Assembly (NCBI GenBank): GCA_963971225.1
Contig: OZ020269.1
Coordinates: 77,352,450-77,416,449, forward strand
Source of the DNA: Melieria omissa
Taxonomy: Eukaryota; Arthropoda; Insecta; Diptera; Ulidiidae
DNA length: 64,000 nt
Direction of reading: 5' to 3'
The notes beneath the pieces are model-generated. The model had not been told where the DNA came from. It saw nothing but the letters and a program-made list of their open reading frames with translations, and did no database searches. Each line of letters starts with the position of its first letter. The first letter of the stretch is position 1. Positions 1 through 64,000 of this stretch are shown here, in pieces. The position numbers and the translations under genes were made by a program.

Positions 1-644
1 GAATATTAATTTGTTGGTGCCTACTTACATAAATTAAACCAATAAATCAATCGTAGCTTTTGCTATAAGATGAGGGTCGAAAGGGCAAAATACTCAATTT
101 AACATTTTTGTTAATAGAGCACTATAAAGTTAAAGCCATCGCATCACAATCAGCCTAAAGCGAAGATAAAACCATTCACACAGAAGGCCGATCGCGTAAT
201 AATGTAAAACAAGCAAATCGCCCTTAAAGCTTTGAAAGTTTGAACCGTAAAATTTGCCATTCACTTCCTCATGCAGTGTGTACTTGTGAAAAATCATAAT
301 GAACTGTGGAATAGAAAAAGCAATAACTCTGCCAAATGTTGATTCAATAAATCTGCTTTTAAGTTGTGTACTTAGATACATATCTACACTACTGAACAAA
401 AAATACGTTAAAAAGTCAGTGAAAATGAAGAAAGAAAAATAAATAAAAAGAGTGCATGACGTTTTAGCTTATTACTCCGTTATTTTTTCAACGAACAACA
501 TATAATACTCAACCATTTAAATAGCAGAAGTAGAGGTAAAGGCGATAATGCCTCGAAACTACCGGAAAATGGATTCACGGGTTCCGATATAAGTTTTAAA
601 AGTTTAAAAGTTTTAGTACGCAGTTTTACATCTACATTGTCTAC
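1..644. other. AT-rich sequence without a recognised gene
   Basis: I see no convincing coding region, RNA gene or element boundary here. The longest open frame (130-399, minus) has no motif I recognise and reads like a chance frame. Confidence 0.5.
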
Positions 645-647
645 TTA

Positions 648-1130
648 GACCCGATTTCAATATGGTTGGTGAACCATTCACCGATGGTGAACTGCCGTTT
701 TCCGATTTCACAGTCTCTGGTTAACTAATTGTTAAACAGCCAATGTTGAATGATTAATCATCAATTTACCAAGAAATAAATCTGCTGATTTGTCAGCACT
801 CACAATTTGTGAAATGTGACAATATTTGGATTTAAGGAATTAAAAAATTATTACCATTTTTTCACCAGTTAAAGAAGTTTCGAATTTTTTTTTATGATGA
901 AAAAATCTCTTTTATTTTTCACGAAAATTCCAACGATAAATCTTTTTTTTTCTCAATACGTTTTTTTTTATTTCGTGATTTCAGCGTTTGTGCTCCCTCA
1001 CATAATTGCTGAATCAACTGTTCAGATAACCAGCCACTGTGAAAGCCAAAACTATTTAATCATTGGTTAACCATCATCTCTTGATTAAAGTTAACATTTA
1101 ACCGCCAGTTAACCACTGTAAAATCGGGCC
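648..1130. mobile_element. PIF/Harbinger-like MITE, TTA target duplication
   Basis: The ends are GACCCGATTT on the left and, read inward from the right, GGCCCGATTT. The element is flanked by the same trinucleotide TTA (645-647 and 1131-1133). A 3-bp TWA-type duplication with G/C-rich termini is usual for PIF/Harbinger MITEs. There is no coding capacity. The interior holds several GTTAAC/GGTTAAC-type repeats in both orientations, so the copy can fold on itself. Similar termini recur at 50049 and 60023. Confidence 0.65.
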
Positions 1131-1133
1131 TTA

Positions 1134-2999
1134 GACTTACAACATGCACTAAGTATTCGCAAATATTTGCACACAATATTTTGAAAAGTTGTTCATGAGG
1201 CTGCAACTCGATACTGAATATAAAACCTTTAACAAATTAACGTTTTCCTCTTTATTTAATTGATTAATTTTTTTACAAGTAAAACACAAAAACCTGTGGC
1301 CCTGGCATTGAATAAACGAGAATCGAAATAAAATTTAAATCAATTCGGGAAATAGCACAAATCGCGGCTGTGTAAAATCCGAAATGTCGGAATCGAATCC
1401 GCATGTCGGTCGGTAGGTGGAAGCGGCTGCTTCGAGGGAAGCTAACTTAAGCCATAGAGGCTTAAGGCTCAACATAATACAAAATCAGATCGCATTACTC
1501 GCAAAAATAGTTTGAGCTCTAAGTTTAGAAGCAATCCCAGTTTTAGTCCGTTCACTGAACAATGTCTCCGCACTGGGCTTGATAAACTTTACATATAAAA
1601 CAAAAATACGCTTCTAGCGCCAATGGTGCTTCAACAAGAACTTAGCTAGGTAGATACGAGTAGGTAAAACTAGCAGCTTCCATACGAGAGCAGACTTAGG
1701 TCAAAATTAAGTCCTTTGGGCACGACAAGGTAGCAAGTCTAGCTACTTAGAAAACTGGAAGTAGCCCAACTTTTCGACACATTCCAGGCCAGCTGATTGC
1801 GATAGCCACGGGTGGTTAATTTATGTTTCGTTGTAAATGTTAACGATAAATGTTAGCGTTTTCTCGTGAATAATTTATTTCAAGTTTGGTGCTGTTTTAA
1901 ACAAAGCAAATATTTTTCTTACCAAAGTTTAGAAATATTTCAGTGAACGCGTTCAGTTCAATTCTACTAACTACGGGCAAAAATCGCATGATAGCTATCG
2001 ATCACATTCACGCACTGAGTGTGATAGTTACTTACTTATTTGAATTTTTCTTTTGGATTTGGATTGGCTGCCTGAGAGTTATCCCGCAGGAGTTTTAGTT
2101 GCATAATTGCTTGAAGCAGAAGCAATAAGCAATATGTTAAATCCTTTACAATTCGAAATTTCTTTATCCATTGTTTTGTAAAGTTTTTTGTTTTTAAAAC
2201 AATGCTTAAAAAGCGCAATGTATAACTCAAAACGTAAAATGTATCGAATGCGTTGCTGCGAATAATGCTTGGCCTGGAGTTTGGCATTAAGAGTTTTTTC
2301 TGTTGCCGGCATAGGATGGGACAGGTGCAAAGCTGGTGATGGACGGATAGATGGCTTTTTCTTCAATATTTTTGCAACTCCTGAAGAAGTCGCTGGCTGA
2401 GCCAGTGTTGCCTAGATTTGGGGTTTATTTGTTTGAATTTGGGGGGAAATATTTTAGACATTTTTAATTTACGCCTTTTTAAATCTCTGTGGCCAACCAG
2501 GTTTCATTTTTGTTGCATTAACTGCTTGTTCAGATATATTGGCTAGTGGGTCCTTTTTTTAATTTCATGTACCAAATAGAATGAGAAATTTTCGTAAAAT
2601 ATTCATTTTATGCGTGCATTATAAATTGGAGTTGAAATTTTAGCTTTTAGGGTGAAATAGACTTCGTTTTAGGAGGATTGCTTGAAATCTATCAGCCACG
2701 CAAGATAATTTGACCCCAAAACCCCAAATAAAATCCCGGAGCCCCTGACGAGTCACTCCTGATGCGTGTGGCTCGGCGTTGCCCTGATGGAACACCATTC
2801 CTTTCCTCTTGGCCAAAGCTGTCTTTTGCGCCAGCTCACCGGGACTCGATCACGACTATTTTCGCTTGACGTTTTTGTAATTGGGGTTGACTGGGTTGCG
2901 ATTTGCAGATGGAAATTCGGCCCATGCGGTTTTTTGCGTCCACTCACGTGCCACCCATATATCGCGTATATTTTGTTTGTATCCATCTTATTTAAGTAG
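1134..2999. other. Unassigned intergenic sequence
   Basis: No gene or element could be supported. The open frames at 2036-2366 (minus) and 2753-3025 (both strands) show no domain I recognise. The 2700-3000 stretch is less AT-rich and resembles decayed coding sequence, but I could not assign it to a family. Confidence 0.4.
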
Positions 3000-4754
3000 T
3001 TTGGCTGATTCTTTCGACACGTCAAAAATATTGATCATGCCATCGAAGATCGTTCTTAATGAACATGCCCAGAACATCATCCATAACCAGGGTTGTATTT
3101 GGATGTGGGGAGACTCGTTTGTGGCATAACAACAATGTTCACTTGACCTCACTAGGAGATTGTTTGTATGTCAAAATATAAAATCAGAACAATCGTATGG
3201 GTACGTTTATTTTGACGACGGCACAACAACACGAACACCGAACACAGATGTCGCTGTCGCCAAGCTTAGAGCTAGTCACTATCTCGTAAGCAATTGTTAT
3301 CACAGCTTAAATTGGCAACATCGATTACTTGTTTGCATACTTTGTTCAGCTGCTTAATGAGCCAAATGCGTAATATTTGTTTATTTGGTAATTGCGTTAT
3401 CAAAATTAACGAACGATTTTAAATTATTCAATTCAAGCGCCACAAAACATATATAGTTGTTGTTCTGCTGCTGCTGCCATCATTGTAATCACGTTGCGAA
3501 CTACACCGCGGTCATGTGGCCGTGTTGCTGCTGTCGTCTATGTTTTCGGGGCCTAAATGTGTCTTTCATACGGCACCATTTCTCTTAATCTTCACAGACT
3601 TGGGGCGCTTTGTGAAGGAGTGTCAATGATACATGGTGCTGTCACGGGTAAAAATAATTCATAAAAATCTTATGAACGGCGCTCATAAACCTTTATTTAG
3701 AACTTTTTATGAAAAATGCATAAATTTTTGGATTTTTACATAAAATTGATGAAACAGTTCATACATGTTTATGAACGCGTTCATAAAATTTGTGAAACTT
3801 CGTTCATAAACCGTTTCATATAAGTCAATCTCACATTTTTGGTTCAGGTACGAGCCGAGCGGGCAGGCTACCTTTATTTTGAACTTTTTATGAAACATTC
3901 ATAAATTTTTGATTTTTTCATAACCTTTATGAATCAGTTTTTGAACACGTTCATAAAGTTTCTGATATTAGTTCCTAAACCATTCGTTCGGCCATGCCGA
4001 ATCCGAACGGCAATTGGCAGTTTTTTCTTTCACACTTGGAGGTTTTGTCATGGCCTGCCAAGCGCGCACTTGTGCGACTCTTGTAATTCTCATCTGCTTT
4101 ATGTGGTAAGCGATATAAGTAGATGAGCGTTTTTACCAGCCCAAGCCAGTGATGTTAACTGTAGGGAAAATTCCCTACATGTAGGGAATTTTAGCGAAAA
4201 TCGTGTGCGTAGGGAAAAAGAGGACAGATTTTTTAAAATTCACTAAATGTAGGGAATTTTCAAACAACCCTGGTTATGGAAAATTTTGAAGTCAAATTAG
4301 TCAAACTAAAAATTTTAACGATCAAATGTTGTTTCCCAATTTGTCAAAGTTGGCCAAATATGTTTCGGCACTACCACATTCTAATGCAGACTCTGAACGA
4401 ATTTTTTCGAACAAAAAAGGAACACATCAAGCCATGACAATTTGACTTCAATTTGTATAATTCGCTCTTACTTAGAAGACGAAGATATCACCTGTGTAAT
4501 TTTTCAATGTGAAGAACAGCACTTTAAGAAAATTTCATACACTGAGTAGTATGACCAGTGTTGCCGCTGAAAAATTTTAAAAAGTCGCAGAAAAAGTGTC
4601 ACAGCCGCAAAAAAAGTGTCAAGTGATCCAATTTTGTTATACCATGTATATAAGGATAAACTTTCATTATTTCACATTTCGAAACTCATAACTTTTAATA
4701 AATCCAAGGCCCAATATGCATGTTTCGTATTTACGTGATATACTTACTTATCCA

Positions 4755-5083
4755 GCAGCCGCCGTGGCTCAGTTGGTTAGTGCGCGGTCCAGCGAGTCGC
4801 ATGCAGAGCGACGCAAGATCGAATACTGCATGTAGTAACACCTAAAAAAAATAACGGGAAACTCGTTTTCTCTTTCGGTGGCTGTCCTCTCAGCTGGAAA
4901 TGGCAAACCTCTGAGAGTAAAAATTGCCTATGAAAAAGCTCCCAACCTGCCGTTCGGAACCGGCATAAAACTGTAGGTCCCTTCCACCCGCGTACAAAAT
5001 TCACACGCACAACACGGGTGGTTGCGGGAAGCTAGGCCTTAGTCTCGCGTAAGCGGGCTGTCGTGCCAATCAATTATTATTAT
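4755..5083 (+). mobile_element. tRNA-derived SINE with 14-bp target duplication
   Basis: The head contains an RNA polymerase III A box (TGGCTCAGTTGG, about 4765-4776) and a B-box-like block (AGATCGAATAC, about 4816). An unrelated body follows, ending in a short ATT repeat tail. The insertion is flanked by a perfect duplication TACTTACTTATCCA (4741-4754 and 5084-5097), as expected for LINE-mobilised SINEs. A second, older copy lies on the minus strand at about 33690-33958. Confidence 0.85.
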
Positions 5084-5371
5084 TACTTACTTATCCATTG
5101 GGAGCCATCAAAATTTATTTGGCACAAATAACTTAGGCAATGCCACAAAATAGCGCATTAATTCAGATTAGTTTTGTACATTTTGCGGGAAAACTTTGAC
5201 ATTATAAAAGGGTTGCAAGTAGTTTAAATGTTGCCAGACGTATAATATCTAAGTACTTAAGTGTCACCTTTGAAAAGTGAATACTAAACGGAAGGCATAT
5301 TTGAGTATTGAGTATTTTGAAACACGCAAAAATAAAAAAAATTAACTTTACGAAACAATTTTCAAAATGTA

Positions 5372-6899
5372 GGGGAATTCTTTGTAAGGTGCCACTCTTT
5401 GTAATGTGCCACTCCTACTCGATTTTGATGTTCCAGCAATCCAAACAAAAAAATTCCTACCGTCATTTAAGGTACAACATAAATTTTAATGCGGTTTTTA
5501 AGGGAAAAAAATGTAAAATTTGGTTAAGAAAAAACTTAAAAATAAAGCTGAAAGTTTTTGTTGCGGTGAAAAATAAATCAAATACGTCTAAAAAACTAAG
5601 GTAAATATCAGTGTTGGACTTAATTTGTAATGCTTTTTCATAATCCGAAATGATATCCGAGCATATCGTAAGAGAAGAACATTTATTCAATGATTTCCAA
5701 AATGGCGTGAAAATGTAAAATGGCACCTTTTTTTCTTTGTAAAGTGCCACCCCTCTTTTTTCATTTTATTTGTGATACTGTATCAGTAAAATGACATTTC
5801 TTGCTCGGAATCGTCATTAAAATGAATTTAACCCTTTGCAGCACGGTGGGAAGACGTATATCCCACCTAGAATACTACCACTTATCTTGAAAAGTTTTTA
5901 ACAGATTGATACAAAAATTGGTGTCCAGGGGTTTTCGGGGTCGCTGATCACGAATTTATTATCAGATTACCAAATTTCAAAATGGCGGATCCAATATGGC
6001 GGACCGAATTAGTGAAACTTATTCACATCTGTATGAAAATTGGTATACGGAGGTTTTCGAGGTTGCTGATTACGAATTTGATATCAGATTACCGAAATTC
6101 AAAATGGCGGATCCAATATGGCGGACCGAATTAGTTACACTTATTCATATCAATATGAAAATTGGTATACGGAGGTTTTCGGTTTTTTCACTAATTCTGT
6201 CGGCCATATTGGATCCGCTATTTTGAATTTCGGTAATCTGATATCAAATTCGTAATCAGCAACCTCGAAAACCTCCGCATACCAATTTTCATACAGATGT
6301 GAATAAGTTTCACTAATTCGGTCCGCCATATTGGATCCGCCATTTTGAATTTTGGTAATCTGATAATAAATTCGTGATCAGCGACCCCGAAAACCCCCAG
6401 GGCGACTATTTTCATTGAAAAAAAGTTATCTGAAAAATGTATGCTTCAAAGGGTTAAAGTGTTAGTCAATTTTTCTCTAATCCTATCATGAGGCAAAAAT
6501 TAGTTGTGTGTATTAATGTCCATATAGTTATTCGTTTAATTCGTTACCATTCAATATGCATATGGCTTTCGGTCATTTTCTATTCAATTCGAATTAAATT
6601 CAATAACCTTTCGTAAATTTTCTAAATCATGCATTTTTACTTGAGATATCTACGTCTTTTGCGATTTTTTTAGGGGATGGCACTTTACATTAAAAACTTT
6701 TAGGTTGTAGATTTTTAACACTTTGGGAAATTGGCTGGAAAATTAGTATTTACAAAAAATTCAAATGAGGTGTTTCCTTGGATCATAGCTCTTTAAACCA
6801 TCTTTCCATCGGTATATTAACATTGGCGATAAGTTAATTTTCTAACGAGTTATACGCAAAAAGTGCCACCATGTGGTGGCACATTACATAGAATTCCTT
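5372..6899. mobile_element. TA-flanked TIR element with GTGCCAC repeats
   Basis: The left end reads GGGGAATTCTTTGTAAGGTG and the right end, read inward, AAGGAATTCTATGTAATGTG. Both have TA immediately outside. GTGCCAC/GTGGCAC motifs recur near both ends (5390, 5408, 5745, 6670, 6862, 6876). The TA duplication points to the Tc1/mariner group, but no transposase is present. It contains the foldback element at 5832-6453, so the original was about 0.9 kb. Confidence 0.5.
5832..6453. mobile_element. TTAA-flanked foldback MITE (piggyBac-like)
   Basis: The ends are CCCTTTGCAGCA and, inward from the right, CCCTTTGAAGCA, each next to TTAA (5828-5831, 6454-6457). A TTAA duplication with CCC ends fits piggyBac-type elements. 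Most of the interior (about 5935-6400) is a nearly perfect palindrome with arms of roughly 230 bp around a short loop near 6165-6190. Each arm itself holds a direct repeat of about 120 bp built around 'aaaatggcggatccaatatgg'. A transcript would form a long RNA hairpin. Confidence 0.75.
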
Positions 6900-7277
6900 T
6901 ACATATAAACTTTTTGATAAAAAAAGGGGGCAAAAGTCGCATGATTTGGAAGAAAAGTGTCAAAATAAGCCTATTTTTAAAAAGTCGGTGTCAGGTGGCA
7001 TCGGTCTCCAAAAAGGGTCAATTTGACACTTTAGTCGCACAACGGCAACACTGAGTATGACCATAAATAATTAGTCTTAGTGTAATTTTTGTACTGATTT
7101 TTTTAATGTGATGAAATGGTATCTCAGTGCAAAGCACAATTTTTTTTATGTTGTTATGTTTCCATGTTTTAAATCGTATCTCAGTACAAAGCACAACTTT
7201 GTTTTGTTGATTTCATGTTGCAAATGAATTAAAAGAAGAATTAATAAATGTTATGGTTTTTACTTTTGCGACTTTTA

Positions 7278-8213
7278 CCTTGTGACCGAAAAGTTTCAGG
7301 AAATTTTAAATAAAACGCAAAATTCTTAATCTTCATCAATATTTATTTTATCTAATTCAAAATATGCTCCATTAGAAGCGATACACATATGCCAACGTTT
7401 CTTCCAATCATCAAAACATTTTTTATAGGCGCTTTCCGGTATGGCTTTGAGTTCCCTCTGCGAATTCTGTTTTACGTCTTCTATGGATTCAAAACGCGTT
7501 CCTCTGAGTGGTAATTTGAGTTTGGGAAACAGGAAAAAGTCACACGGTGCTAGATCAGGTGAATACGGTGGCTGTTCGATGGTATTTATTGAATGTTGGC
7601 CTTAAAATCGTTGATAATGTTGGCTCGGTGCGAGGGAGCATTATCGTCATGAAAAATCCATGAATTATCCTTCCACAATTGAGGCCGTTTACGGCGGATA
7701 TTTTCACGCAAACGTCTTAAAACACTCAAATAATAGTCTTTACCGACTCTTTGTCCTTCAGGGACGAATTCATGATGCATCACACCACGAATATCGAAGA
7801 AAACAATCAGCATTACCTTGATTTTCGAGCGACTTTGGCGTGGTTTTTTCGGTTTCGGCTCGTCTTTTCCTCTCCATTCCGATGATTGTTGGCTTGGTTG
7901 CATGTCGTACTCGTAGACCCATGTCTCGTCACCAGTGATGATGCGTTCCATGAAAGTTGGATCGAAATTGGCACGATCAAGCACGTCCTGTTCACGGTAC
8001 TCATTTTGAAGAAAATTCTCAACAAAATCGCAACGCACTACTCAGGTGAACTGGTTTCAACAGCTGCCGTAAACAAACTGTCTGACAGATCGCGCTCATT
8101 TTTGGCATAGTAATTAAGGACAGTGCTACCAACCTACAGAAACTTAAAATATCGAAAAATATACAGCGCGCGAATTTTAAATGAGAATTTCCGGAAACTT
8201 TTCGGTCACAATG
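7278..8213 (-). mobile_element. mariner element, internally deleted
   Basis: The terminal inverted repeats are about 30 bp (inner core TTGTGACCGAAAAGTTTC at both ends), with TA outside each end (7276-7277 and 8214-8215). At 936 bp it is about 350 bp shorter than a full mariner. The loss falls at the 5' side of the transposase, removing the helix-turn-helix region. It is inserted in hAT element 1. Confidence 0.85.
7326..8038 (-). pseudogene. mariner transposase relic
   Basis: The minus strand encodes the catalytic half of a mariner DD34D transposase: GDETWVYEYD, then HDDNAPSHRA, then, after a frame change near 7590, PYSPDLAPCDFFLFPKLK and a normal C-terminus ending at 7326. All three catalytic aspartates are still visible, but they lie in two frames and a stop follows FKANIQ. 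The DNA-binding N-terminus is missing. The normal role is cut-and-paste transposition at TA. This copy cannot make a working enzyme. Confidence 0.85.
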
Positions 8214-8569
8214 TATTCACAAAAAATTAAAAAAAAACCTTAAATATTACAAAATACTTGGAAAATAAGTGTAGGGAGTTTCGTAGGGAAAATTGCTGGA
8301 CAGCGTAGGGAAAAGTAGGGATTTTTTTCAAGTCGCGTAGGGATTTTTCAAAAAAAAAAGTTAACATCACTGGCCCAAGCTAGGAATCAAACCTAGAGCC
8401 TTTAGTATGAGAAGACAGATAAATCGAATTCAATTAAATAAATTATTTGTATTATTTTATTAATTTTTATATTATTTCATTGCAATTAATTGCCAATTTA
8501 TTTTTAACAGTCAAAGATGCGGGCGGCGGCCATATGCTGTTTGTTATAAAACGAAAATGTATACCAATG

Positions 8570-9538
8570 CGCAGTGATTCGTTCCATAGACAAAATTCAA
8601 AAAATTTATGGTCTCAGAATTTAACGATTTTGATGTCATTTGAAAGAAAAAACTCCAACTAAGAAAACCCCACAAAATCTGTGCAAAAAATCAATTAGTG
8701 TCTGTGCAAAAGCGACTCAAAGTTAAAACTTTTTTCTCAAAAAAATTGAAACACATATTTTCTGTTTTTTAGTCTATTGAGTAAAAAAACTTGTAAAAAT
8801 AAATGGTTACCAAGAAGTTGTTATAAACTTTTAATATAGAATAAGAAATGATGTGGCCATTTTCGCTTTTAATGTTTTCTCAAAAATTTGCAAAGCTGAG
8901 GCTTTTACATCACTTTTAAATCAAAATATTTTTCCAAATTAAAAATCTGACAAATTAAAAATCTGACAATCTTGGCAAAACTTAGAGGTAAATATCTAAA
9001 AAGTATGTGAAAGTATGTTCCTGGATTTTTTTTTTATTTTAAGAAGCATTCTTTGTCGGATAATGTAATTACATCCTCCGATATCTTCCGATCTCTGAAA
9101 ATAATTCAATTTGAAAAGTGGTCTAAACATGTATTTTCCGACAAAATTTATTTTATTTATGCCTAAAAGTATGCAATCAGCACGAATAATTATAAAATCT
9201 GCAAAAATGCAAAACATACATCTATAATTATCGTTTTTTTTGCAAAACCACAGGGTTCTAAGAAAATTTCTGTTACTCTTTGGAATAATCAATGCTGATG
9301 TTACCGATTAAATGTAAAATCTGAAAAATCTAGCCAACACACTTGTTGCTATAGCTTTCCAAAAATGACGAAATTTGCAATTTTAAGTCTCAGGCATTGC
9401 CAAACTGCAACAATTTAAGAAAAATCAAATGGAGATTTCAATTCAGCAGACCATGTTTAACTAGTATACCAATTTTTATGAAGAACGGACCACTCCTTCT
9501 AATTTTGTCCCGCGGTTGTATGGAGTCGAATCACCGTG
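8570..9538. mobile_element. Transib-like non-autonomous element, copy a
   Basis: The 5' end is CGCAGTGATTCG and the 3' end read inward is CACGGTGATTCG, flanked by the 5-bp duplication CAATG (8565-8569, 9539-9543). The termini match the V(D)J-type heptamer CACAGTG with one change each. Inside the heptamer, an ACAAAATT block lies 13 bp away at the 5' end and 23 bp away at the 3' end. There is no transposase. Copies b (14477), c (30651) and e/d (27282-34279) share the sequence over most of its length. Confidence 0.8.
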
Positions 9539-9988
9539 CAATGTTTTCAATTTTTAGGGATTTTGAATTTTAGGAATTTTTCTTATGAAAAAAAATCAAA
9601 CATTTTATGAATTTCGTTCATAACCGTTTGGGTTTATGAATAAGGCTTATGAATGAGTTCATAGAATTTATGAACGCATTCATAAGCGTTCGGCAAACCC
9701 GAAGGCTTATGAATGCGTTCATAAGCTTTTTGAATACATTCATAATTTTTATGAACGCATTCATGAGCCTTCGGAAAACCCGAAGATTCATGAATGCATT
9801 CATAAACTTTTTATGAACGCGTTCACTGGTTCAAAAATTATGAATATGTGCATACAGTTTATGCACAAATGCACAAATTTTTTGAACGTTTTTCGTTCCG
9901 TGTGTTGTACGCAAACGAGTAGATGGTATTCTTCGTCGACGAAAACAGGTTGTCGATAAAGATAAGGATTGAAGAGAGGACCGATCAC

Positions 9989-10098
9989 ATCACATGGTAC
10001 TTTAAAAAAAGAAAACGAAACATTTAAAAAGTGTTAAACTACCGGTTTATTTTAACAAATTATGTTCAAGGTGGTCCATCTATCTATATCTAAGTATG
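9989..10098. other. Short AT-rich spacer
   Basis: Nothing recognisable lies between the LINE fragment and the next repeat. Confidence 0.4.
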
Positions 10099-10620
10099 TC
10101 TATACTATTATATAAAAGCAAGTGTGACGTTTTTTGAGCCACAATCAGGCAAAAACCACTGAACCGATTTAGATGAAATAAGCACCAAACATTTTTTTAT
10201 CTGTGGGAATGGTACATAGGCTATATGAGAATGACCGCGCCCCCTTCTTACGCTCACTATGGTAACGAAACTCATCTATAGTCTGATTTTTTAAGGCAAT
10301 ATGGGTATCAAACGATTCAGCGTGTCATTGCGGCAAACATAGGCTATAATATAATCGGCCACGCCCACTTTCCGTGCCCACTAAACTTACAAAACAAAGC
10401 TATGTCTGAAAATTAATGTTGATGTAAAATGATTCTATGTTTCATAGCGGTAAACATAAGCTATATAAAGTTGACCACGCCCACCTTTTACGCCTTCCTG
10501 CAATGCCCATTATTATGACAGAAATTAACTGTGGTATATTTTTGCAAAAGAATATGGATATAGAAAAAATTTGCGAATCATTGCAGCAAATATCTATATG
10601 TTGTATATAAAAATTAATAT
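10099..10620 (+). mobile_element. Helitron-like non-autonomous repeat
   Basis: The left end reads TCTATACTATTATATAAA, like the 5' TC end of many insect Helitrons. A 'gaaccgatttagatgaaat' block follows, then loosely repeated units of about 120 bp. Each unit carries 'ataggctatat' and 'gaccacgcccac' (10215, 10340, 10450). The same blocks occur in the same order on the minus strand at 53440-54024. I could not find a clear CTRR 3' end, so the right limit is approximate. There is no coding capacity. Confidence 0.5.
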
Positions 10621-11252
10621 ATGCTTGTTTGTTGGTCCCACGATACTAAAACTCAAAACCTAGACAGCCGATTAGTTGAATTTTTCACGGAATGTTCGTC
10701 TTGAGTAAGTCTCGGTAAACCACATAATGCGAATACGTCCCGATAGTTAGGCGTGGCACCTCCCATACAACTTAAATTTGCAAAATGGAATATCTTCGGT
10801 ATGAAAACTCGGGCAGCATTAAAATTTGGTGCGGGGCCACCGTTTAGATGTGCTGTTTCACTGGTAAAACTTTTTGAGCGTTGGACAAGGGGCGTGGCAC
10901 TTTTAAAGCAACTAAAATGTATTGAATAGCTTTAGAACTACAAATCACACATCAAAGATTTACGATTTAGATGTGCTGTTCGACATGGGTAATGAGGTGG
11001 GTATTGGACGAGGGGAATGGCACCGCCCATAGAAATTTCAGCTTACGATTTACTGTGTTTATGCAAATAAATAATGATTTTTTGCTCTGCTTCAGTTGTT
11101 TCTTTTTGTTTTCGGGCCATATTTTAGTTTTTATAAAATTTTTGCCACAAGCAGCCCACTTCCAAATGTAAAAAATGTGACAATAATAAGTAACGGTATC
11201 TACCAAATGACAGCTGGATATATTATTGGTAGTTGGAACAAATTTAGAAATA
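10621..11252. other. Degenerate Helitron-like or unassigned sequence
   Basis: The segment starting near 10605 ('ttaatatatgcttgtttgttgg') resembles a second, more decayed copy of the same type of repeat and contains 'taggcgtggcacc'-like phrases. The open frames at 10967-11293 show no recognised domain. Confidence 0.35.
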
Positions 11253-11429
11253 CAGTATTTTTCACTTAAAGCGAACTTCGAGGGAAGGGGCAAAATGGTT
11301 CGTTTTAACCGAAAGTTCGCTTTAAAAGGGGTCCGTAATAAACGAAAAGAGAGAGCGCGTACTTTTAAAATTGGTTCGTTTTAAGCGGAAAATCGTTTTA
11401 AATGTGTTCGTTATAAGCGAAAAGCACTG
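11253..11429. mobile_element. pogo-like MITE (177 bp)
   Basis: It begins CAGTATTTTTCACTTAAAGC and ends CGTTATAAGCGAAAAGCACTG, with TA outside both ends (11251-11252, 11430-11431). CAGT ends with a TA duplication and 'TTAAAGCGAAC' repeats, four in both orientations, fit a pogo/Tigger-type MITE. It is non-coding. Confidence 0.6.
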
Positions 11430-11754
11430 TATTTATTGCATTGAAGTGTGCTGTGTCAATACTTTTGTCCATGCCAAAACCGACTATGAAATACATTTTT
11501 CTTTATTGTTTCTAAATATAAGAAGTAGTTGTAAATTTTTTATGCCCTGCAATGAAGGTGATATAAATGCATAAGTTAACATTTAAAATTAATGAATTTT
11601 ATGTTTTGTTTATCTGAAATTTGCTGTTTTATTGAACAATCGTTGCTGTGACAATACTATTGTCCGTCCCTGTATGTGTCCAGGCGCCTCTTCAATTGGT
11701 CACACCAAGAGATGATTAGTCATCTCCAATTTCGTCCTTACACCGGACCCCCCT

Positions 11755-12240
11755 CTACGCCGTCGACCTCCAACTACCGCATAGAACACCTTCATCGTCC
11801 ATGCGGCCGACATGGCCAAACCAGTGTAGCCACTGGATGTTAATTTGCTGTGCTACGTCCATGTCTTTATACAGCTCGTTGTTCGTTCGTATTAGATTGT
11901 CGTTGTCCATACGAAACGGGTCGACGATTTTTTGTCGCCACGTTGCCCATGCGTCTGCGCTATAAACGAACACGAGCAGAATGAACGCCCTATTGTGCAA
12001 GTTTTGTCGGTGAAGAGAGATTACTGCTACTCATTTGGGAAGCTATAAGCTTCTTCTAGTCTAAATTATTACTGCTGTTTATGGCGATACGAAAGTAAAC
12101 GAATTCGTTGACAACTTCACCCTAGCCGTTGCGACTTCTTGCGACAGCATATCCTTTGTCTTACCGTCATATGTGACCAGGAACATTTTGGCACATTTCG
12201 TACTATGTGACCAAGATTATCCGAGAAGAGGGCATGTGTA
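11755..12240 (-). pseudogene. LINE reverse transcriptase C-terminal relic
   Basis: The minus strand carries LIRTNNELYKDMDVAQ followed by LHWFGHVGRMDDE, the typical C-terminal 'R-T-N-x-E-L-Y ... W-x-G-H-V-x-R-M' signature of insect LINE polyproteins. Upstream of it (12000-12240), only broken-frame remnants of the thumb region are visible. I see no 5' parts, poly(A) tail or target duplication, so this is a truncated, dead copy unrelated to the two larger LINEs in the window. Confidence 0.65.
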
Positions 12241-12249
12241 GTCACTGAC

Positions 12250-13670
12250 TTTACCTTTACCTAATATTCACGAATTTTAATCGCCTAGAATTTTGTAAGC
12301 ATTTATCAGGGAATTTTTTAAGGATTTTTCACTAGGTGGCCACAATCCCCCCTGGACGTGTCACCCCTCCATATATACATACAACGGAAATTATTATTTC
12401 AATAGGAATCAAAGACTCACTTAACAGGTATTAATTAAAAATAAATTAATAGGAATTCTTGTATTTCTAGCAATATACTTACATACAAGTATATATCAGA
12501 AAAATTTATTTTCCTTTTTTTAGAAAAATTCGAAACAGAATTTGTATTAGCAATTTTATGCATTTGATGCTGAAAAATTCTATAGCACTGGTCAACATCT
12601 AGTATGAAAAAAAGCATGCATGTATGAATTTTGTCAGACTTTTTAAACCACCATTTCTTAGTTTGACCTTGAAAATTATTTATAGAGCTTAGCCGACCCT
12701 TGCATCGGAATCAGCAGAGTTTCTTCACAAGAAAGAAAGAAGTTCATCCAAAAATGTTTTCGAAAAGATTATGGTTTGTAGTTTTATTCCATAGTTCATT
12801 ATATGTATATATATGTCGTTCGTAATCTGTAACTGATTTGTACCAGATCATCTTAACATTAGCAATAAAAAATTTAACTCACAAAATAGTACTCATCGAT
12901 TATCTGTACTTGGTAATTGCCCTATGAATTCTGGATTGTATGCTATTGACAAATTCCATACATCGCCCTCGTTTTTACTTTATTCAAAAGCGCATTATCC
13001 TTTTAAACAAACGTTTTATTGTGGCCAAATTGTTGTAACTTCGTGGCCACTTCGAACTACTACGTGGCCATTTGGCCACATCTATCCTACTTAAAAAATG
13101 CCCTGGCATTTATGATCACGAACTGGATCTCCTCGACCGTGTTAAAAACTGTGCGATAAACCTTACAATTGCAATTACACACCAACCAGCCCTATAGGCT
13201 TCTTTCAAGAAATTCTCGCTGTTTTATCATATAATTAATGTTGTTTTTAAAAAGTCAATAATTCTGTGGTCAAAAACGATCAACGCTTAAGTCGACTTAA
13301 GACGTTATTGTCTATTCCTTTTATGGACCCAAGCGATTATTCATTTTGACCACCGAATTTCGACCATCTTTGTGCAAGCATACGAAGTGCTTGTTTCAAA
13401 GACATGTCTTTGCGCTGCGGCTTGAGAAGCGAAGTTCTGTTCAATCTGATTCTGGGTTATCTCTCAAACAGTGGTAATGCAAAAGAGCCATACCTCGGCT
13501 GTCATTTTCATTTCCAGTCATTTTCAACCCGTAATTATTTCGTCCGGTTTGAACAAGTCATAATTCACTGCTCTTAACACGAATTAAATCGCGATTTTTA
13601 CTTTTAAGTATTGAGATGTATCTAGTTGGACTAAATGTAAAAAATACAATCCATTGTGATAGTGGTAATG
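12250..13670. other. Unassigned AT-rich sequence
   Basis: No gene, TIR pair or known repeat was supported. The phrase 'gtggccac' recurs (12336, 13042, 13063), but no element boundary follows from it. Confidence 0.4.
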
Positions 13671-13677
13671 GTTTTAA

Positions 13678-13879
13678 CCCATTCGCTGCCAAGCCTAAAT
13701 TATATCAAGTCATTCCCATTGCCATGTATATTTTGAGCAAAGCTCTGTTATCCACAAAAAAACTGCTAATTCAAAAGCCTGAATGTTATAACATATTTAA
13801 AGTAGGACGAGTATACTCGTCTTGGCAATACATGACACCCTGCCAAAGACGAGTATACTCGTCCTTGGCAGCGAATGGG
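13678..13879. mobile_element. TTAA-flanked MITE with perfect 16-bp TIRs
   Basis: The ends CCCATTCGCTGCCAAG and CTTGGCAGCGAATGGG are perfect inverses, each next to TTAA (13674-13677, 13880-13883). TTAA with CCC ends fits a piggyBac-type MITE. Near the right end the palindrome GACGAGTATACTCGTC occurs twice, about 40 bp apart. At 202 bp it is a minimal, apparently young copy. Confidence 0.8.
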
Positions 13880-13883
13880 TTAA

Positions 13884-14472
13884 ACACTTGAAAACTGTCG
13901 TAATTAACGCTCAATGATACTGCAAGTTTAGCTTGCGACATAGAGTTGTTTTTGTTGTTGTTGTAGAGTTGGGTAAGTTGACGAGGGGTTCAGTTTGGCC
14001 TGTTGTGATACCTTAAAATTTGAACGATCCAAAACCGGAACCTATGAGGTATAAAGCCAATTGTGTCTACGTTTGAGATGTGGATGAGGTTCTCCGAGTA
14101 TTGAAATCAATGTGTTGTTGTTGTAGACTTTTTTTGTTTAATGTTGACTCATGAAATTAGGCTTCAGCTCGGTATTGTTCAGTTCCAGTGTTGTTCCATT
14201 AGATACTGCGACTGTGTGGGTATAAATACTTGCACATGACGTATGTGGGCGCAGAGGCTGCAAAGAAGTAAAAACTTGTGCGGCAGTACAGTTTTATTCC
14301 ATTGCGATTTTTCGGCAAAAGGCCGTAACTCAGAATCTACTGACGTATTTTTGCAAATTTGAATTTGCAAATATTTTTCGCCTTTATCCTTTCGACGTGC
14401 ACGTAGCTGCTGTGTTTGGAACAAAGCAAACATTTTAATGACCTTTCTTTGTCATGGAAAGTTTTTCGGCAC
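13884..14472. other. Unassigned sequence
   Basis: I see no coding region. Short GTT repeats occur near 13950 and 14112. The minus-strand frame 14179-14433 has no known domain. Confidence 0.4.
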
Positions 14473-14476
14473 ACCG

Positions 14477-15220
14477 CACAGTGATTCGTTCGTTACCAAG
14501 AAGTTGCTTAAACTTTCAATATAGAATAAGAAATGATGTGGACATTTTCGCTTTTAATGTTTTCTCAAAATTTGCAAAGCGTAGGCTTTTACTTCACTTT
14601 TAATTCAAAATATTTTTCTAAATAAAAAATCTGAAAATTGGCAAAACTTAGAGGAAAATATCTAAAAAGTATGTGAAAGTATGTTCCTGGATTTTTTTTT
14701 TATTGTAAGAAGCATTCTTCCTTTGTCGGTTAATGTAATTACATCCTCTATGTAATTACATCCATATCTTCCGATCTCAGAAAATAATTCAATTTGAAAA
14801 GTGGTCTAAACACGTATTTTTCGACAAAATTTATTTTATTTATCCCTAAAAGTATGCAATCAGCATGAAAAATTATAAAATCTGCAAAAAATGCAAAACA
14901 ACATCTATTATAATCGGTTTTATTGCAATACCAGAGGGTCCTAAGACAATTTCTGTTACTCTTTGGAATAATCAATGTTGAAGTTACTGATTAAATGTAA
15001 GATCTGAAAAATCTAGCCAAAACACTTGGTGCTAGAGCTCTCCAAAAATGACGAAAATAGCAAATTTAAGTCGCAGGCATTGCCAAACTACAACAGTCTA
15101 AGAAAAACCAAATGGAGATTTCAATTCAGCAGACCATCGTTAGCTAGTATACCAAATTTTATGAAGACGGACCACTCCTTCTATTTTTGTCCCGCGATTG
15201 TATGGAGTCGAATCACTGTG
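14477..15220. mobile_element. Transib-like element, copy b (5' deleted)
   Basis: Both ends keep the exact heptamer CACAGTG and the 5-bp duplication CACCG (14472-14476, 15221-15225). After only 16 bp of the 5' end, a deletion of roughly 200 bp joins directly to interior sequence, so the 5' nonamer-like block is missing. The 3' end is complete: heptamer, 23-bp spacer, then ACAAAAATA. Non-coding. Confidence 0.8.
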
Positions 15221-15225
15221 CACCG

Positions 15226-16591
15226 GTGGATTTATGTGCGGACAATTTTTCTCGCAATGGGGCTTTCACATTGAGTAGTAATAACAATAGCGGCATTTAT
15301 TTAGGCGACTTTTTTACATATTTCACTTGATGGGACAAACTTGCCTCATTCACTTCCACTTCATTCACTTCTACTCACTTAAAAATGGGTAACAAGGATA
15401 GGACTCAAATTAGGACCCTACAACATGTATTGGAGTCTGGAAGTGTATGCTTGGTAAGCGCTGTTGCGTCCCTTCCTGGTCACCAAACACTTCTGCATCC
15501 GAAAATAACTTGTTGCTTTTCTATAAATGCAAATCATTACATCGGCTCCGCAAAACTTTACAGTTTGGGAGACGGCGGCTTGAAACCTATTCCCCAATCG
15601 AACGGCACGAGACAGAAACGCTCAATCATGATTATAGTGCATGAAATACATTAGCTCTGGGGGAAAGTGTCGACGTGATGATGATTTGAAATTCTTATCT
15701 TCGCGTAAAGTTAAGTCCGTCTTCGAATACGAAGCAATTGGATTGCCTCGATTTTGAAGCTTCTATGGGTGAACCGCTTAAGAGACTCGGAACATTCACA
15801 TTTTCAAAGAATCCACATCCGCCTCCGGTGCAGAATGACGTTGTTAATTTTTCGTAAATTATAATTATTAAATTAATAAAATAATAATTATTTGACCAGT
15901 GGGATTGTATTTTCAAATTCAGTGATGTTCTTCCTCAAAAATGTTTTTAAACACACCAAAAACTAAAAGTTATGGGAATGTAAAACGTCGTCTAAACACG
16001 AAGAATGCAAAAGGAATGATAGCGTTTGCAACCCACGCATTCAATAATGCCCCACGTCCCATTAGGATAGGTGCACTTGCACCCATATACCAGCTATAAG
16101 AGTGTATCTCTTGCAGCTTGAAGACGAATGTACCAGCTAACTCATTATAAGAAATCGCTCACAGAAAAAGATTGTTGATGTAAATAACGGGAAAAATTGG
16201 ATAGTAGACAGAATCACGTCCGAACCAGGGTCCGTAACCCGATGAAACACGTAATCGAATAGAAAAAATTCGTACCAAAGCCCTAAGTATCACTATAACG
16301 AGGAATCTTGATTCCACCAAAGTTTAGAACGCTATAGTTCCATTTTTTTTTAAGAACATCGAAATGTTTTCATATGAATGTTTCTCACAGCAGTCGTATA
16401 AAATCGTCTTCCGTTGAACTTTACAACCTAAAAGTTGCACTAAGGCATTCACTATACTCTAGCACTGTGGTGTATATGAAAAAAAGCACTTTTAATCAAA
16501 CAATTTGATTGGCATAAAATCCGAAAATACAAATATTCGAAAATTGTATTCTTCTCTTCTTTGTTATCGAAGCAAAAGAAACAGCATTGAA
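15226..16591. other. Upstream region of the transporter gene
   Basis: No other gene is supported. The open frames at 15385-15654 and 15695-15916 overlap simple or AT-rich sequence without known motifs. I could not identify a TATA box or a splice donor that would prove an upstream exon. Confidence 0.4.
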
Positions 16592-18745
16592 ATGTCGTAT
16601 TCGAATTCAAGTCACGACGAAGAAGGGTCCGAACCCGAAGTCTGGACTATTGACAACGCGGAAACTCGTTCTGGTCGTTTGCGCGGCGGCGGGGACATGG
16701 ACGATAATGATGACGAGAGGCGCACACGAATTCGCGAAATTCTGAAATGGGTGAAAATGGGTTTTTTGCTTTTTTTGTGGTTAATATTCACCACCATTCT
16801 GCTCTTGGAGCAGGAACACGAACATAAACGTTCATTTTATTTGTGCGTACCTCCGACTCCAGAAATAAAAAATTATGACATGCTCGAGCCTTCGAAATCG
16901 GGTCGAGTGTTTATGAGACTCATGGGTCCATTTGTGTTGCATGCCAGGGAAGAAACCAGATCAGCTCGATCAGGGTCCAGTTTAACTGTGAGGATATTGA
17001 AAGTGAAGGAAGACAATACCAGTGAGCCGATGTCAGATGAATGGGAGATCGACCTGGTGGACCCAAAATTATTCGATTACACTAAGCTGGTGGCTCGTCG
17101 TCGAGCATTTACGTTGACAAATCGTGGTGCTACAGACACGAAAATTCGTATCGAATTCAAAACCAATGTCAACGCGCCGCTATCTTTGGAGTTGGTGTGC
17201 GAACCTTCGCGAGTCTCGGTAAATATTGGCATGATCATGGCATTGATTCTTATCATCGGTTACTACATTCTACTTACCTTGGATATTGTGCACCGCGCCT
17301 TGTCCTCTGTCATATTCTGCACACTGGCGATCAGCATGTTAGCCCTGCTTGAGATGCGTCCATCGCTCATGACCATTATCGGGTGGATCAATTTCGAAAA
17401 GTTGCTGCTGCTTTTCGGCCTCACCATCATTATTGCCATCTTTGCAGAAACTGGTATCATTGATTACTTGGCGGTGCGATCTTACGAGATGGCCAACGGA
17501 CACATCTGGCCTTTGCTGAACTGTCTTTGCTTAATCACTGTGCTAGGTGCCACCCTCTTCGACAACATCTTCATGATACTGATCGCGGCGCCTATCACGC
17601 TGCGTCTCTGCGAGGTGATGGAGCTGAACCCCATTCCAGTGCTAACTTGTCTAATGGTGGCTTCGAATATCGGCTCTGCGGTGACGCCAAACGGTGAGTC
17701 CCCCAACGACTTTATTAATCAGAACGAATACATCAAAGTCCAGGGCGTCACCCAAACCGACTTCGTGGTGCACATATTGCCGGCCACGATTACGGCAGCC
17801 GCCGCGGCGTACGTTTACATGCGAATTCAGTACCATAACTCCAACAAGTTTCGCTACAAGGATGGCGCTGAAGTGGAGCGATTACGGCGCGCTATCAAAG
17901 TGTGGAGCCGCACCGCCAAGAGCATCAGTGCCTACTCAAAAGACGAGAAGATCATGCGAGACACCGTGATGAACAAGGTAGAGCGCTTGCGTCAGCGAAT
18001 GCTACGGCTAGGAAAGATGCCCGTTCCGACGGCGAACTACGAACAAACGGTGAAAGACCTAAAGAAGCAGTACCCCATACGCAATCGCCTCTTGCTCGCC
18101 AAGTGCATTGTCGTTATGACCTTTACGATTTTTATGATTTTAACCGACATAATGACGGATTTTCACCATCTATCTACGGCGTGGACTGCGCTGCTGGGCG
18201 CCCTCTTCCTGCTGATCATCGCAGACACCGAGGACTTTGACGGTATTTTGGGTCGCATCGAATGGTCCACCATGCTCTTTTTAGCCACGGTGTTTGTTTT
18301 CACCGAATGCTTGGACGAGCTGGGCTTCTTTGACACCATCGGCGATTGGACCCGCGGCATCATTATCCGCAGTAGTGACGATGATCGCCTGTCAATCTCC
18401 ATTATAGTTATATTATGGTTTTCCGCTATCGGATCCGCATTCCTCGCCGACAATTCCATAGGAAATATGATGGTTCGTGTGGCTCTCACCTCTTACGAAG
18501 AAATGGGCACAAAGCTACCGTTGCAGCCGATGCTGTGGGCTGTAGTGATGGGCTGCAGCCTTGGCGGCATCGGCACCATAGTCGGCACATACGCCAACGT
18601 CATCTGTGCCGGAGTCGCGGAGAAGCACGGCTACAATTTTCCTTATATCTACTACCTAAAGGTAGGTTTTCCGATCATGGTGACCACCGTCGTAGCCACA
18701 ATGATATATCTGCTGATAGCTCACGTGGCCTTCGAGTGGCAATAA
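16592..18745 (+). CDS. P-protein/hoepel-like multipass transporter (OCA2 family)
   Basis: This 717-residue protein belongs to the P-protein (OCA2)/hoepel branch of the ArsB/NhaD ion transporter superfamily, which acts in organelle or plasma membranes. I start it at ATG 16592: the frame is open further upstream to 16505, but only a TTG lies there. Layout: acidic N-tail (1-55), first membrane segment (56-73), a large extracytosolic domain (about 80-205), a first membrane bundle (about 211-410), a basic cytosolic loop (411-500), and a second bundle (501-713). Family landmarks are FAETGIIDYLAV (284-295), SNIGSAVTPNGESPNDFI (358-375), SAFLADNSIG (615-624) and GGIGTIVGTYANVICAGVAE (658-677). The canonical GDPPN turn is GESPN here and GGNGT is GGIGT, so ion handling may be altered. 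The frame has no introns, which allows a retrocopy origin. It is the only intact host gene in the window. Family assignment is firm; substrate is unknown. Confidence 0.9.
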   Translation: MSYSNSSHDEEGSEPEVWTIDNAETRSGRLRGGGDMDDNDDERRTRIREILKWVKMGFLLFLWLIFTTILLLEQEHEHKRSFYLCVPPTPEIKNYDMLEPSKSGRVFMRLMGPFVLHAREETRSARSGSSLTVRILKVKEDNTSEPMSDEWEIDLVDPKLFDYTKLVARRRAFTLTNRGATDTKIRIEFKTNVNAPLSLELVCEPSRVSVNIGMIMALILIIGYYILLTLDIVHRALSSVIFCTLAISMLALLEMRPSLMTIIGWINFEKLLLLFGLTIIIAIFAETGIIDYLAVRSYEMANGHIWPLLNCLCLITVLGATLFDNIFMILIAAPITLRLCEVMELNPIPVLTCLMVASNIGSAVTPNGESPNDFINQNEYIKVQGVTQTDFVVHILPATITAAAAAYVYMRIQYHNSNKFRYKDGAEVERLRRAIKVWSRTAKSISAYSKDEKIMRDTVMNKVERLRQRMLRLGKMPVPTANYEQTVKDLKKQYPIRNRLLLAKCIVVMTFTIFMILTDIMTDFHHLSTAWTALLGALFLLIIADTEDFDGILGRIEWSTMLFLATVFVFTECLDELGFFDTIGDWTRGIIIRSSDDDRLSISIIVILWFSAIGSAFLADNSIGNMMVRVALTSYEEMGTKLPLQPMLWAVVMGCSLGGIGTIVGTYANVICAGVAEKHGYNFPYIYYLKVGFPIMVTTVVATMIYLLIAHVAFEWQ

Positions 18746-18907
18746 TACACATCTCTATTCAGTATCGGATAATCGAACCTGGCGTGGTACACAGTGGAGC
18801 ACACACACCCACACCCACATAAACCACTAATCAATTATTCACAATACGTTGATATGTTAAGTTGTATGTGTTGTTAGTTTATCTGTATATATATAAATAT
18901 ATATATT

Positions 18908-18942
18908 AATAAACTTAAAATTTGCACTTATTTAAAAATAAA
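18908..18942 (+). terminator. Poly(A) signals of the transporter gene
   Basis: Two AATAAA hexamers lie at 18908-18913 and 18937-18942, 163-197 bp after the stop codon. An A-rich stretch and then a T run follow. They are placed as expected for 3' end formation of the plus-strand transcript. Confidence 0.6.
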
Positions 18943-19089
18943 TATATTTTTTTAGGAGCTAAGCTACTTTGTTGCTGCTTCTCAAAATTCAACTGATTGA
19001 TAGAATTCTCTTTTCTTAACACTAAACCTACTTCCCACAGTAGCATTATTATGCAACCTAGGTGCTTAAAATCAAAATTGATGAATTAA

Positions 19090-19813
19090 GGGGTCATTCT
19101 CATGTGAAATTTTGTAAAAATAATTTTTTTTTAACATATTTGGAATGTATCGTCCTTGAAGAAGGAGCTGTCAAAATTGTATTGGAAAATTTCAAGTATT
19201 TCGGCTTCTACAGACATTTATATAACGAGCGGTCAAGGGTTCTAGCGGTTAGTCAAAACTTTAAACGTGTTTTTCTCGGAACGCCTTTTTTTGAAATGGC
19301 GGGGATGATTTAAAAAAATCCATTCATCCGATCTCTCTGCGATTTTGTCACGTCATTCTACATACTGTTAGCTATCGTCCCTAGTAAATTCACTCCGATA
19401 TGTTACAAATTTCATCTTTTTTTTTAATTGATAAAATCTTCAAAAACAACCATTTTTTACTGTTCTAACTTCCAATGCCTGCCATTTTGTGAGATTCTTA
19501 CGAAAAAATTCAAATTTACTACGGGCGAGAGGTACGTTCATACTGATTAACAATTTCTTTGAAATTTATGTTTCAGATAATTGTGTGACTCAAAACAATC
19601 CCCGCCAGCTAACCATGACGCGGCAGAAGCCGTGTCTTTAATCGAAAAAAAGTGTTTGAAAAAATTAAAAAAAATTTTTTTATTTTTTTATTTTTGTACC
19701 ATAACAATGAATAAATTAAAGTGGAATATCTTTTTTTGATAATACCTCGTATTCACAAAGGAAATAATTTCTCAAGAATGTCCATTTCCCTGTCCGCGCA
19801 TGAGAATGACCCC
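19090..19813. mobile_element. TTAA-flanked MITE with GGGGTCATTCTCATG ends
   Basis: A 15-bp perfect TIR (GGGGTCATTCTCATG and its inverse) is bounded by TTAA on both sides (19086-19089, 19814-19817). The 4-bp duplication would fit piggyBac or Sola1-type elements. The GGGG start is unlike the CCC-ended elements elsewhere in the window. There is no coding capacity. It lies about 340 bp after the transporter gene. Confidence 0.65.
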
Positions 19814-19817
19814 TTAA

Positions 19818-20605
19818 TGAATTTTTTTAAGGCAGTTTGTTCACCTGATTTTCATAGCGGATAATTATTGCACCCATTTCTTTTTACTATTATTTCTCAC
19901 AGCAATCTGCTTGCAAACTGAGACTTTTTGACGTTTTACTTTTTAGTGCCAAAACGGCTTCACACCAGCGGGCGATTTAAATATACATATAACAAAGTTT
20001 TTGTTTTAAAGTTACAAACCTCAATTTTTGTTTTTTTTCTTGAAAATTGTAGGTAAAATTATTGTTTACAAGTGTTTTCAAGATGTGTTTATTTTTTATG
20101 AAATTGTTCCTACTTACTTTTGTCCTACTGTTTGCGTGTGAAATATATGAAAATGTGAAGTGAAAATGTTGCCGCATTACACTAATTTTTAGTTGACAAT
20201 ATTTCGTATTTAATATCGTTACCTTAGTATATAAAAGCCCTATCTAACATTTGTGTTACTTTTCAGGAGAAGCAAAAAAGGTATTAAAAATGAAAACTCT
20301 GCAGTTGAAAAACTGAGTTAGTTAATTTGCATGTATTAATTTCATTCATAGCACAAAAAATGTTTACCTAAAATTTGTGAAATGTAGAGGGTGACCTTCC
20401 GCAATCTGCAAATCGGCCCTTCCATGATACAACAAATACAGGCAGCTTCAAAAAGACAGATAAGGAGAAAATTGACAAATGAAAAATACATATTTTCTAC
20501 TACTTTTTCATTTTAGCCATAGGGCTGTAACTTTCCGGTTATCAGTTTATGTAGCAATGTATCATAAAAATACTGTTCAGACTCTGTACGTATAAACATT
20601 ATGTA
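19818..20605. other. Unassigned AT-rich sequence
   Basis: No gene or element boundary was supported here. Confidence 0.4.
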
Positions 20606-20610
20606 ACTAA

Positions 20611-21188
20611 TGTCAAACGTTCTCACGGCAGAATTGGGCTCGGTTCCCACCGCTGCAAGTACTAATATTACGCGCCAGTATTCGGCAGTCAATGCATTTT
20701 GCATACTCAAATTCAATTCAGCAGTCAATGCAGTTTACACACGCAAATTCCATTCAGCAGTCAATGCATTCTGCACACTCAAATTTCACTTAGTTAATCG
20801 CAGCATAAGCAGAAGCGGCGAAATCAATATGCAATACAGTTTGGGCAAGCGTGGGAATGCTAAGTCAGCAACGAGGTCCAACGTGCCCGTGAGAACGTTT
20901 GACATTGGAAATAGTATAAAAGCCAAGGAAAAGTGTACATAAAGAGAGTCAATTGGAAAACAGCAAACAGACATTCCAAACAGCAACAGCTTATTCCTGA
21001 CTCAGGGCTGAATCGGTTCAAGTGCCGAGTCAGACTCCACCACATTATCCTGAATTGGTTTAAGTGCCTAATCAGGTTCCAACCCAATAGTTCTGAATCG
21101 GTTCAAGTGCCGATTCAGACTTTAGTGACAAACCAGTCACTAAACAAATACTATAAGAATTAATAATAATATTAATTGTAAGAACACA
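20611..21188 (+). repeat. Candidate solo LTR with two internal minisatellites
   Basis: The segment starts TGTCAAACG and ends AAGAACACA, the usual TG...CA boundaries. It has a TATAAAAG box at 20915-20922 with no coding sequence around it. In the U3-like part a 36-bp unit beginning CAGTCAATGCA occurs three times at exact spacing (20686, 20722, 20758). Downstream of the TATA box a 42-43 bp unit (GAATCGGTTCAAGTGCC) occurs three times (21010, 21052, 21095). No matching target duplication was found, so the LTR call is tentative. Confidence 0.4.
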
Positions 21189-21303
21189 TTTTTTCTAAAT
21201 GTTTGCGCGGTGACAAAAAAAAAAGAAGGCAGGTTTCTGGCGCGAAGCGTGGTGATGGGAAAAATGCAGACTCTGCCACTCCTGTACTCTCGAAGGGCCG
21301 TCG

Positions 21304-22916
21304 CACAGTGGGGTAATATATAAGTAAAGTGCCGATTAATTCAAAAATGAAAAATCAAGATACAACTATGTTTTTGGTACCGGGTTAAAGGGGATAAAAT
21401 TCTGTATCACTATGTGAAAGAGTTGTTGCAAAATAGTTTACCGTTTTCCCGCAAAGCACTCTGAAAGTTGACATTTATTTTCAGTTTTTGTGCGCACAGC
21501 GATAAACGTGTTTTTGTCGTCACTTAAAAACGATTTCTTTGTGTGAATTTGAAAAACTATTGAAAAATTAATGATGCAGCCTTCATGTTCAGGTATTTCA
21601 GCAATGCAATGTGTATTTGGTTTTGTTTAAAAATGTTTATAAGTATTTCATTGAATTTTTTGTTTAAAAGCATAATAATTGTCTAATTTTTTACCTTTTC
21701 ATAGACATATAGTTGTGAGTCTTGTGAGGTCGGGCAAAACTGTTTTCCTTAGCGTATAGTTTAGATATTTCAGTAACATTTTATGAAAAAAAAGTTGCGC
21801 GATGTTGCGCACTTTTCCAGCATTTCGATTTTTGTGTGCGCACCCAAGGGCCTCATGCATGCATTGTGCAAACGAAATTGATGACACTGCACAACAAAAT
21901 CCAATTTTTTTCAAAATAACAAGGTTCTGACAACGGATTCTGGTAGAGGAGGCCAAAAAAAAATATACGTGTATCGGCGTTTTGAAAGTTTACGTCTGAA
22001 TTTTTTTTAGGGGGGGTCAAAGTTTTCCCCTTTTCGCGCATTCTTATGGTGATTCGGCATACGAAAACTATGTAACATCCCATTTTAGGTCAATGATGTG
22101 TTCAGCAATTAGGTGTAAAACACTACGAGGAACATTTTTGTGGAGTACTTTAACCCTGTAGCTGCTATTTATATGGGTCAATTTGACCCTTTTTTCTAAA
22201 ATGTCAAAAATGTCCTGTAAAACAGAACTTTTTAAGGACAAAATGTATCACGAAAATATTCGCCATAAAATTCTACTATAGGTCTATGAATACAGGAAAG
22301 CTCAGAAATTAACTTGAACTCCAGAATTAAGCCAAAACTGAAAATGTGTTTATTGCGTGTTTTCAAAATTGTTCCACTTCGAATGTTTTGTGGAAACAAA
22401 ATTATATGGCAAAACCCGCGACCCGCATCTACACGATTTTGTAGGCCGTTAAAAATTGAATTCATCAAGGAATCTGCAGCAGTTTCTAAAAACGAAAAAG
22501 AAAGAGTCAATGACGAAATAAGAAAATTGCCAAAAAAAACAGTGCAGTATATGCCCAAAGATGCTATGGAGTTGACAATAATGACGAATGATGATAATGG
22601 TGACGGTGATGATTATGATGCTGATGAAGATTATGATGATGATGATAATGATGATTTTAATGATGAAACTAAATTGGCTGCAAGAGACGGCGATGAAATG
22701 TTTTAATTAAACTGTTCAACTTAAATTTCATTTTTCAAATTGTTTTTTTACTATGTTAGTTTTTTACAGTTTCTTAAAAAAATGTCCACTAAAGTATACC
22801 CAAAAACATTTGTTTTTTACTTTATAATGTTCAATTAACTAAACTTAATAGTTATTTCGTATCTAAATAGCCTGGGGGAATTAATCGGCACTTTCGGCAT
22901 CAATTACCCCACTGTG
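21304..22916. mobile_element. CACAGTG-ended element with acidic ORF, copy 1
   Basis: The left end is CACAGTGGGGTAATATATAA and the right end, read inward, CACAGTGGGGTAATTGATGC. A second shared block, AGTGCCGATTAATTC, lies just inside both ends. Flanks are CGTCG (left) and CGCCG (right), a 4-of-5 match to a Transib-type duplication. If the TIR is taken as CGCACAGTG, a perfect 4-bp duplication CCGT fits instead, so the superfamily is open. A nearly identical copy lies at 42473-44074 in different surroundings, so the unit transposes. Copy 2 lacks about 10 bp near 21555. Confidence 0.7.
22314..22706 (+). CDS. Acidic 130-residue ORF of the 1.6 kb element, copy 1
   Basis: The frame is preserved in both copies of the element (also at 43472-43864), differing at the last residue. 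Residues 31-47 read IWQNPRPASTRFCRPLK. A charged region follows, then an Asp-rich tail (about residues 92-118, mostly D, N and E) encoded by a GAT-rich stretch. The WxNPRP...RFCRP block looks like the C-terminal part of a transposase whose upstream exon is missing, but I cannot assign a family. The ATG has no obvious promoter. It may be a remnant rather than a working gene. Confidence 0.45.
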   Translation: MNSRIKPKLKMCLLRVFKIVPLRMFCGNKIIWQNPRPASTRFCRPLKIEFIKESAAVSKNEKERVNDEIRKLPKKTVQYMPKDAMELTIMTNDDNGDGDDYDADEDYDDDDNDDFNDETKLAARDGDEMF

Positions 22917-22917
22917 C

Positions 22918-22990
22918 GCCGTAGCTCAGCGGCTAGTGCGTTGGCCGCGAGTCAAGACTCCGCGAGTTCAAATCACCGTTGCAGCAAACT
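22918..22990 (+). repeat. tRNA-like SINE head
   Basis: Right after the 1.6 kb element comes a tRNA-like segment with an A box (TAGCTCAGCGG) and a B box (GAGTTCAAATC), about 40 bp apart. A T-rich run at 22990-22999 follows, instead of a CCA-ready acceptor stem. It reads as a pol III SINE head or tRNA pseudogene rather than a functional tRNA, because the 5' and 3' ends do not form a convincing acceptor stem. Confidence 0.45.
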
Positions 22991-22999
22991 TTTTTTTTT

Positions 23000-23396
23000 G
23001 TCGGTGTTGCAACAAACACCGAAAAAAATGGAAATTTCAGTCAGTTGATCGGTCATGTGCCGAAATGTCTGACTGAAATGCTGATGCAAATATCGTTCAC
23101 AATGTGATGTATAAATCGGTCATTCATGACCAATACTCATTATTGAAAAAATGCAGGTTTTTATTGAAATTTTTAGGAAAACCCGTTTGCTTTTACTTCT
23201 GCCTGAATTTTTTTAAATTAATTTAAATAAAATAATATAAACAAAATTTAATTTAAAAAAATTCATTTGCGGTCCCTACTTGGATGGCCCCATATTGTCG
23301 CAATCGAATGCGTTTGCTTAGCGCGGGCATCATCATTGGGCATTGGCTTCCTTCTTCCTTGGTCTTGCGCTTCGGTACCTGCACTATGGCCCAAAT
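23000..23396. other. Unassigned sequence left of the mariner
   Basis: It contains short inverted phrases (TTTCAGTCAG ... CTGACTGAAA, 23035-23080) and AT-rich DNA. No gene was recognised. Confidence 0.4.
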
Positions 23397-23397
23397 A

Positions 23398-24689
23398 ACA
23401 CTTCGTTCAATAATGTGTGTGACTAACTAATTACAACACATTTTTTTGCCAAAATTCGTTTTTATTCATCAACATAGTCCCCTTTTAGGGAGATACAATC
23501 ATTCCAACGCTTTTCCAATCTTTCGATACCGCCTTTGTAGAACGATTTTTCTTTGCCTTCAAAATAGGCGTTAGTTTCGGGGATTACTTCATCATTTGAG
23601 CCAAATCTCTTACCACGGAGCATCTTTTTGAGGTCTGCGAAGAGCCAGTAGTCGCTGGGGGCCAGATCTGGAGAATACGGGGGATGAGGAAGCAATTCGA
23701 AGCCCAATTCATGCATTTTTGCCATCGTTTTCATCGACTTGTGACACGGTGCATTGTCTTGGTGAAACAACACTTTTTTCTTCTTCATATGGGGCCGCTT
23801 AATCGCGATTTCTTCTTTCAAACGTTCCAACAACGCTATATAATAGTCGCTATTGATTGTTTTCCCTTTCTCAAGATAGTCGATGAATATTATTCCGTGC
23901 ACATCCCAAAATACTGACGCTATAACCTTGCCAGCCGATGTTTGTGCCTTTGGACGCTTTGGGCGGCTTTCACCGGCTGCATGCCACTCAGCAGACTGCC
24001 GATTTGACTCTGGAGTGAAATGGTGGATCCATGTTTCATCCATTGTGATGTACCGATGCAAAAACTCCGACTTGTTGCGCGTAAACATGTCCAAACAGCT
24101 CTTTGAATCATCGATTCGTTGTTGTTTTTGCTCCGGTGTGAGCAAACGCGGCACCCATTTCGAAAACACCTTTTTTATAACCAAATGTTCGTGTATTATG
24201 GTGTGTACACTGCCTGCTGATATCTTTAGAATGTCAGCAATCTCCCCACTTTCACTTTACGGTAGGCCATAATGATTTTCAGTGTTTTTTCAACGTTTTC
24301 CGGAATAACAGCGTCATTTGGCCGTCCAGTAGATGGAATGTCATCGGTGTCTGTACGACCACGTTTGAATTCGGCATACCAATAACAAATGGTTCTTTTT
24401 GATGGAGCAGAGTCCGAATAATGTTTTTCAAGCCATTCCTGGCATTGAACAGTATTTTCTTTCATTAAAAAACAATGATAAATCAGCACACGGAATTGCT
24501 TTGAATTCATTTTTTTTTGAAAACTCAAAAGTAGTGTCATTTAAAGCACTGTAACTTGTAAACTAATGGTCGGATTGACATATAATTTTGACAGTAAGCC
24601 TAAAAAGGTTCACAATTTCGAAAAAAATATTGATTTAGTGTTAGTGCCGCCATCTATGTGTCAGTCACACACATTATTGAACGAAGTGT
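23398..24689 (-). mobile_element. Full-length mariner (irritans subfamily)
   Basis: At 1292 bp, with 27-bp TIRs (ACACTTCGTTCAATAATGTG...) and TA on both sides (23396-23397, 24690-24691), this is a complete mariner. It sits at the downstream edge of the minus-strand LINE that starts near 42470. It is the least decayed DNA transposon in the window apart from a single frame break. Confidence 0.92.
23462..24510 (-). pseudogene. mariner transposase, one frameshift from intact
   Basis: The N-terminal part starts MNSKQFRVLIYHCF at 24510 and includes the first helix-turn-helix (CYWYAEFKRG). The reading frame shifts by one base in a G run near 24250, just after YRKVKV, and continues as EIADILKISAGSVH. 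The catalytic part shows all three acids: MDETWIHH, HQDNAPCHKS and PYSPDLAPSDYWLF, 34 residues apart for the last two. Irritans hallmarks such as WVPRLLT, SAEW and IIFIDYLEKGKTINSDYY are present. Length is otherwise normal (about 345 residues). Function in an intact copy: TA-targeted cut-and-paste. This copy would give a truncated product, but its intact ends could be used by enzyme from elsewhere. Confidence 0.92.
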
Positions 24690-24727
24690 TACGTTACTCA
24701 CAAATTTATTAACATGGTCAGCACAGG

Positions 24728-25240
24728 TTAATTTTGATTTACAATAAATCTTAAATTTTTTATATTGTCAGTGAGCTGTAAAGCAGTTGAACCAAGACAC
24801 AGGTTTTCGATGTTATCGGTATGGATCACTTTGTTACAAATAGGCATTACAAATGTATTAGCATTCAGTGATAACCTATTATTCTTCGCCCAATTCACAA
24901 TAGCAAACAAATCAAAATTAATTTTATAGCACAAATCTTCAACTAGACTTCAACCGACACGACTAGACAAATTTAATTGGATGTCATCAGGATAGGCATG
25001 AACGTGAACAAACAGAAAAAACATCATTTACATGAAGACTGAACAGAAGAGGACCAAGGACAGACCCCAGGGGAACGCCGGCCGAAATGAATTCAAACTG
25101 CGACGAGGAGATTTATACAAGCACCATGAATTCTCCGTCAGTTATTTTCTCCATTTACCATGAACATTATTTCGTTTTCTTATTGCTAAGTGTACTCGGT
25201 TGGTATACCAAGGACACGAATTATTCCTGATATAAAACGT
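24728..25240 (-). pseudogene. LINE 2 reverse transcriptase relic
   Basis: The minus strand shows FISAGVPLGSVLGPLLFSLH (about 25055-25115), the B-type finger/palm motif of LINE reverse transcriptases. AYPDDIQLNLSSRVG follows, a decayed YxDD active site with a frame shift before it, and then NWAKNNRLSLNA. About 400 residues of the normal domain are deleted between the endonuclease and this block, and 3' sequence is cut near the mariner at 24690. Confidence 0.75.
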
Positions 25241-25272
25241 ACGAATCGGGACATGAGCGTTAAACACCGTAA

Positions 25273-26012
25273 TTAAGTTCTCATTAAGAAAATCAAACTT
25301 TTTAGTAGCTGTATCAATCTGTATATCTGTATATCATTCCAACACACACGGCACAAGTCAGAAAACAAAGCATTAACATTCAATGAACGAAAATCACGAT
25401 ACATAAATGTAGTGCCTACTGGACGATCAAACACAACATCAACTGCACAAAATATTGAATCATGTTCCGTTATGAAAGATATTTGGTCAATTTTAAGTAC
25501 TAAAGAAGGGTCAGAAGTAATAAAATAGTCTAACAGGCTTGGTCTGCAGTTACTATTTAGCATATCTGGTGGGTATAATGTCATTAACAATAGCTAGATC
25601 AGCTGCTGATACATGATTACGCAATTCATTGGTATAAGAATCATTAGAAAGTAAGTTTACATTAAAATCACCACAAATTATACAATGCTCATAGTCTATT
25701 AAAAAAAAGGATAACTCGATGAAGTATGCATCTAGAGAATAACATTTATTTGGGTTATAAACACACGAAATTAAGATTCGGGATTTACCATCAGACACTC
25801 CACCGATTATACATATATTCTGTATCAGAGCCGATTTAGCAATTGTTATGAGATTAAGAGTTTTCCTACAATAAATTGCTACCCCTCCTTCTTTCCTATG
25901 CTTTCGCTCATTTCGAATGAGACTATAGTTGTTGATAGAACATTGAAGGTCCGGAATGCAATTACTAAACCAAGTTTTAGACACACAAATAACATCCATA
26001 AGGGAGAAGACA
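25273..26012 (-). pseudogene. LINE 2 apurinic endonuclease domain relic
   Basis: The larger part of an APE-type LINE endonuclease: MDVICVSKTWF (the ETWL-type catalytic region with E changed to K), GGVAIYCRK, IICGDFNVNL (GDFN motif) and SLLDYFITSDPS, then ITEHDSIF in place of the SDH motif. One frameshift lies near 25575. The N-terminal piece with HFNARSL is separated by the 10 kb insertion 26013-35988 and lies at 35991-36166. Loss of the catalytic glutamate and the SDH change mean no nicking activity is expected. Confidence 0.8.
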
Positions 26013-26314
26013 CAGTGCGTTGAGAAATGATAGCACCATTGACCTTTTGTATCATAACTTCCCTGCTAATGATCGAAGAATGGAAAAACTTGGTCAAAAT
26101 ATCCATTGCATATATTTAAATAATGTCCAGCACCGAAATTCCGAAATGTTCGATACAAAGGACAAAATATGAATTTACATAAAAAAGTCACTTTCACAAG
26201 CGTTAAGAAATGATAGCACCACTTACAAAACTTCTTTTTATTTTTTGGCAATGTACTTTACTTTTGTGTTTAATAAAAAATGGGGGTTCCTTTACTCTTA
26301 ATTGGTTAATTAAT

Positions 26315-27279
26315 TCACTTTGGCGTGGAGTCGATCAAATTTTTTAAAAGATTATGACGTAATCCTTCCCAGACTCGGACAATTGCGTTTTGGAACTGTG
26401 ACACATCCTCGAACTGCCGACAATCGTCGTAAACTTGCCGTGCCATGATGCGATCTTGTTGGGTATTCGAGGATAGGAATATTACGCGATTGTAACATTC
26501 CTTTGTACTTCTCGATGCGTGCACTGCTGCGTTATCCTGCATGAACGTAAAATCCACGGCGGGAAACTTGTCGATATATAGGAGAAGATGTTCCTGAAGG
26601 AGCTCTTGATGCCACGCAGAGTTCAAGCGTGTATCAATAAATGCCAGAGATGCCTTTCCATGATATGAAAATGCACCCAAAACCATTAGAGATCCACCAC
26701 AGAAATTTCTTTTTGAGAAAAGCCTCGGTTCATTGCGCAGATCATGCCAGTAATGTCGAAATCCATCTGGTCCACCTAGATTGAATTTTTTTTCGTCAGG
26801 CCAGATGATCTGGAAGGGTAAGTCAGGCTTAAATTTGACTTTCAAGGCTTAGTTTTGTTTCACTCGCTCCACTCGCTGCACCATGTTTGATCTGCATCTG
26901 CAAACTCGGCTCGTTATGCGTGCGTTTTAGAGCAGGAGCTTTGGACATTTTTGTATATTCTAGGAATTTACTATCCTTTAGTGCCTTACTGTACTGTAAT
27001 ATGGGACACATGTGGTAAAAATAAGCTTCTAAAACGACGCGTGCCTTTTGATGAATTAGAAGCAGCTCTACAAGTGATACGTCTACCGGCTTCGGAAAGA
27101 CTGCTTGGACGACGTGGGCTTCTCTTACTTGCATAAGCTGTTGGATTTCGCAAAAATTTGCGTCCTACCGTGTGACAACGACCAATCCAACGCCCAATTT
27201 CGCTGTTTGTTAGACCTTCGTGTTTAAGAGCGCTTATGACGGCATTTTCTTCTTTTTTTAGTTCCGTATTTCTGCCCAT
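26315..27279 (-). pseudogene. Tc3-like transposase relic
   Basis: The start ATG (27279-27277) lies inside the 5-bp target duplication of a Transib-like insertion, so the gene was cut off from its leader. The N-terminal helix-turn-helix reads LTNSEIGRWIGR then PRRPSSLSEAGRRI. A frameshift near 27040 moves it to MSKAPALKRTHNEP, and another to the catalytic part: WPDEKKFNLGGPDG (first acid), SLMVLGAFSYHGK and FMQDNAAVHASRSTK (second acid). The third acid block expected before IMARQVYDDCRQFE is destroyed. The protein cannot work. Confidence 0.85.
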
Positions 27280-27468
27280 TGCACAGTAATTCGTTCCAGA
27301 GGCAAAATTCAAAAAATTTATAGTCTCAGAATTTAATGATTTTGATGTCATTTGAAAGGTAAAACTCCAACTAAGAAAACCCCAAATAATCTGTGGAAAA
27401 AATTAATTAGTGCCTGTGCAAAAGCTATTAATGCGAGGCATTGCGTTGGTTCAGGAAGGATATAAAGG

Positions 27469-28050
27469 TTAGGAGATAGGGTTAAAAGTGAAGTGGTTAT
27501 GGACTCTTGCCTTGAACCCATCGAGATCATAAGTGCTGGGTAAGATATCCGTAGGGAGACCATTCCACAGCCGCGCTGTGGGAGCCAGAAACGAACTTTC
27601 TCTGTAATGCGTAGTGCGCTGGAACATCGTTTCAACGTGGAATGCATGAGCGCCAGTGTTCAAACGGGTTGCTCGTGGGAATACCCGGAGTGATGGCATC
27701 AAACTGCTCATCTCCAATTCCTGAGCAATTACCGAAGAATTATCGGTAAAATAACACCACACACGCCACGTTTCGACGATGCTCTAAGGAGTTAATAGAG
27801 CTGGATGCCCTACTGTCCCCTATAAGTTTAATCGCACGGTTTTGCACCCGGTCCAGGAGCTCCAAATGGATTTTTTGAAGCCCCCGCCCATAGGTGCGAG
27901 TTAAACTCCTGTTTTGGTTGGATATAGGTAGTGTAAATAATGCGGAGATCAGACGGAGTGAAATATTTTTTGCACCGCTTTAGGAAGCCGAGGCACTTGG
28001 CTGCTTCTTTCGACACGCCAAAAATATGATCGTTCCAACGAAGATCGTTC
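27469..28050 (-). pseudogene. LINE 1 C-terminal domain relic
   Basis: The minus strand reads AAKCLGFLKRCKKYFTPSDL (27960-28010), IIYTTYIQPKQEF, then after frame breaks FHVETMFQRTTHYRESSF and APTARLWNGLPTDILPSTYD. This is the thumb/C-terminal segment that follows the reverse transcriptase in jockey-type elements. It is separated from the catalytic core by the MITE at 28055-28566. Confidence 0.75.
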
Positions 28051-28054
28051 TTAA

Positions 28055-28566
28055 CCCATTTTCGCGGTTTTTGCGAAAAAAATTATCATTCAAGTAAAAT
28101 CGATATATGTATATGCTATCAGTTATTCTTAAAAAACTTATTTTATATAATTTCATTTTAATTTAAATTCATTTGTCGACGTGGCGCCAACGTTGCGAAG
28201 GCGCACCACAAATTCGAGACTTATCTAGAACACGCATAATGACACCCAGATAATTCACAAACCCATTTTATTTTTTCTTTGCCTTTATGTGAACGTATTT
28301 TCAGGTCGACCAAAAAAAGAATTAACGTTTGACAGTTTTCAAAATTTCAAAATTTCAAATTCAAAATTTTTCTGACAAATATGTGTCTACATATACAAGT
28401 GTGTGTGTCAGTGTGTGTTTTGTAGGTGGTTGAGATATGGAGGGAAGAAAGCCTAAGGATATACCTTCCGAACAAAAAAAAATTTATCGCAATACCTCAC
28501 ACACACTGCACATACGAATTTTTTAAATAGTAACGTTGCGTATACGCAACAGAGGAAGGAAATGGG
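28055..28566. mobile_element. TTAA-flanked MITE (512 bp) in LINE 1
   Basis: It is bounded by TTAA (28051-28054, 28567-28570) with ends CCCATTTTCGCGG and inward CCCATTTCCTTCC. Removing it rejoins the LINE phrase seen uninterrupted at 3040-3070 ('gatcgttcttaatg' + 'aacatgcccagaac'), which confirms the insertion. The CCC...GGG ends and TTAA target fit a piggyBac-type MITE. Confidence 0.75.
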
Positions 28567-28570
28567 TTAA

Positions 28571-29430
28571 TGGACATGCCCAGAACATCAAGAGCTACCG
28601 ATTCCGCAATATTCACACCACCCATAACCAGGGATGTGTTGGGATGTGGGGAGACTCGTTTGTGGGATAAGAGGCAACATTGGGTCTTGCGAGGATTAAA
28701 ATCGACCCTATTCGCTTGATCCCACTTGGAGATTGTTTGTGGGTCGCTATTAAGTGTGTCATTCATACGGCGCCGTTCTCTCTCAATCTCCACAGAGCTG
28801 GGGCGCTTTGTAAAGGAGTATGAATGACAAATGGTGCTGTCATCCGCAAACGAGTAGATGGGATTCTTCGTCGACGACAATAGGTCGTTCATCAACGACC
28901 TATTGTCGATAAGGAAAAGGGTTGGAGAAAGGACCGAACCCTGCGGCACTCCCGCGCTAAGGGAATGCTTTTCCGAGGCTATACCGTCTATTACAACACG
29001 AATAGGGCGATCATAGAGGAAGCTCGTATTCCAACGAGAGAAGATACTACCGACGCAATCAATAGGCAATCAATTTAGACACGAGTGCTTTATGCCACAC
29101 CCGGTCAAAGGCCTTAGAAATATCCAATGCAACAACCTTGCTTTCACCGAGGTTTAGAATGCTATGGTTCCATTTCTCGGTGAGGACCGCCATAAGGTCT
29201 CCCGTCGATCGCTGTCTTCGAAAGCCGTATTGGCGGTCACTTAGCAGTCTATTGTGTTCCAGATATTTCACAAGGTTGAAGTTTACAATGCTTTCCATTA
29301 CTTTGGAAAGCACCGAACAGATAGCTATAGGTCGGTTGTTCGCAGGGTCAGTAGTCTTGCCTCTTTTAGGAACTGGTTGAACATTTGCTACCTTCGAGCA
29401 TGTCGGAAATACACCTGTGGTGTATGACAT
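28571..29430 (-). pseudogene. LINE 1 reverse transcriptase relic
   Basis: The core motifs are all recognisable in order: NNRPIAICSVLSKVMESIV, YGFRRQRSTGDL, VVALDISKAFDRVWH (first catalytic Asp), LSAGVPQGSVLSPTLF, and SFADDSTICHS (FADD active site). One frame break separates the two halves near 29060. The catalytic acids are kept, so the copy is not ancient. It would copy element RNA at a nicked target if intact. The tail past SPHPNTS runs into the MITE insertion. Confidence 0.88.
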
Positions 29431-29515
29431 GTTGAAAAGTTTGCGTAATGGACAAGCCAGCTAAGTAGCGCATTTTTTCAAAACAAGGGCTGGAATGCCG
29501 TCCGGCCCTGAAGCC

Positions 29516-30172
29516 TTATTTACATCGAGATTTGCGAGCACTCTTGTAACTACCCGTGTCCGAAAATGAATTTCTGGCATAGAGCAAGATACGTTCTCGA
29601 CTAAGGGTAGTGGTTGATCGCTGGGGGGCAGGGAGGAATTCTATGCCAAAAATTTTCGCCAACAAATTAGATTTTTCAACCGAGTGAGTGATGATTTGAT
29701 CATTGTTAGGAAGATTTGGAATTGAAGACGATGTTTGGTTCTTCACCTTCTTAACGAATGACCAGAAGTTCTTACTGCCACGCTGGCATTGAAGAATTTT
29801 TTTCCTTTGGCGCTGTTCGTGCAGAAACTTTTGGCGCCTTAGGATGGCATTGCATCAATTTGTAGCCTGTTTACGCAGCTGTTCAGTGGTGGCATTTTTA
29901 TTTTCCTGCCATGCTCTGAAAGCTTCCTCTTTAGACCTGACAGCAATTCTGCATGTCTCACTAAACCAGATATTGTCCTTAGGTTTAATGCAAATTTGCT
30001 TATTGGGGATGAAGGACCGCATTCCCAATAATATTATTTCTTCAAGCATTTTGGCTGCGGCATTTATGTTTCTATCAAGAAAACACAATTTCCAATTGAA
30101 GTGGGCGAAAAATTCATAAAGTCCACTGCAGTTAGCTTTATCATACATCCACACTAGGCGCTTCGGGGCTAA
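29516..30172 (-). pseudogene. LINE 1 endonuclease-to-RT linker relic
   Basis: The minus strand encodes PKRLVWMYDKANCSGLYEFF, CIKPKDNIWFSETCRIAVR and KEEAFRAWQENKN, the 'W-f-s..c..a...K..af..W' type linker between endonuclease and reverse transcriptase in jockey-like elements. It continues toward 29516 with frame breaks. Its upstream part is separated by the MITE at 30173-30593. Confidence 0.65.
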
Positions 30173-30593
30173 AGGCTTGATTACACGTAACGAGTAGAGT
30201 GACAAGACAGCAACTCGAACGAGTACTCGTTTCGTCTAAATAGTAAGGCGAGTTGTTGATCGAGTCAGTGACCGATGAAAGCGGCGAGAGAGTCACTAGA
30301 ATCACATTTTGTTTGCTAGGCCGAGCACTACTTTACCGTTAAATTTTTCTCTTTTTCGCAGCGATTCGCGGAATCGCTCGTCACATGCGGAATGCGTCAC
30401 ACACCACTTTTCGCTCGGTTGAGCTTGATTGCGCGAGTTGCTTAGTTCATTTTGTGCATTGTAAAACCGAACTGACTCGCCACGTGTCAAAATACGTTTG
30501 AACAACTCGTCGCTTTTGCTCGCTATCCCAATTCTTTCGGCCTAGTACCATTTTGATGTCTCGTCACTCGACTCGTAACGTGTAATCAAGCCT
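30173..30593. mobile_element. Harbinger-like MITE (421 bp) in LINE 1
   Basis: The TIR is AGGCTTGATTACACGT on both ends, extending about 30 bp with few mismatches. TAA is duplicated outside (30170-30172, 30594-30596). The LINE reading continues across it. It has internal AACTCG/CGAGTT-type repeats in both orientations and is non-coding. Confidence 0.75.
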
Positions 30594-30650
30594 TAAGAGC
30601 GAAGCATTGCGGATAGAAGAGTATGAGAAAGACGCCAAAATGGTACAATG

Positions 30651-31591
30651 CACAGTGATTCGTTCCATAGACAAAATTCAAAAAATGTATAGTCTCAGAA
30701 TTTAATGATTTTCATGTCATTTGAAAAGTAAAACTCCAACTAAGAAAACCCCAAAAAACCTGTGCAAAAAATTAATTAGTGTGTGTGCAAAAGCGGCTCA
30801 AAGTTTAAACTTTTTTCTCAAAAAAATGTAAGCACATATTTTCTGTGTTTTAGTCTATTGAGTACAAAAAATTTTACAAATACATGGTTAGCAAGAAGTT
30901 GCTTAAACTTTCAATATAAAATAAGAAATGATGTGGCCAGTTTCGCTTTTAATGTTTTCTCAAAACTTGCAAAGCGTAGGCTTTTACTTCACTTTTAATT
31001 TAAAATATTTTTCTAAATTAAAAATCTGAAAATCGGCAAAACTTAAAGGAAAATATCTAAAAAGTATGTGAAAGTATGTTCCTGGATTTTTTTTTATTTT
31101 AAGCAGCATTCTTCCTTTGTCGGTTAATGTAATTACATCCTCCGATATCTTCCGATCTCAGAAAATAATTCAATTTGAAAAGTGGTCTAAACACGTATTT
31201 TTCGACAAAATTTATTTAATTTATGCCTAAAAGTATGCAATCAGCACGAAAAATGATAAAATCTGCAAAAATGCAAAACATACATCTATTATTATCGTTT
31301 CTATTGCAAACGCAGACAATTTCTGTTACTCTTTGGAATAATCAATGTTGACGTTACCGATTAAATGTAAAACCTGAAAAATCTAGCCAACACACTCGTT
31401 GCTATAGCTCAACAAAAACGACGAAAATTGCAAATTTAAGTCTCAGGCATTGCTAAACTATAACAGTTTAAGAAAAACTAAATGGAGATTTCAATTCAGC
31501 AGACCATGTTTAATTAGTATACCAAATTTTATGAAGAACGGACCACTCCTTCTAATTTTGTCCCGCGGTTGTATGGAGTCGAATCACTGTG
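30651..31591. mobile_element. Transib-like element, copy c (best preserved)
   Basis: Both ends are exact CACAGTGATTCG and its inverse, with a perfect 5-bp duplication CAATG (30646-30650, 31592-31596). It interrupts LINE 1 inside the endonuclease GNSDHC motif. At the 5' end, CACAGTG is followed by 13 bp and ACAAAATTC. At the 3' end, read inward, CACAGTG is followed by exactly 23 bp and ACAAAATTA. The 941 bp hold no transposase. This copy is nested in LINE 1, which is nested in copy e/d of the same family. Confidence 0.85.
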
Positions 31592-31596
31592 CAATG

Positions 31597-32230
31597 GTCC
31601 GAGTTTCCAAGAGGTGCGTGCATTTCAACATCATATTTTTCATGATGTGAAGTGAGAAAAAGGTCTAGAGTATTGAGAGCTTGCCCCGCAACGCAGGGGA
31701 TATGCGTTGGTTCATGCACTAATTGAGTCAAGTTATTAGACTCGGCAAAGAGCTCGACAAAAAAGCCTTCAGGAGTTGTGTGGCTGGAATGGCGTAGCCA
31801 ATTGGAATTATGCATATTGAAATCACCAGCAACTACAATTTCACTATTCGGATACGATTCCAGAATCTGAGAAATAGAATCAGAGAGAAGATTAAACTTG
31901 TTATAAATAAAATCTCTCCCTGAATTCGGGCGGCAGAAGGAAGCAGAAGTGCAGAATGTGCGACTGGATATTGAATTTAACCCACATGGAGCTAAATTCG
32001 GCATCCGTCGTGTATAGTTGTTGCTGGCACTGGTACGCAACATTACTGCTCACATAAATGGCAAGACCCCTGTGAGGAGAGAATAATGGCAGTAGGTGGT
32101 TACCAGGGATGTGAAAATCCAGTGGATCTGCATCCCCACACACCTGGGTTTCACCTAATGCCATTACATGGGGTTTATGGAGGTTAACAAATGCGTATAC
32201 AGCAAAAAAGTTCGCCCTGAGCCCGCGCAC
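31597..32230 (-). pseudogene. LINE 1 endonuclease relic
   Basis: The minus strand shows LHKPHVMALGETQVCGD (GET catalytic region), LAIYVSSNV, then after one frameshift near 31960 EIVVAGDFNMHNSNWLRHS (GDFN), ALNTLDLFLTSHH (T-x-D-L) and LGNSDHC (SDH), where the Transib-like copy c cuts in. All main APE-type motifs are present. This is the nicking domain that starts target-primed reverse transcription. Confidence 0.85.
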
Positions 32231-32859
32231 GTTGCAGAAATTGGTGAAATTGGCGAAATTGGTCCAGCACCATGGCCCGGGTGGGTTAAAGAAGAAGGGA
32301 AGTAGCCGGGAATGCGATCTGCCGCACTAAGAAATTTACTATGCTCTGCGGTAAGTGTTATGCCTTTACCACAGAACAGTTAATTTGTCAGTGTCGAACA
32401 AGACCGCATGTAGCGCCACTGAATACGGACGGAGGAGGGACACACGGAAAGAGAACCACAAACAACACAACGCGTGCAGAGTTTAACGCGGTGGACGGTG
32501 AGTTAACGGCATTTTTGATTCGATGATCGATTTCGTTGCGTTTTTTATTTATATTTGTTTAATTTGTTTGTTGGCACACGCGGGGTAGCTGACACCGTGT
32601 AAAAAGACAAATACAACAGGCGGACGAACATTAATACAAGCGCGAGACGGATAAAAACATTAAAAACCGGGAGCACAAAAAGGCACGTCTGCCCACGCGT
32701 AGCTGTGTTGACACCATTCAATTTAGTCTATTGAGGGAAAAAAATTGTAAAAATACATGGTTACCAAGAAATTGCTACAACTTTCAATATAGATTAAGAA
32801 ACGATGTGGCCATTTTCGTTTTTAATGTTTTCTCAAAATTTGCAAAGCTGAGGCTTTTA

Positions 32860-33378
32860 CGTGGGCAGTCCGATAAGTACTTAGCCCCACTGCCCGATGG
32901 TGCCACTATCATAAGACAGATTTACTATCGTGTAGTACATCCTCGTAGACGGCTAGTGTCAAAATGTCAGCCATATTGGATTTGTAGTTTTGTTTTCACC
33001 GCGTGTGGAAACGAACGTGTCCGCGGATTTTAGAAAAATAGAAAAAGAGCTATATTGGTCGGTGATTCGCCAAATTGGTCGCATTAGGCTACGAACAGCT
33101 GCCCCATCCACCGTATTCTCCAGATTTTTCCTCGTGTGACTTCTTTTTGTTTGAACTTGAAAAAGTCACTCGCCGGGCAGAAATTTGAATCGAATGTGGA
33201 GGTTATCGCCGCCACGGAGGCCTCCAGAAAACGTATTTTTCAGACGGGTTAAAGAAGTTGGAGCATCGGTGGGTCAAGTGTATCGAGTTGAAAGGGGACT
33301 ACGTTGAGAAATAAATCGCCACTTTTCCAAAAATTTCATTTTTCTTTTGTAGGCTAAGTACTTATCGGACCATCCACG
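32860..33378 (+). mobile_element. Deleted mariner in Transib-like copy d
   Basis: The TIRs share TCCGATAAGTACTTAGCC and are flanked by TA (32858-32859, 33379-33380). The 519 bp keep only the C-terminal part of the transposase: PHPPYSPDFSSCDFFLFELE (third catalytic Asp region), then, after a frameshift, LKKLEHRWVKCIELKGDYVE and a stop. The first two catalytic regions are deleted. Confidence 0.85.
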
Positions 33379-33689
33379 TACATCACTTTTAATTCAAAAT
33401 ATTTTTCCAAATTAAAAATCTGAAAATTGGCAAAACTTAGAGGAATATATCTAAAAAGTATGTGAAAGTATGTTCCTGGATTTTTTTATATTTTAAGAAG
33501 CATTATTTCTTTTTTGGATAATGTAATTATATCCTCCGATATCTTCCGATCTCAGAAAATAATTCAATTTTAAAAGTGGTCTAAACACCTATTTTTCGAC
33601 GAAATTTTTTTTTTTATGCCTTAAAGTATGCAATCAGCATGCAAAATTGATAAAACTGCAAAAAAGCAAAACATACTTCTTCTTTTAAT

Positions 33690-33958
33690 AATTAATAATT
33701 TTAATAATTGACTGGCACGACAGCCCGCTTACGCGAGACTAAGGCCTAGCTTCCCGCAACCACCAGAGTTGTGCGTGTGAATTTGTACGCGGGTGGAAGG
33801 GACCTACAGTTTTTCACAAGCAATTTTTACTCTCAGAGAGAAAACGCCGGAAACGCCACCGAAAGAGAAAACGAGAAAACGAGTATTGAATCTGAGGTTG
33901 CTGCCTTCGACTCGCGGTCCCACGCACTAACAAACTGAGCCACGGCGGCTGCCTTTTA
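33690..33958 (-). mobile_element. tRNA-derived SINE, second copy
   Basis: This is the same family as 4755-5083, on the minus strand and more diverged. The head (GCCGCCGTGGCTCAGTT) is at 33936-33952 and the ATT-type tail is near 33690-33712. An internal deletion removes part of the mid-body. It lies in the right half of Transib-like copy e/d. Confidence 0.8.
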
Positions 33959-34388
33959 TTATTATTATTATCGTTTTTATTGAAAAACTAAAGGGTCCTG
34001 AGACAATTTATGTTACTCTTTGCAATTACCAATGTTGACGTTACCGATTAAATGTAAAATCTGAAAAATCTAGCCAACACACTCGTTGCTGGAGCTCACC
34101 AAAAATTACGAAAATTGCAAATTTAAGTCTCAGACATTGCCAAACTACAAAAGTTTAAGAAAAACGAAATAGAGATTTCAATACAGCAGACCATGATTAA
34201 GTAGTATGCCAAATTTTATGAGGAACGGACCACTCCTTCTAATTTTTGTCCCGCGGTTGTATGGAGTCGAATCACTGTGCATTGCGTTAAACACGTTTTT
34301 ATGAATTAATTTTTACAATAAAAGTTTGACAAAAAAGTCAAAGACCGTACAAAAATAAAATATTGTAAGTGGTGCTATCATTTCTTAA

Positions 34389-34982
34389 TCCATTCGAGAC
34401 GACACGGTCCCCAGGAACGAAATTTTTTTTTCTTTGTACTGTTCATCTTTAATAAAAAAAACATGTTTACTATGGAAATCACCCGATTTATAAGTGAATT
34501 CACATAAATAGGATCATGGCACACCGGGTGTGCAGCTCGCTCCTCGGAAAATTTTTATTTCGAGGAGCGGATTGAACACTACGTGTGCAATGTAAGGTAA
34601 AATTAAAATGCATCATAAAAAAATGTGTAAACATTTATTTCAAAAATAGTTAGATAATATAAAATCGTTATTTTGCTTTCAGTAATAAAGAACAAAATAT
34701 AATGCAAAGACAATTTTTAAAAAGTAGTAAAAAGTTAAACAAAAATAAGTTAAATAATAAAAAAAATAACATAAACGATTGGTACACAGTAAAACCAATG
34801 CCAAATTTTGTTTTTCTGTACTTTACAGATTTCATTAGTTTCAGAAAAATCTTATTTCGAGGACTAGTTTACTCAGAATAACTGATAATGGCACATTACG
34901 GTTATTGCACACACGGTGTGCAGGCTGTCTTATAGCCTCGGAAATCCATTGCACACACGGTGTGCAATCGGTCTCGAATGGG
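34389..34982. mobile_element. TTAA-flanked MITE with CATTCGAGAC ends
   Basis: It is bounded by TTAA (34385-34388, 34983-34986). The ends are TCCATTCGAGAC and inward CCCATTCGAGAC. Subterminal CACACGGTGTGCA palindromes occur twice at the right (34908-34920, 34952-34966), and a related CACACCGGGTGTGCA lies at the left (about 34520-34535). It sits in the inner binding site of the Tc3-like right end. Non-coding. Confidence 0.75.
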
Positions 34983-35161
34983 TTAACGCTTGTGAAAGGG
35001 ACTTTTTTATGTAAATTCATATTTTGTCCTTTGTATCGAACATTTTGGAATTTCGGTGCTGGACATTATTTAAATATACATATGTAATCGATATTTTGAC
35101 CAAGTTTTTTCATTCTTCGATCATTAGTAGGGAAGTTATGATACAAAAGGTCAATGGTGCT

Positions 35162-35966
35162 GGGTCAAATTTTCTCAAGTGGGCCACTTTAAAATCGATG
35201 GTCTCAGTTTTCGTTGATCAATACGGTTTTCGATCGGCTTGGAGGTAAAAACGACACCCCAAAAATAATTTTGAAAAAAAATGTTTTTTCATTAGTTATT
35301 TACAGTTAAAGTTTTTGATCATGTTTTTTTCAAAAATTCATAACTCACGAACGGTTTATCGGAACTCAACGTTTTCTACATAAAAAAAATCATTATTTTG
35401 CATTCGGTCAAAAGTTATACATGTTTTTGTGACCTCGCTCCTACCTCTAGCGCTGGAAAAACACGTATTGACGCGCGCGCGCTTAGTTATCGTGTGGCAC
35501 GATTACCAAAACGGTCACAAAAACATGTATAACTTTTGACCTAATGAAAAATAATGGTTTTTTTTTACCAGAATTTTTGTAAGGGATTGTAGAATTGAAT
35601 GAAATGTGTCAAAATTTTCTCGCTGGCGGAGAAGTTTAATTAATTTTCAATTATTTACAACAAATAGGATTTTTCAGCTAAATAATAATTTTTTTGTGAA
35701 GAAAGATTTTTTCATGGCAAAGTATATTAATTGACAAAAATTTTGATGTAGAAAACGTTGAGTTCCGATAAACCGTTCGTGAGTTATGAATTTTTGAAAA
35801 AAACATGATCAAAAACTTTAACTGTAAAAAACTAATGAAAAAAACATTTTTTTTTTTTATTATTTTTGGGGTGTCGTTTTTACCTCCAAGCCGATCGAAA
35901 ACCGTATTGGTCAACGAAAACTGAGACCATCGATTTTAAAGTGGCCCACTTGAGAAAATTTGACCC
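35162..35966. mobile_element. Foldback MITE with about 280-bp arms, GCT duplication
   Basis: It starts GGGTCAAATTTTCTCAAGTG and ends with its inverse, between identical GCT trinucleotides (35159-35161, 35967-35969). The two arms are nearly perfect inverses over about 280 bp each, around a 200-bp centre. GGG ends with a 3-bp duplication would fit Zator- or Harbinger-type elements, which is not proven. It is inserted in the right TIR of the Tc3-like element. Confidence 0.7.
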
Positions 35967-35990
35967 GCTATCATTTCTTAACGCACTGTA

Positions 35991-36166
35991 TATCTGACAT
36001 AGTGAAGTTTGTCAAAGCTCAGACTCCTCGCATTGAAGTGAACTACTTTAAATTCGGCTGATTGTTTACATAAGATATCAACTATCAGTTTATGATTTTC
36101 ATTAGCGCCAGAGATGTTTATATCAGATAAGTTTGATGTCATGAGAAATGAAAGAAACAACTAACA
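35991..36166 (-). pseudogene. LINE 2 endonuclease N-terminus
   Basis: The minus strand encodes KVVHFNARSLSFDKLHYVRY. HFNARSL is the common start of the LINE endonuclease (N-x-R-S-L). It continues, beyond the 10 kb Tc3-like insertion, at 26012. Confidence 0.75.
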
Positions 36167-36168
36167 TA

Positions 36169-38414
36169 AGGAGTGAACCAGAAAAATGTTAGAATTTTTA
36201 CGCATCCAGCATACGAAAATGCCAAGAGTTAGGAGGCTGGTATTTGCGAGTGAAAGTATCTACAAATATTGCAGTTTCTTGCTATATTCGTCTATTGCAT
36301 CTTGGATCTACTTTAGTCAACATGCGCAGCCCACAAAAGTGCTGCCACAAATTAATACTGGACATTTACTTGACTGATAAGACGAAGTCTAGACTAAGCA
36401 TTGCAAGGGAAAGCAAAGCGAGCGTAGCGACGGTTTATAATGTTATAAACAACTACAACGCGGAAACACCATCCGAGCCGAAGAATTAGGCAGAAAAACG
36501 GGTCCAAGTAACCCAGAAGTACTGAAGAGGGTTGTTAGCACATATCGGAATAACCCGACGAGGTCGACTTGAGATGTTGCAGCTGCATCAGGCACATCGC
36601 AATCAACTGAGATGCGATATACAGTCTGTCCAGTAGAAGCGTGAACGACCAAATTGTCACTTAGAGTACCGATATCAAAAAAACTTGAATGCACCTAAGA
36701 AGCCTCATCATTTTTGTAATACGCATTGCAAAACTTGTCAGTCTCGTGAAACAATTACAAAGTGCACGGTGTTTTAACAAAATGAGTTCCGCATGAGAGA
36801 AGCGACTTGAAGCCGTACTCCTTTTTCTACACCCTAGAGGGCCATAAATGTCACGTTTAGCTGCAGCAAAATATATGAAGAAGTCGACGTCATTCGTAAC
36901 GAAGTGAACGAATCGGTTTATGGAAGCAAAAAATGTCGACGATTTGGCTTGCCGGGGCCTCGAAAAAAAGACCTCCCCAAAACAGGACAAGAAAATCATT
37001 GATTTGTTTGCGACAAAGCCGGACTTATCGTTGCGTAAAGCTAAAGCAGTTTTAGAGAAAACTGGTGTTCAAATATCAAAAGAGACGATTCGAGGACGTG
37101 CAAGAACTGACGACGTTAAATACCGGAGCTCTTTGAAAACAAAGTTGCTCTCATCATCACACGTTCAAAAACGGCTTGCCTGGGCTTAGGCCAATTCAAA
37201 TCGGAATTGGAATAATGTAATATTCACGGATGAACTCCAATTTTGGGCAAATAGTAGCAAAAATCGATCTTGGTGTGCCGCCATCAACCGATTGTTCCAA
37301 CAAACTGTTAAAGACCCAGTAAAGGTCCATGTTTGGGGCTGCTTCTCAGAAAAATCATTTGGGCGACTTTTCTTTATTACCACCAACTTGAACGCGGTTT
37401 TGATGAACAAAATTTATGAAAAAGCTTTATTACCACCAGCTGCGGAGATGTTCAGGAGAAGAGGACTCTCTTGGATTATACAATAAGGCAACGACCACAA
37501 ACATCGCAGCCGAATGTGTGCTGAGTGAAAACAGCAAAATGAGGTGGAAGTGTTAGATTGGCCCTCACAATCGCCTGATGCCAACCCGATAAAAAATGGG
37601 TGGGCAATAGTAAAGCAGAAACTCAGAGGAAAAACTATATGAGCAGCAAAACAGTTATCGAGACAAATTCATATTTCAAATAGCGAAGACGCAGGCTCGA
37701 AAACTGTATGACGATTACGTTACCAAATTCGATTGAGTGATTCTCGATGATGAAACCTACCTACTTGCCTGGGAATGCCTATTTCACTACAAATAATAAT
37801 AATGGAACTCAAAGAAAATACTCCGAAGTGAAATACACCAAATTTCTAAACGCTTTATGGTTTGGTAAACGCTCCTGCGGTCTACGGAGCAAGGCGTTCA
37901 TTACGACAGGAATAATTAACTCTAGAATGTATATAAAAGAATGTCTGCAAAAACGCTTTATACTAATTATTGAATAGCACAAGGGAACAGTTTTATTTTG
38001 GCCAGACCTACCGACAAGCCACTACTACAGATCAACTATGGAATGGTATGAAGAAAATTGTGTCACGGAGGTCCCAAAAGAGGCAAATCCTCCCAAATGC
38101 CTGGAACTTCGGCCTATTGAAAGATATTGTGCTGTAATGAAGCAAACCTTAAGAAAACAAACAACGTTTGCAAAAATGATGTACTGTTCTGAAATCGATG
38201 GAAGCAAGCCTATGCAATAGTCACCGAATGTACTGTCCAGTCTCTAACTAAGAACGTTAAGAAAAATATAAAAAAATTTTGTAACCACTAATTATATTTC
38301 ATAAATTTTTTTTGTGAATTAGAGTTTAAGAAATGTATAATAAGCTGCAAATCAGACAATTACCTTGTTTTTAATGTGTCCTTTAAAATTCCAAATTTTT
38401 TCTGGTTCACTCCT
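36169..38414 (+). mobile_element. Tc1/mariner-type composite (one element in another)
   Basis: The ends AGGAGTGAACCAGAAAAA and its inverse are bounded by TA (36167-36168, 38415-38416). The outer element keeps an N-terminal helix-turn-helix (SIARESKASVATVYNVINN, about 36395-36455) and a C-terminal catalytic block, NPPKCLELRPIERY, at about 38088-38130, with WPDLPTSHYY before it. Between them (about 36700-37740) lies a separate Tc1-like transposase. I could not find clean TIRs for the inner one. Confidence 0.6.
36920..37620 (+). pseudogene. Tc1-like transposase relic (inner)
   Basis: The paired DNA-binding part (PDLSLRKAKAVLEKTGVQIS) is followed by NVIFTDELQFW (first Asp, about 37220-37250), VHVWGCFSEKSFGRLFF, a QGNDHKHRS block (second Asp) and WPSQSPDANPIKNGW. 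In the last, the expected catalytic Glu of NPIE is Lys. There are at least three stops. It is inactive both by frame and by active site. Confidence 0.8.
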
Positions 38415-38599
38415 TACATACTAATGATAATAATGTAAAAACGCTTATAAGTACAGACCAACATGGCAAGGGTACAAAAGTAAAAATAGTTACAGACAGA
38501 GAGAGAGAGAAAATATAAAAATAAGGGAGAAGGACACAGATAAAATAAGTAATAACATCAAAATAGCTTATATTTAAATTTGCAGAAGTCATTGTTGTT

Positions 38600-39036
38600 T
38601 CTATGTTGCCCCAACGATTCCATCGATACCTTTTTTATCAAATACTTTTACAGCCGCATCACCATCTCGTTTTCTCACCATGATTTGCCCACGTATCGAA
38701 AAAGCAGCAACAAGAAGTTTCTGCCGTTTAAGCTGAGCTGCATAATGCATTAGTTCACGATTATCCCTAGTTAGATTTTCGTGTACATACAATTTTGCAT
38801 TATCATCCAGACCAATATCTCTCAGAGCAATAGGCCGTTTGTTGGCTTTACAATAGCCAGCAATAGCTGACTACGAGCATGCTAGGAGAAGGGCTTAACG
38901 ATGATCGCCGAGTTACCATTTTTATTGTTCCTCGCTGGCAGCCGGAAAACTTCCCGTACTGGAGGCAGTTCGTGCTGAATAGCCTTACACATACGCGAGA
39001 AGATCTCACCTCCGCTGATATTAGTAGAGTAAGGTA
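38600..39036 (-). pseudogene. LINE 2 ORF1 C-terminal relic
   Basis: The minus strand reads MYVHENLTRDNRELMHYAAQ and SIRGQIMVRKRDGDAAVKV, the typical C-terminal RNA-binding region of LINE ORF1 proteins ('ENLT..NREL...A'). Upstream, VFRLPARNNKNG and similar phrases remain in a shifted frame. ORF1 continues across the pogo-like element at 42157. Confidence 0.65.
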
Positions 39037-39309
39037 GGGTAAAGGCACTAGTAACCGGCCACTTACCTTTTTTTCTGACTTTATTTCGCCATATATTTCG
39101 AAGTATTCAATGTATTCCAAACTAATATACCAATATATAATCTATATAGTATTATAAATCAGTAACGATATAAAATTTTTAGGAAACATTCTATTTTTTT
39201 GTAGCTATTTACGTTTTTAGGAGAAATGTAATTTTGTGCTAGTATCCGGACACTTTTTTCAGTAATAGGCCATAAAAACTTCAGTTACCGGTCACTTGAA
39301 AAAAATTGT

Positions 39310-40179
39310 AATTAATGCAAATTTATGTATATTTATGTGTAAAAATAAGAGATTTATGCCCATCCACAAATTCAACTACAGGTCTTTATATATTTTGCTT
39401 GTCTAACCACTTGTCAAAACAATTAGCAACATATTCGAAAAGGGTTTCGCTTTTCATCCACCCACTTTCGTTGCGACCAAGAAACTCATTTTCTGGCATA
39501 CTATCACAATTTCCTTTGGTGGCCTTAAGTATGGGAATATTACCATAGGTGGAAGCATTTGTCATATGGCAGAAAAAGTGGTTAAAACAGTAATTGTTTC
39601 TTTTTCATTAGAAGTTGTAACCTGATATACATTTTTATACCCTTTGGGAGCAATTGCTTTACCCGTTTTGTGGCACAACGAAAAGCTGGTTTCGTCACCA
39701 TTAAATAATCGACATGGGTCTTCCATGATATCTTCTTGATTAGATCTTATCAGATAATTTGTAAGTTCCGAAAACCATCCCCTTATCGATTCGTCTGTGA
39801 CAATTGCTCTGGTTTTGCCAATACTCTCTGCTTCTCGATTTACCAATGCAGGATTTCGATTTAAGAATAGCTTAAACCAGGGTTTTTCAGGTCTATTATC
39901 CTTAAATGGAATTTTCCTGTGGCTGTCTTTTATAATTTTTTGGACTGTGTTAAGAAGGTCATCTTTTTTTAAAGGAAAACCACATTTGAACAAATTTATT
40001 ATCCATTCAGTAATTTTTCTTCCTTCACCCAAAGAAAGGTAGGAATAAGAACCTAACTTGAACACATATTCCAAAATCTTTCCACTAAGTCCATCTTGTA
40101 TAGTAGATTGGGGAATACCGTAGGTTATATCTGCTTTCCGAATACTCAATATATTGTTACGTATGTCGCGAAGAGCCAT
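39310..40179 (-). pseudogene. pogo/jerky-type transposase relic
   Basis: It starts MALRDIRNNILSIRKADITY with a pipsqueak-like helix-turn-helix (YGIPQSTIQDGLSG), a CENP-B-like second half (FPLKKDDLLNTVQKII, KPWFKLFLNRNPAL), and the first catalytic Asp in FNGDETSFSLC. A TGA at 39562 breaks the frame after LTTFSAI. Decayed sequence then continues with PPMVIFPYLRPPKEI, GWMKSETLFEYVAN and FVDGHKSL (second Asp). Family: Tc1/mariner-pogo. The C-terminus is lost. Confidence 0.82.
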
Positions 40180-40968
40180 AACAATTGTTTTCTTTGTCGG
40201 GAATCTTTCTGTTTCTCAAACTCATGCTTGTTTACTAAAAAATTTCACATAATTATATGTATATAATATGTATTAGAAATCTTGCGTGAGACTAGCTGAA
40301 TGAATAATTGAAGCCGGCCGGTTACTGAAACTTCTACTATTTGGCAAATTTTAATTATCGGCCGCCCCGGCTGGTAACTGAAAACAAGGCAAAATGTGGT
40401 CCACTATCCGGCCGCTTCTTTTTTTCATGTAAATATAGAAATGTTGTTATATTTTTTTCACATAATGCCTTACTCATAGTTTTATCTAATTACACAAACA
40501 CTTATCGCTGCATTTTTCTTGTAAAAATTATATAAAACCTACATTTGTTCACCACATGCATTTTAACCAAAAAAATAGAAATACCGTGTCCGCACACTAG
40601 CACATCAATTCACTTATGAAGATTTATTTATACAAAATTAAGTTTTCATGGTCTATAAATGCTTTGTATGTGCATTTGTTTGGAAAACTTCATAGTTTCA
40701 CACATATATGTAGTACTTCTATATTGGCACTAAGCTCAAGGTACATTCGCCAACATCACAGTACAGCAATAGTGAAATATGAGCGAGAAAGCGTATAAAC
40801 GAATGTACCTTGACATATTTCAAAAGTGGCAAAAAGTCAGGTGCGTTCAGACGGGAAAAAAATTGACTGGAAAAAAATATAAATTTGTTGAAATTAACTG
40901 AAATTTCTTCAACCGCCCCAGGAGCAGTTTGACAGTTGTTCATGTGTAGAAGTGCACATGTAGAAATA

Positions 40969-41928
40969 CACTATGATCAATAAGTACCGGGACTGTGTAT
41001 TTTAAATTTTCCGCCGTTGCCCGATGCAGGTAAACACATTTTTTTTAGGTCGGTAGGACCTTAACATAACTGACATCTGTGCCAAATTTTGAGCGGGATT
41101 GCATCATTAGTTTTTGTTTGGCAGCTGTTAGCGTCAGTCAACTTTTTGTACTTCGTCGCATTTTACAATGGATAATTTTCTTGATCAACGTATTTGTTTG
41201 AAATTTTGTCTTAGGAACGAAATTTCTTGTGCCAATGCGCTTAAAATGTTGCAGAAAGCATTTGGGGAGTCTGCTCTATCAAGAACCGGAGCGTTCGAGT
41301 GGTATAAAATGTTCAAAAGTGGTCGTGAAGTGGTCGAAGACTTTCCTCGTTCTGGACGTCCTTCAACATCGAATACCGACGAAAATGTTGAAATTGTGAA
41401 GAAAATCTTGCTTGAAAATCGTCATGTGAGCCTCAGAGAGATTTCTAACAATCTTAACATCTCTTATGGAAGCGCACAACACATTGTTGTCGATATTTTG
41501 CGCATGAAACGCGTCGTCGCACGGCTTGTTCCTCAAGACTTGAATTTCGTCCAAAAATATCATCGAAAGCAAGTGGCTGAAGACATGATTTCAGAAGCTA
41601 AGAAGGACCCAACGTTCATGAAACGTATAATTACTGGTGATGAGACATGGGCCTATGAATTCGACGTGACAACTAGCCAGCAATCATCCGAATGGCGTGC
41701 TGATGGCGAGCCAAAACCAAAAAAAGTGCGCCATTGTAAAATGCGACGAAGTACTAAAAGTTGACTAACTAACTAACAGCTGCCAAACAAAAACTAATGA
41801 TGGAATCCCGCTAAAAATTTGACACAGATGTCAGTTAAGGTCCTACTGACTAAAAAAATTTTTTTACCTGCATCGGGCAACGGCGGAAAATTTAAAATAC
41901 ACAGTCCCGGTACTTATTGATCATAGTG
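40969..41928 (+). mobile_element. mariner with 200-bp inverted arms (5' end duplicated)
   Basis: It is bounded by TA (40967-40968, 41929-41930). Instead of a short TIR, about 200 bp at each end are inverse copies. The left arm runs from the tip through the leader to the first codons of the transposase (40969-41168), and the right arm (41731-41928) repeats this in reverse. The proper 3' half of the element is missing. It is inserted in the pogo-like element. Confidence 0.88.
41168..41764 (+). pseudogene. mariner transposase, 3' truncated
   Basis: An open frame covers the N-terminal half: two helix-turn-helix parts (SRTGAFEWYKMFKSGR and REISNNLNISYGSAQ), linker, the first catalytic block ITGDETWAYEFD and SSEWRADGEPKPKK. 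The frame then runs into the inverted copy of the element's own 5' end at 41731 and gains a foreign tail (VRHCKMRRSTKS) before the stop. Two of the three catalytic Asp are lost. The DNA-binding half looks intact and could in principle bind element ends without cutting. Confidence 0.88.
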
Positions 41929-42156
41929 TATATTCACAAAATTTCGTGTTTTCTGTCTCATCGCTTGTCTGCTTTTGATTTCTGAATGAAAACACATTGT
42001 GAAGATACGTTAGTGCCAATATAGAAGTATTACATATATGGTTTCAAATGATATTTTGAAATATGAAACAAATGTAACCGTTTTGTTATTTTAAGAGCAA
42101 AAAGGAGAAAGTGGCCGGTTACTGGAGGGTGGCCGATATTTAGTGCAACTACCCTA

Positions 42157-42470
42157 TGCCGTTTATTAAAAGTTCAATGGCAACGGCTTCATTCTCGCTT
42201 CTCTCTGCCTCTCATTTTAGTGAAAGAACTTCATTTCGCAGCACACCCAACTTTTCACATGCGGTTTCTACTGCTGTTAGCCTCACATCAAGGAATTTTA
42301 TTTTCTTCTTTATGTTTAGCAATTAAGCTGAGAGGTCGTTACATGTTTGCATCAGCCTCTCTTCACTATTCTTCACCTGCTCACTCAGCTGTTTAATTAT
42401 GTGGTCCTTTTGCTAATCCATTTCCGCCTCCAGCTGGCGTAACCAGGAAGCCGTGAGGATCTCAACACGA
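42157..42470 (-). pseudogene. LINE 2 ORF1 coiled-coil relic
   Basis: The minus strand carries a heptad-rich stretch (ASWLRQLEAEMD, HIIKQLSEQVKNSEERLMQT, FLDVRLTAVETACEKLGVL) with two stops. Coiled coils of this kind mediate ORF1 trimerisation. It continues to the piece at 38600-39036. Confidence 0.55.
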
Positions 42471-42472
42471 CG

Positions 42473-44074
42473 CACAGTGGGGTAATATATAAGTAAAGTG
42501 CCGATTAATTCAAAAATGAAAAATCAAGATACAACTATGTTTTTGGTACCGGGTTAAAGGGGATAAAACTCTGTATCACTATGTGAAAGAGTTGTTGCAA
42601 AATAGTTTACCGTTTTCCCGCAAGGCACTCTGAAAGTTGACATTTATTTTCAGTTTTTGTGCGCACAGCGATAAACGTGTTTTTGTCGTCACTTAAAAAC
42701 GATTTCTTTGTGTGAGTTTGAAAAATTAATGATGCAGCCTTTATGTTCAGGTATTTCAGCAATGCAATGTGTATTTGGTTTTGTTTAAAAATGTTTATAA
42801 GTATTTCATTTAATTTTTTGTTTAAAAGCATAATAATTGTCTAATTTTTTACCTTTTCATAGACATATAGTTGTGAGTCTTGTGAGGTCGGGCAAAACTG
42901 TTTTCCTTAGCGTATAGTTTAGATATTTCAGTAACATTTTATGAAAAAAAAGTTGCGCGATGTTGCGCACTTTTCCAGCATTTCGATTTTTGTGTGCGCA
43001 CCCAAGGGCCTCATGCATGCATTGTGCAAACGAAATTGATGACACTGCACAACAAAATCCAATTTTTTTCAAAATAACAAGGTTCTGACAACGGATTCTG
43101 GTAGAGGAGGCCAAAAAAAAATATACGTGTATCGGCGTTTTGAAAGTTTACGTCTGAATTTTTTTTAGGGGGGGTCAAAGTTTTCCCCTTTTCGCGCATT
43201 CTTATGGTGATTCGGCATACGAAAACTATGTAACATCCCATTTTAGGTCAATGATGTGTTCAGCAATTAGGTGTAAAACACTACGAGGAACATTTTTGTG
43301 GAGTACTTTAACCCTGTAGCTGCTATTTATATGGGTCAATTTGACCCTTTTTTCTAAAATGTCAAAAATGTCCTGTAAAACAGAACTTTTTAAGGACAAA
43401 ATGTATCACGAAAATATTCGCCATAAAATTCTACTATAGGTCTATGAATACAGGAAAGCTCAGAAATTAACTTGAACTCCAGAATTAAGCCAAAACTGAA
43501 AATGTGTTTATTGCGTGTTTTCAAAATTGTTCCACTTCGAATGTTTTGTGGAAACAAAATTATATGGCAAAACCCGCGACCCGCATCTACACGATTTTGT
43601 AGGCCGTTAAAAATTGAATTCATCAAGGAATCTGCAGCAGTTTCTAAAAACGAAAAAGAAAGAGTCAATGACGAAATAAGAAAATTGCCAAAAAAAACAG
43701 TGCAGTATATGCCCAAAGATGCTATGGAGTTGACAATAATGACGAATGATGATAATGGTGACGGTGATGATTATGATGCTGATGAAGATTATGATGATGA
43801 TGATAATGATGATTTTAATGATGAAACTAAATTGGCTGCAAGAGACGGCGATGAAATGTTGTAATTAAACTGTTCAACTTAAATTTCATTTTTCAAATTT
43901 TTTTTTTACTATGTTAGTTTTTTACCGTTTCTTAAAAAAATGTCCACTAAAGTATACCCAAAAACATTTGTTTTTTACTTTATAATGTTCAATTAACTAA
44001 ACTTAGTAGTTATTTCATATCTAAATAGCCTGGGGGAATTAATCGGCACTTTCGGTATCAATTACCCCACTGTG
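42473..44074. mobile_element. CACAGTG-ended element with acidic ORF, copy 2
   Basis: It is nearly identical to 21304-22916 over its full length (1602 bp, one short deletion), in the same orientation, 21 kb away and in unrelated flanks. Flanks here are CGACG and CGCCT, with no clear duplication, so a rearrangement at one side or imprecise integration is possible. Confidence 0.75.
43472..43864 (+). CDS. Acidic 130-residue ORF of the 1.6 kb element, copy 2
   Basis: It has the same frame as 22314-22706. The only protein difference I see is the final residue (Leu for Phe). It has the same IWQNPRPASTRFCRPLK block and Asp-rich tail. Preservation in both copies reflects their recent common origin and is not by itself proof of function. 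Confidence 0.45.
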   Translation: MNSRIKPKLKMCLLRVFKIVPLRMFCGNKIIWQNPRPASTRFCRPLKIEFIKESAAVSKNEKERVNDEIRKLPKKTVQYMPKDAMELTIMTNDDNGDGDDYDADEDYDDDDNDDFNDETKLAARDGDEML

Positions 44075-44079
44075 CGCCT

Positions 44080-44484
44080 GTACAAAAATGATAGAAACTT
44101 TGTTCGGAGAGCTGACCGAAACTTCGGTCAGGCATGTCGGCCATATGACCGTCACTGTTCTTGTAGGGAATAAAGCCTAACAGAGACACTCGCACACAAG
44201 CGCACCAGTTTGTTTTGTATGCGTGTGTGCACTTTCAAACACACCCCAGCAAGACACATACCGGGTTTGTGAAGTAACCGAAGTTTCAGTGGGGAAAAAG
44301 TGACCGAAACTCATGTATACGTGTGAGCTTCCATCCCGGTCGCACTCATGTAGTATGTAGAAATATGGTCCATATAGTTTTCTCGCTCACTCTTCCGTCA
44401 CACTTACCGGTACCGTACCAGTTACGGCCGTCTTGCTGAGAATCGAATCACTAAAACTTTTACGAAAGTTTTGACTGACACTAA
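44080..44484. other. Unassigned sequence with GACCGAAAC repeats
   Basis: The palindrome CTGACCGAAACTTCGGTCAG (44111-44130) and further ACCGAAAC/ACCGAAGTTTC motifs (44277, 44301) are present. No gene or element boundary is clear. Confidence 0.4.
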
Positions 44485-44486
44485 TA

Positions 44487-45071
44487 CAGGGTGGGCGGAA
44501 AGTTTCTGCATACATCGTTTCAATTGTAATATAGTTAAAATTCTGATTGCTTGTTTTATTTGAAAACGAAATGGGGAAATTCCAAATAATGTTATGGTTT
44601 GAAAATCCTAAGCAACTCCCTCGTATATCTACAGCGATTTTTATGCAGGACGGTGCGCGATGTCGTACGGCGAAACAGTGCAGAAATAAGTGCTGTTAAA
44701 AGTCTATTTGAGCTAGTCTGGGAAGACTGGCCGGGAAAATCGCCAGATTTTAAACCTATTGAACATATCTGGTCCATAATTCAAGATTCAGTATTTCGGA
44801 GTCCAAAACCTGCCAATAGACTTCAACTTATTGAGAGAGTAAAACAAGAGTAGGTTGCCATATCAGTGGCTGAAGCGTCGGTCTTTTGCGAAAGTTTTCA
44901 AAAGCGAGTCCTAGAGTGCTACGAAAAAAATGGTACACATACACAATATGAATGATCAATTTAACTTTACTTGGATATGATTTAGTGGTTTAAATAAAAA
45001 AAATTTTGAAAAGCAATAAAAATTATCTTTAAGGGTGTTTTTTTTGTATGCAGAAACTTTCCGCCCACCCT
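44487..45071 (+). mobile_element. Deleted Tc1-like element
   Basis: The TIR CAGGGTGGGCGGAAAGTTTC at the left is matched by GAAACTTTCCGCCCACCCTA at the right, with TA outside on the left (44485-44486). At 585 bp it keeps only the 3' third of the transposase. Confidence 0.85.
44599..44853 (+). pseudogene. Tc1-like transposase C-terminal fragment
   Basis: The frame contains WEDWPGKSPDFKPIEHIWSI, the region of the third catalytic acid (the Glu of PIEH) in Tc1-type DD34E enzymes, followed by a normal C-terminal stretch. Sequence before it (MKILSNSLVYLQRFLCRTVR) looks like a deletion junction near a second-Asp region. No DNA-binding part remains. Confidence 0.8.
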
Positions 45072-45115
45072 ATTCATACTTGTTCGGGACTCGGGGGAAG
45101 GAGACCGGCGACATA

Positions 45116-47530
45116 TGGGCATCTCCCAGTGGCACGGACGCGACATTCGCACGCTTTCAATTACATAAAAAACAAGAAAGAAACACAAAAAGTCGATATG
45201 TTTTTTTAGTGTTCTAGCGCGCTGAAATAGTGCTACATTTTAGAAATATATTGGAAATATTTAGTACAAATTAGTACAAAATAAGAAGCAATTATGCAAT
45301 GAAACGGACGCGACAAAACAAAGAAGTTTTTTTGAAGCTCTTATAGAAATATACAAAATTTAGCGATTTTTGGGAACTTTTTTTTATATATATACATGCA
45401 AATGAAGGTCAAAGGATAACTTTTCTTCGTAGACTTATGAAATATGAGAATTTTGTCTTACCTTTCTTTAATTAGGTATATCATGAATACGGACACGACA
45501 TCACGGACGCGACAAATTTTTCCAAGGGTATTCCCCTTATTAAATACAGTAATCGTTTTCATTAAAACACTTCAACTTTTAATAAAAATAACACATAACA
45601 AGTAAAATTCAAGTTACAGCAATCAAAATAAGGAAAAATTAAAGTTAAAAGTTCTTAGTGTGGTTTATTTAATTTTCCTGAGGAACTCTATTGGAATTAG
45701 ATCTTGTTTAAAATCGCGCACACAGCTCTTACAATCATTAGCAATGCACCTTTCATTCATCACATCGCAGCAAACTGGTTTTAGAAATAACTTAATAAAT
45801 TAATTAAATTAAATTAATTAACTAGCTGAACATATTTGTACAGTATTTTTCATTAACCCTTTCCGGAAATTTGTATGATATATCGTACACTTTGTTTTAA
45901 AGATTTTTTTTGACAGCGAACGTTTTTTTTATGAAACGGCTTTTAAATTCTTATTAAGTAGATTATGTTTTACCATTCTGTTTGAAAATATAAATCACAA
46001 TAGCCGTGGGTATACAGTGTGAGTGCGATTTGTAAGCAGCTCTTTGCAAGAATTTGGCGATGCTATGCTTCTGCGGCGGAATTTTTGAATATGTAATACT
46101 TTTTAGTAGCAAAAAGACAAACAATTTCAAAGTTTGAATCTCAGTTGATTTATAAAACTTATTAAATTTAAAAATTTTGGCTTCTAAATATTTTTCCCGA
46201 GCCTTTAAAAGATTGTATGATATATCGTACAAATGACCACAAGGGTTGCAAAGCTTTGTACGATTTATCGTACAAATGGCAGGCAAAGGTGCAAGTGATG
46301 TTTGCATTTTTTTTAAGTTATGGATTGGTAACAGAATTTTTCTGTTTGCTTGAATGCCACGCCCGTCACTAAATCGTATGACTAATACAATTCGACTGAT
46401 CGACTATTTCTATTCAGAAATAACGATTACTTAACGATTTTGTGTTTCACTGGGCAGACACAGATTATGTAAGGTTAGACATGAGTACTTGCCACTCCCA
46501 CTACGATAATAAGAATCAGCTATATTCGGTATCTTTCTACAATGCTATATGGTGTTTGGTTGATTCTGTGTTTTATTGAGGGGAAAAGGGCTTTGCAACA
46601 GCAAAGCGGTTTTATAAGGCCTGATAGATGTTACTCAATTGTTTATATATATAATTTATATAGTTTTCGATCAATGAAATCACGTTTTGATTTTTGTTGT
46701 TAAATTTATATTTTCTTATCAAATAAACCAATGAATTGTTCATAAAATAAAAAAAAACCAAAAAAAAGTTTCATGCATTTTTACTCCTTTGCGGACCATT
46801 GTACGATATATCGTACAAAATTGCTGAAGCTGTTATTCTCAACCAAAATTATTATTTTTTTTGATATTTTCTTGTATTTTATTGCTAAAATGTTCAATGA
46901 GAGTCAATATTTTGAAAAAAAAAATTGTATCTCAAGAAATGCGGAAATTTACCGGAAATCGAAAAACAATCGAATCGATTCAGAGCTTCCGGTTACGGAC
47001 GCGACAAATTTTAAACACCCATACAATTTTTTTCCGATTTTGCCGGGAACCAATTATTATATTTTCCTAACGGGAACAATGCACCTATTTAAAAACTGAC
47101 AGCTACTTGCATTTGAAAAGTTTGTCCACTAATGGCAACAACTAATAAGGTTTTTTGGGCACGGACGCGACAATAAGATACAGGAAGAAGCAAACTAAAA
47201 AAACTTCCGTTCTTCGAACTCCACTTTCTCTCGCTTTCTGTAATACATAAGATTGTTGTTAGTAGAAAACTTTTGCATTACAAGAAAAATATAATATTAC
47301 TTGAATAAGATAAAAACGGAAAGACAAAATGTGCATATAATTCGTCAAAAGGCTCAGAAACAAATTTTTTTCTTTTACAGTAGTATATTTCGGCCAAAAA
47401 TTAAAAAAAATTAAAAATTCTTTTACATTTATAAAATATAGATATTTAAGCTGTATTATTGGATAATAAAAAGTTTTTCTGAGCAATTTGAATTTTTCAC
47501 TCGTGGTGGACCTTTTTTGGGAGATGCCCA
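45116..47530. mobile_element. 2.4 kb TIR element, tandem copy 1
   Basis: It starts TGGGCATCTCCCAGTGGCAC and ends GGGAGATGCCCA, a 13-bp perfect TIR (TGGGCATCTCCCA) with TA outside both ends (45114-45115, 47531-47532). The interior holds at least six direct copies of CGGACGCGAC (45133, 45305, 45490, 45503, 46996, 47162) and several near-palindromes of the type TGTACGATATATCGTACA (45880, 46212, 46257, 46800). No transposase was recognised. The TA duplication suggests the Tc1/mariner order, but the length and repeats are unusual. Confidence 0.7.
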
Positions 47531-47532
47531 TA

Positions 47533-49938
47533 TGGGCATCTCCCAGTGGCACGGACGCGACATTCGCACGCTTTCAATTACACCAAAAACAAGAAAGAAA
47601 CACAAAAAGTCGATATGTTTTTTTAGTGTTCTAACGCGCTGAAATGGTGCTACATTTTAGAAATATATTTGAAAGATTTAGTACAAATTAGTACAAAATA
47701 AAAAGCAATTATGCAATGAAACGGACGCGACAAAAAAAAGAAGTTTTTTTGAAGCTCTTATAGAAATATACAAAATTTAGCGATTTTTGGGAACTTTTTT
47801 TTTATATATATACATGCAAATGAAGGTCAAAGGATAACTTTTCTTCGTAGACTTATGAAATATGAGAATTTTGTCTTACCTTTTTTAATTAGGTATATCA
47901 TGAATACGGACGCGACATCACGGACGCGACAAATTTTTCCAAGGGTATTCCCCTTACTAAATACAGTAATCGTTTTCATTATAACACTTCAACTTTTAAT
48001 AAAAAGAACACATAACAAGTTAAATTTAAGTTACAGCAATCAAAATAAGGAAAAATCAAAGTTAAAAGTTCTTAGTGTGGTTTATTTAATTTTCCTGAGG
48101 AACTCTATTGAAATTAGATCGCGTTTAATATCGCGCACACAGCTCTTACAATCATTAGCAATGCACCTTTCATTCATCACATCGCAGCAAACTGGTTTTA
48201 GAAATAACTTAATAAATTAATTTAATTAAATTAATTAACTAGCTGAGCATATTTGTACAGTACTTTTCATTAACCCTTTCCGGAAATTTGTATGATATAT
48301 CGTTCATATATCGTTATATCGGTATATCGTTTTTTAAAGATTTTTTTTGACAGCGAACCTTTTTTTATGAAACGGCTTTTAAATTCTTATTAAGTAGGTT
48401 ATGTTTTACCATTCTGTTTGAAAATATAAATCACAATAGCCGTGGCTATACAGTGTGAGTGCAGCTCTTTGCAAGAATTTGGCGATGCGATGCTTCTGCG
48501 GAGGAATTTTTGAATATGTAATACTTTTTAGTAGCAAAAAGACAAACAATTCAAAGTTTGAATCTCAGTAGATTTATAAAACTTATTAAATTTAACAAAT
48601 TTTTGCTTCTAAATATTTTTCCCGAGCCTTTAAAAAATTGTACGATATATCGCACAAATGACCACAAGGGTTGCAAAGCTTTGTACGATTTATCGTACAA
48701 ATGGCAGGCAAAGGTTGTAAGTGATGTTAGCATTTTTTTTTAAGTTATGGATTTGGTAACAGAATTTTTCTGTTTGCTTGAATACCACGCCCATCACTAA
48801 ATCGTATGACTAATAAAATTCGACTGATCGACTATTTCTATTCAGAAATAACAATTACTTAACGATTTTGTGTTTCACTGGGCAGACACAGATTATGTAA
48901 GGTTAGACATGAGTACTTGCCACTCCCACTACGATAATAAGAATCGGCTATATTTGGTATCTTTCTATAAAGCTATATGGTGTTTAGTTGATTCTGTGTT
49001 TTATTGGAAAAGGGCTTTTGGGGAAAAGGGCTTTGCAACAGCAATAACGGTTTTATAAGGCCTGATAGATGTTACTCAATTGTTTAAATAACGTTTTAAT
49101 TTTTGTTGTTACATTTATATTTTCTTATCAAATAAGCCAATGAATTGTTCATAAAATAAAAAAAAACCAAAAAAAAGTTTCATGCATTTTTACTCCTTTG
49201 CGGACCATTGTACGATATATCGTACAAAATTGCTGAAGCTGTTATTCTCAACCAAAATTATTATTTTTTTTGATATTTTCTTGTATTTTATTGCTAAAAT
49301 TTTCAATGAGAGTCAATATTTTGAAAAAAACAAATTGTATCTCAAGAAATGCGGAAATTTACCGGAAATCGAAAAACAATCGAATCGATTCAGAGCTTCC
49401 GGTTACGGACGCGACAAATTTTAAACACCCATACAATTTTTTTCCGATTTTGCCGGGAACCAATTATTATATTTTCCTAACGGGAACAATGCACCTATTT
49501 AAAAACTGACAGCTACTTGCATTTGAAAAGTTTGTCCACTAATGGCAACAACTAATAAGGTTTTTTGGGCACGGACGCGACAATAAGATACAGGAAGAAG
49601 CAAACTAAAAAAACTTCCGTTCTTCGAACTCCACTTTCTCTCGCTTTCTCTAATACATAAGATGGTTGTTAGTAGAAAACTTTTGCATTACAAGAAAAAT
49701 ATAATATTACTTGAATAAGATAAAAACGGAAAGACAAACTGTGCATATAATTCGTCAAAAGGCTCAGAAAAATTTTTTTTCTTTTACAGTAGTATATTTC
49801 GGTAAAAAATTAAAAAAATTAAAAATTCTTTTAGATTTATAAAATATAGATATTTAAGCTGTATTATTGGATAATAGAAAGTTTTTCTGAGCAATTTGAA
49901 TTTTTCACTCGTGGTGGACCTTTTTTGGGAGATGCCCA
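47533..49938. mobile_element. 2.4 kb TIR element, tandem copy 2
   Basis: It is a head-to-tail repeat of the preceding element, at high identity with small indels, sharing the single TA at 47531-47532 and ending with TA at 49939-49940. It has the same CGGACGCGAC direct repeats and TGTACGATATATCGTACA-type palindromes. In copy 2 the 48292 palindrome is disrupted by 'ttcatatatcgttatatcgg'. Confidence 0.75.
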
Positions 49939-50048
49939 TATGTCAAAGGTATCAATGATATGTTACAATGTGTCCCAAAACTCAATGTGTTCCAAATTAG
50001 CCACTACCTAACCCAGAGACGTAGCCAGATCTTACTCTTGTAGACTTA

Positions 50049-50783
50049 GGGCCGTTTGCTCAAAGTCCGGTTAAAGCGTTTGTTAACAAACCGACACTTC
50101 ATTTTTTCGCAACGAAAAACTTGCGGTTAAAAATTTTCGTTTGCTCATACGAACGAAAAACTAATCGGCAAAATTTATTGTGAATGGCAAATAGTAAGCG
50201 AAAATATGGCAACGTTATGATAAAATCAGCTGATTTGTGTTTATTTTCTTCGGCGGTTTTCATTCTGTTCACTTTTTCCTGTATCTCGGCCGGCACGTGG
50301 CCGCTTGTATTCAAGATGTATTCAAGATATGTATTAAGATACAATTCACCTATTTGTATTCGGTCGTATTGTGGGATCTAGTTTTTCAACAAGGGATTGA
50401 AAAGTTGACTGACAATCTGAACCGTGTGATGAAGTTTTTTTCACTATAGTCGTTGAAGTAATCTGGTCTATTTTTATATTCCCTCGTAGATATATTTCGT
50501 GACTGAGTTTCTTCAAAAGAGACTTCTATTGCATTAGTTTCAAACAAGCGTCTACATTTCATTGCAAATATGTTCTTATTTGAAAACACAAAAATACACA
50601 ATCAGTGCAGAATAAGAATCAGCTGTTTGCGTTTTCGCTACGAAAAATACTAAACCGCCAGATGAAGCATCGGTTAGCTTTTTCGTTTAGAAAAACCCTA
50701 ACCGGATAAACAGCAAACGAAGTTTGATTTTTTGTTGGCATATCGTTAAGAAACATTTTAACCAGACTTTGAGCAAACGTCCC
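50049..50783. mobile_element. Harbinger-like MITE, TTA duplication
   Basis: The ends GGGCCGTTTGCTCAAAGTC and inward GGGACGTTTGCTCAAAGTC are flanked by TTA (50046-50048, 50784-50786). The interior has GTTAAC- and ACGAAAAA-type repeats in both orientations. The open frames inside show no known domain. Confidence 0.75.
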
Positions 50784-51055
50784 TTAAACAATTTTTTTTA
50801 CTGATTTAGTATTATATGCCTTCCAAAGTGAATAGGACTTTTGAAAAGGTATCTTTTCCCAATTTTAAGGAAAAGTTGTATGGCTTTTGGTTCTCTGAAA
50901 GCGGAGCTATTGCGTCTGAAGGGACAGTATGTTTGCACAGTGCTTCAACTCCATAAAAAATTGGGACAAAAAGAGAAGGAGCGCTGAATTCGCTAAAAAT
51001 TTGCTATCTGAATAATTTTGGGCTGCTGACTTGAAGAACGAACCTCTTCTTACTG

Positions 51056-51310
51056 ACATATCTGTGGCCGTAAGGAATAACAGCCAAAGTCGAGTTAGGA
51101 CAAAATTGAGTTTGAGTATTACCACCATTGCATACGTCGTATTCAAATGTACTACTACACAAAATTCTATGGCTTTTGCTCATAAAATGAATATTTTACG
51201 CCCAAAAATCCAAAATTTTTCCAAAATCCAAAATTCGAAAATTAAAAGTGCTCTCCTGAAAACTTCATAAAATCGACTTTGGCTGTTATTCCTTACGGCC
51301 ACAGATATGT
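51056..51310. mobile_element. Small hairpin MITE with 38-bp arms
   Basis: A perfect 38-bp inverted repeat (ACATATCTGTGGCCGTAAGG... at 51056-51093, inverse at 51273-51310) encloses 180 bp. If the element starts at CTGTGGCC, ATAT is duplicated outside. The family is not assigned. Confidence 0.6.
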
Positions 51311-51314
51311 TGGC

Positions 51315-53327
51315 CTTAAAAGGTCTAAATAGAAAATTTAGTTTAACGCGAACATTTTGATTGTGATTTTGATTGAAAATTTGACACCTAAAAAATCTCC
51401 TTTAGCTACGCCCTTGATATAACTAACATAATTTAAAGTATACTTACTAGATCCATGTCACCCAGGCATTGAAAATTGCCTAAAAAATATTGAATGTATA
51501 ACCTCGTACTTACGTATCGGCTTTATATGGCAATATATACATCCATACATATTTATGTATGTAATTATATGAGCACACTCGAGTGTATCGTTCCCCGTTT
51601 CAACGTTTAAAGTCTCATTCACAATGAAAACTCGATAAAATGAACACTAGTTCTCCACCGTTCACAAATAAAACGTGTAACATGTTTTTTTTTTTACTTT
51701 TTTTTATACTGACTGAGGCATTTATTTATTTTACATATATAATCTCATAAATTATGTTTTCTTTTCATATAGACTTTCTGTGTTTTTGTTGTTGTTGTTC
51801 ATTATTACTTATTATTTTTATTCTTTGCTTTTTTTGGTTGCTGTTGCCTTACTAGTTCTCATTTCTTTTTGGTTGTTTTAATTTTATTTTTTATTTAATG
51901 TTGTTGTTTTTGCGTTTGCAACTGTTTTTGCTCTATATGGTTTGTGTATCTATAACAAATTAATTGCAGGTCAGCGTTGTTGTTTCGCTAGTCTATCTGT
52001 CTGTCTGTTTGTCTGTATGTTTAACCGTTTGTTTACTTGTTTTATTGTTGTTCGTGTGGGTGTTGTGTTTGCTTTTGTTGCTGGTAGTTGTTGTTTGCCA
52101 TTATTTTTAGGTGTTTTCTTTGCTTAACTCATGCGACTTTTCATTCCTTAACTTTTGCTATCGCTTCTAAAATTTGTTTGTTTGTTATACATTGTAAAGG
52201 ATACGAAATGCGGCTTTGAAATTAAGAAAGTTATTCGGAAAATGCGCAGTACGAGTGTTGTTCCAACTAGAGCACGCGATTCTCTGTACTCGACAATATT
52301 TTGTTAGTGATTTTGCAGAATATGCGGAAATATAAAGAGTAATCGACACGAGTGCGGCTTAATCTGTTAGGGGGCACAAATCCGGTGTCAGTGGAGTGGA
52401 AGTGCAATGTAAAAAGTTGAACGAAATTTTTACCAAAATGTGATTTTTCTTTGGGTTTTTTATATATTTACAGAAGAACACCAAAAACAGTTTTGGCTAC
52501 CAACGTTGAGCTTGGAGAACGCTGAAAGGAAGTCGGCAAACTAAGTAGGCGCTACGTAACTATGTACAGACAACGAGGCAATGGCCGCAACTTGTCGCTG
52601 CGAAAAAGTTGCTAAAATGCAACTTTTGGTGGGAGGTCGGCGTGTGGCAGAAGAAATAGCGCCGGCGAATGGCGGAAAAAAATTATCGAATGCATATAAC
52701 TGTCGCGTATGTATAGACGTATGTGACAGCTATTCCACGTGCTTTATGTCTTTTATTGTTGCAGTAGTAATTGCTGTTCTTTTGCTCTCATTGTTTAAAT
52801 AGTAATTGTTGTTCTTTTATATGTTATATAATACAATATATAATATAATATAAGAAATGCAGCAGACTTTTGTTTATCAGACAAATTCCTTAATAGTATT
52901 TCAATTAAATATAAACAAATATTATAAATGTATGTACGCGTTATACACATGCAAACTAGTTGTTCGGGCAATGAGCGTAGTAATGAAAATGCAGCGGGTA
53001 AACAAATTTGAACGATGACATGAAAATAAGCGGAAAACACAAACAAATAATATTGGGAAAATCTCTCTCAGGACTGAAGTTGTATGTTTGATGGGCAGAC
53101 CAACATTAAGTGATTGGCTACGGGATAGATTTGCGATTTTAAGCTAATAACATTAAGTGTGTAATGTTTTCTAATCGAAATGTCCCGTTGTCACGGTTTT
53201 TACGTCTTTTCGAATTAACTCCTTAACTATTTAAATATTTTTCAGCGAAGTCGTCCCAAACAGAGTAAAATTATTCTGCCTGCAAAATTAGGCAATTATA
53301 ACAAAAATAAATAAATAAATAAAATTG
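51315..53327. other. Unassigned non-coding sequence
   Basis: It contains GTT/TTG-rich runs (51786-51925, 52000-52110) such as are common in fly introns and leaders. The open frame 52581-52802 has an ATG and 73 residues but no recognised domain. It could be a chance frame or a first exon, and I found no proof of either. Confidence 0.35.
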
Positions 53328-53434
53328 AATTAAATTAAATTAAATTAAATTAAATTAAATTAAATTAAATTAAATTAAATTAAATTAAATTAAATTAAAT
53401 TAAATTAAATTAAATTAAATTAAATTAAATTAAA
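53328..53434. repeat. (ATTAA)n microsatellite
   Basis: There are about 21 uninterrupted pentanucleotide units, beginning right after an (AAAT)n run. It borders the Helitron-like repeat on its right. Confidence 0.95.
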
Positions 53435-53439
53435 AGTTA

Positions 53440-54024
53440 CTTAAATGACAAAAATCAAATATAATTTTAGTCACTATGACGGCCATGGAAGGGAGGTGCG
53501 TCAGGTGGGCCTGGTCAATCTTATATAGCCTATGTTTACGCTATGAAAAATAGAATCAATTAATATCAATGCACTAATATGCCATAACTGTTTCAATCAG
53601 TGTATTGGGCGTGGCAGGAAGGCGTATTAGGTGGGCGTGGTCAATGTTATATAGCTCATGTTAACCCCAATGAAGCACAGAATCATTTGATATCAATATT
53701 GATTCGCAGACGTGCACTGTCACTCTGCTTTGCTAGTTTAGTGGGAAACTTGGGCGTGACCAATACTATAGAGCATTTGTTTACAACAGTGACACGCTGA
53801 GTCCTTTGATACCCATATCGCCTTACATATGTGTACCATAATTGAATTTTATTATCATAGTTGGCGTTAGATTGGCGTGTTCAATCTAATATAACCTATG
53901 AACTTACTATTCGAACATAAAAGAAATCGTTTGATACTTATATCATCTGAATCGATTTAGTAGTTTTTGCCTGGCGGTGGCTTAAAAAAACAAGGTCACA
54001 TTGGTTTTTTTTAAATAGTGTAGA
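53440..54024 (-). mobile_element. Helitron-like repeat, minus strand
   Basis: Read on the minus strand from 54024 it starts TCTACACTATTTAAAAAAAA. It then shows 'gtgacctt', 'aagccaccgccaggcaaaaac' and 'gaatcgattcagatg', followed by units with 'aggttatattagattgaac' and 'gaccacgccca' at about 120-bp spacing. These match the order at 10099-10620. The (ATTAA)n tract marks its other side. Confidence 0.5.
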
Positions 54025-54029
54025 TAAAT

Positions 54030-57000
54030 AAACTTGACAGACTACGCAATTCTTAAGTGTTAATTTTTTTTTTTAATATTTACTTGCCTTTTTTCAGGAA
54101 AAAAAACTACAGTTGATACGTTGAATAACCATATGAATGCGATTTTTTTTGACGAGTATGCTTGACATAAACAGTTCAGGGGTTAGGGAGCCTATTTTCA
54201 TAATTTTGTTTGAAAAAAGCAAAGAAACGTTTTTCTTCAATGCCTTTTAAAAATACTATAGCTTTATAACGTAATTTTTGATTGAAATACATATTTATTA
54301 AATGATGATTTTCAAAAATAGCTAACAGAAAAAAACTAAACTAAACTATCGGAGATCGAATAAATTCGTCAGTGAACTATATTTTAGGTGTCAAAGGCTC
54401 CTACGTTTTTTAACAATGGTGGAGCTCGTTAAATATTTCATTAAAGGTATGTATTTGTAGAATATACTTTCAGTTACCAATGGAATAGGTTAGATTAGGT
54501 TGGAGTGGCAGCATTCTTCTAATAAAACTAATTTTAGCACAAAGGGACGCCACGACTCCCCATTTAAGGCATTTAGATCCACGACGAATTCAATTCAAAA
54601 TTTTAGTAGTAAGGTTATTGGTAAGGTAACGAGTACCTTCGATTTTGAGTTTTTTCCATCGTAATAAGTTTAATTGATTGCTCCCTGTTAGTCTGAATAG
54701 ATGTGAATATTCGCCTTGCATAAGTGATGTACTTCGAAGCTTGCACTAAGTCACAGATAGACGCCACAATTAAAGTAGATAAAGTGGGAGTCTTAACCCC
54801 ATTTTCACATTTTCCCCTTTTCCATCTTATTGTCTTACTTGAAACTTTCTGTATAAATGCCAATTGAGTCATCAGTCAGTATTTTGTTCCGCATACAGTC
54901 CGCTTTACTGTAGATAGGCTCTTGAAGTCCGCATTTGTTGGTACTGGGTCAACCAATCATTTATCTCTGACAAAAACCTGTCGAACCCGCTCAGGTAAGT
55001 TGCAGTATAAAACTGTAATGTAAAACTTTTTGCATAAAGGTTAATTTTTAAGTCTGAAGAAATGTTCTAGTGTAGTGAAAAATACACCATCTTAAATGGA
55101 CTATAATTGTTATTTTTTAAATCTTTCGCTTTTGTTTCCCGTCCAAGTTACTTTGAGGGCAACATGAAGTTAAGAACACGACCACGCCCACATCCCAAAA
55201 CTTTTGCTTGTGGTCTAACACACCAACCACTTCTTAAATTGATTAAAAGCTTTAAGACTTATTGCCGACTTTCGCTATGTTTTGGTCTATGAGCATTTAA
55301 GCATTATAATGGTTTTGAACCCATAACAAGAATGTACATAGATGAAGTACATTCTTGCGCTTCGCATTTTCTTACTAAAAGGTTAAAAGTAAAAGCGGAA
55401 AACTAAAAATTAAATGCGCCGACAACATGTTTTTATAACGATTTTCTACATAAAATGTAATATAAAACATTTAGAACTATTATTTCGAGAGTTGACCAAA
55501 AACAATTTTTTAATTAAACTAAAAATTAAAATTTGTATGAAATCGATAGTAAAATTCAAGTTGCACCATCGATGCCAACGATACTTGTCTTTTTTTATAG
55601 GCATTTCCTTGGGGAAAAAATAGCTAGAAAAGGGTGCGTGCAAAACATGTAGGTGTGTGACATTTGCGAGATGGACAAAACCAACAATTTAACTATGTTA
55701 ATTTATAACCGAGAGCGGCTTTTAATTATTAGTCCATGATAGTTTTGCACGACTACTTGCTACTCACCTCTATCGAGTCGAAGAAAATAATGCTCCAGAG
55801 AAAAGCTTAAGAAAAGGTTAAATTCGCAAATGAGTGCAACTCAGGTGGCCATTGCATGTACGTTATGTATGAATGCGTGTATGTATTGTATGTATGTACT
55901 ATAGGTGTGCAGTTAAGTAGTTCGAAACGTTCATAATACTTAGTACCACAATTTAACAATTAATTACAAACAAGTATTGGGTATCGCTTTTTCGCCGCTT
56001 GTCCTCCAACTATTTGTCTTGCTCGTGACGATCTCAGCAATACAATGGCAATAATAGAGTAATATAATGTTGCTTTCAAATTGCAATTCGACAACGGCTT
56101 TTGATTACTTGCGATTAATTTGTTTTTTGGTTTCATCATTGAAAATGTGTTCTTCATCTTCTATTTATTCCCTTTTATGTATATTGACTGTTAGTATACA
56201 CTATGTATGTATATAAATATATATATGTATATATATATATATATATTGTATATATGCTACATAAGGTCGGTTGGATACTAAAATTGTGCAGTTTCGTGTA
56301 CGCTTTAGGAAAAAACAACAACTATAAAAGGCCAAAGTAGACATACATAAGTAGTGCATGTGCGTTGTGTGAGTGTGGTGGGATGGGGGTAGGGGGTGAA
56401 TTGGTGCATACATTACGTGGCTGGTTGGTGCACGGTGCCCAAATCACAACATTTACTTACGTGACTAAATTATTGTGCCTGATAACTTGTTTATGTGTGC
56501 AGCGTAAAAAAATTTTCGAAATTGTTGTTTTTATTTAATATTTAGAAATTTTTCTAGTTTTAGATATATATTTTATGTGTAAATGTGTATATACATAGCT
56601 ACTAAAAATTTCGTCCATTGCACGCTTCTAGAGCAATTTTTAGCGTTCATACCGTGTGCGTTGGTAGGTGTGGATGTGCTTTGGCATGTGTTGGCGTCTA
56701 GTCGCAGAAAGAGCCTAAAGGCCCAACCATATTCAGCATGTGCAATCCTACGGAAGAGAGAAAATTAACGGAAAGTACGAGTAAGCACGAAGGTTTCACG
56801 CCCGAGATAGACACTTTCGTGCTTAGGCTTTGCTGTCATTGTCTGCTGCAACATCCTCCAATGCTTTTTATTCTTTCAATTTATTTGAATATCCTTTGTC
56901 TCTTTTGTCATAAATATTTCGGTCTTTTTGCACACTGGAAATTAATTTTGCACTAAAATTCTCGTCCTTCATTGTTATAATTTTTTTGCTTTTTAGAGTT

Positions 57001-57080
57001 GCAAATTTTCAAACTTAAAAATTGAATGCATTCAAAATTTTAAACTTTACAGTTAAAAAAACCAGACATTTTCATAAGCA
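54030..57080. other. Unassigned non-coding sequence with simple repeats
   Basis: There is no supported gene. A (TA)n-type tract lies at 56214-56260, and ATGT/GTAT-rich stretches near 55860-55905. The phrase 'cacgaccacgcccacatccc' at 55180 resembles the Helitron-like units but is isolated. Confidence 0.4.
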
Positions 57081-57087
57081 TCAATTA

Positions 57088-58169
57088 CACAGCACAACAA
57101 AAACACTTTTTTTCTGTTGCATGGAGTTTTTCTACTGTTTCTTACTAATTTGGGTGCGCTGATTTCGAATCTATCCTCAGATTTTTTATAGCAGCTCTAG
57201 TTAGTGAGATATAGGCACCGTGTAATTTTTTCAGTTTTTCCTCTACTTGTTCCATATTTTTTATCGTAATTTTTAAACCAAAAACCCAATTGGCATGATT
57301 TTCACCTTATCGCATTAACAACACCACACGGCTTCTTTTCCGATGCAACTTATGTTCATAAGTTTTAAAAACCGGGGTAATTGGACCTCAAAGTCGGAAA
57401 ATATGGAATTTTAAGGCGTTTTCTTTGATAATCAAAAACATACAAATTTTTTGGTAATCAATTAACGAGTTAGGTGTGTAATGAAAGTCGACACATCAAA
57501 CATTACAACACAGCGAAATTATTTGGCGGAATACACATTCGCATCGAAATAATAGCAAAAATAGGGGCCTAAAAATATGCAAAGTTTTTAATTTTTTTTT
57601 GTTTCGAGCAATTCAAAATCTTTTTGTTTTTCGCTTATATTTCAGACTATAAATGGAATATATAAAAGAGCATATTTTGAGGCTCCTAATTTTTTAAGGA
57701 AAAAGTATGAAGTTGACTATGGTATATTTTTGTTATTATTTCGATGCGAAGGTGGATTCCGCCAAATAATTTGGCTGTGTTGTATTGCTTGATGTTTTTT
57801 CTTAAGATATTCATATACTTCATAACTTGATTTATGAAACGTCTGTACAATTTTCGCCATCAGAAAAAACGCCTTAAAATTCTATATTTTCCAACTTTGA
57901 AACCTTATTATAACGCCAATTTAGAACGCATAAAATTGATTAATATCAAAAAAAGATGGCGTGAAATGTTGTAAGTGCAACGATATATAAAACATGTCGA
58001 TAGGATTATTGGTTCAGAAATTAAAGAAAATTCGAAAAAGTGACACGCCCATTTTTTGCAAAAACTAGAGCTGTTACATAAAAACGGAGTATGGTTTTGA
58101 AATCTTCGTGAAAAAATGATTCAGATTCATGTAAAAAACTCCATGCAACAGACATGCTGTTGTGCAGTG
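57088..58169. mobile_element. CACTA-like foldback MITE, TTA duplication
   Basis: The ends are CACAGCACAACA and inward CACTGCACAACA, sharing TCTGTTGCATGGAGTTTTT a little further in, with TTA outside both (57085-57087, 58170-58172). CAC ends and a 3-bp duplication fit the CACTA/EnSpm group. The interior is a long imperfect palindrome: for example, 'ttatttggcggaat' (57519) and 'attccgccaaataa' (57758) are inverses, as are the longer surrounding tracts. Non-coding. Confidence 0.6.
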
Positions 58170-58172
58170 TTA

Positions 58173-60019
58173 TTAACATATCGAAAAGACATGTTTCTTC
58201 TGTGCAAAAAATATTTATTAAATTAAAATTGATTAATTAAAGTACATGGCAACTCTATTGGAATGCGCAAGGTACCCATGATACAATAACAAGGTTGACT
58301 AAGTACGGAGAGCCATGAAAATTGGAGTTCAAATTTCGGATCGAAAAGAAGATCGCCAGAGTGTCACAAGTATCAAAAAGTTCAATTTCGAAACTTAAAA
58401 TTTGCTAACAAAGTAGTTGTATATGCCTATTTTCATATTTGAAATTTAAGTTTTAAATAGAACATCGCTCACAATATTTTTATTTTTGTTGCTAAGGGAG
58501 ACGCAAATCCTTGCTGCCATTCAAATAGAAGTACTGTTGCCTTACGTAAACAAAGAATTTCGGAGAGGGCTTTCCGTTAGTTTCCGTTAGTTTACCTTGT
58601 TTATTGTATCATAATGCCGTGCTTTTGATGGTGGTCATGGTTGGGCCTTAAATCGCTGCATAGTTAGCGCTGCAAAGTTACCTTCTCTTCCGTTATGCAG
58701 CATGTGAGGCGTATAGTGTGCTGGGGGCTTGTAAGTACTATAGGTACAATTGGGACAATCAGGAAACAGAATAGAACAGTGTTGATAGATCAAAAGAGAG
58801 CGCTGATAGAGAACGTATCGAAGAGGGGAATGCGTTAATTAGGCGATCAACCTACAACAGGCCGAATTATCGGTAAGAACTCTATTCTGTGCATGCAGTT
58901 TAAGGGTTTCAGTTGTCGCGAGATGCCAGTTATGTTTGTAAGTGTTTAGGTTACAGTAATATCTATCCAGCTTTGTCGTACCTTTTTGAAAAAGAAGCTT
59001 TTTTGTGAATCTGTTGATCAGTTAGTGTGCTTTGTGCCGGTTTACATTTGCATGCATGTATGTAGGTAGGAAAATAACATTAGTTAGGACGGAATTGTGG
59101 TTTGCTAATGTTCTTCTTCTATTACTATGTATGATTTTAATCGCCTTTTAGGCTTACATACATTTTCGTATTTAAGGCGAGTTCCACTGTGGGTTTTACA
59201 TTGAAATTCACGCTGTAAGGCCATAAGTGCGTAAACGAATCCTTGAACAAGGTAGGAGTGTATGTGCACAGATCTGCTTTGAATTGACATCGTGGTGTTC
59301 CGATTTTACATTGTCAAATGCAATGGCAAGTAATGGTGCTTTGCTATATTGTGCCGCTTCGAATTGCCATTTGACATTGTGAAAATGTCGGCGAACGAAT
59401 CAAGTCGCTGTCATGAACTGCTTTCATAAAACTGGTCTTGTCATATTTCTACATTTAAATATTCAACTCTAGCTTTCACACGATTGAACACGTGATCTCT
59501 GCTTGCATACTTAAGTTCTTGCTAACCTAGAACTTTTTCTGCTTCGCTTTCTTCTTCTCTTCATAATTGGCTGCACAATTTGCTTTACTTCTCTTATTCT
59601 CTTTTACTGCGATCTCAACTCTCTTCTTGCCGTCATTCCTTACATCCAGTGTTCGGACCTGGCAAAACCAAGATCGTAGTGCCACCACCAAAAATAGCGT
59701 AGTGATTTTATGGACAATTTGGACACAATCAATTGAAGTTGCTATCGTCTGTCCTTTACAATCATCAATGCGTTGATTTGATATGATAAAAATATGTGAG
59801 CCAAAAAAAAAGTGACAACAATTGACGTATTTCGGCAACCGTGATTACAAAACCTGCAACACATAATTTATAATAACATAATTGGTAATCTTTTTAATAA
59901 TTGGTGCTGCCAAACCCTTTTTCCTACATTTTGCTTCGGCAAAAAAGCAGAGTGACGAAAAATCACTACGATCGTAGCAAAGCCCGAACATTGCTAACAT
60001 TTGTTCCGTTTTTGTTCTC
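58173..60019. other. Unassigned non-coding sequence
   Basis: No gene was recognised. The frame 59527-59838 (minus, 103 codons) is Lys-rich at its end and shows no known domain. Confidence 0.4.
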
Positions 60020-60022
60020 TAA

Positions 60023-60802
60023 GGGCCGTTTTCTCATCTTCCCGTTAAAGTGACCGGTAGCTAAAGTGAACTTTAGCTAAAGGTCACTTTAAAGTGGCCG
60101 GTAAATATTTTCGTTTTCTCATCTTCCTGATAAATATAAATTTAACAGGTCTGATTTTTTGGCATCACTGGTCAGCATTGGGCAGCACTTGGCGGCGCAA
60201 TCAGCTGTTTGTGAAAAATTATAATTATTTTTGAAGGAAAAAATAAAAATTTTGCCTGGCAAAATCTTGTTGATGCTTTTACTGGCAAATGGGGCGTGTC
60301 CCGATGTTGGAAATCGTTGAGGGACAAGTTTGACAGCTTAAAGCGCAAGTCCAAGCTGGAACTTGCAGCGCAGAAGAGCGAGACGTATCGCACAGGTGGC
60401 GGCCCAGCAGCGATTGGACATGTCAGCAGTGCAAAGCAGTGAAATAGTCAAATTGGCTGTTATATGTTATATTTGCCGCATTTTGTGACTCCGTACTTTT
60501 AAAAGCGTCTTCCAGTGCATGAATTTAAGAAACACGCCTATTTTCCATACCGAAAGATCTCAAATTCAAATTTCATTTCAAATTGTAATTTCATTATCAG
60601 CTGTTTTTTGTTTGTAAACAAACATATGCATGTACTTGGCACCATTTCCACTTAAAGTTCACTTTAAAGTTTAACAGCCACTCAATCCTCCCGGTAAATT
60701 TTATCGGGAGGATAGCTTAACGGGCAGATGAGAAAACGAAAATGCGTTTATCGGCCCGTTAAAGTGAACTTTAAAGTTAACGGGAAGATGAGAAAACGGC
60801 CC
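60023..60802. mobile_element. Harbinger-like MITE, TAA duplication
   Basis: The TIR GGGCCGTTTTCTCATCTTCC is perfect at both ends, with TAA outside (60020-60022, 60803-60805). Subterminal CCCGTTAAAGTGA and TTTAAAGTTAAC motifs recur inverted at both sides. In the middle, 'gcgcaagtccaagctgg' and similar phrases could be a decayed Myb/SANT-like coding remnant, but this is not certain. Confidence 0.8.
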
Positions 60803-60805
60803 TAA

Positions 60806-62860
60806 GTCATTTGCCTTTCACGGTGCCCGTTCTAATCTTCTCTTTCACTGCCAAGAGGTTCCTTATTTTCTGTAAGATTGTAAGGTACATGTGACTACTA
60901 AATGCTAAACTGAGAAAACGCTGTGTTCGATGTTTGATTTACTGAAATTGAGCTTAAGATGAGGACAACTTTGAAACACACAAATTGATTTCACTGACCA
61001 GAGTTTCGGGGCTCGTGGGGACAAGAGGCGCTACTAACAAATGCCAGCTACGCCGAATTCTTTTGCAGAAAAAAATCGAAACCAGAGTCAATGCTTTGAA
61101 CTATTTGACTATCAACTCACTTTATTTCTCGCAAACTCATTTCATTAGAAAGTTTTCTGATATCTTCAAACCAGCTGCACTCCACACCCATCAAATTAAA
61201 TCTTCATTAGATCTTATAAATCCAACCGATTTGTTTGTATTCGAATTTTTGTAGAAATCTTTTATCCTTTCTTAATACCATCTCATTAGACAAAAGCGTA
61301 ATTTTCAAGAATAACTGCTTTCTTTTAAGACCTTTATAACTCAATTGAATTCTTAAGTTCATCGCACGGTTCTCTTCTTCTGCTTTTTTGGAAAAATATA
61401 TATTTGTTCGCTTCCTTTACTTACAATACTGCGAGATGCGAGTTAACTGCTTCATTTTTCTCATCATGTGAATAGAACTTATCAAAACCTCGTGTAAGGT
61501 ATAAGGACCTCATATAAACTTATGCTTTGGCTATTTTTTCTTCAAGCGTTGTGTGCGACATATTTCTGCAGCTTTTTTAATTTCGTCCAAAGAGTCACTT
61601 TAGAATTTTAGAAAATGTGTTTCTCATTTTCTTTTATCTGTATTTTATCATACATAAATACAACAACAATAAAGATTGTTAATATCTCGTATAAGGTTGG
61701 AATATGCTCGCTACGGAGTACATGTATGTATGTACGTATGTCAGTGGTGCAAATTACAATACAATAAATCAGTTGTTTGGTGTTGGTAAAAAACTGAGCG
61801 AACACACGGTGCATTTTAATAAAAATACCATAAAATACACATAAAAGCCGTTAGGCTTTGGGAATTTACAAGATGAAGGCAATAATCTCAGTGCTGTCGG
61901 TGCGAATATTCAAATATTTTCATAATATAATATATCGTATATAATTTGTTTGCTTATACTGTTACTGTTTTTGTTTTTCTTTAATTGTATTCATACGTTA
62001 AAAAATATTTAAGTGCATTTGTGGTCTTGGTATCACAATAAAAGTGCAGTGCATTTTTTCTCTATATTCTAAACATAAACAAATATATTGGTTTTGATTT
62101 AGGTTGCTAGGATTTGAGATTGTTCTCTTGGCGATAAACAGATAGTTTTGCTCGTTTTGACCGAATAGTTGTCGATTAAAGCGATACAATTGAAAAAGTG
62201 TGAACCGAACCAAAGTGTGGAGCCGCACTACTACTGCTAACGGCAAAAGAGCCAATAAGTATTGACTCGTGTCGGTGTAGGCATGAGTGAGAACTTGAAA
62301 CAAATTATGATATTTATATTTAGATTTAACCGAAAACTTGAATGAATCGAACTCCGAAATATGAACCAGTCCAAACTGACAGGGACATTTCTCATCCGTT
62401 TGCCATGAAAACTGAGCGCTAAATGCGTTCGCGATAGCGGCACATATTTGCCCCACTTTCTTGTTAGTTTGTTGCTGGTGTTGTGTGTTGTGTGCTTTTC
62501 TGCAGTTTCTGCAGTTGGTTATAGCATTTTTAAGTGCGGTGACGTTGTTCTTGAAGTGATGTGGCGTTGACGTTGTACAAGCGAACAGAAATATTGAAAT
62601 GCCAAAATTTAGTTAAAACCCTTTAAATTAACTTCACAATTATTGTAGGGATTTTTGAATGTTTTATAAATCGGGCTAAATGAAAGAGAAGTCAATTGAT
62701 GAAATTAAAATACATTTGCTTCAGTTAAGAACGTTTCTAACGATAAAATGGGGAAAAATAGCATATGAAAAAGTACCTACTCAATAAATTAAAAGTAGAA
62801 ATAAAATGAAAAACTCTCATTAAATGTGAAATATTAAATGATAATATTAAGCGCAACTTA
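60806..62860. other. Unassigned non-coding sequence
   Basis: The longest frame (61998-62456, minus, 152 codons) has no recognisable motif and unbiased composition. I see no splice-flanked homology to a known protein. Confidence 0.35.
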
Positions 62861-63577
62861 TCTATATATTAACATAACATTGTCTCTCCTGACTGATTCA
62901 TCATCGCCCAGCCCAAACCGCTGAAGCTACAAACATGAAATTTCAACTGTAGATATTTTTAAGAAATTGAAGCTCCGCTAAGACGTGATTTTTTGAAATT
63001 TGGGTTAAAGTGTTGTATGAAAAAGATGGTAAAAATGCTTCAAGTCATAAATGATTCAACACGTATTTTTTAGTTAAAAAAAAACAACTTAATTAAACTG
63101 GGTTAAGATTCACATATAAAAGACTATGGGAAAGGCATGAACTGATGGCCCTATTGACTCCAAAATTATTGAAAATACTTCAAATACAAAATAATTAAAA
63201 ACATGTTTTTCATTTTTTTGCAAACGGTGAAGGTCAATACTTTGTTTGGGGAAACATGATTTAATGAACCTGATTGATTTCAAATATGAGGTTATCATTT
63301 CGAATGGGAAATTATTTGATTTTCATCAATATCTGACAGGTCAAAACAGGGTGACGAAAAATTATAGTATTGGGCTCATTGAGCTTCAGGTTTGGAGAAA
63401 GTACTTGAAATCATTGAAAAGTCAACACATATCTTTTAGTGTTCGGAAATCAACATCAGACGGGGTAACGAGGATTATTAAAAGTTTGTGCGAATAAAAA
63501 TAAAATCATAAACTGAGTAAGGATTATTGCAATGAAATCATAAAATTTGTACATGCAAATCCGCCGGGCCTTGCTAG
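62861..63577 (+). mobile_element. Helitron-like element with TC and CTAG ends
   Basis: It starts A|TCTATATATTAACATAAC and ends GGGCCTTGCTAG|T, matching the 5'-TC and 3'-CTRR ends and the A/T host site of Helitrons. The early block 'gactcatcatcgcccag'-type (here TGATTCATCATCGCCCAGCC) is familiar from insect non-autonomous Helitrons. There is no Rep/helicase coding. The open frame 63246-63497 inside is probably fortuitous. Confidence 0.55.
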
Positions 63578-63696
63578 TAAAATGTAAAACACAAAATAAA
63601 AAATTATCTTAAAAAAAAAATTAAATAGCGACGAAAAAAGAATTGTAAATATATGTATATAATATGTATAACTAATTAAATAACAAATGCCTAATA

Positions 63697-64000
63697 CGAG
63701 GACGGGTCAATAAGTCCGTGACTTTTTGAATTTCCCGCCTCTTAATTGAAATGGCAACACTGCTACCGTCAACAGTCATCTGTCAGTTGACTCTTGTCAA
63801 AAATTGAACAAGCTGCGACATTTAGTTTGTTTTTGACAGCCGTTAATATCAGACTACCGCGTTGACTGAGAAGAAAATGGAAAAAAGTAAATTTCGTGTG
63901 CTCATGTGCAGCTTCCATGGCAAAAATCCATGAATTGGGCTACGAATTGCTCCCTCATCCCACCTATTCACCCGATCTAGCCCCAAGTGACTATTTCTTG
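63697..64000 (+). mobile_element. Deleted mariner, cut by window edge
   Basis: It begins CGAGGACGGGTCAATAAGTC after TA (63695-63696). The transposase start MEKSKFRVLM (ATG 63877) is joined by a large deletion to the catalytic C-terminal part, MAKIHELGYELLPHPTYSPD and LAPSDYF. The right end is outside the window. Confidence 0.85.

Follow-up and report, generated by a model that had tools for sequence, protein, structure and literature searches.

The window, by which we mean the whole 64-kb stretch of DNA analysed, contains four copies (a to d, found by BLAST within the window) of a short transposable element, hereafter family 1, with pairwise identities of 89-93%. Copy c (30651-31591, plus strand, 941 bp) carries the 5-bp target-site duplication CAATG on both flanks (30646-30650 and 31592-31596), in agreement with the initial annotation. 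Direct reading also confirmed, to the base, the claimed layout of its two ends, each of which begins with the exact RSS heptamer CACAGTG. At the left end (30651-30679, plus strand), the heptamer (30651-30657) is followed by a 13-bp spacer (30658-30670) and ACAAAATTC (30671-30679); at the right end, read inward (31553-31591, minus strand), the heptamer (31591-31585) is followed by a 23-bp spacer (31584-31562) and ACAAAATTA (31561-31553). The two ends are alike over their first ~20 bases (CACAGTGATTCG..TCCATA), after which the right end has ~10 extra bases relative to the left end, and then ACAAAATT.

The copies of family 1 and their surroundings

Copy a (8570-9538, plus strand, 969 bp) is bordered at either side by CAATG and has spacers of 13 and 23 bp and altered heptamers (CGCAGTG and CACGGTG). 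Copy b (14477-15220, plus strand, 744 bp) is bordered at either side by CACCG and has a right spacer of 23 bp; at its left end, the first 15 bp are followed directly by what corresponds to copy c from about position 237 onward, so that there is no left ACAAAA block. Copy d (27282-34279, plus strand), flanked by CATTG, comprises four pieces (27282-27425, 32722-32860, 33379-33680 and 33963-34279), between which lies other sequence that includes copy c and ORFs of retrotransposons. Because these pieces are colinear and have identical CATTG flanks, we infer from the sequence that they form one copy, and on the same grounds the division into two copies (27282-27425 and 32722-34279) was rejected.

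Perfect 5-bp duplications thus accompany all four copies. Copies b and c have the heptamer CACAGTG intact at either end; in a, each end departs from it by one base, and in d the left end alone does so. The left spacer is 13 bp long in the three complete left ends (a, c and d; the incomplete left end of b, which lacks the block, was excluded from this count). Right spacers measure 23 bp in 4/4 right ends, or 5/5 with the divergent relative h described below. As the four copies are so alike, their common spacers say little about selection.

The longest stop-to-stop frames comprise 103 (a), 80 (b) and 72 (c) codons; in d, its two longest pieces reach 39 codons each. The 103-codon frame of copy a (8996-9307, minus strand) had no match in Pfam or PDB, and no recognisable transposase coding sequence was found in the copies examined within the window. 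When the window was scanned for CACNNTG in inverted orientation at distances of 200-8000 bp, two pairs had identical 5-bp flanks, namely copies b and c; copies a and d escape this pattern because their left heptamers are changed. A loose scan of the window for family 1 ends gave, in addition to those already recognised, four hits (6-10 mismatches) that we take as chance. The end patterns had no match in viral_contigs and genome_contigs, as expected for an insect element, and among the papers listed in literature searches on Transib in Bactrocera and Tephritidae, none concerned family 1 by title.

Between the first two pieces of copy d lie two minus-strand ORFs (31555-32049, with an endonuclease match, and 28500-29069, with a reverse transcriptase match), which we read as a putative non-LTR retrotransposon; copy c is located among these ORFs. 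When the flanks of copy c are joined, the endonuclease frame is open across the site for ~20 codons, followed by another small element; as the frame is open over so short a distance, its continuity is weak support. If the pieces of d are one copy, family 1 would have inserted both before and after the retrotransposon.

Other repeats and remnants were noted in the window. A short element with inverted ends of ~45 bp (89% complementary) adjoins copy c at 30169-30597, and long nested inverted repeats (93-96% complementary) occupy 35153-35975. Tc1/mariner-type transposase-like remnants lie at 7326-8041, 23462-24540, 41132-41764, 26315-26848 and 36908-37486; an HTH_48 match was found in 41135-41764 and a DDE_3 match below the cut-off in 26318-26848, the others being called by eye from translations. 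The ORFs at 46746-47099 and 49237-49509 have, by eye, a long identical C-terminal stretch, so that a segment seems to be duplicated. A 749-codon open frame (16496-18745) resembles a P-protein-like transporter, and its four named best relatives (49-52% identity) belong to the tephritids Rhagoletis, Zeugodacus, Ceratitis and Anastrepha.

Assignment of family 1 and its relatives in the window

The window has 16 occurrences of the heptamer CACAGTG, as compared to 4.4 expected from shuffles; ten of these occurrences are ends of family 1 (five), of a second family (four) and of h (one), and the other six are unassigned. The second family, family 2, comprises two elements of ~1.6 kb that both end in CACAGTG, the heptamer alone being common with the ends of family 1. 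The first copy (21304-22916, plus strand) has inverted ends of 39 bp (CACAGTGGGGTAAT) with an equal layout at both, which lack a comparable nonamer-like block (best match 5/9), and the second (42473-44074, plus strand) is 98.6% identical to it. A 137-aa ORF of the first copy (22293-22706, plus strand) matches, with its residues 24-82, residues 133-192 of the transposase of HzTransib, a Transib of Helicoverpa zea (PDB 6pqn, 6pqn_A; E 1.3e-9). This ORF had no match in Pfam, and three in a protein-database search in which a query of such length finds only short proteins (two unnamed, one from Brassicogethes aeneus). Family 2 has probably arisen from a Transib by deletion. A perfect 5-bp duplication is absent from both of its copies, whose flanks are CGTCG/CGCCG and CGACG/CGCCT; given their 98.6% identity, this is odd.

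The element end h (50936-51035, plus strand), the right end of a family related to family 1 (73.5% over 102 aligned columns), reads CACAGTG, 23 bp and ACAAAAAGA. With GTTTG as its flank, h departs from the Transib target motif. A search of 51,000-56,000 for a partner end with this flank gave no convincing one; a single weak candidate was rejected for its 3/7 heptamer mismatches.

From the following lines of evidence, we propose, with a probability of about 0.88, that family 1 is a non-autonomous (MITE-like) transposon of the Transib superfamily in a tephritid-like fly, this membership resting on the ends and the target sites since no transposase of its own was found in the window. First, the 5-bp duplications of the four copies are typical of Transibs (PMC4411706; this and the other articles referred to by PMC number are cited from excerpts). 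Second, all four target sites fit CANNG and three of them fit CANTG (CAATG twice and CATTG), while these motifs occur at 1.1% and 0.42%, respectively, of the positions of the window; the CACCG of copy b does not fit CANTG, but fits CABHG. These sites resemble the motif CCANTGG given, with a modal duplication of 5 bp, for hopper and transib2 of D. melanogaster, the motif given earlier for transib2 being CABHG (PMC3276498, excerpts), although each family 1 site agrees with CCANTGG at just one of its two outer bases; the likeness to these two elements is one of duplications and targets. Third, the heptamer is base for base that of the RSS, and the spacers keep their lengths of 13 bp (3/3 complete left ends) and 23 bp (5/5 right ends). 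Fourth, a Transib relative, the CACAGTG-ended family 2 with its HzTransib-like ORF fragment, lies in the same window. Against the assignment count family 2, which has the heptamer alone in common with family 1 ends and lacks perfect duplications, and h, with neither a convincing partner end nor a fitting flank. The initial annotation is supported in so far as it read the element as an insect Transib whose RSS-like ends have unequal spacers of 13 and 23 bp.

That family 1 could belong to another superfamily with CAC ends, for instance Chapaev, CACTA or hAT, would be compatible with our not having found its transposase, and we regard it as highly improbable. The 5-bp duplications found in 4/4 copies speak against it. 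When the 92 inverted CACNNTG pairs with at least 11 of 20 terminal bases alike were inspected for identical flanks of 3, 4, 5, 6 and 7 bp, these occurred in 2, 0, 2, 0 and 0 pairs, respectively. The resemblance of the target sites to the published Transib motif (PMC3276498, excerpts) also speaks against such a membership.

For the Transib assignment, a plausible course of transposition can be drawn. A Transib transposase encoded elsewhere would recognise CACAGTG together with ~13 further terminal bases common to both ends, and would excise the element by nick and hairpin, as described for HzTransib (PMC6941560, excerpts); the element would then insert at CANTG-type sites with duplication of 5 bp. 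Both this transposase and every step of the chemistry are what we infer. With their distances of 13 and 23 bp, the ACAAAA blocks might in addition contact the transposase, act as nonamers or underlie a pairing rule.

The ACAAAA blocks at unequal distances from the heptamers

We call nonamer-like a block in which 6-7 of 9 bases match the nonamer consensus ACAAAAACC (PMC8289069, excerpts). The motif was picked only once the sequence had been read, so that every chance figure in this text is post hoc; moreover, the two ends resemble each other beyond the ACAAAA block as well (ATTCG..TCCATA). Among 200,000 random inward pairs from the window, 0.12% match ACAAAAACC equally well or better (7/9 on the 12 side and 6/9 on the 23 side, spacers ±1, in either order), and 0.65% reach 6/9 on both sides. 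The two 60-bp subterminal regions were also dinucleotide-shuffled 100,000 times: ACAAAA then occurred at both places once, a shared 8-mer occurred at the two places (12/23 ±1) 59 times (0.06%), and a shared 8-mer occurred anywhere in the two regions 8,405 times (8.4%).

A serious contender, to which we give somewhat less than an even chance, is that family 1 is a Transib and its ACAAAA blocks are leftover similarity between inverted ends, offset by 10 bp through an indel in one of them. First, conservation in the block does not differ significantly from that of the adjacent columns (0/6 versus 17/48 differing columns, p = 0.16, from the window copies and the one divergent relative h). Second, the left block of copy d is altered to GCAAAATTC, its first A being changed, in one of the three complete left ends. 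Third, copy b has no left block and yet has perfect duplications, although for this single copy a loss before insertion and one after it would both be compatible. Fourth, a shared 8-mer somewhere in the two regions is not rare, as judged from the 8.4% of shuffles. Fifth, in the excerpted literature the ends of HzTransib show little or no similarity to the nonamer (PMC8289069), and invertebrate RAGL enzymes are thought to depend mainly on the terminal 15-17 bp (PMC7204232). Such leftover similarity accounts less well for the 0.06% of shuffles with a shared 8-mer at 12/23 ±1, for the same arrangement in other insect Transibs (PMC8355894, excerpts) and for h, in which 7 of the 23 spacer columns differ while ACAAAA and the length of 23 bp survive. 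The unchanged stretch of h extends, however, on either side of ACAAAA (GGGACAAAA..AGAAGGAG). A claim that conservation is greater in the outermost 46 bp at the right was dropped, its p = 0.0012 having counted columns beyond the h alignment; over the first 100 positions, 9/47 outer versus 19/54 inner columns differ (p = 0.08), and the other three cut points give p = 0.19 to 0.37.

That the blocks are true nonamers, and that the ends must be unequal for transposition by a 12/23-like pairing rule, would agree with the spacings of 13 and 23 bp, which are about one DNA turn apart, like 12 and 23, with the rarity (0.12%) of random pairs having 7/9 and 6/9 matches at these spacings, and with the preference of ProtoRAG for its unequal end pair (PMC8289069, excerpts). 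We consider it unlikely, as every point that favours leftover similarity counts against it, and so does family 2, which lies in the same window with equal ends and no comparable block. Still a little less likely is the specific form in which a fly Transib transposase would enforce the pairing of the 13-bp and 23-bp signals via nonamer-type contacts and without RAG2; if true, it would be a living 12/23 rule outside vertebrates.

Relation to other Transibs and to V(D)J signals

Family 1 resembles Transib5 of D. melanogaster and Transib2, N1, N2 and N3 of A. gambiae, which are likewise from dipteran hosts, in having a heptamer and a nonamer-like block at 12 ±1 and 23 ±1, a likeness drawn from published descriptions. 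These elements are described as having a 12/23 asymmetry with spacers of 12 or 23 ±1, and heptamers and nonamers of which some are identical to canonical RSSs, with a chance below 10^-3 given for the match in sequence; a hypothesis on the origin of V(D)J recombination has been built on this asymmetry (PMC8355894, excerpts). As excerpted, another report states that all Subgroup I Transibs have asymmetric TIRs and that Subgroup II has both kinds (PMC9435367). A third is worded differently, Transib ends having identical heptamers and nonamers with "spacers of various lengths" (PMC6941560). HzTransib, matched by the family 2 ORF, differs from family 1 by its symmetric ends (PMC8289069, excerpts).

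As compared to the 12RSS and 23RSS used by RAG1/RAG2 in V(D)J recombination, family 1 has the exact heptamer CACAGTG, the first six bases of ACAAAAACC and a spacing of 12+1 and 23. It differs from these signals in being an insect transposon, in having heptamer-adjacent sequence common to both spacers, and in matching the nonamer at 7/9 at most. With the ProtoRAG and RAGL transposons, as far as the excerpts describe them, it has in common asymmetric ends, a CAC start and 5-bp duplications (PMC7204232, PMC8289069), whereas they carry RAG2-like genes, and in ProtoRAG the spacers are 27/31 and the second element, TR5, is a different one.

The 12/23 arrangement of family 1 is not new, since the Drosophila and Anopheles cases are in print (PMC8355894, excerpts). 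The initial annotation had seen in it a bearing on whether this arrangement predates RAG in jawed vertebrates, a point already published and argued in that article as excerpted; because the pattern is both in print and debated, family 1 alone leaves the story of V(D)J origins unchanged. With family 1, the insect Transibs whose RSS-like ends are unequal gain another fly family, and with it short natural substrates for asking whether a Transib transposase senses spacer asymmetry.
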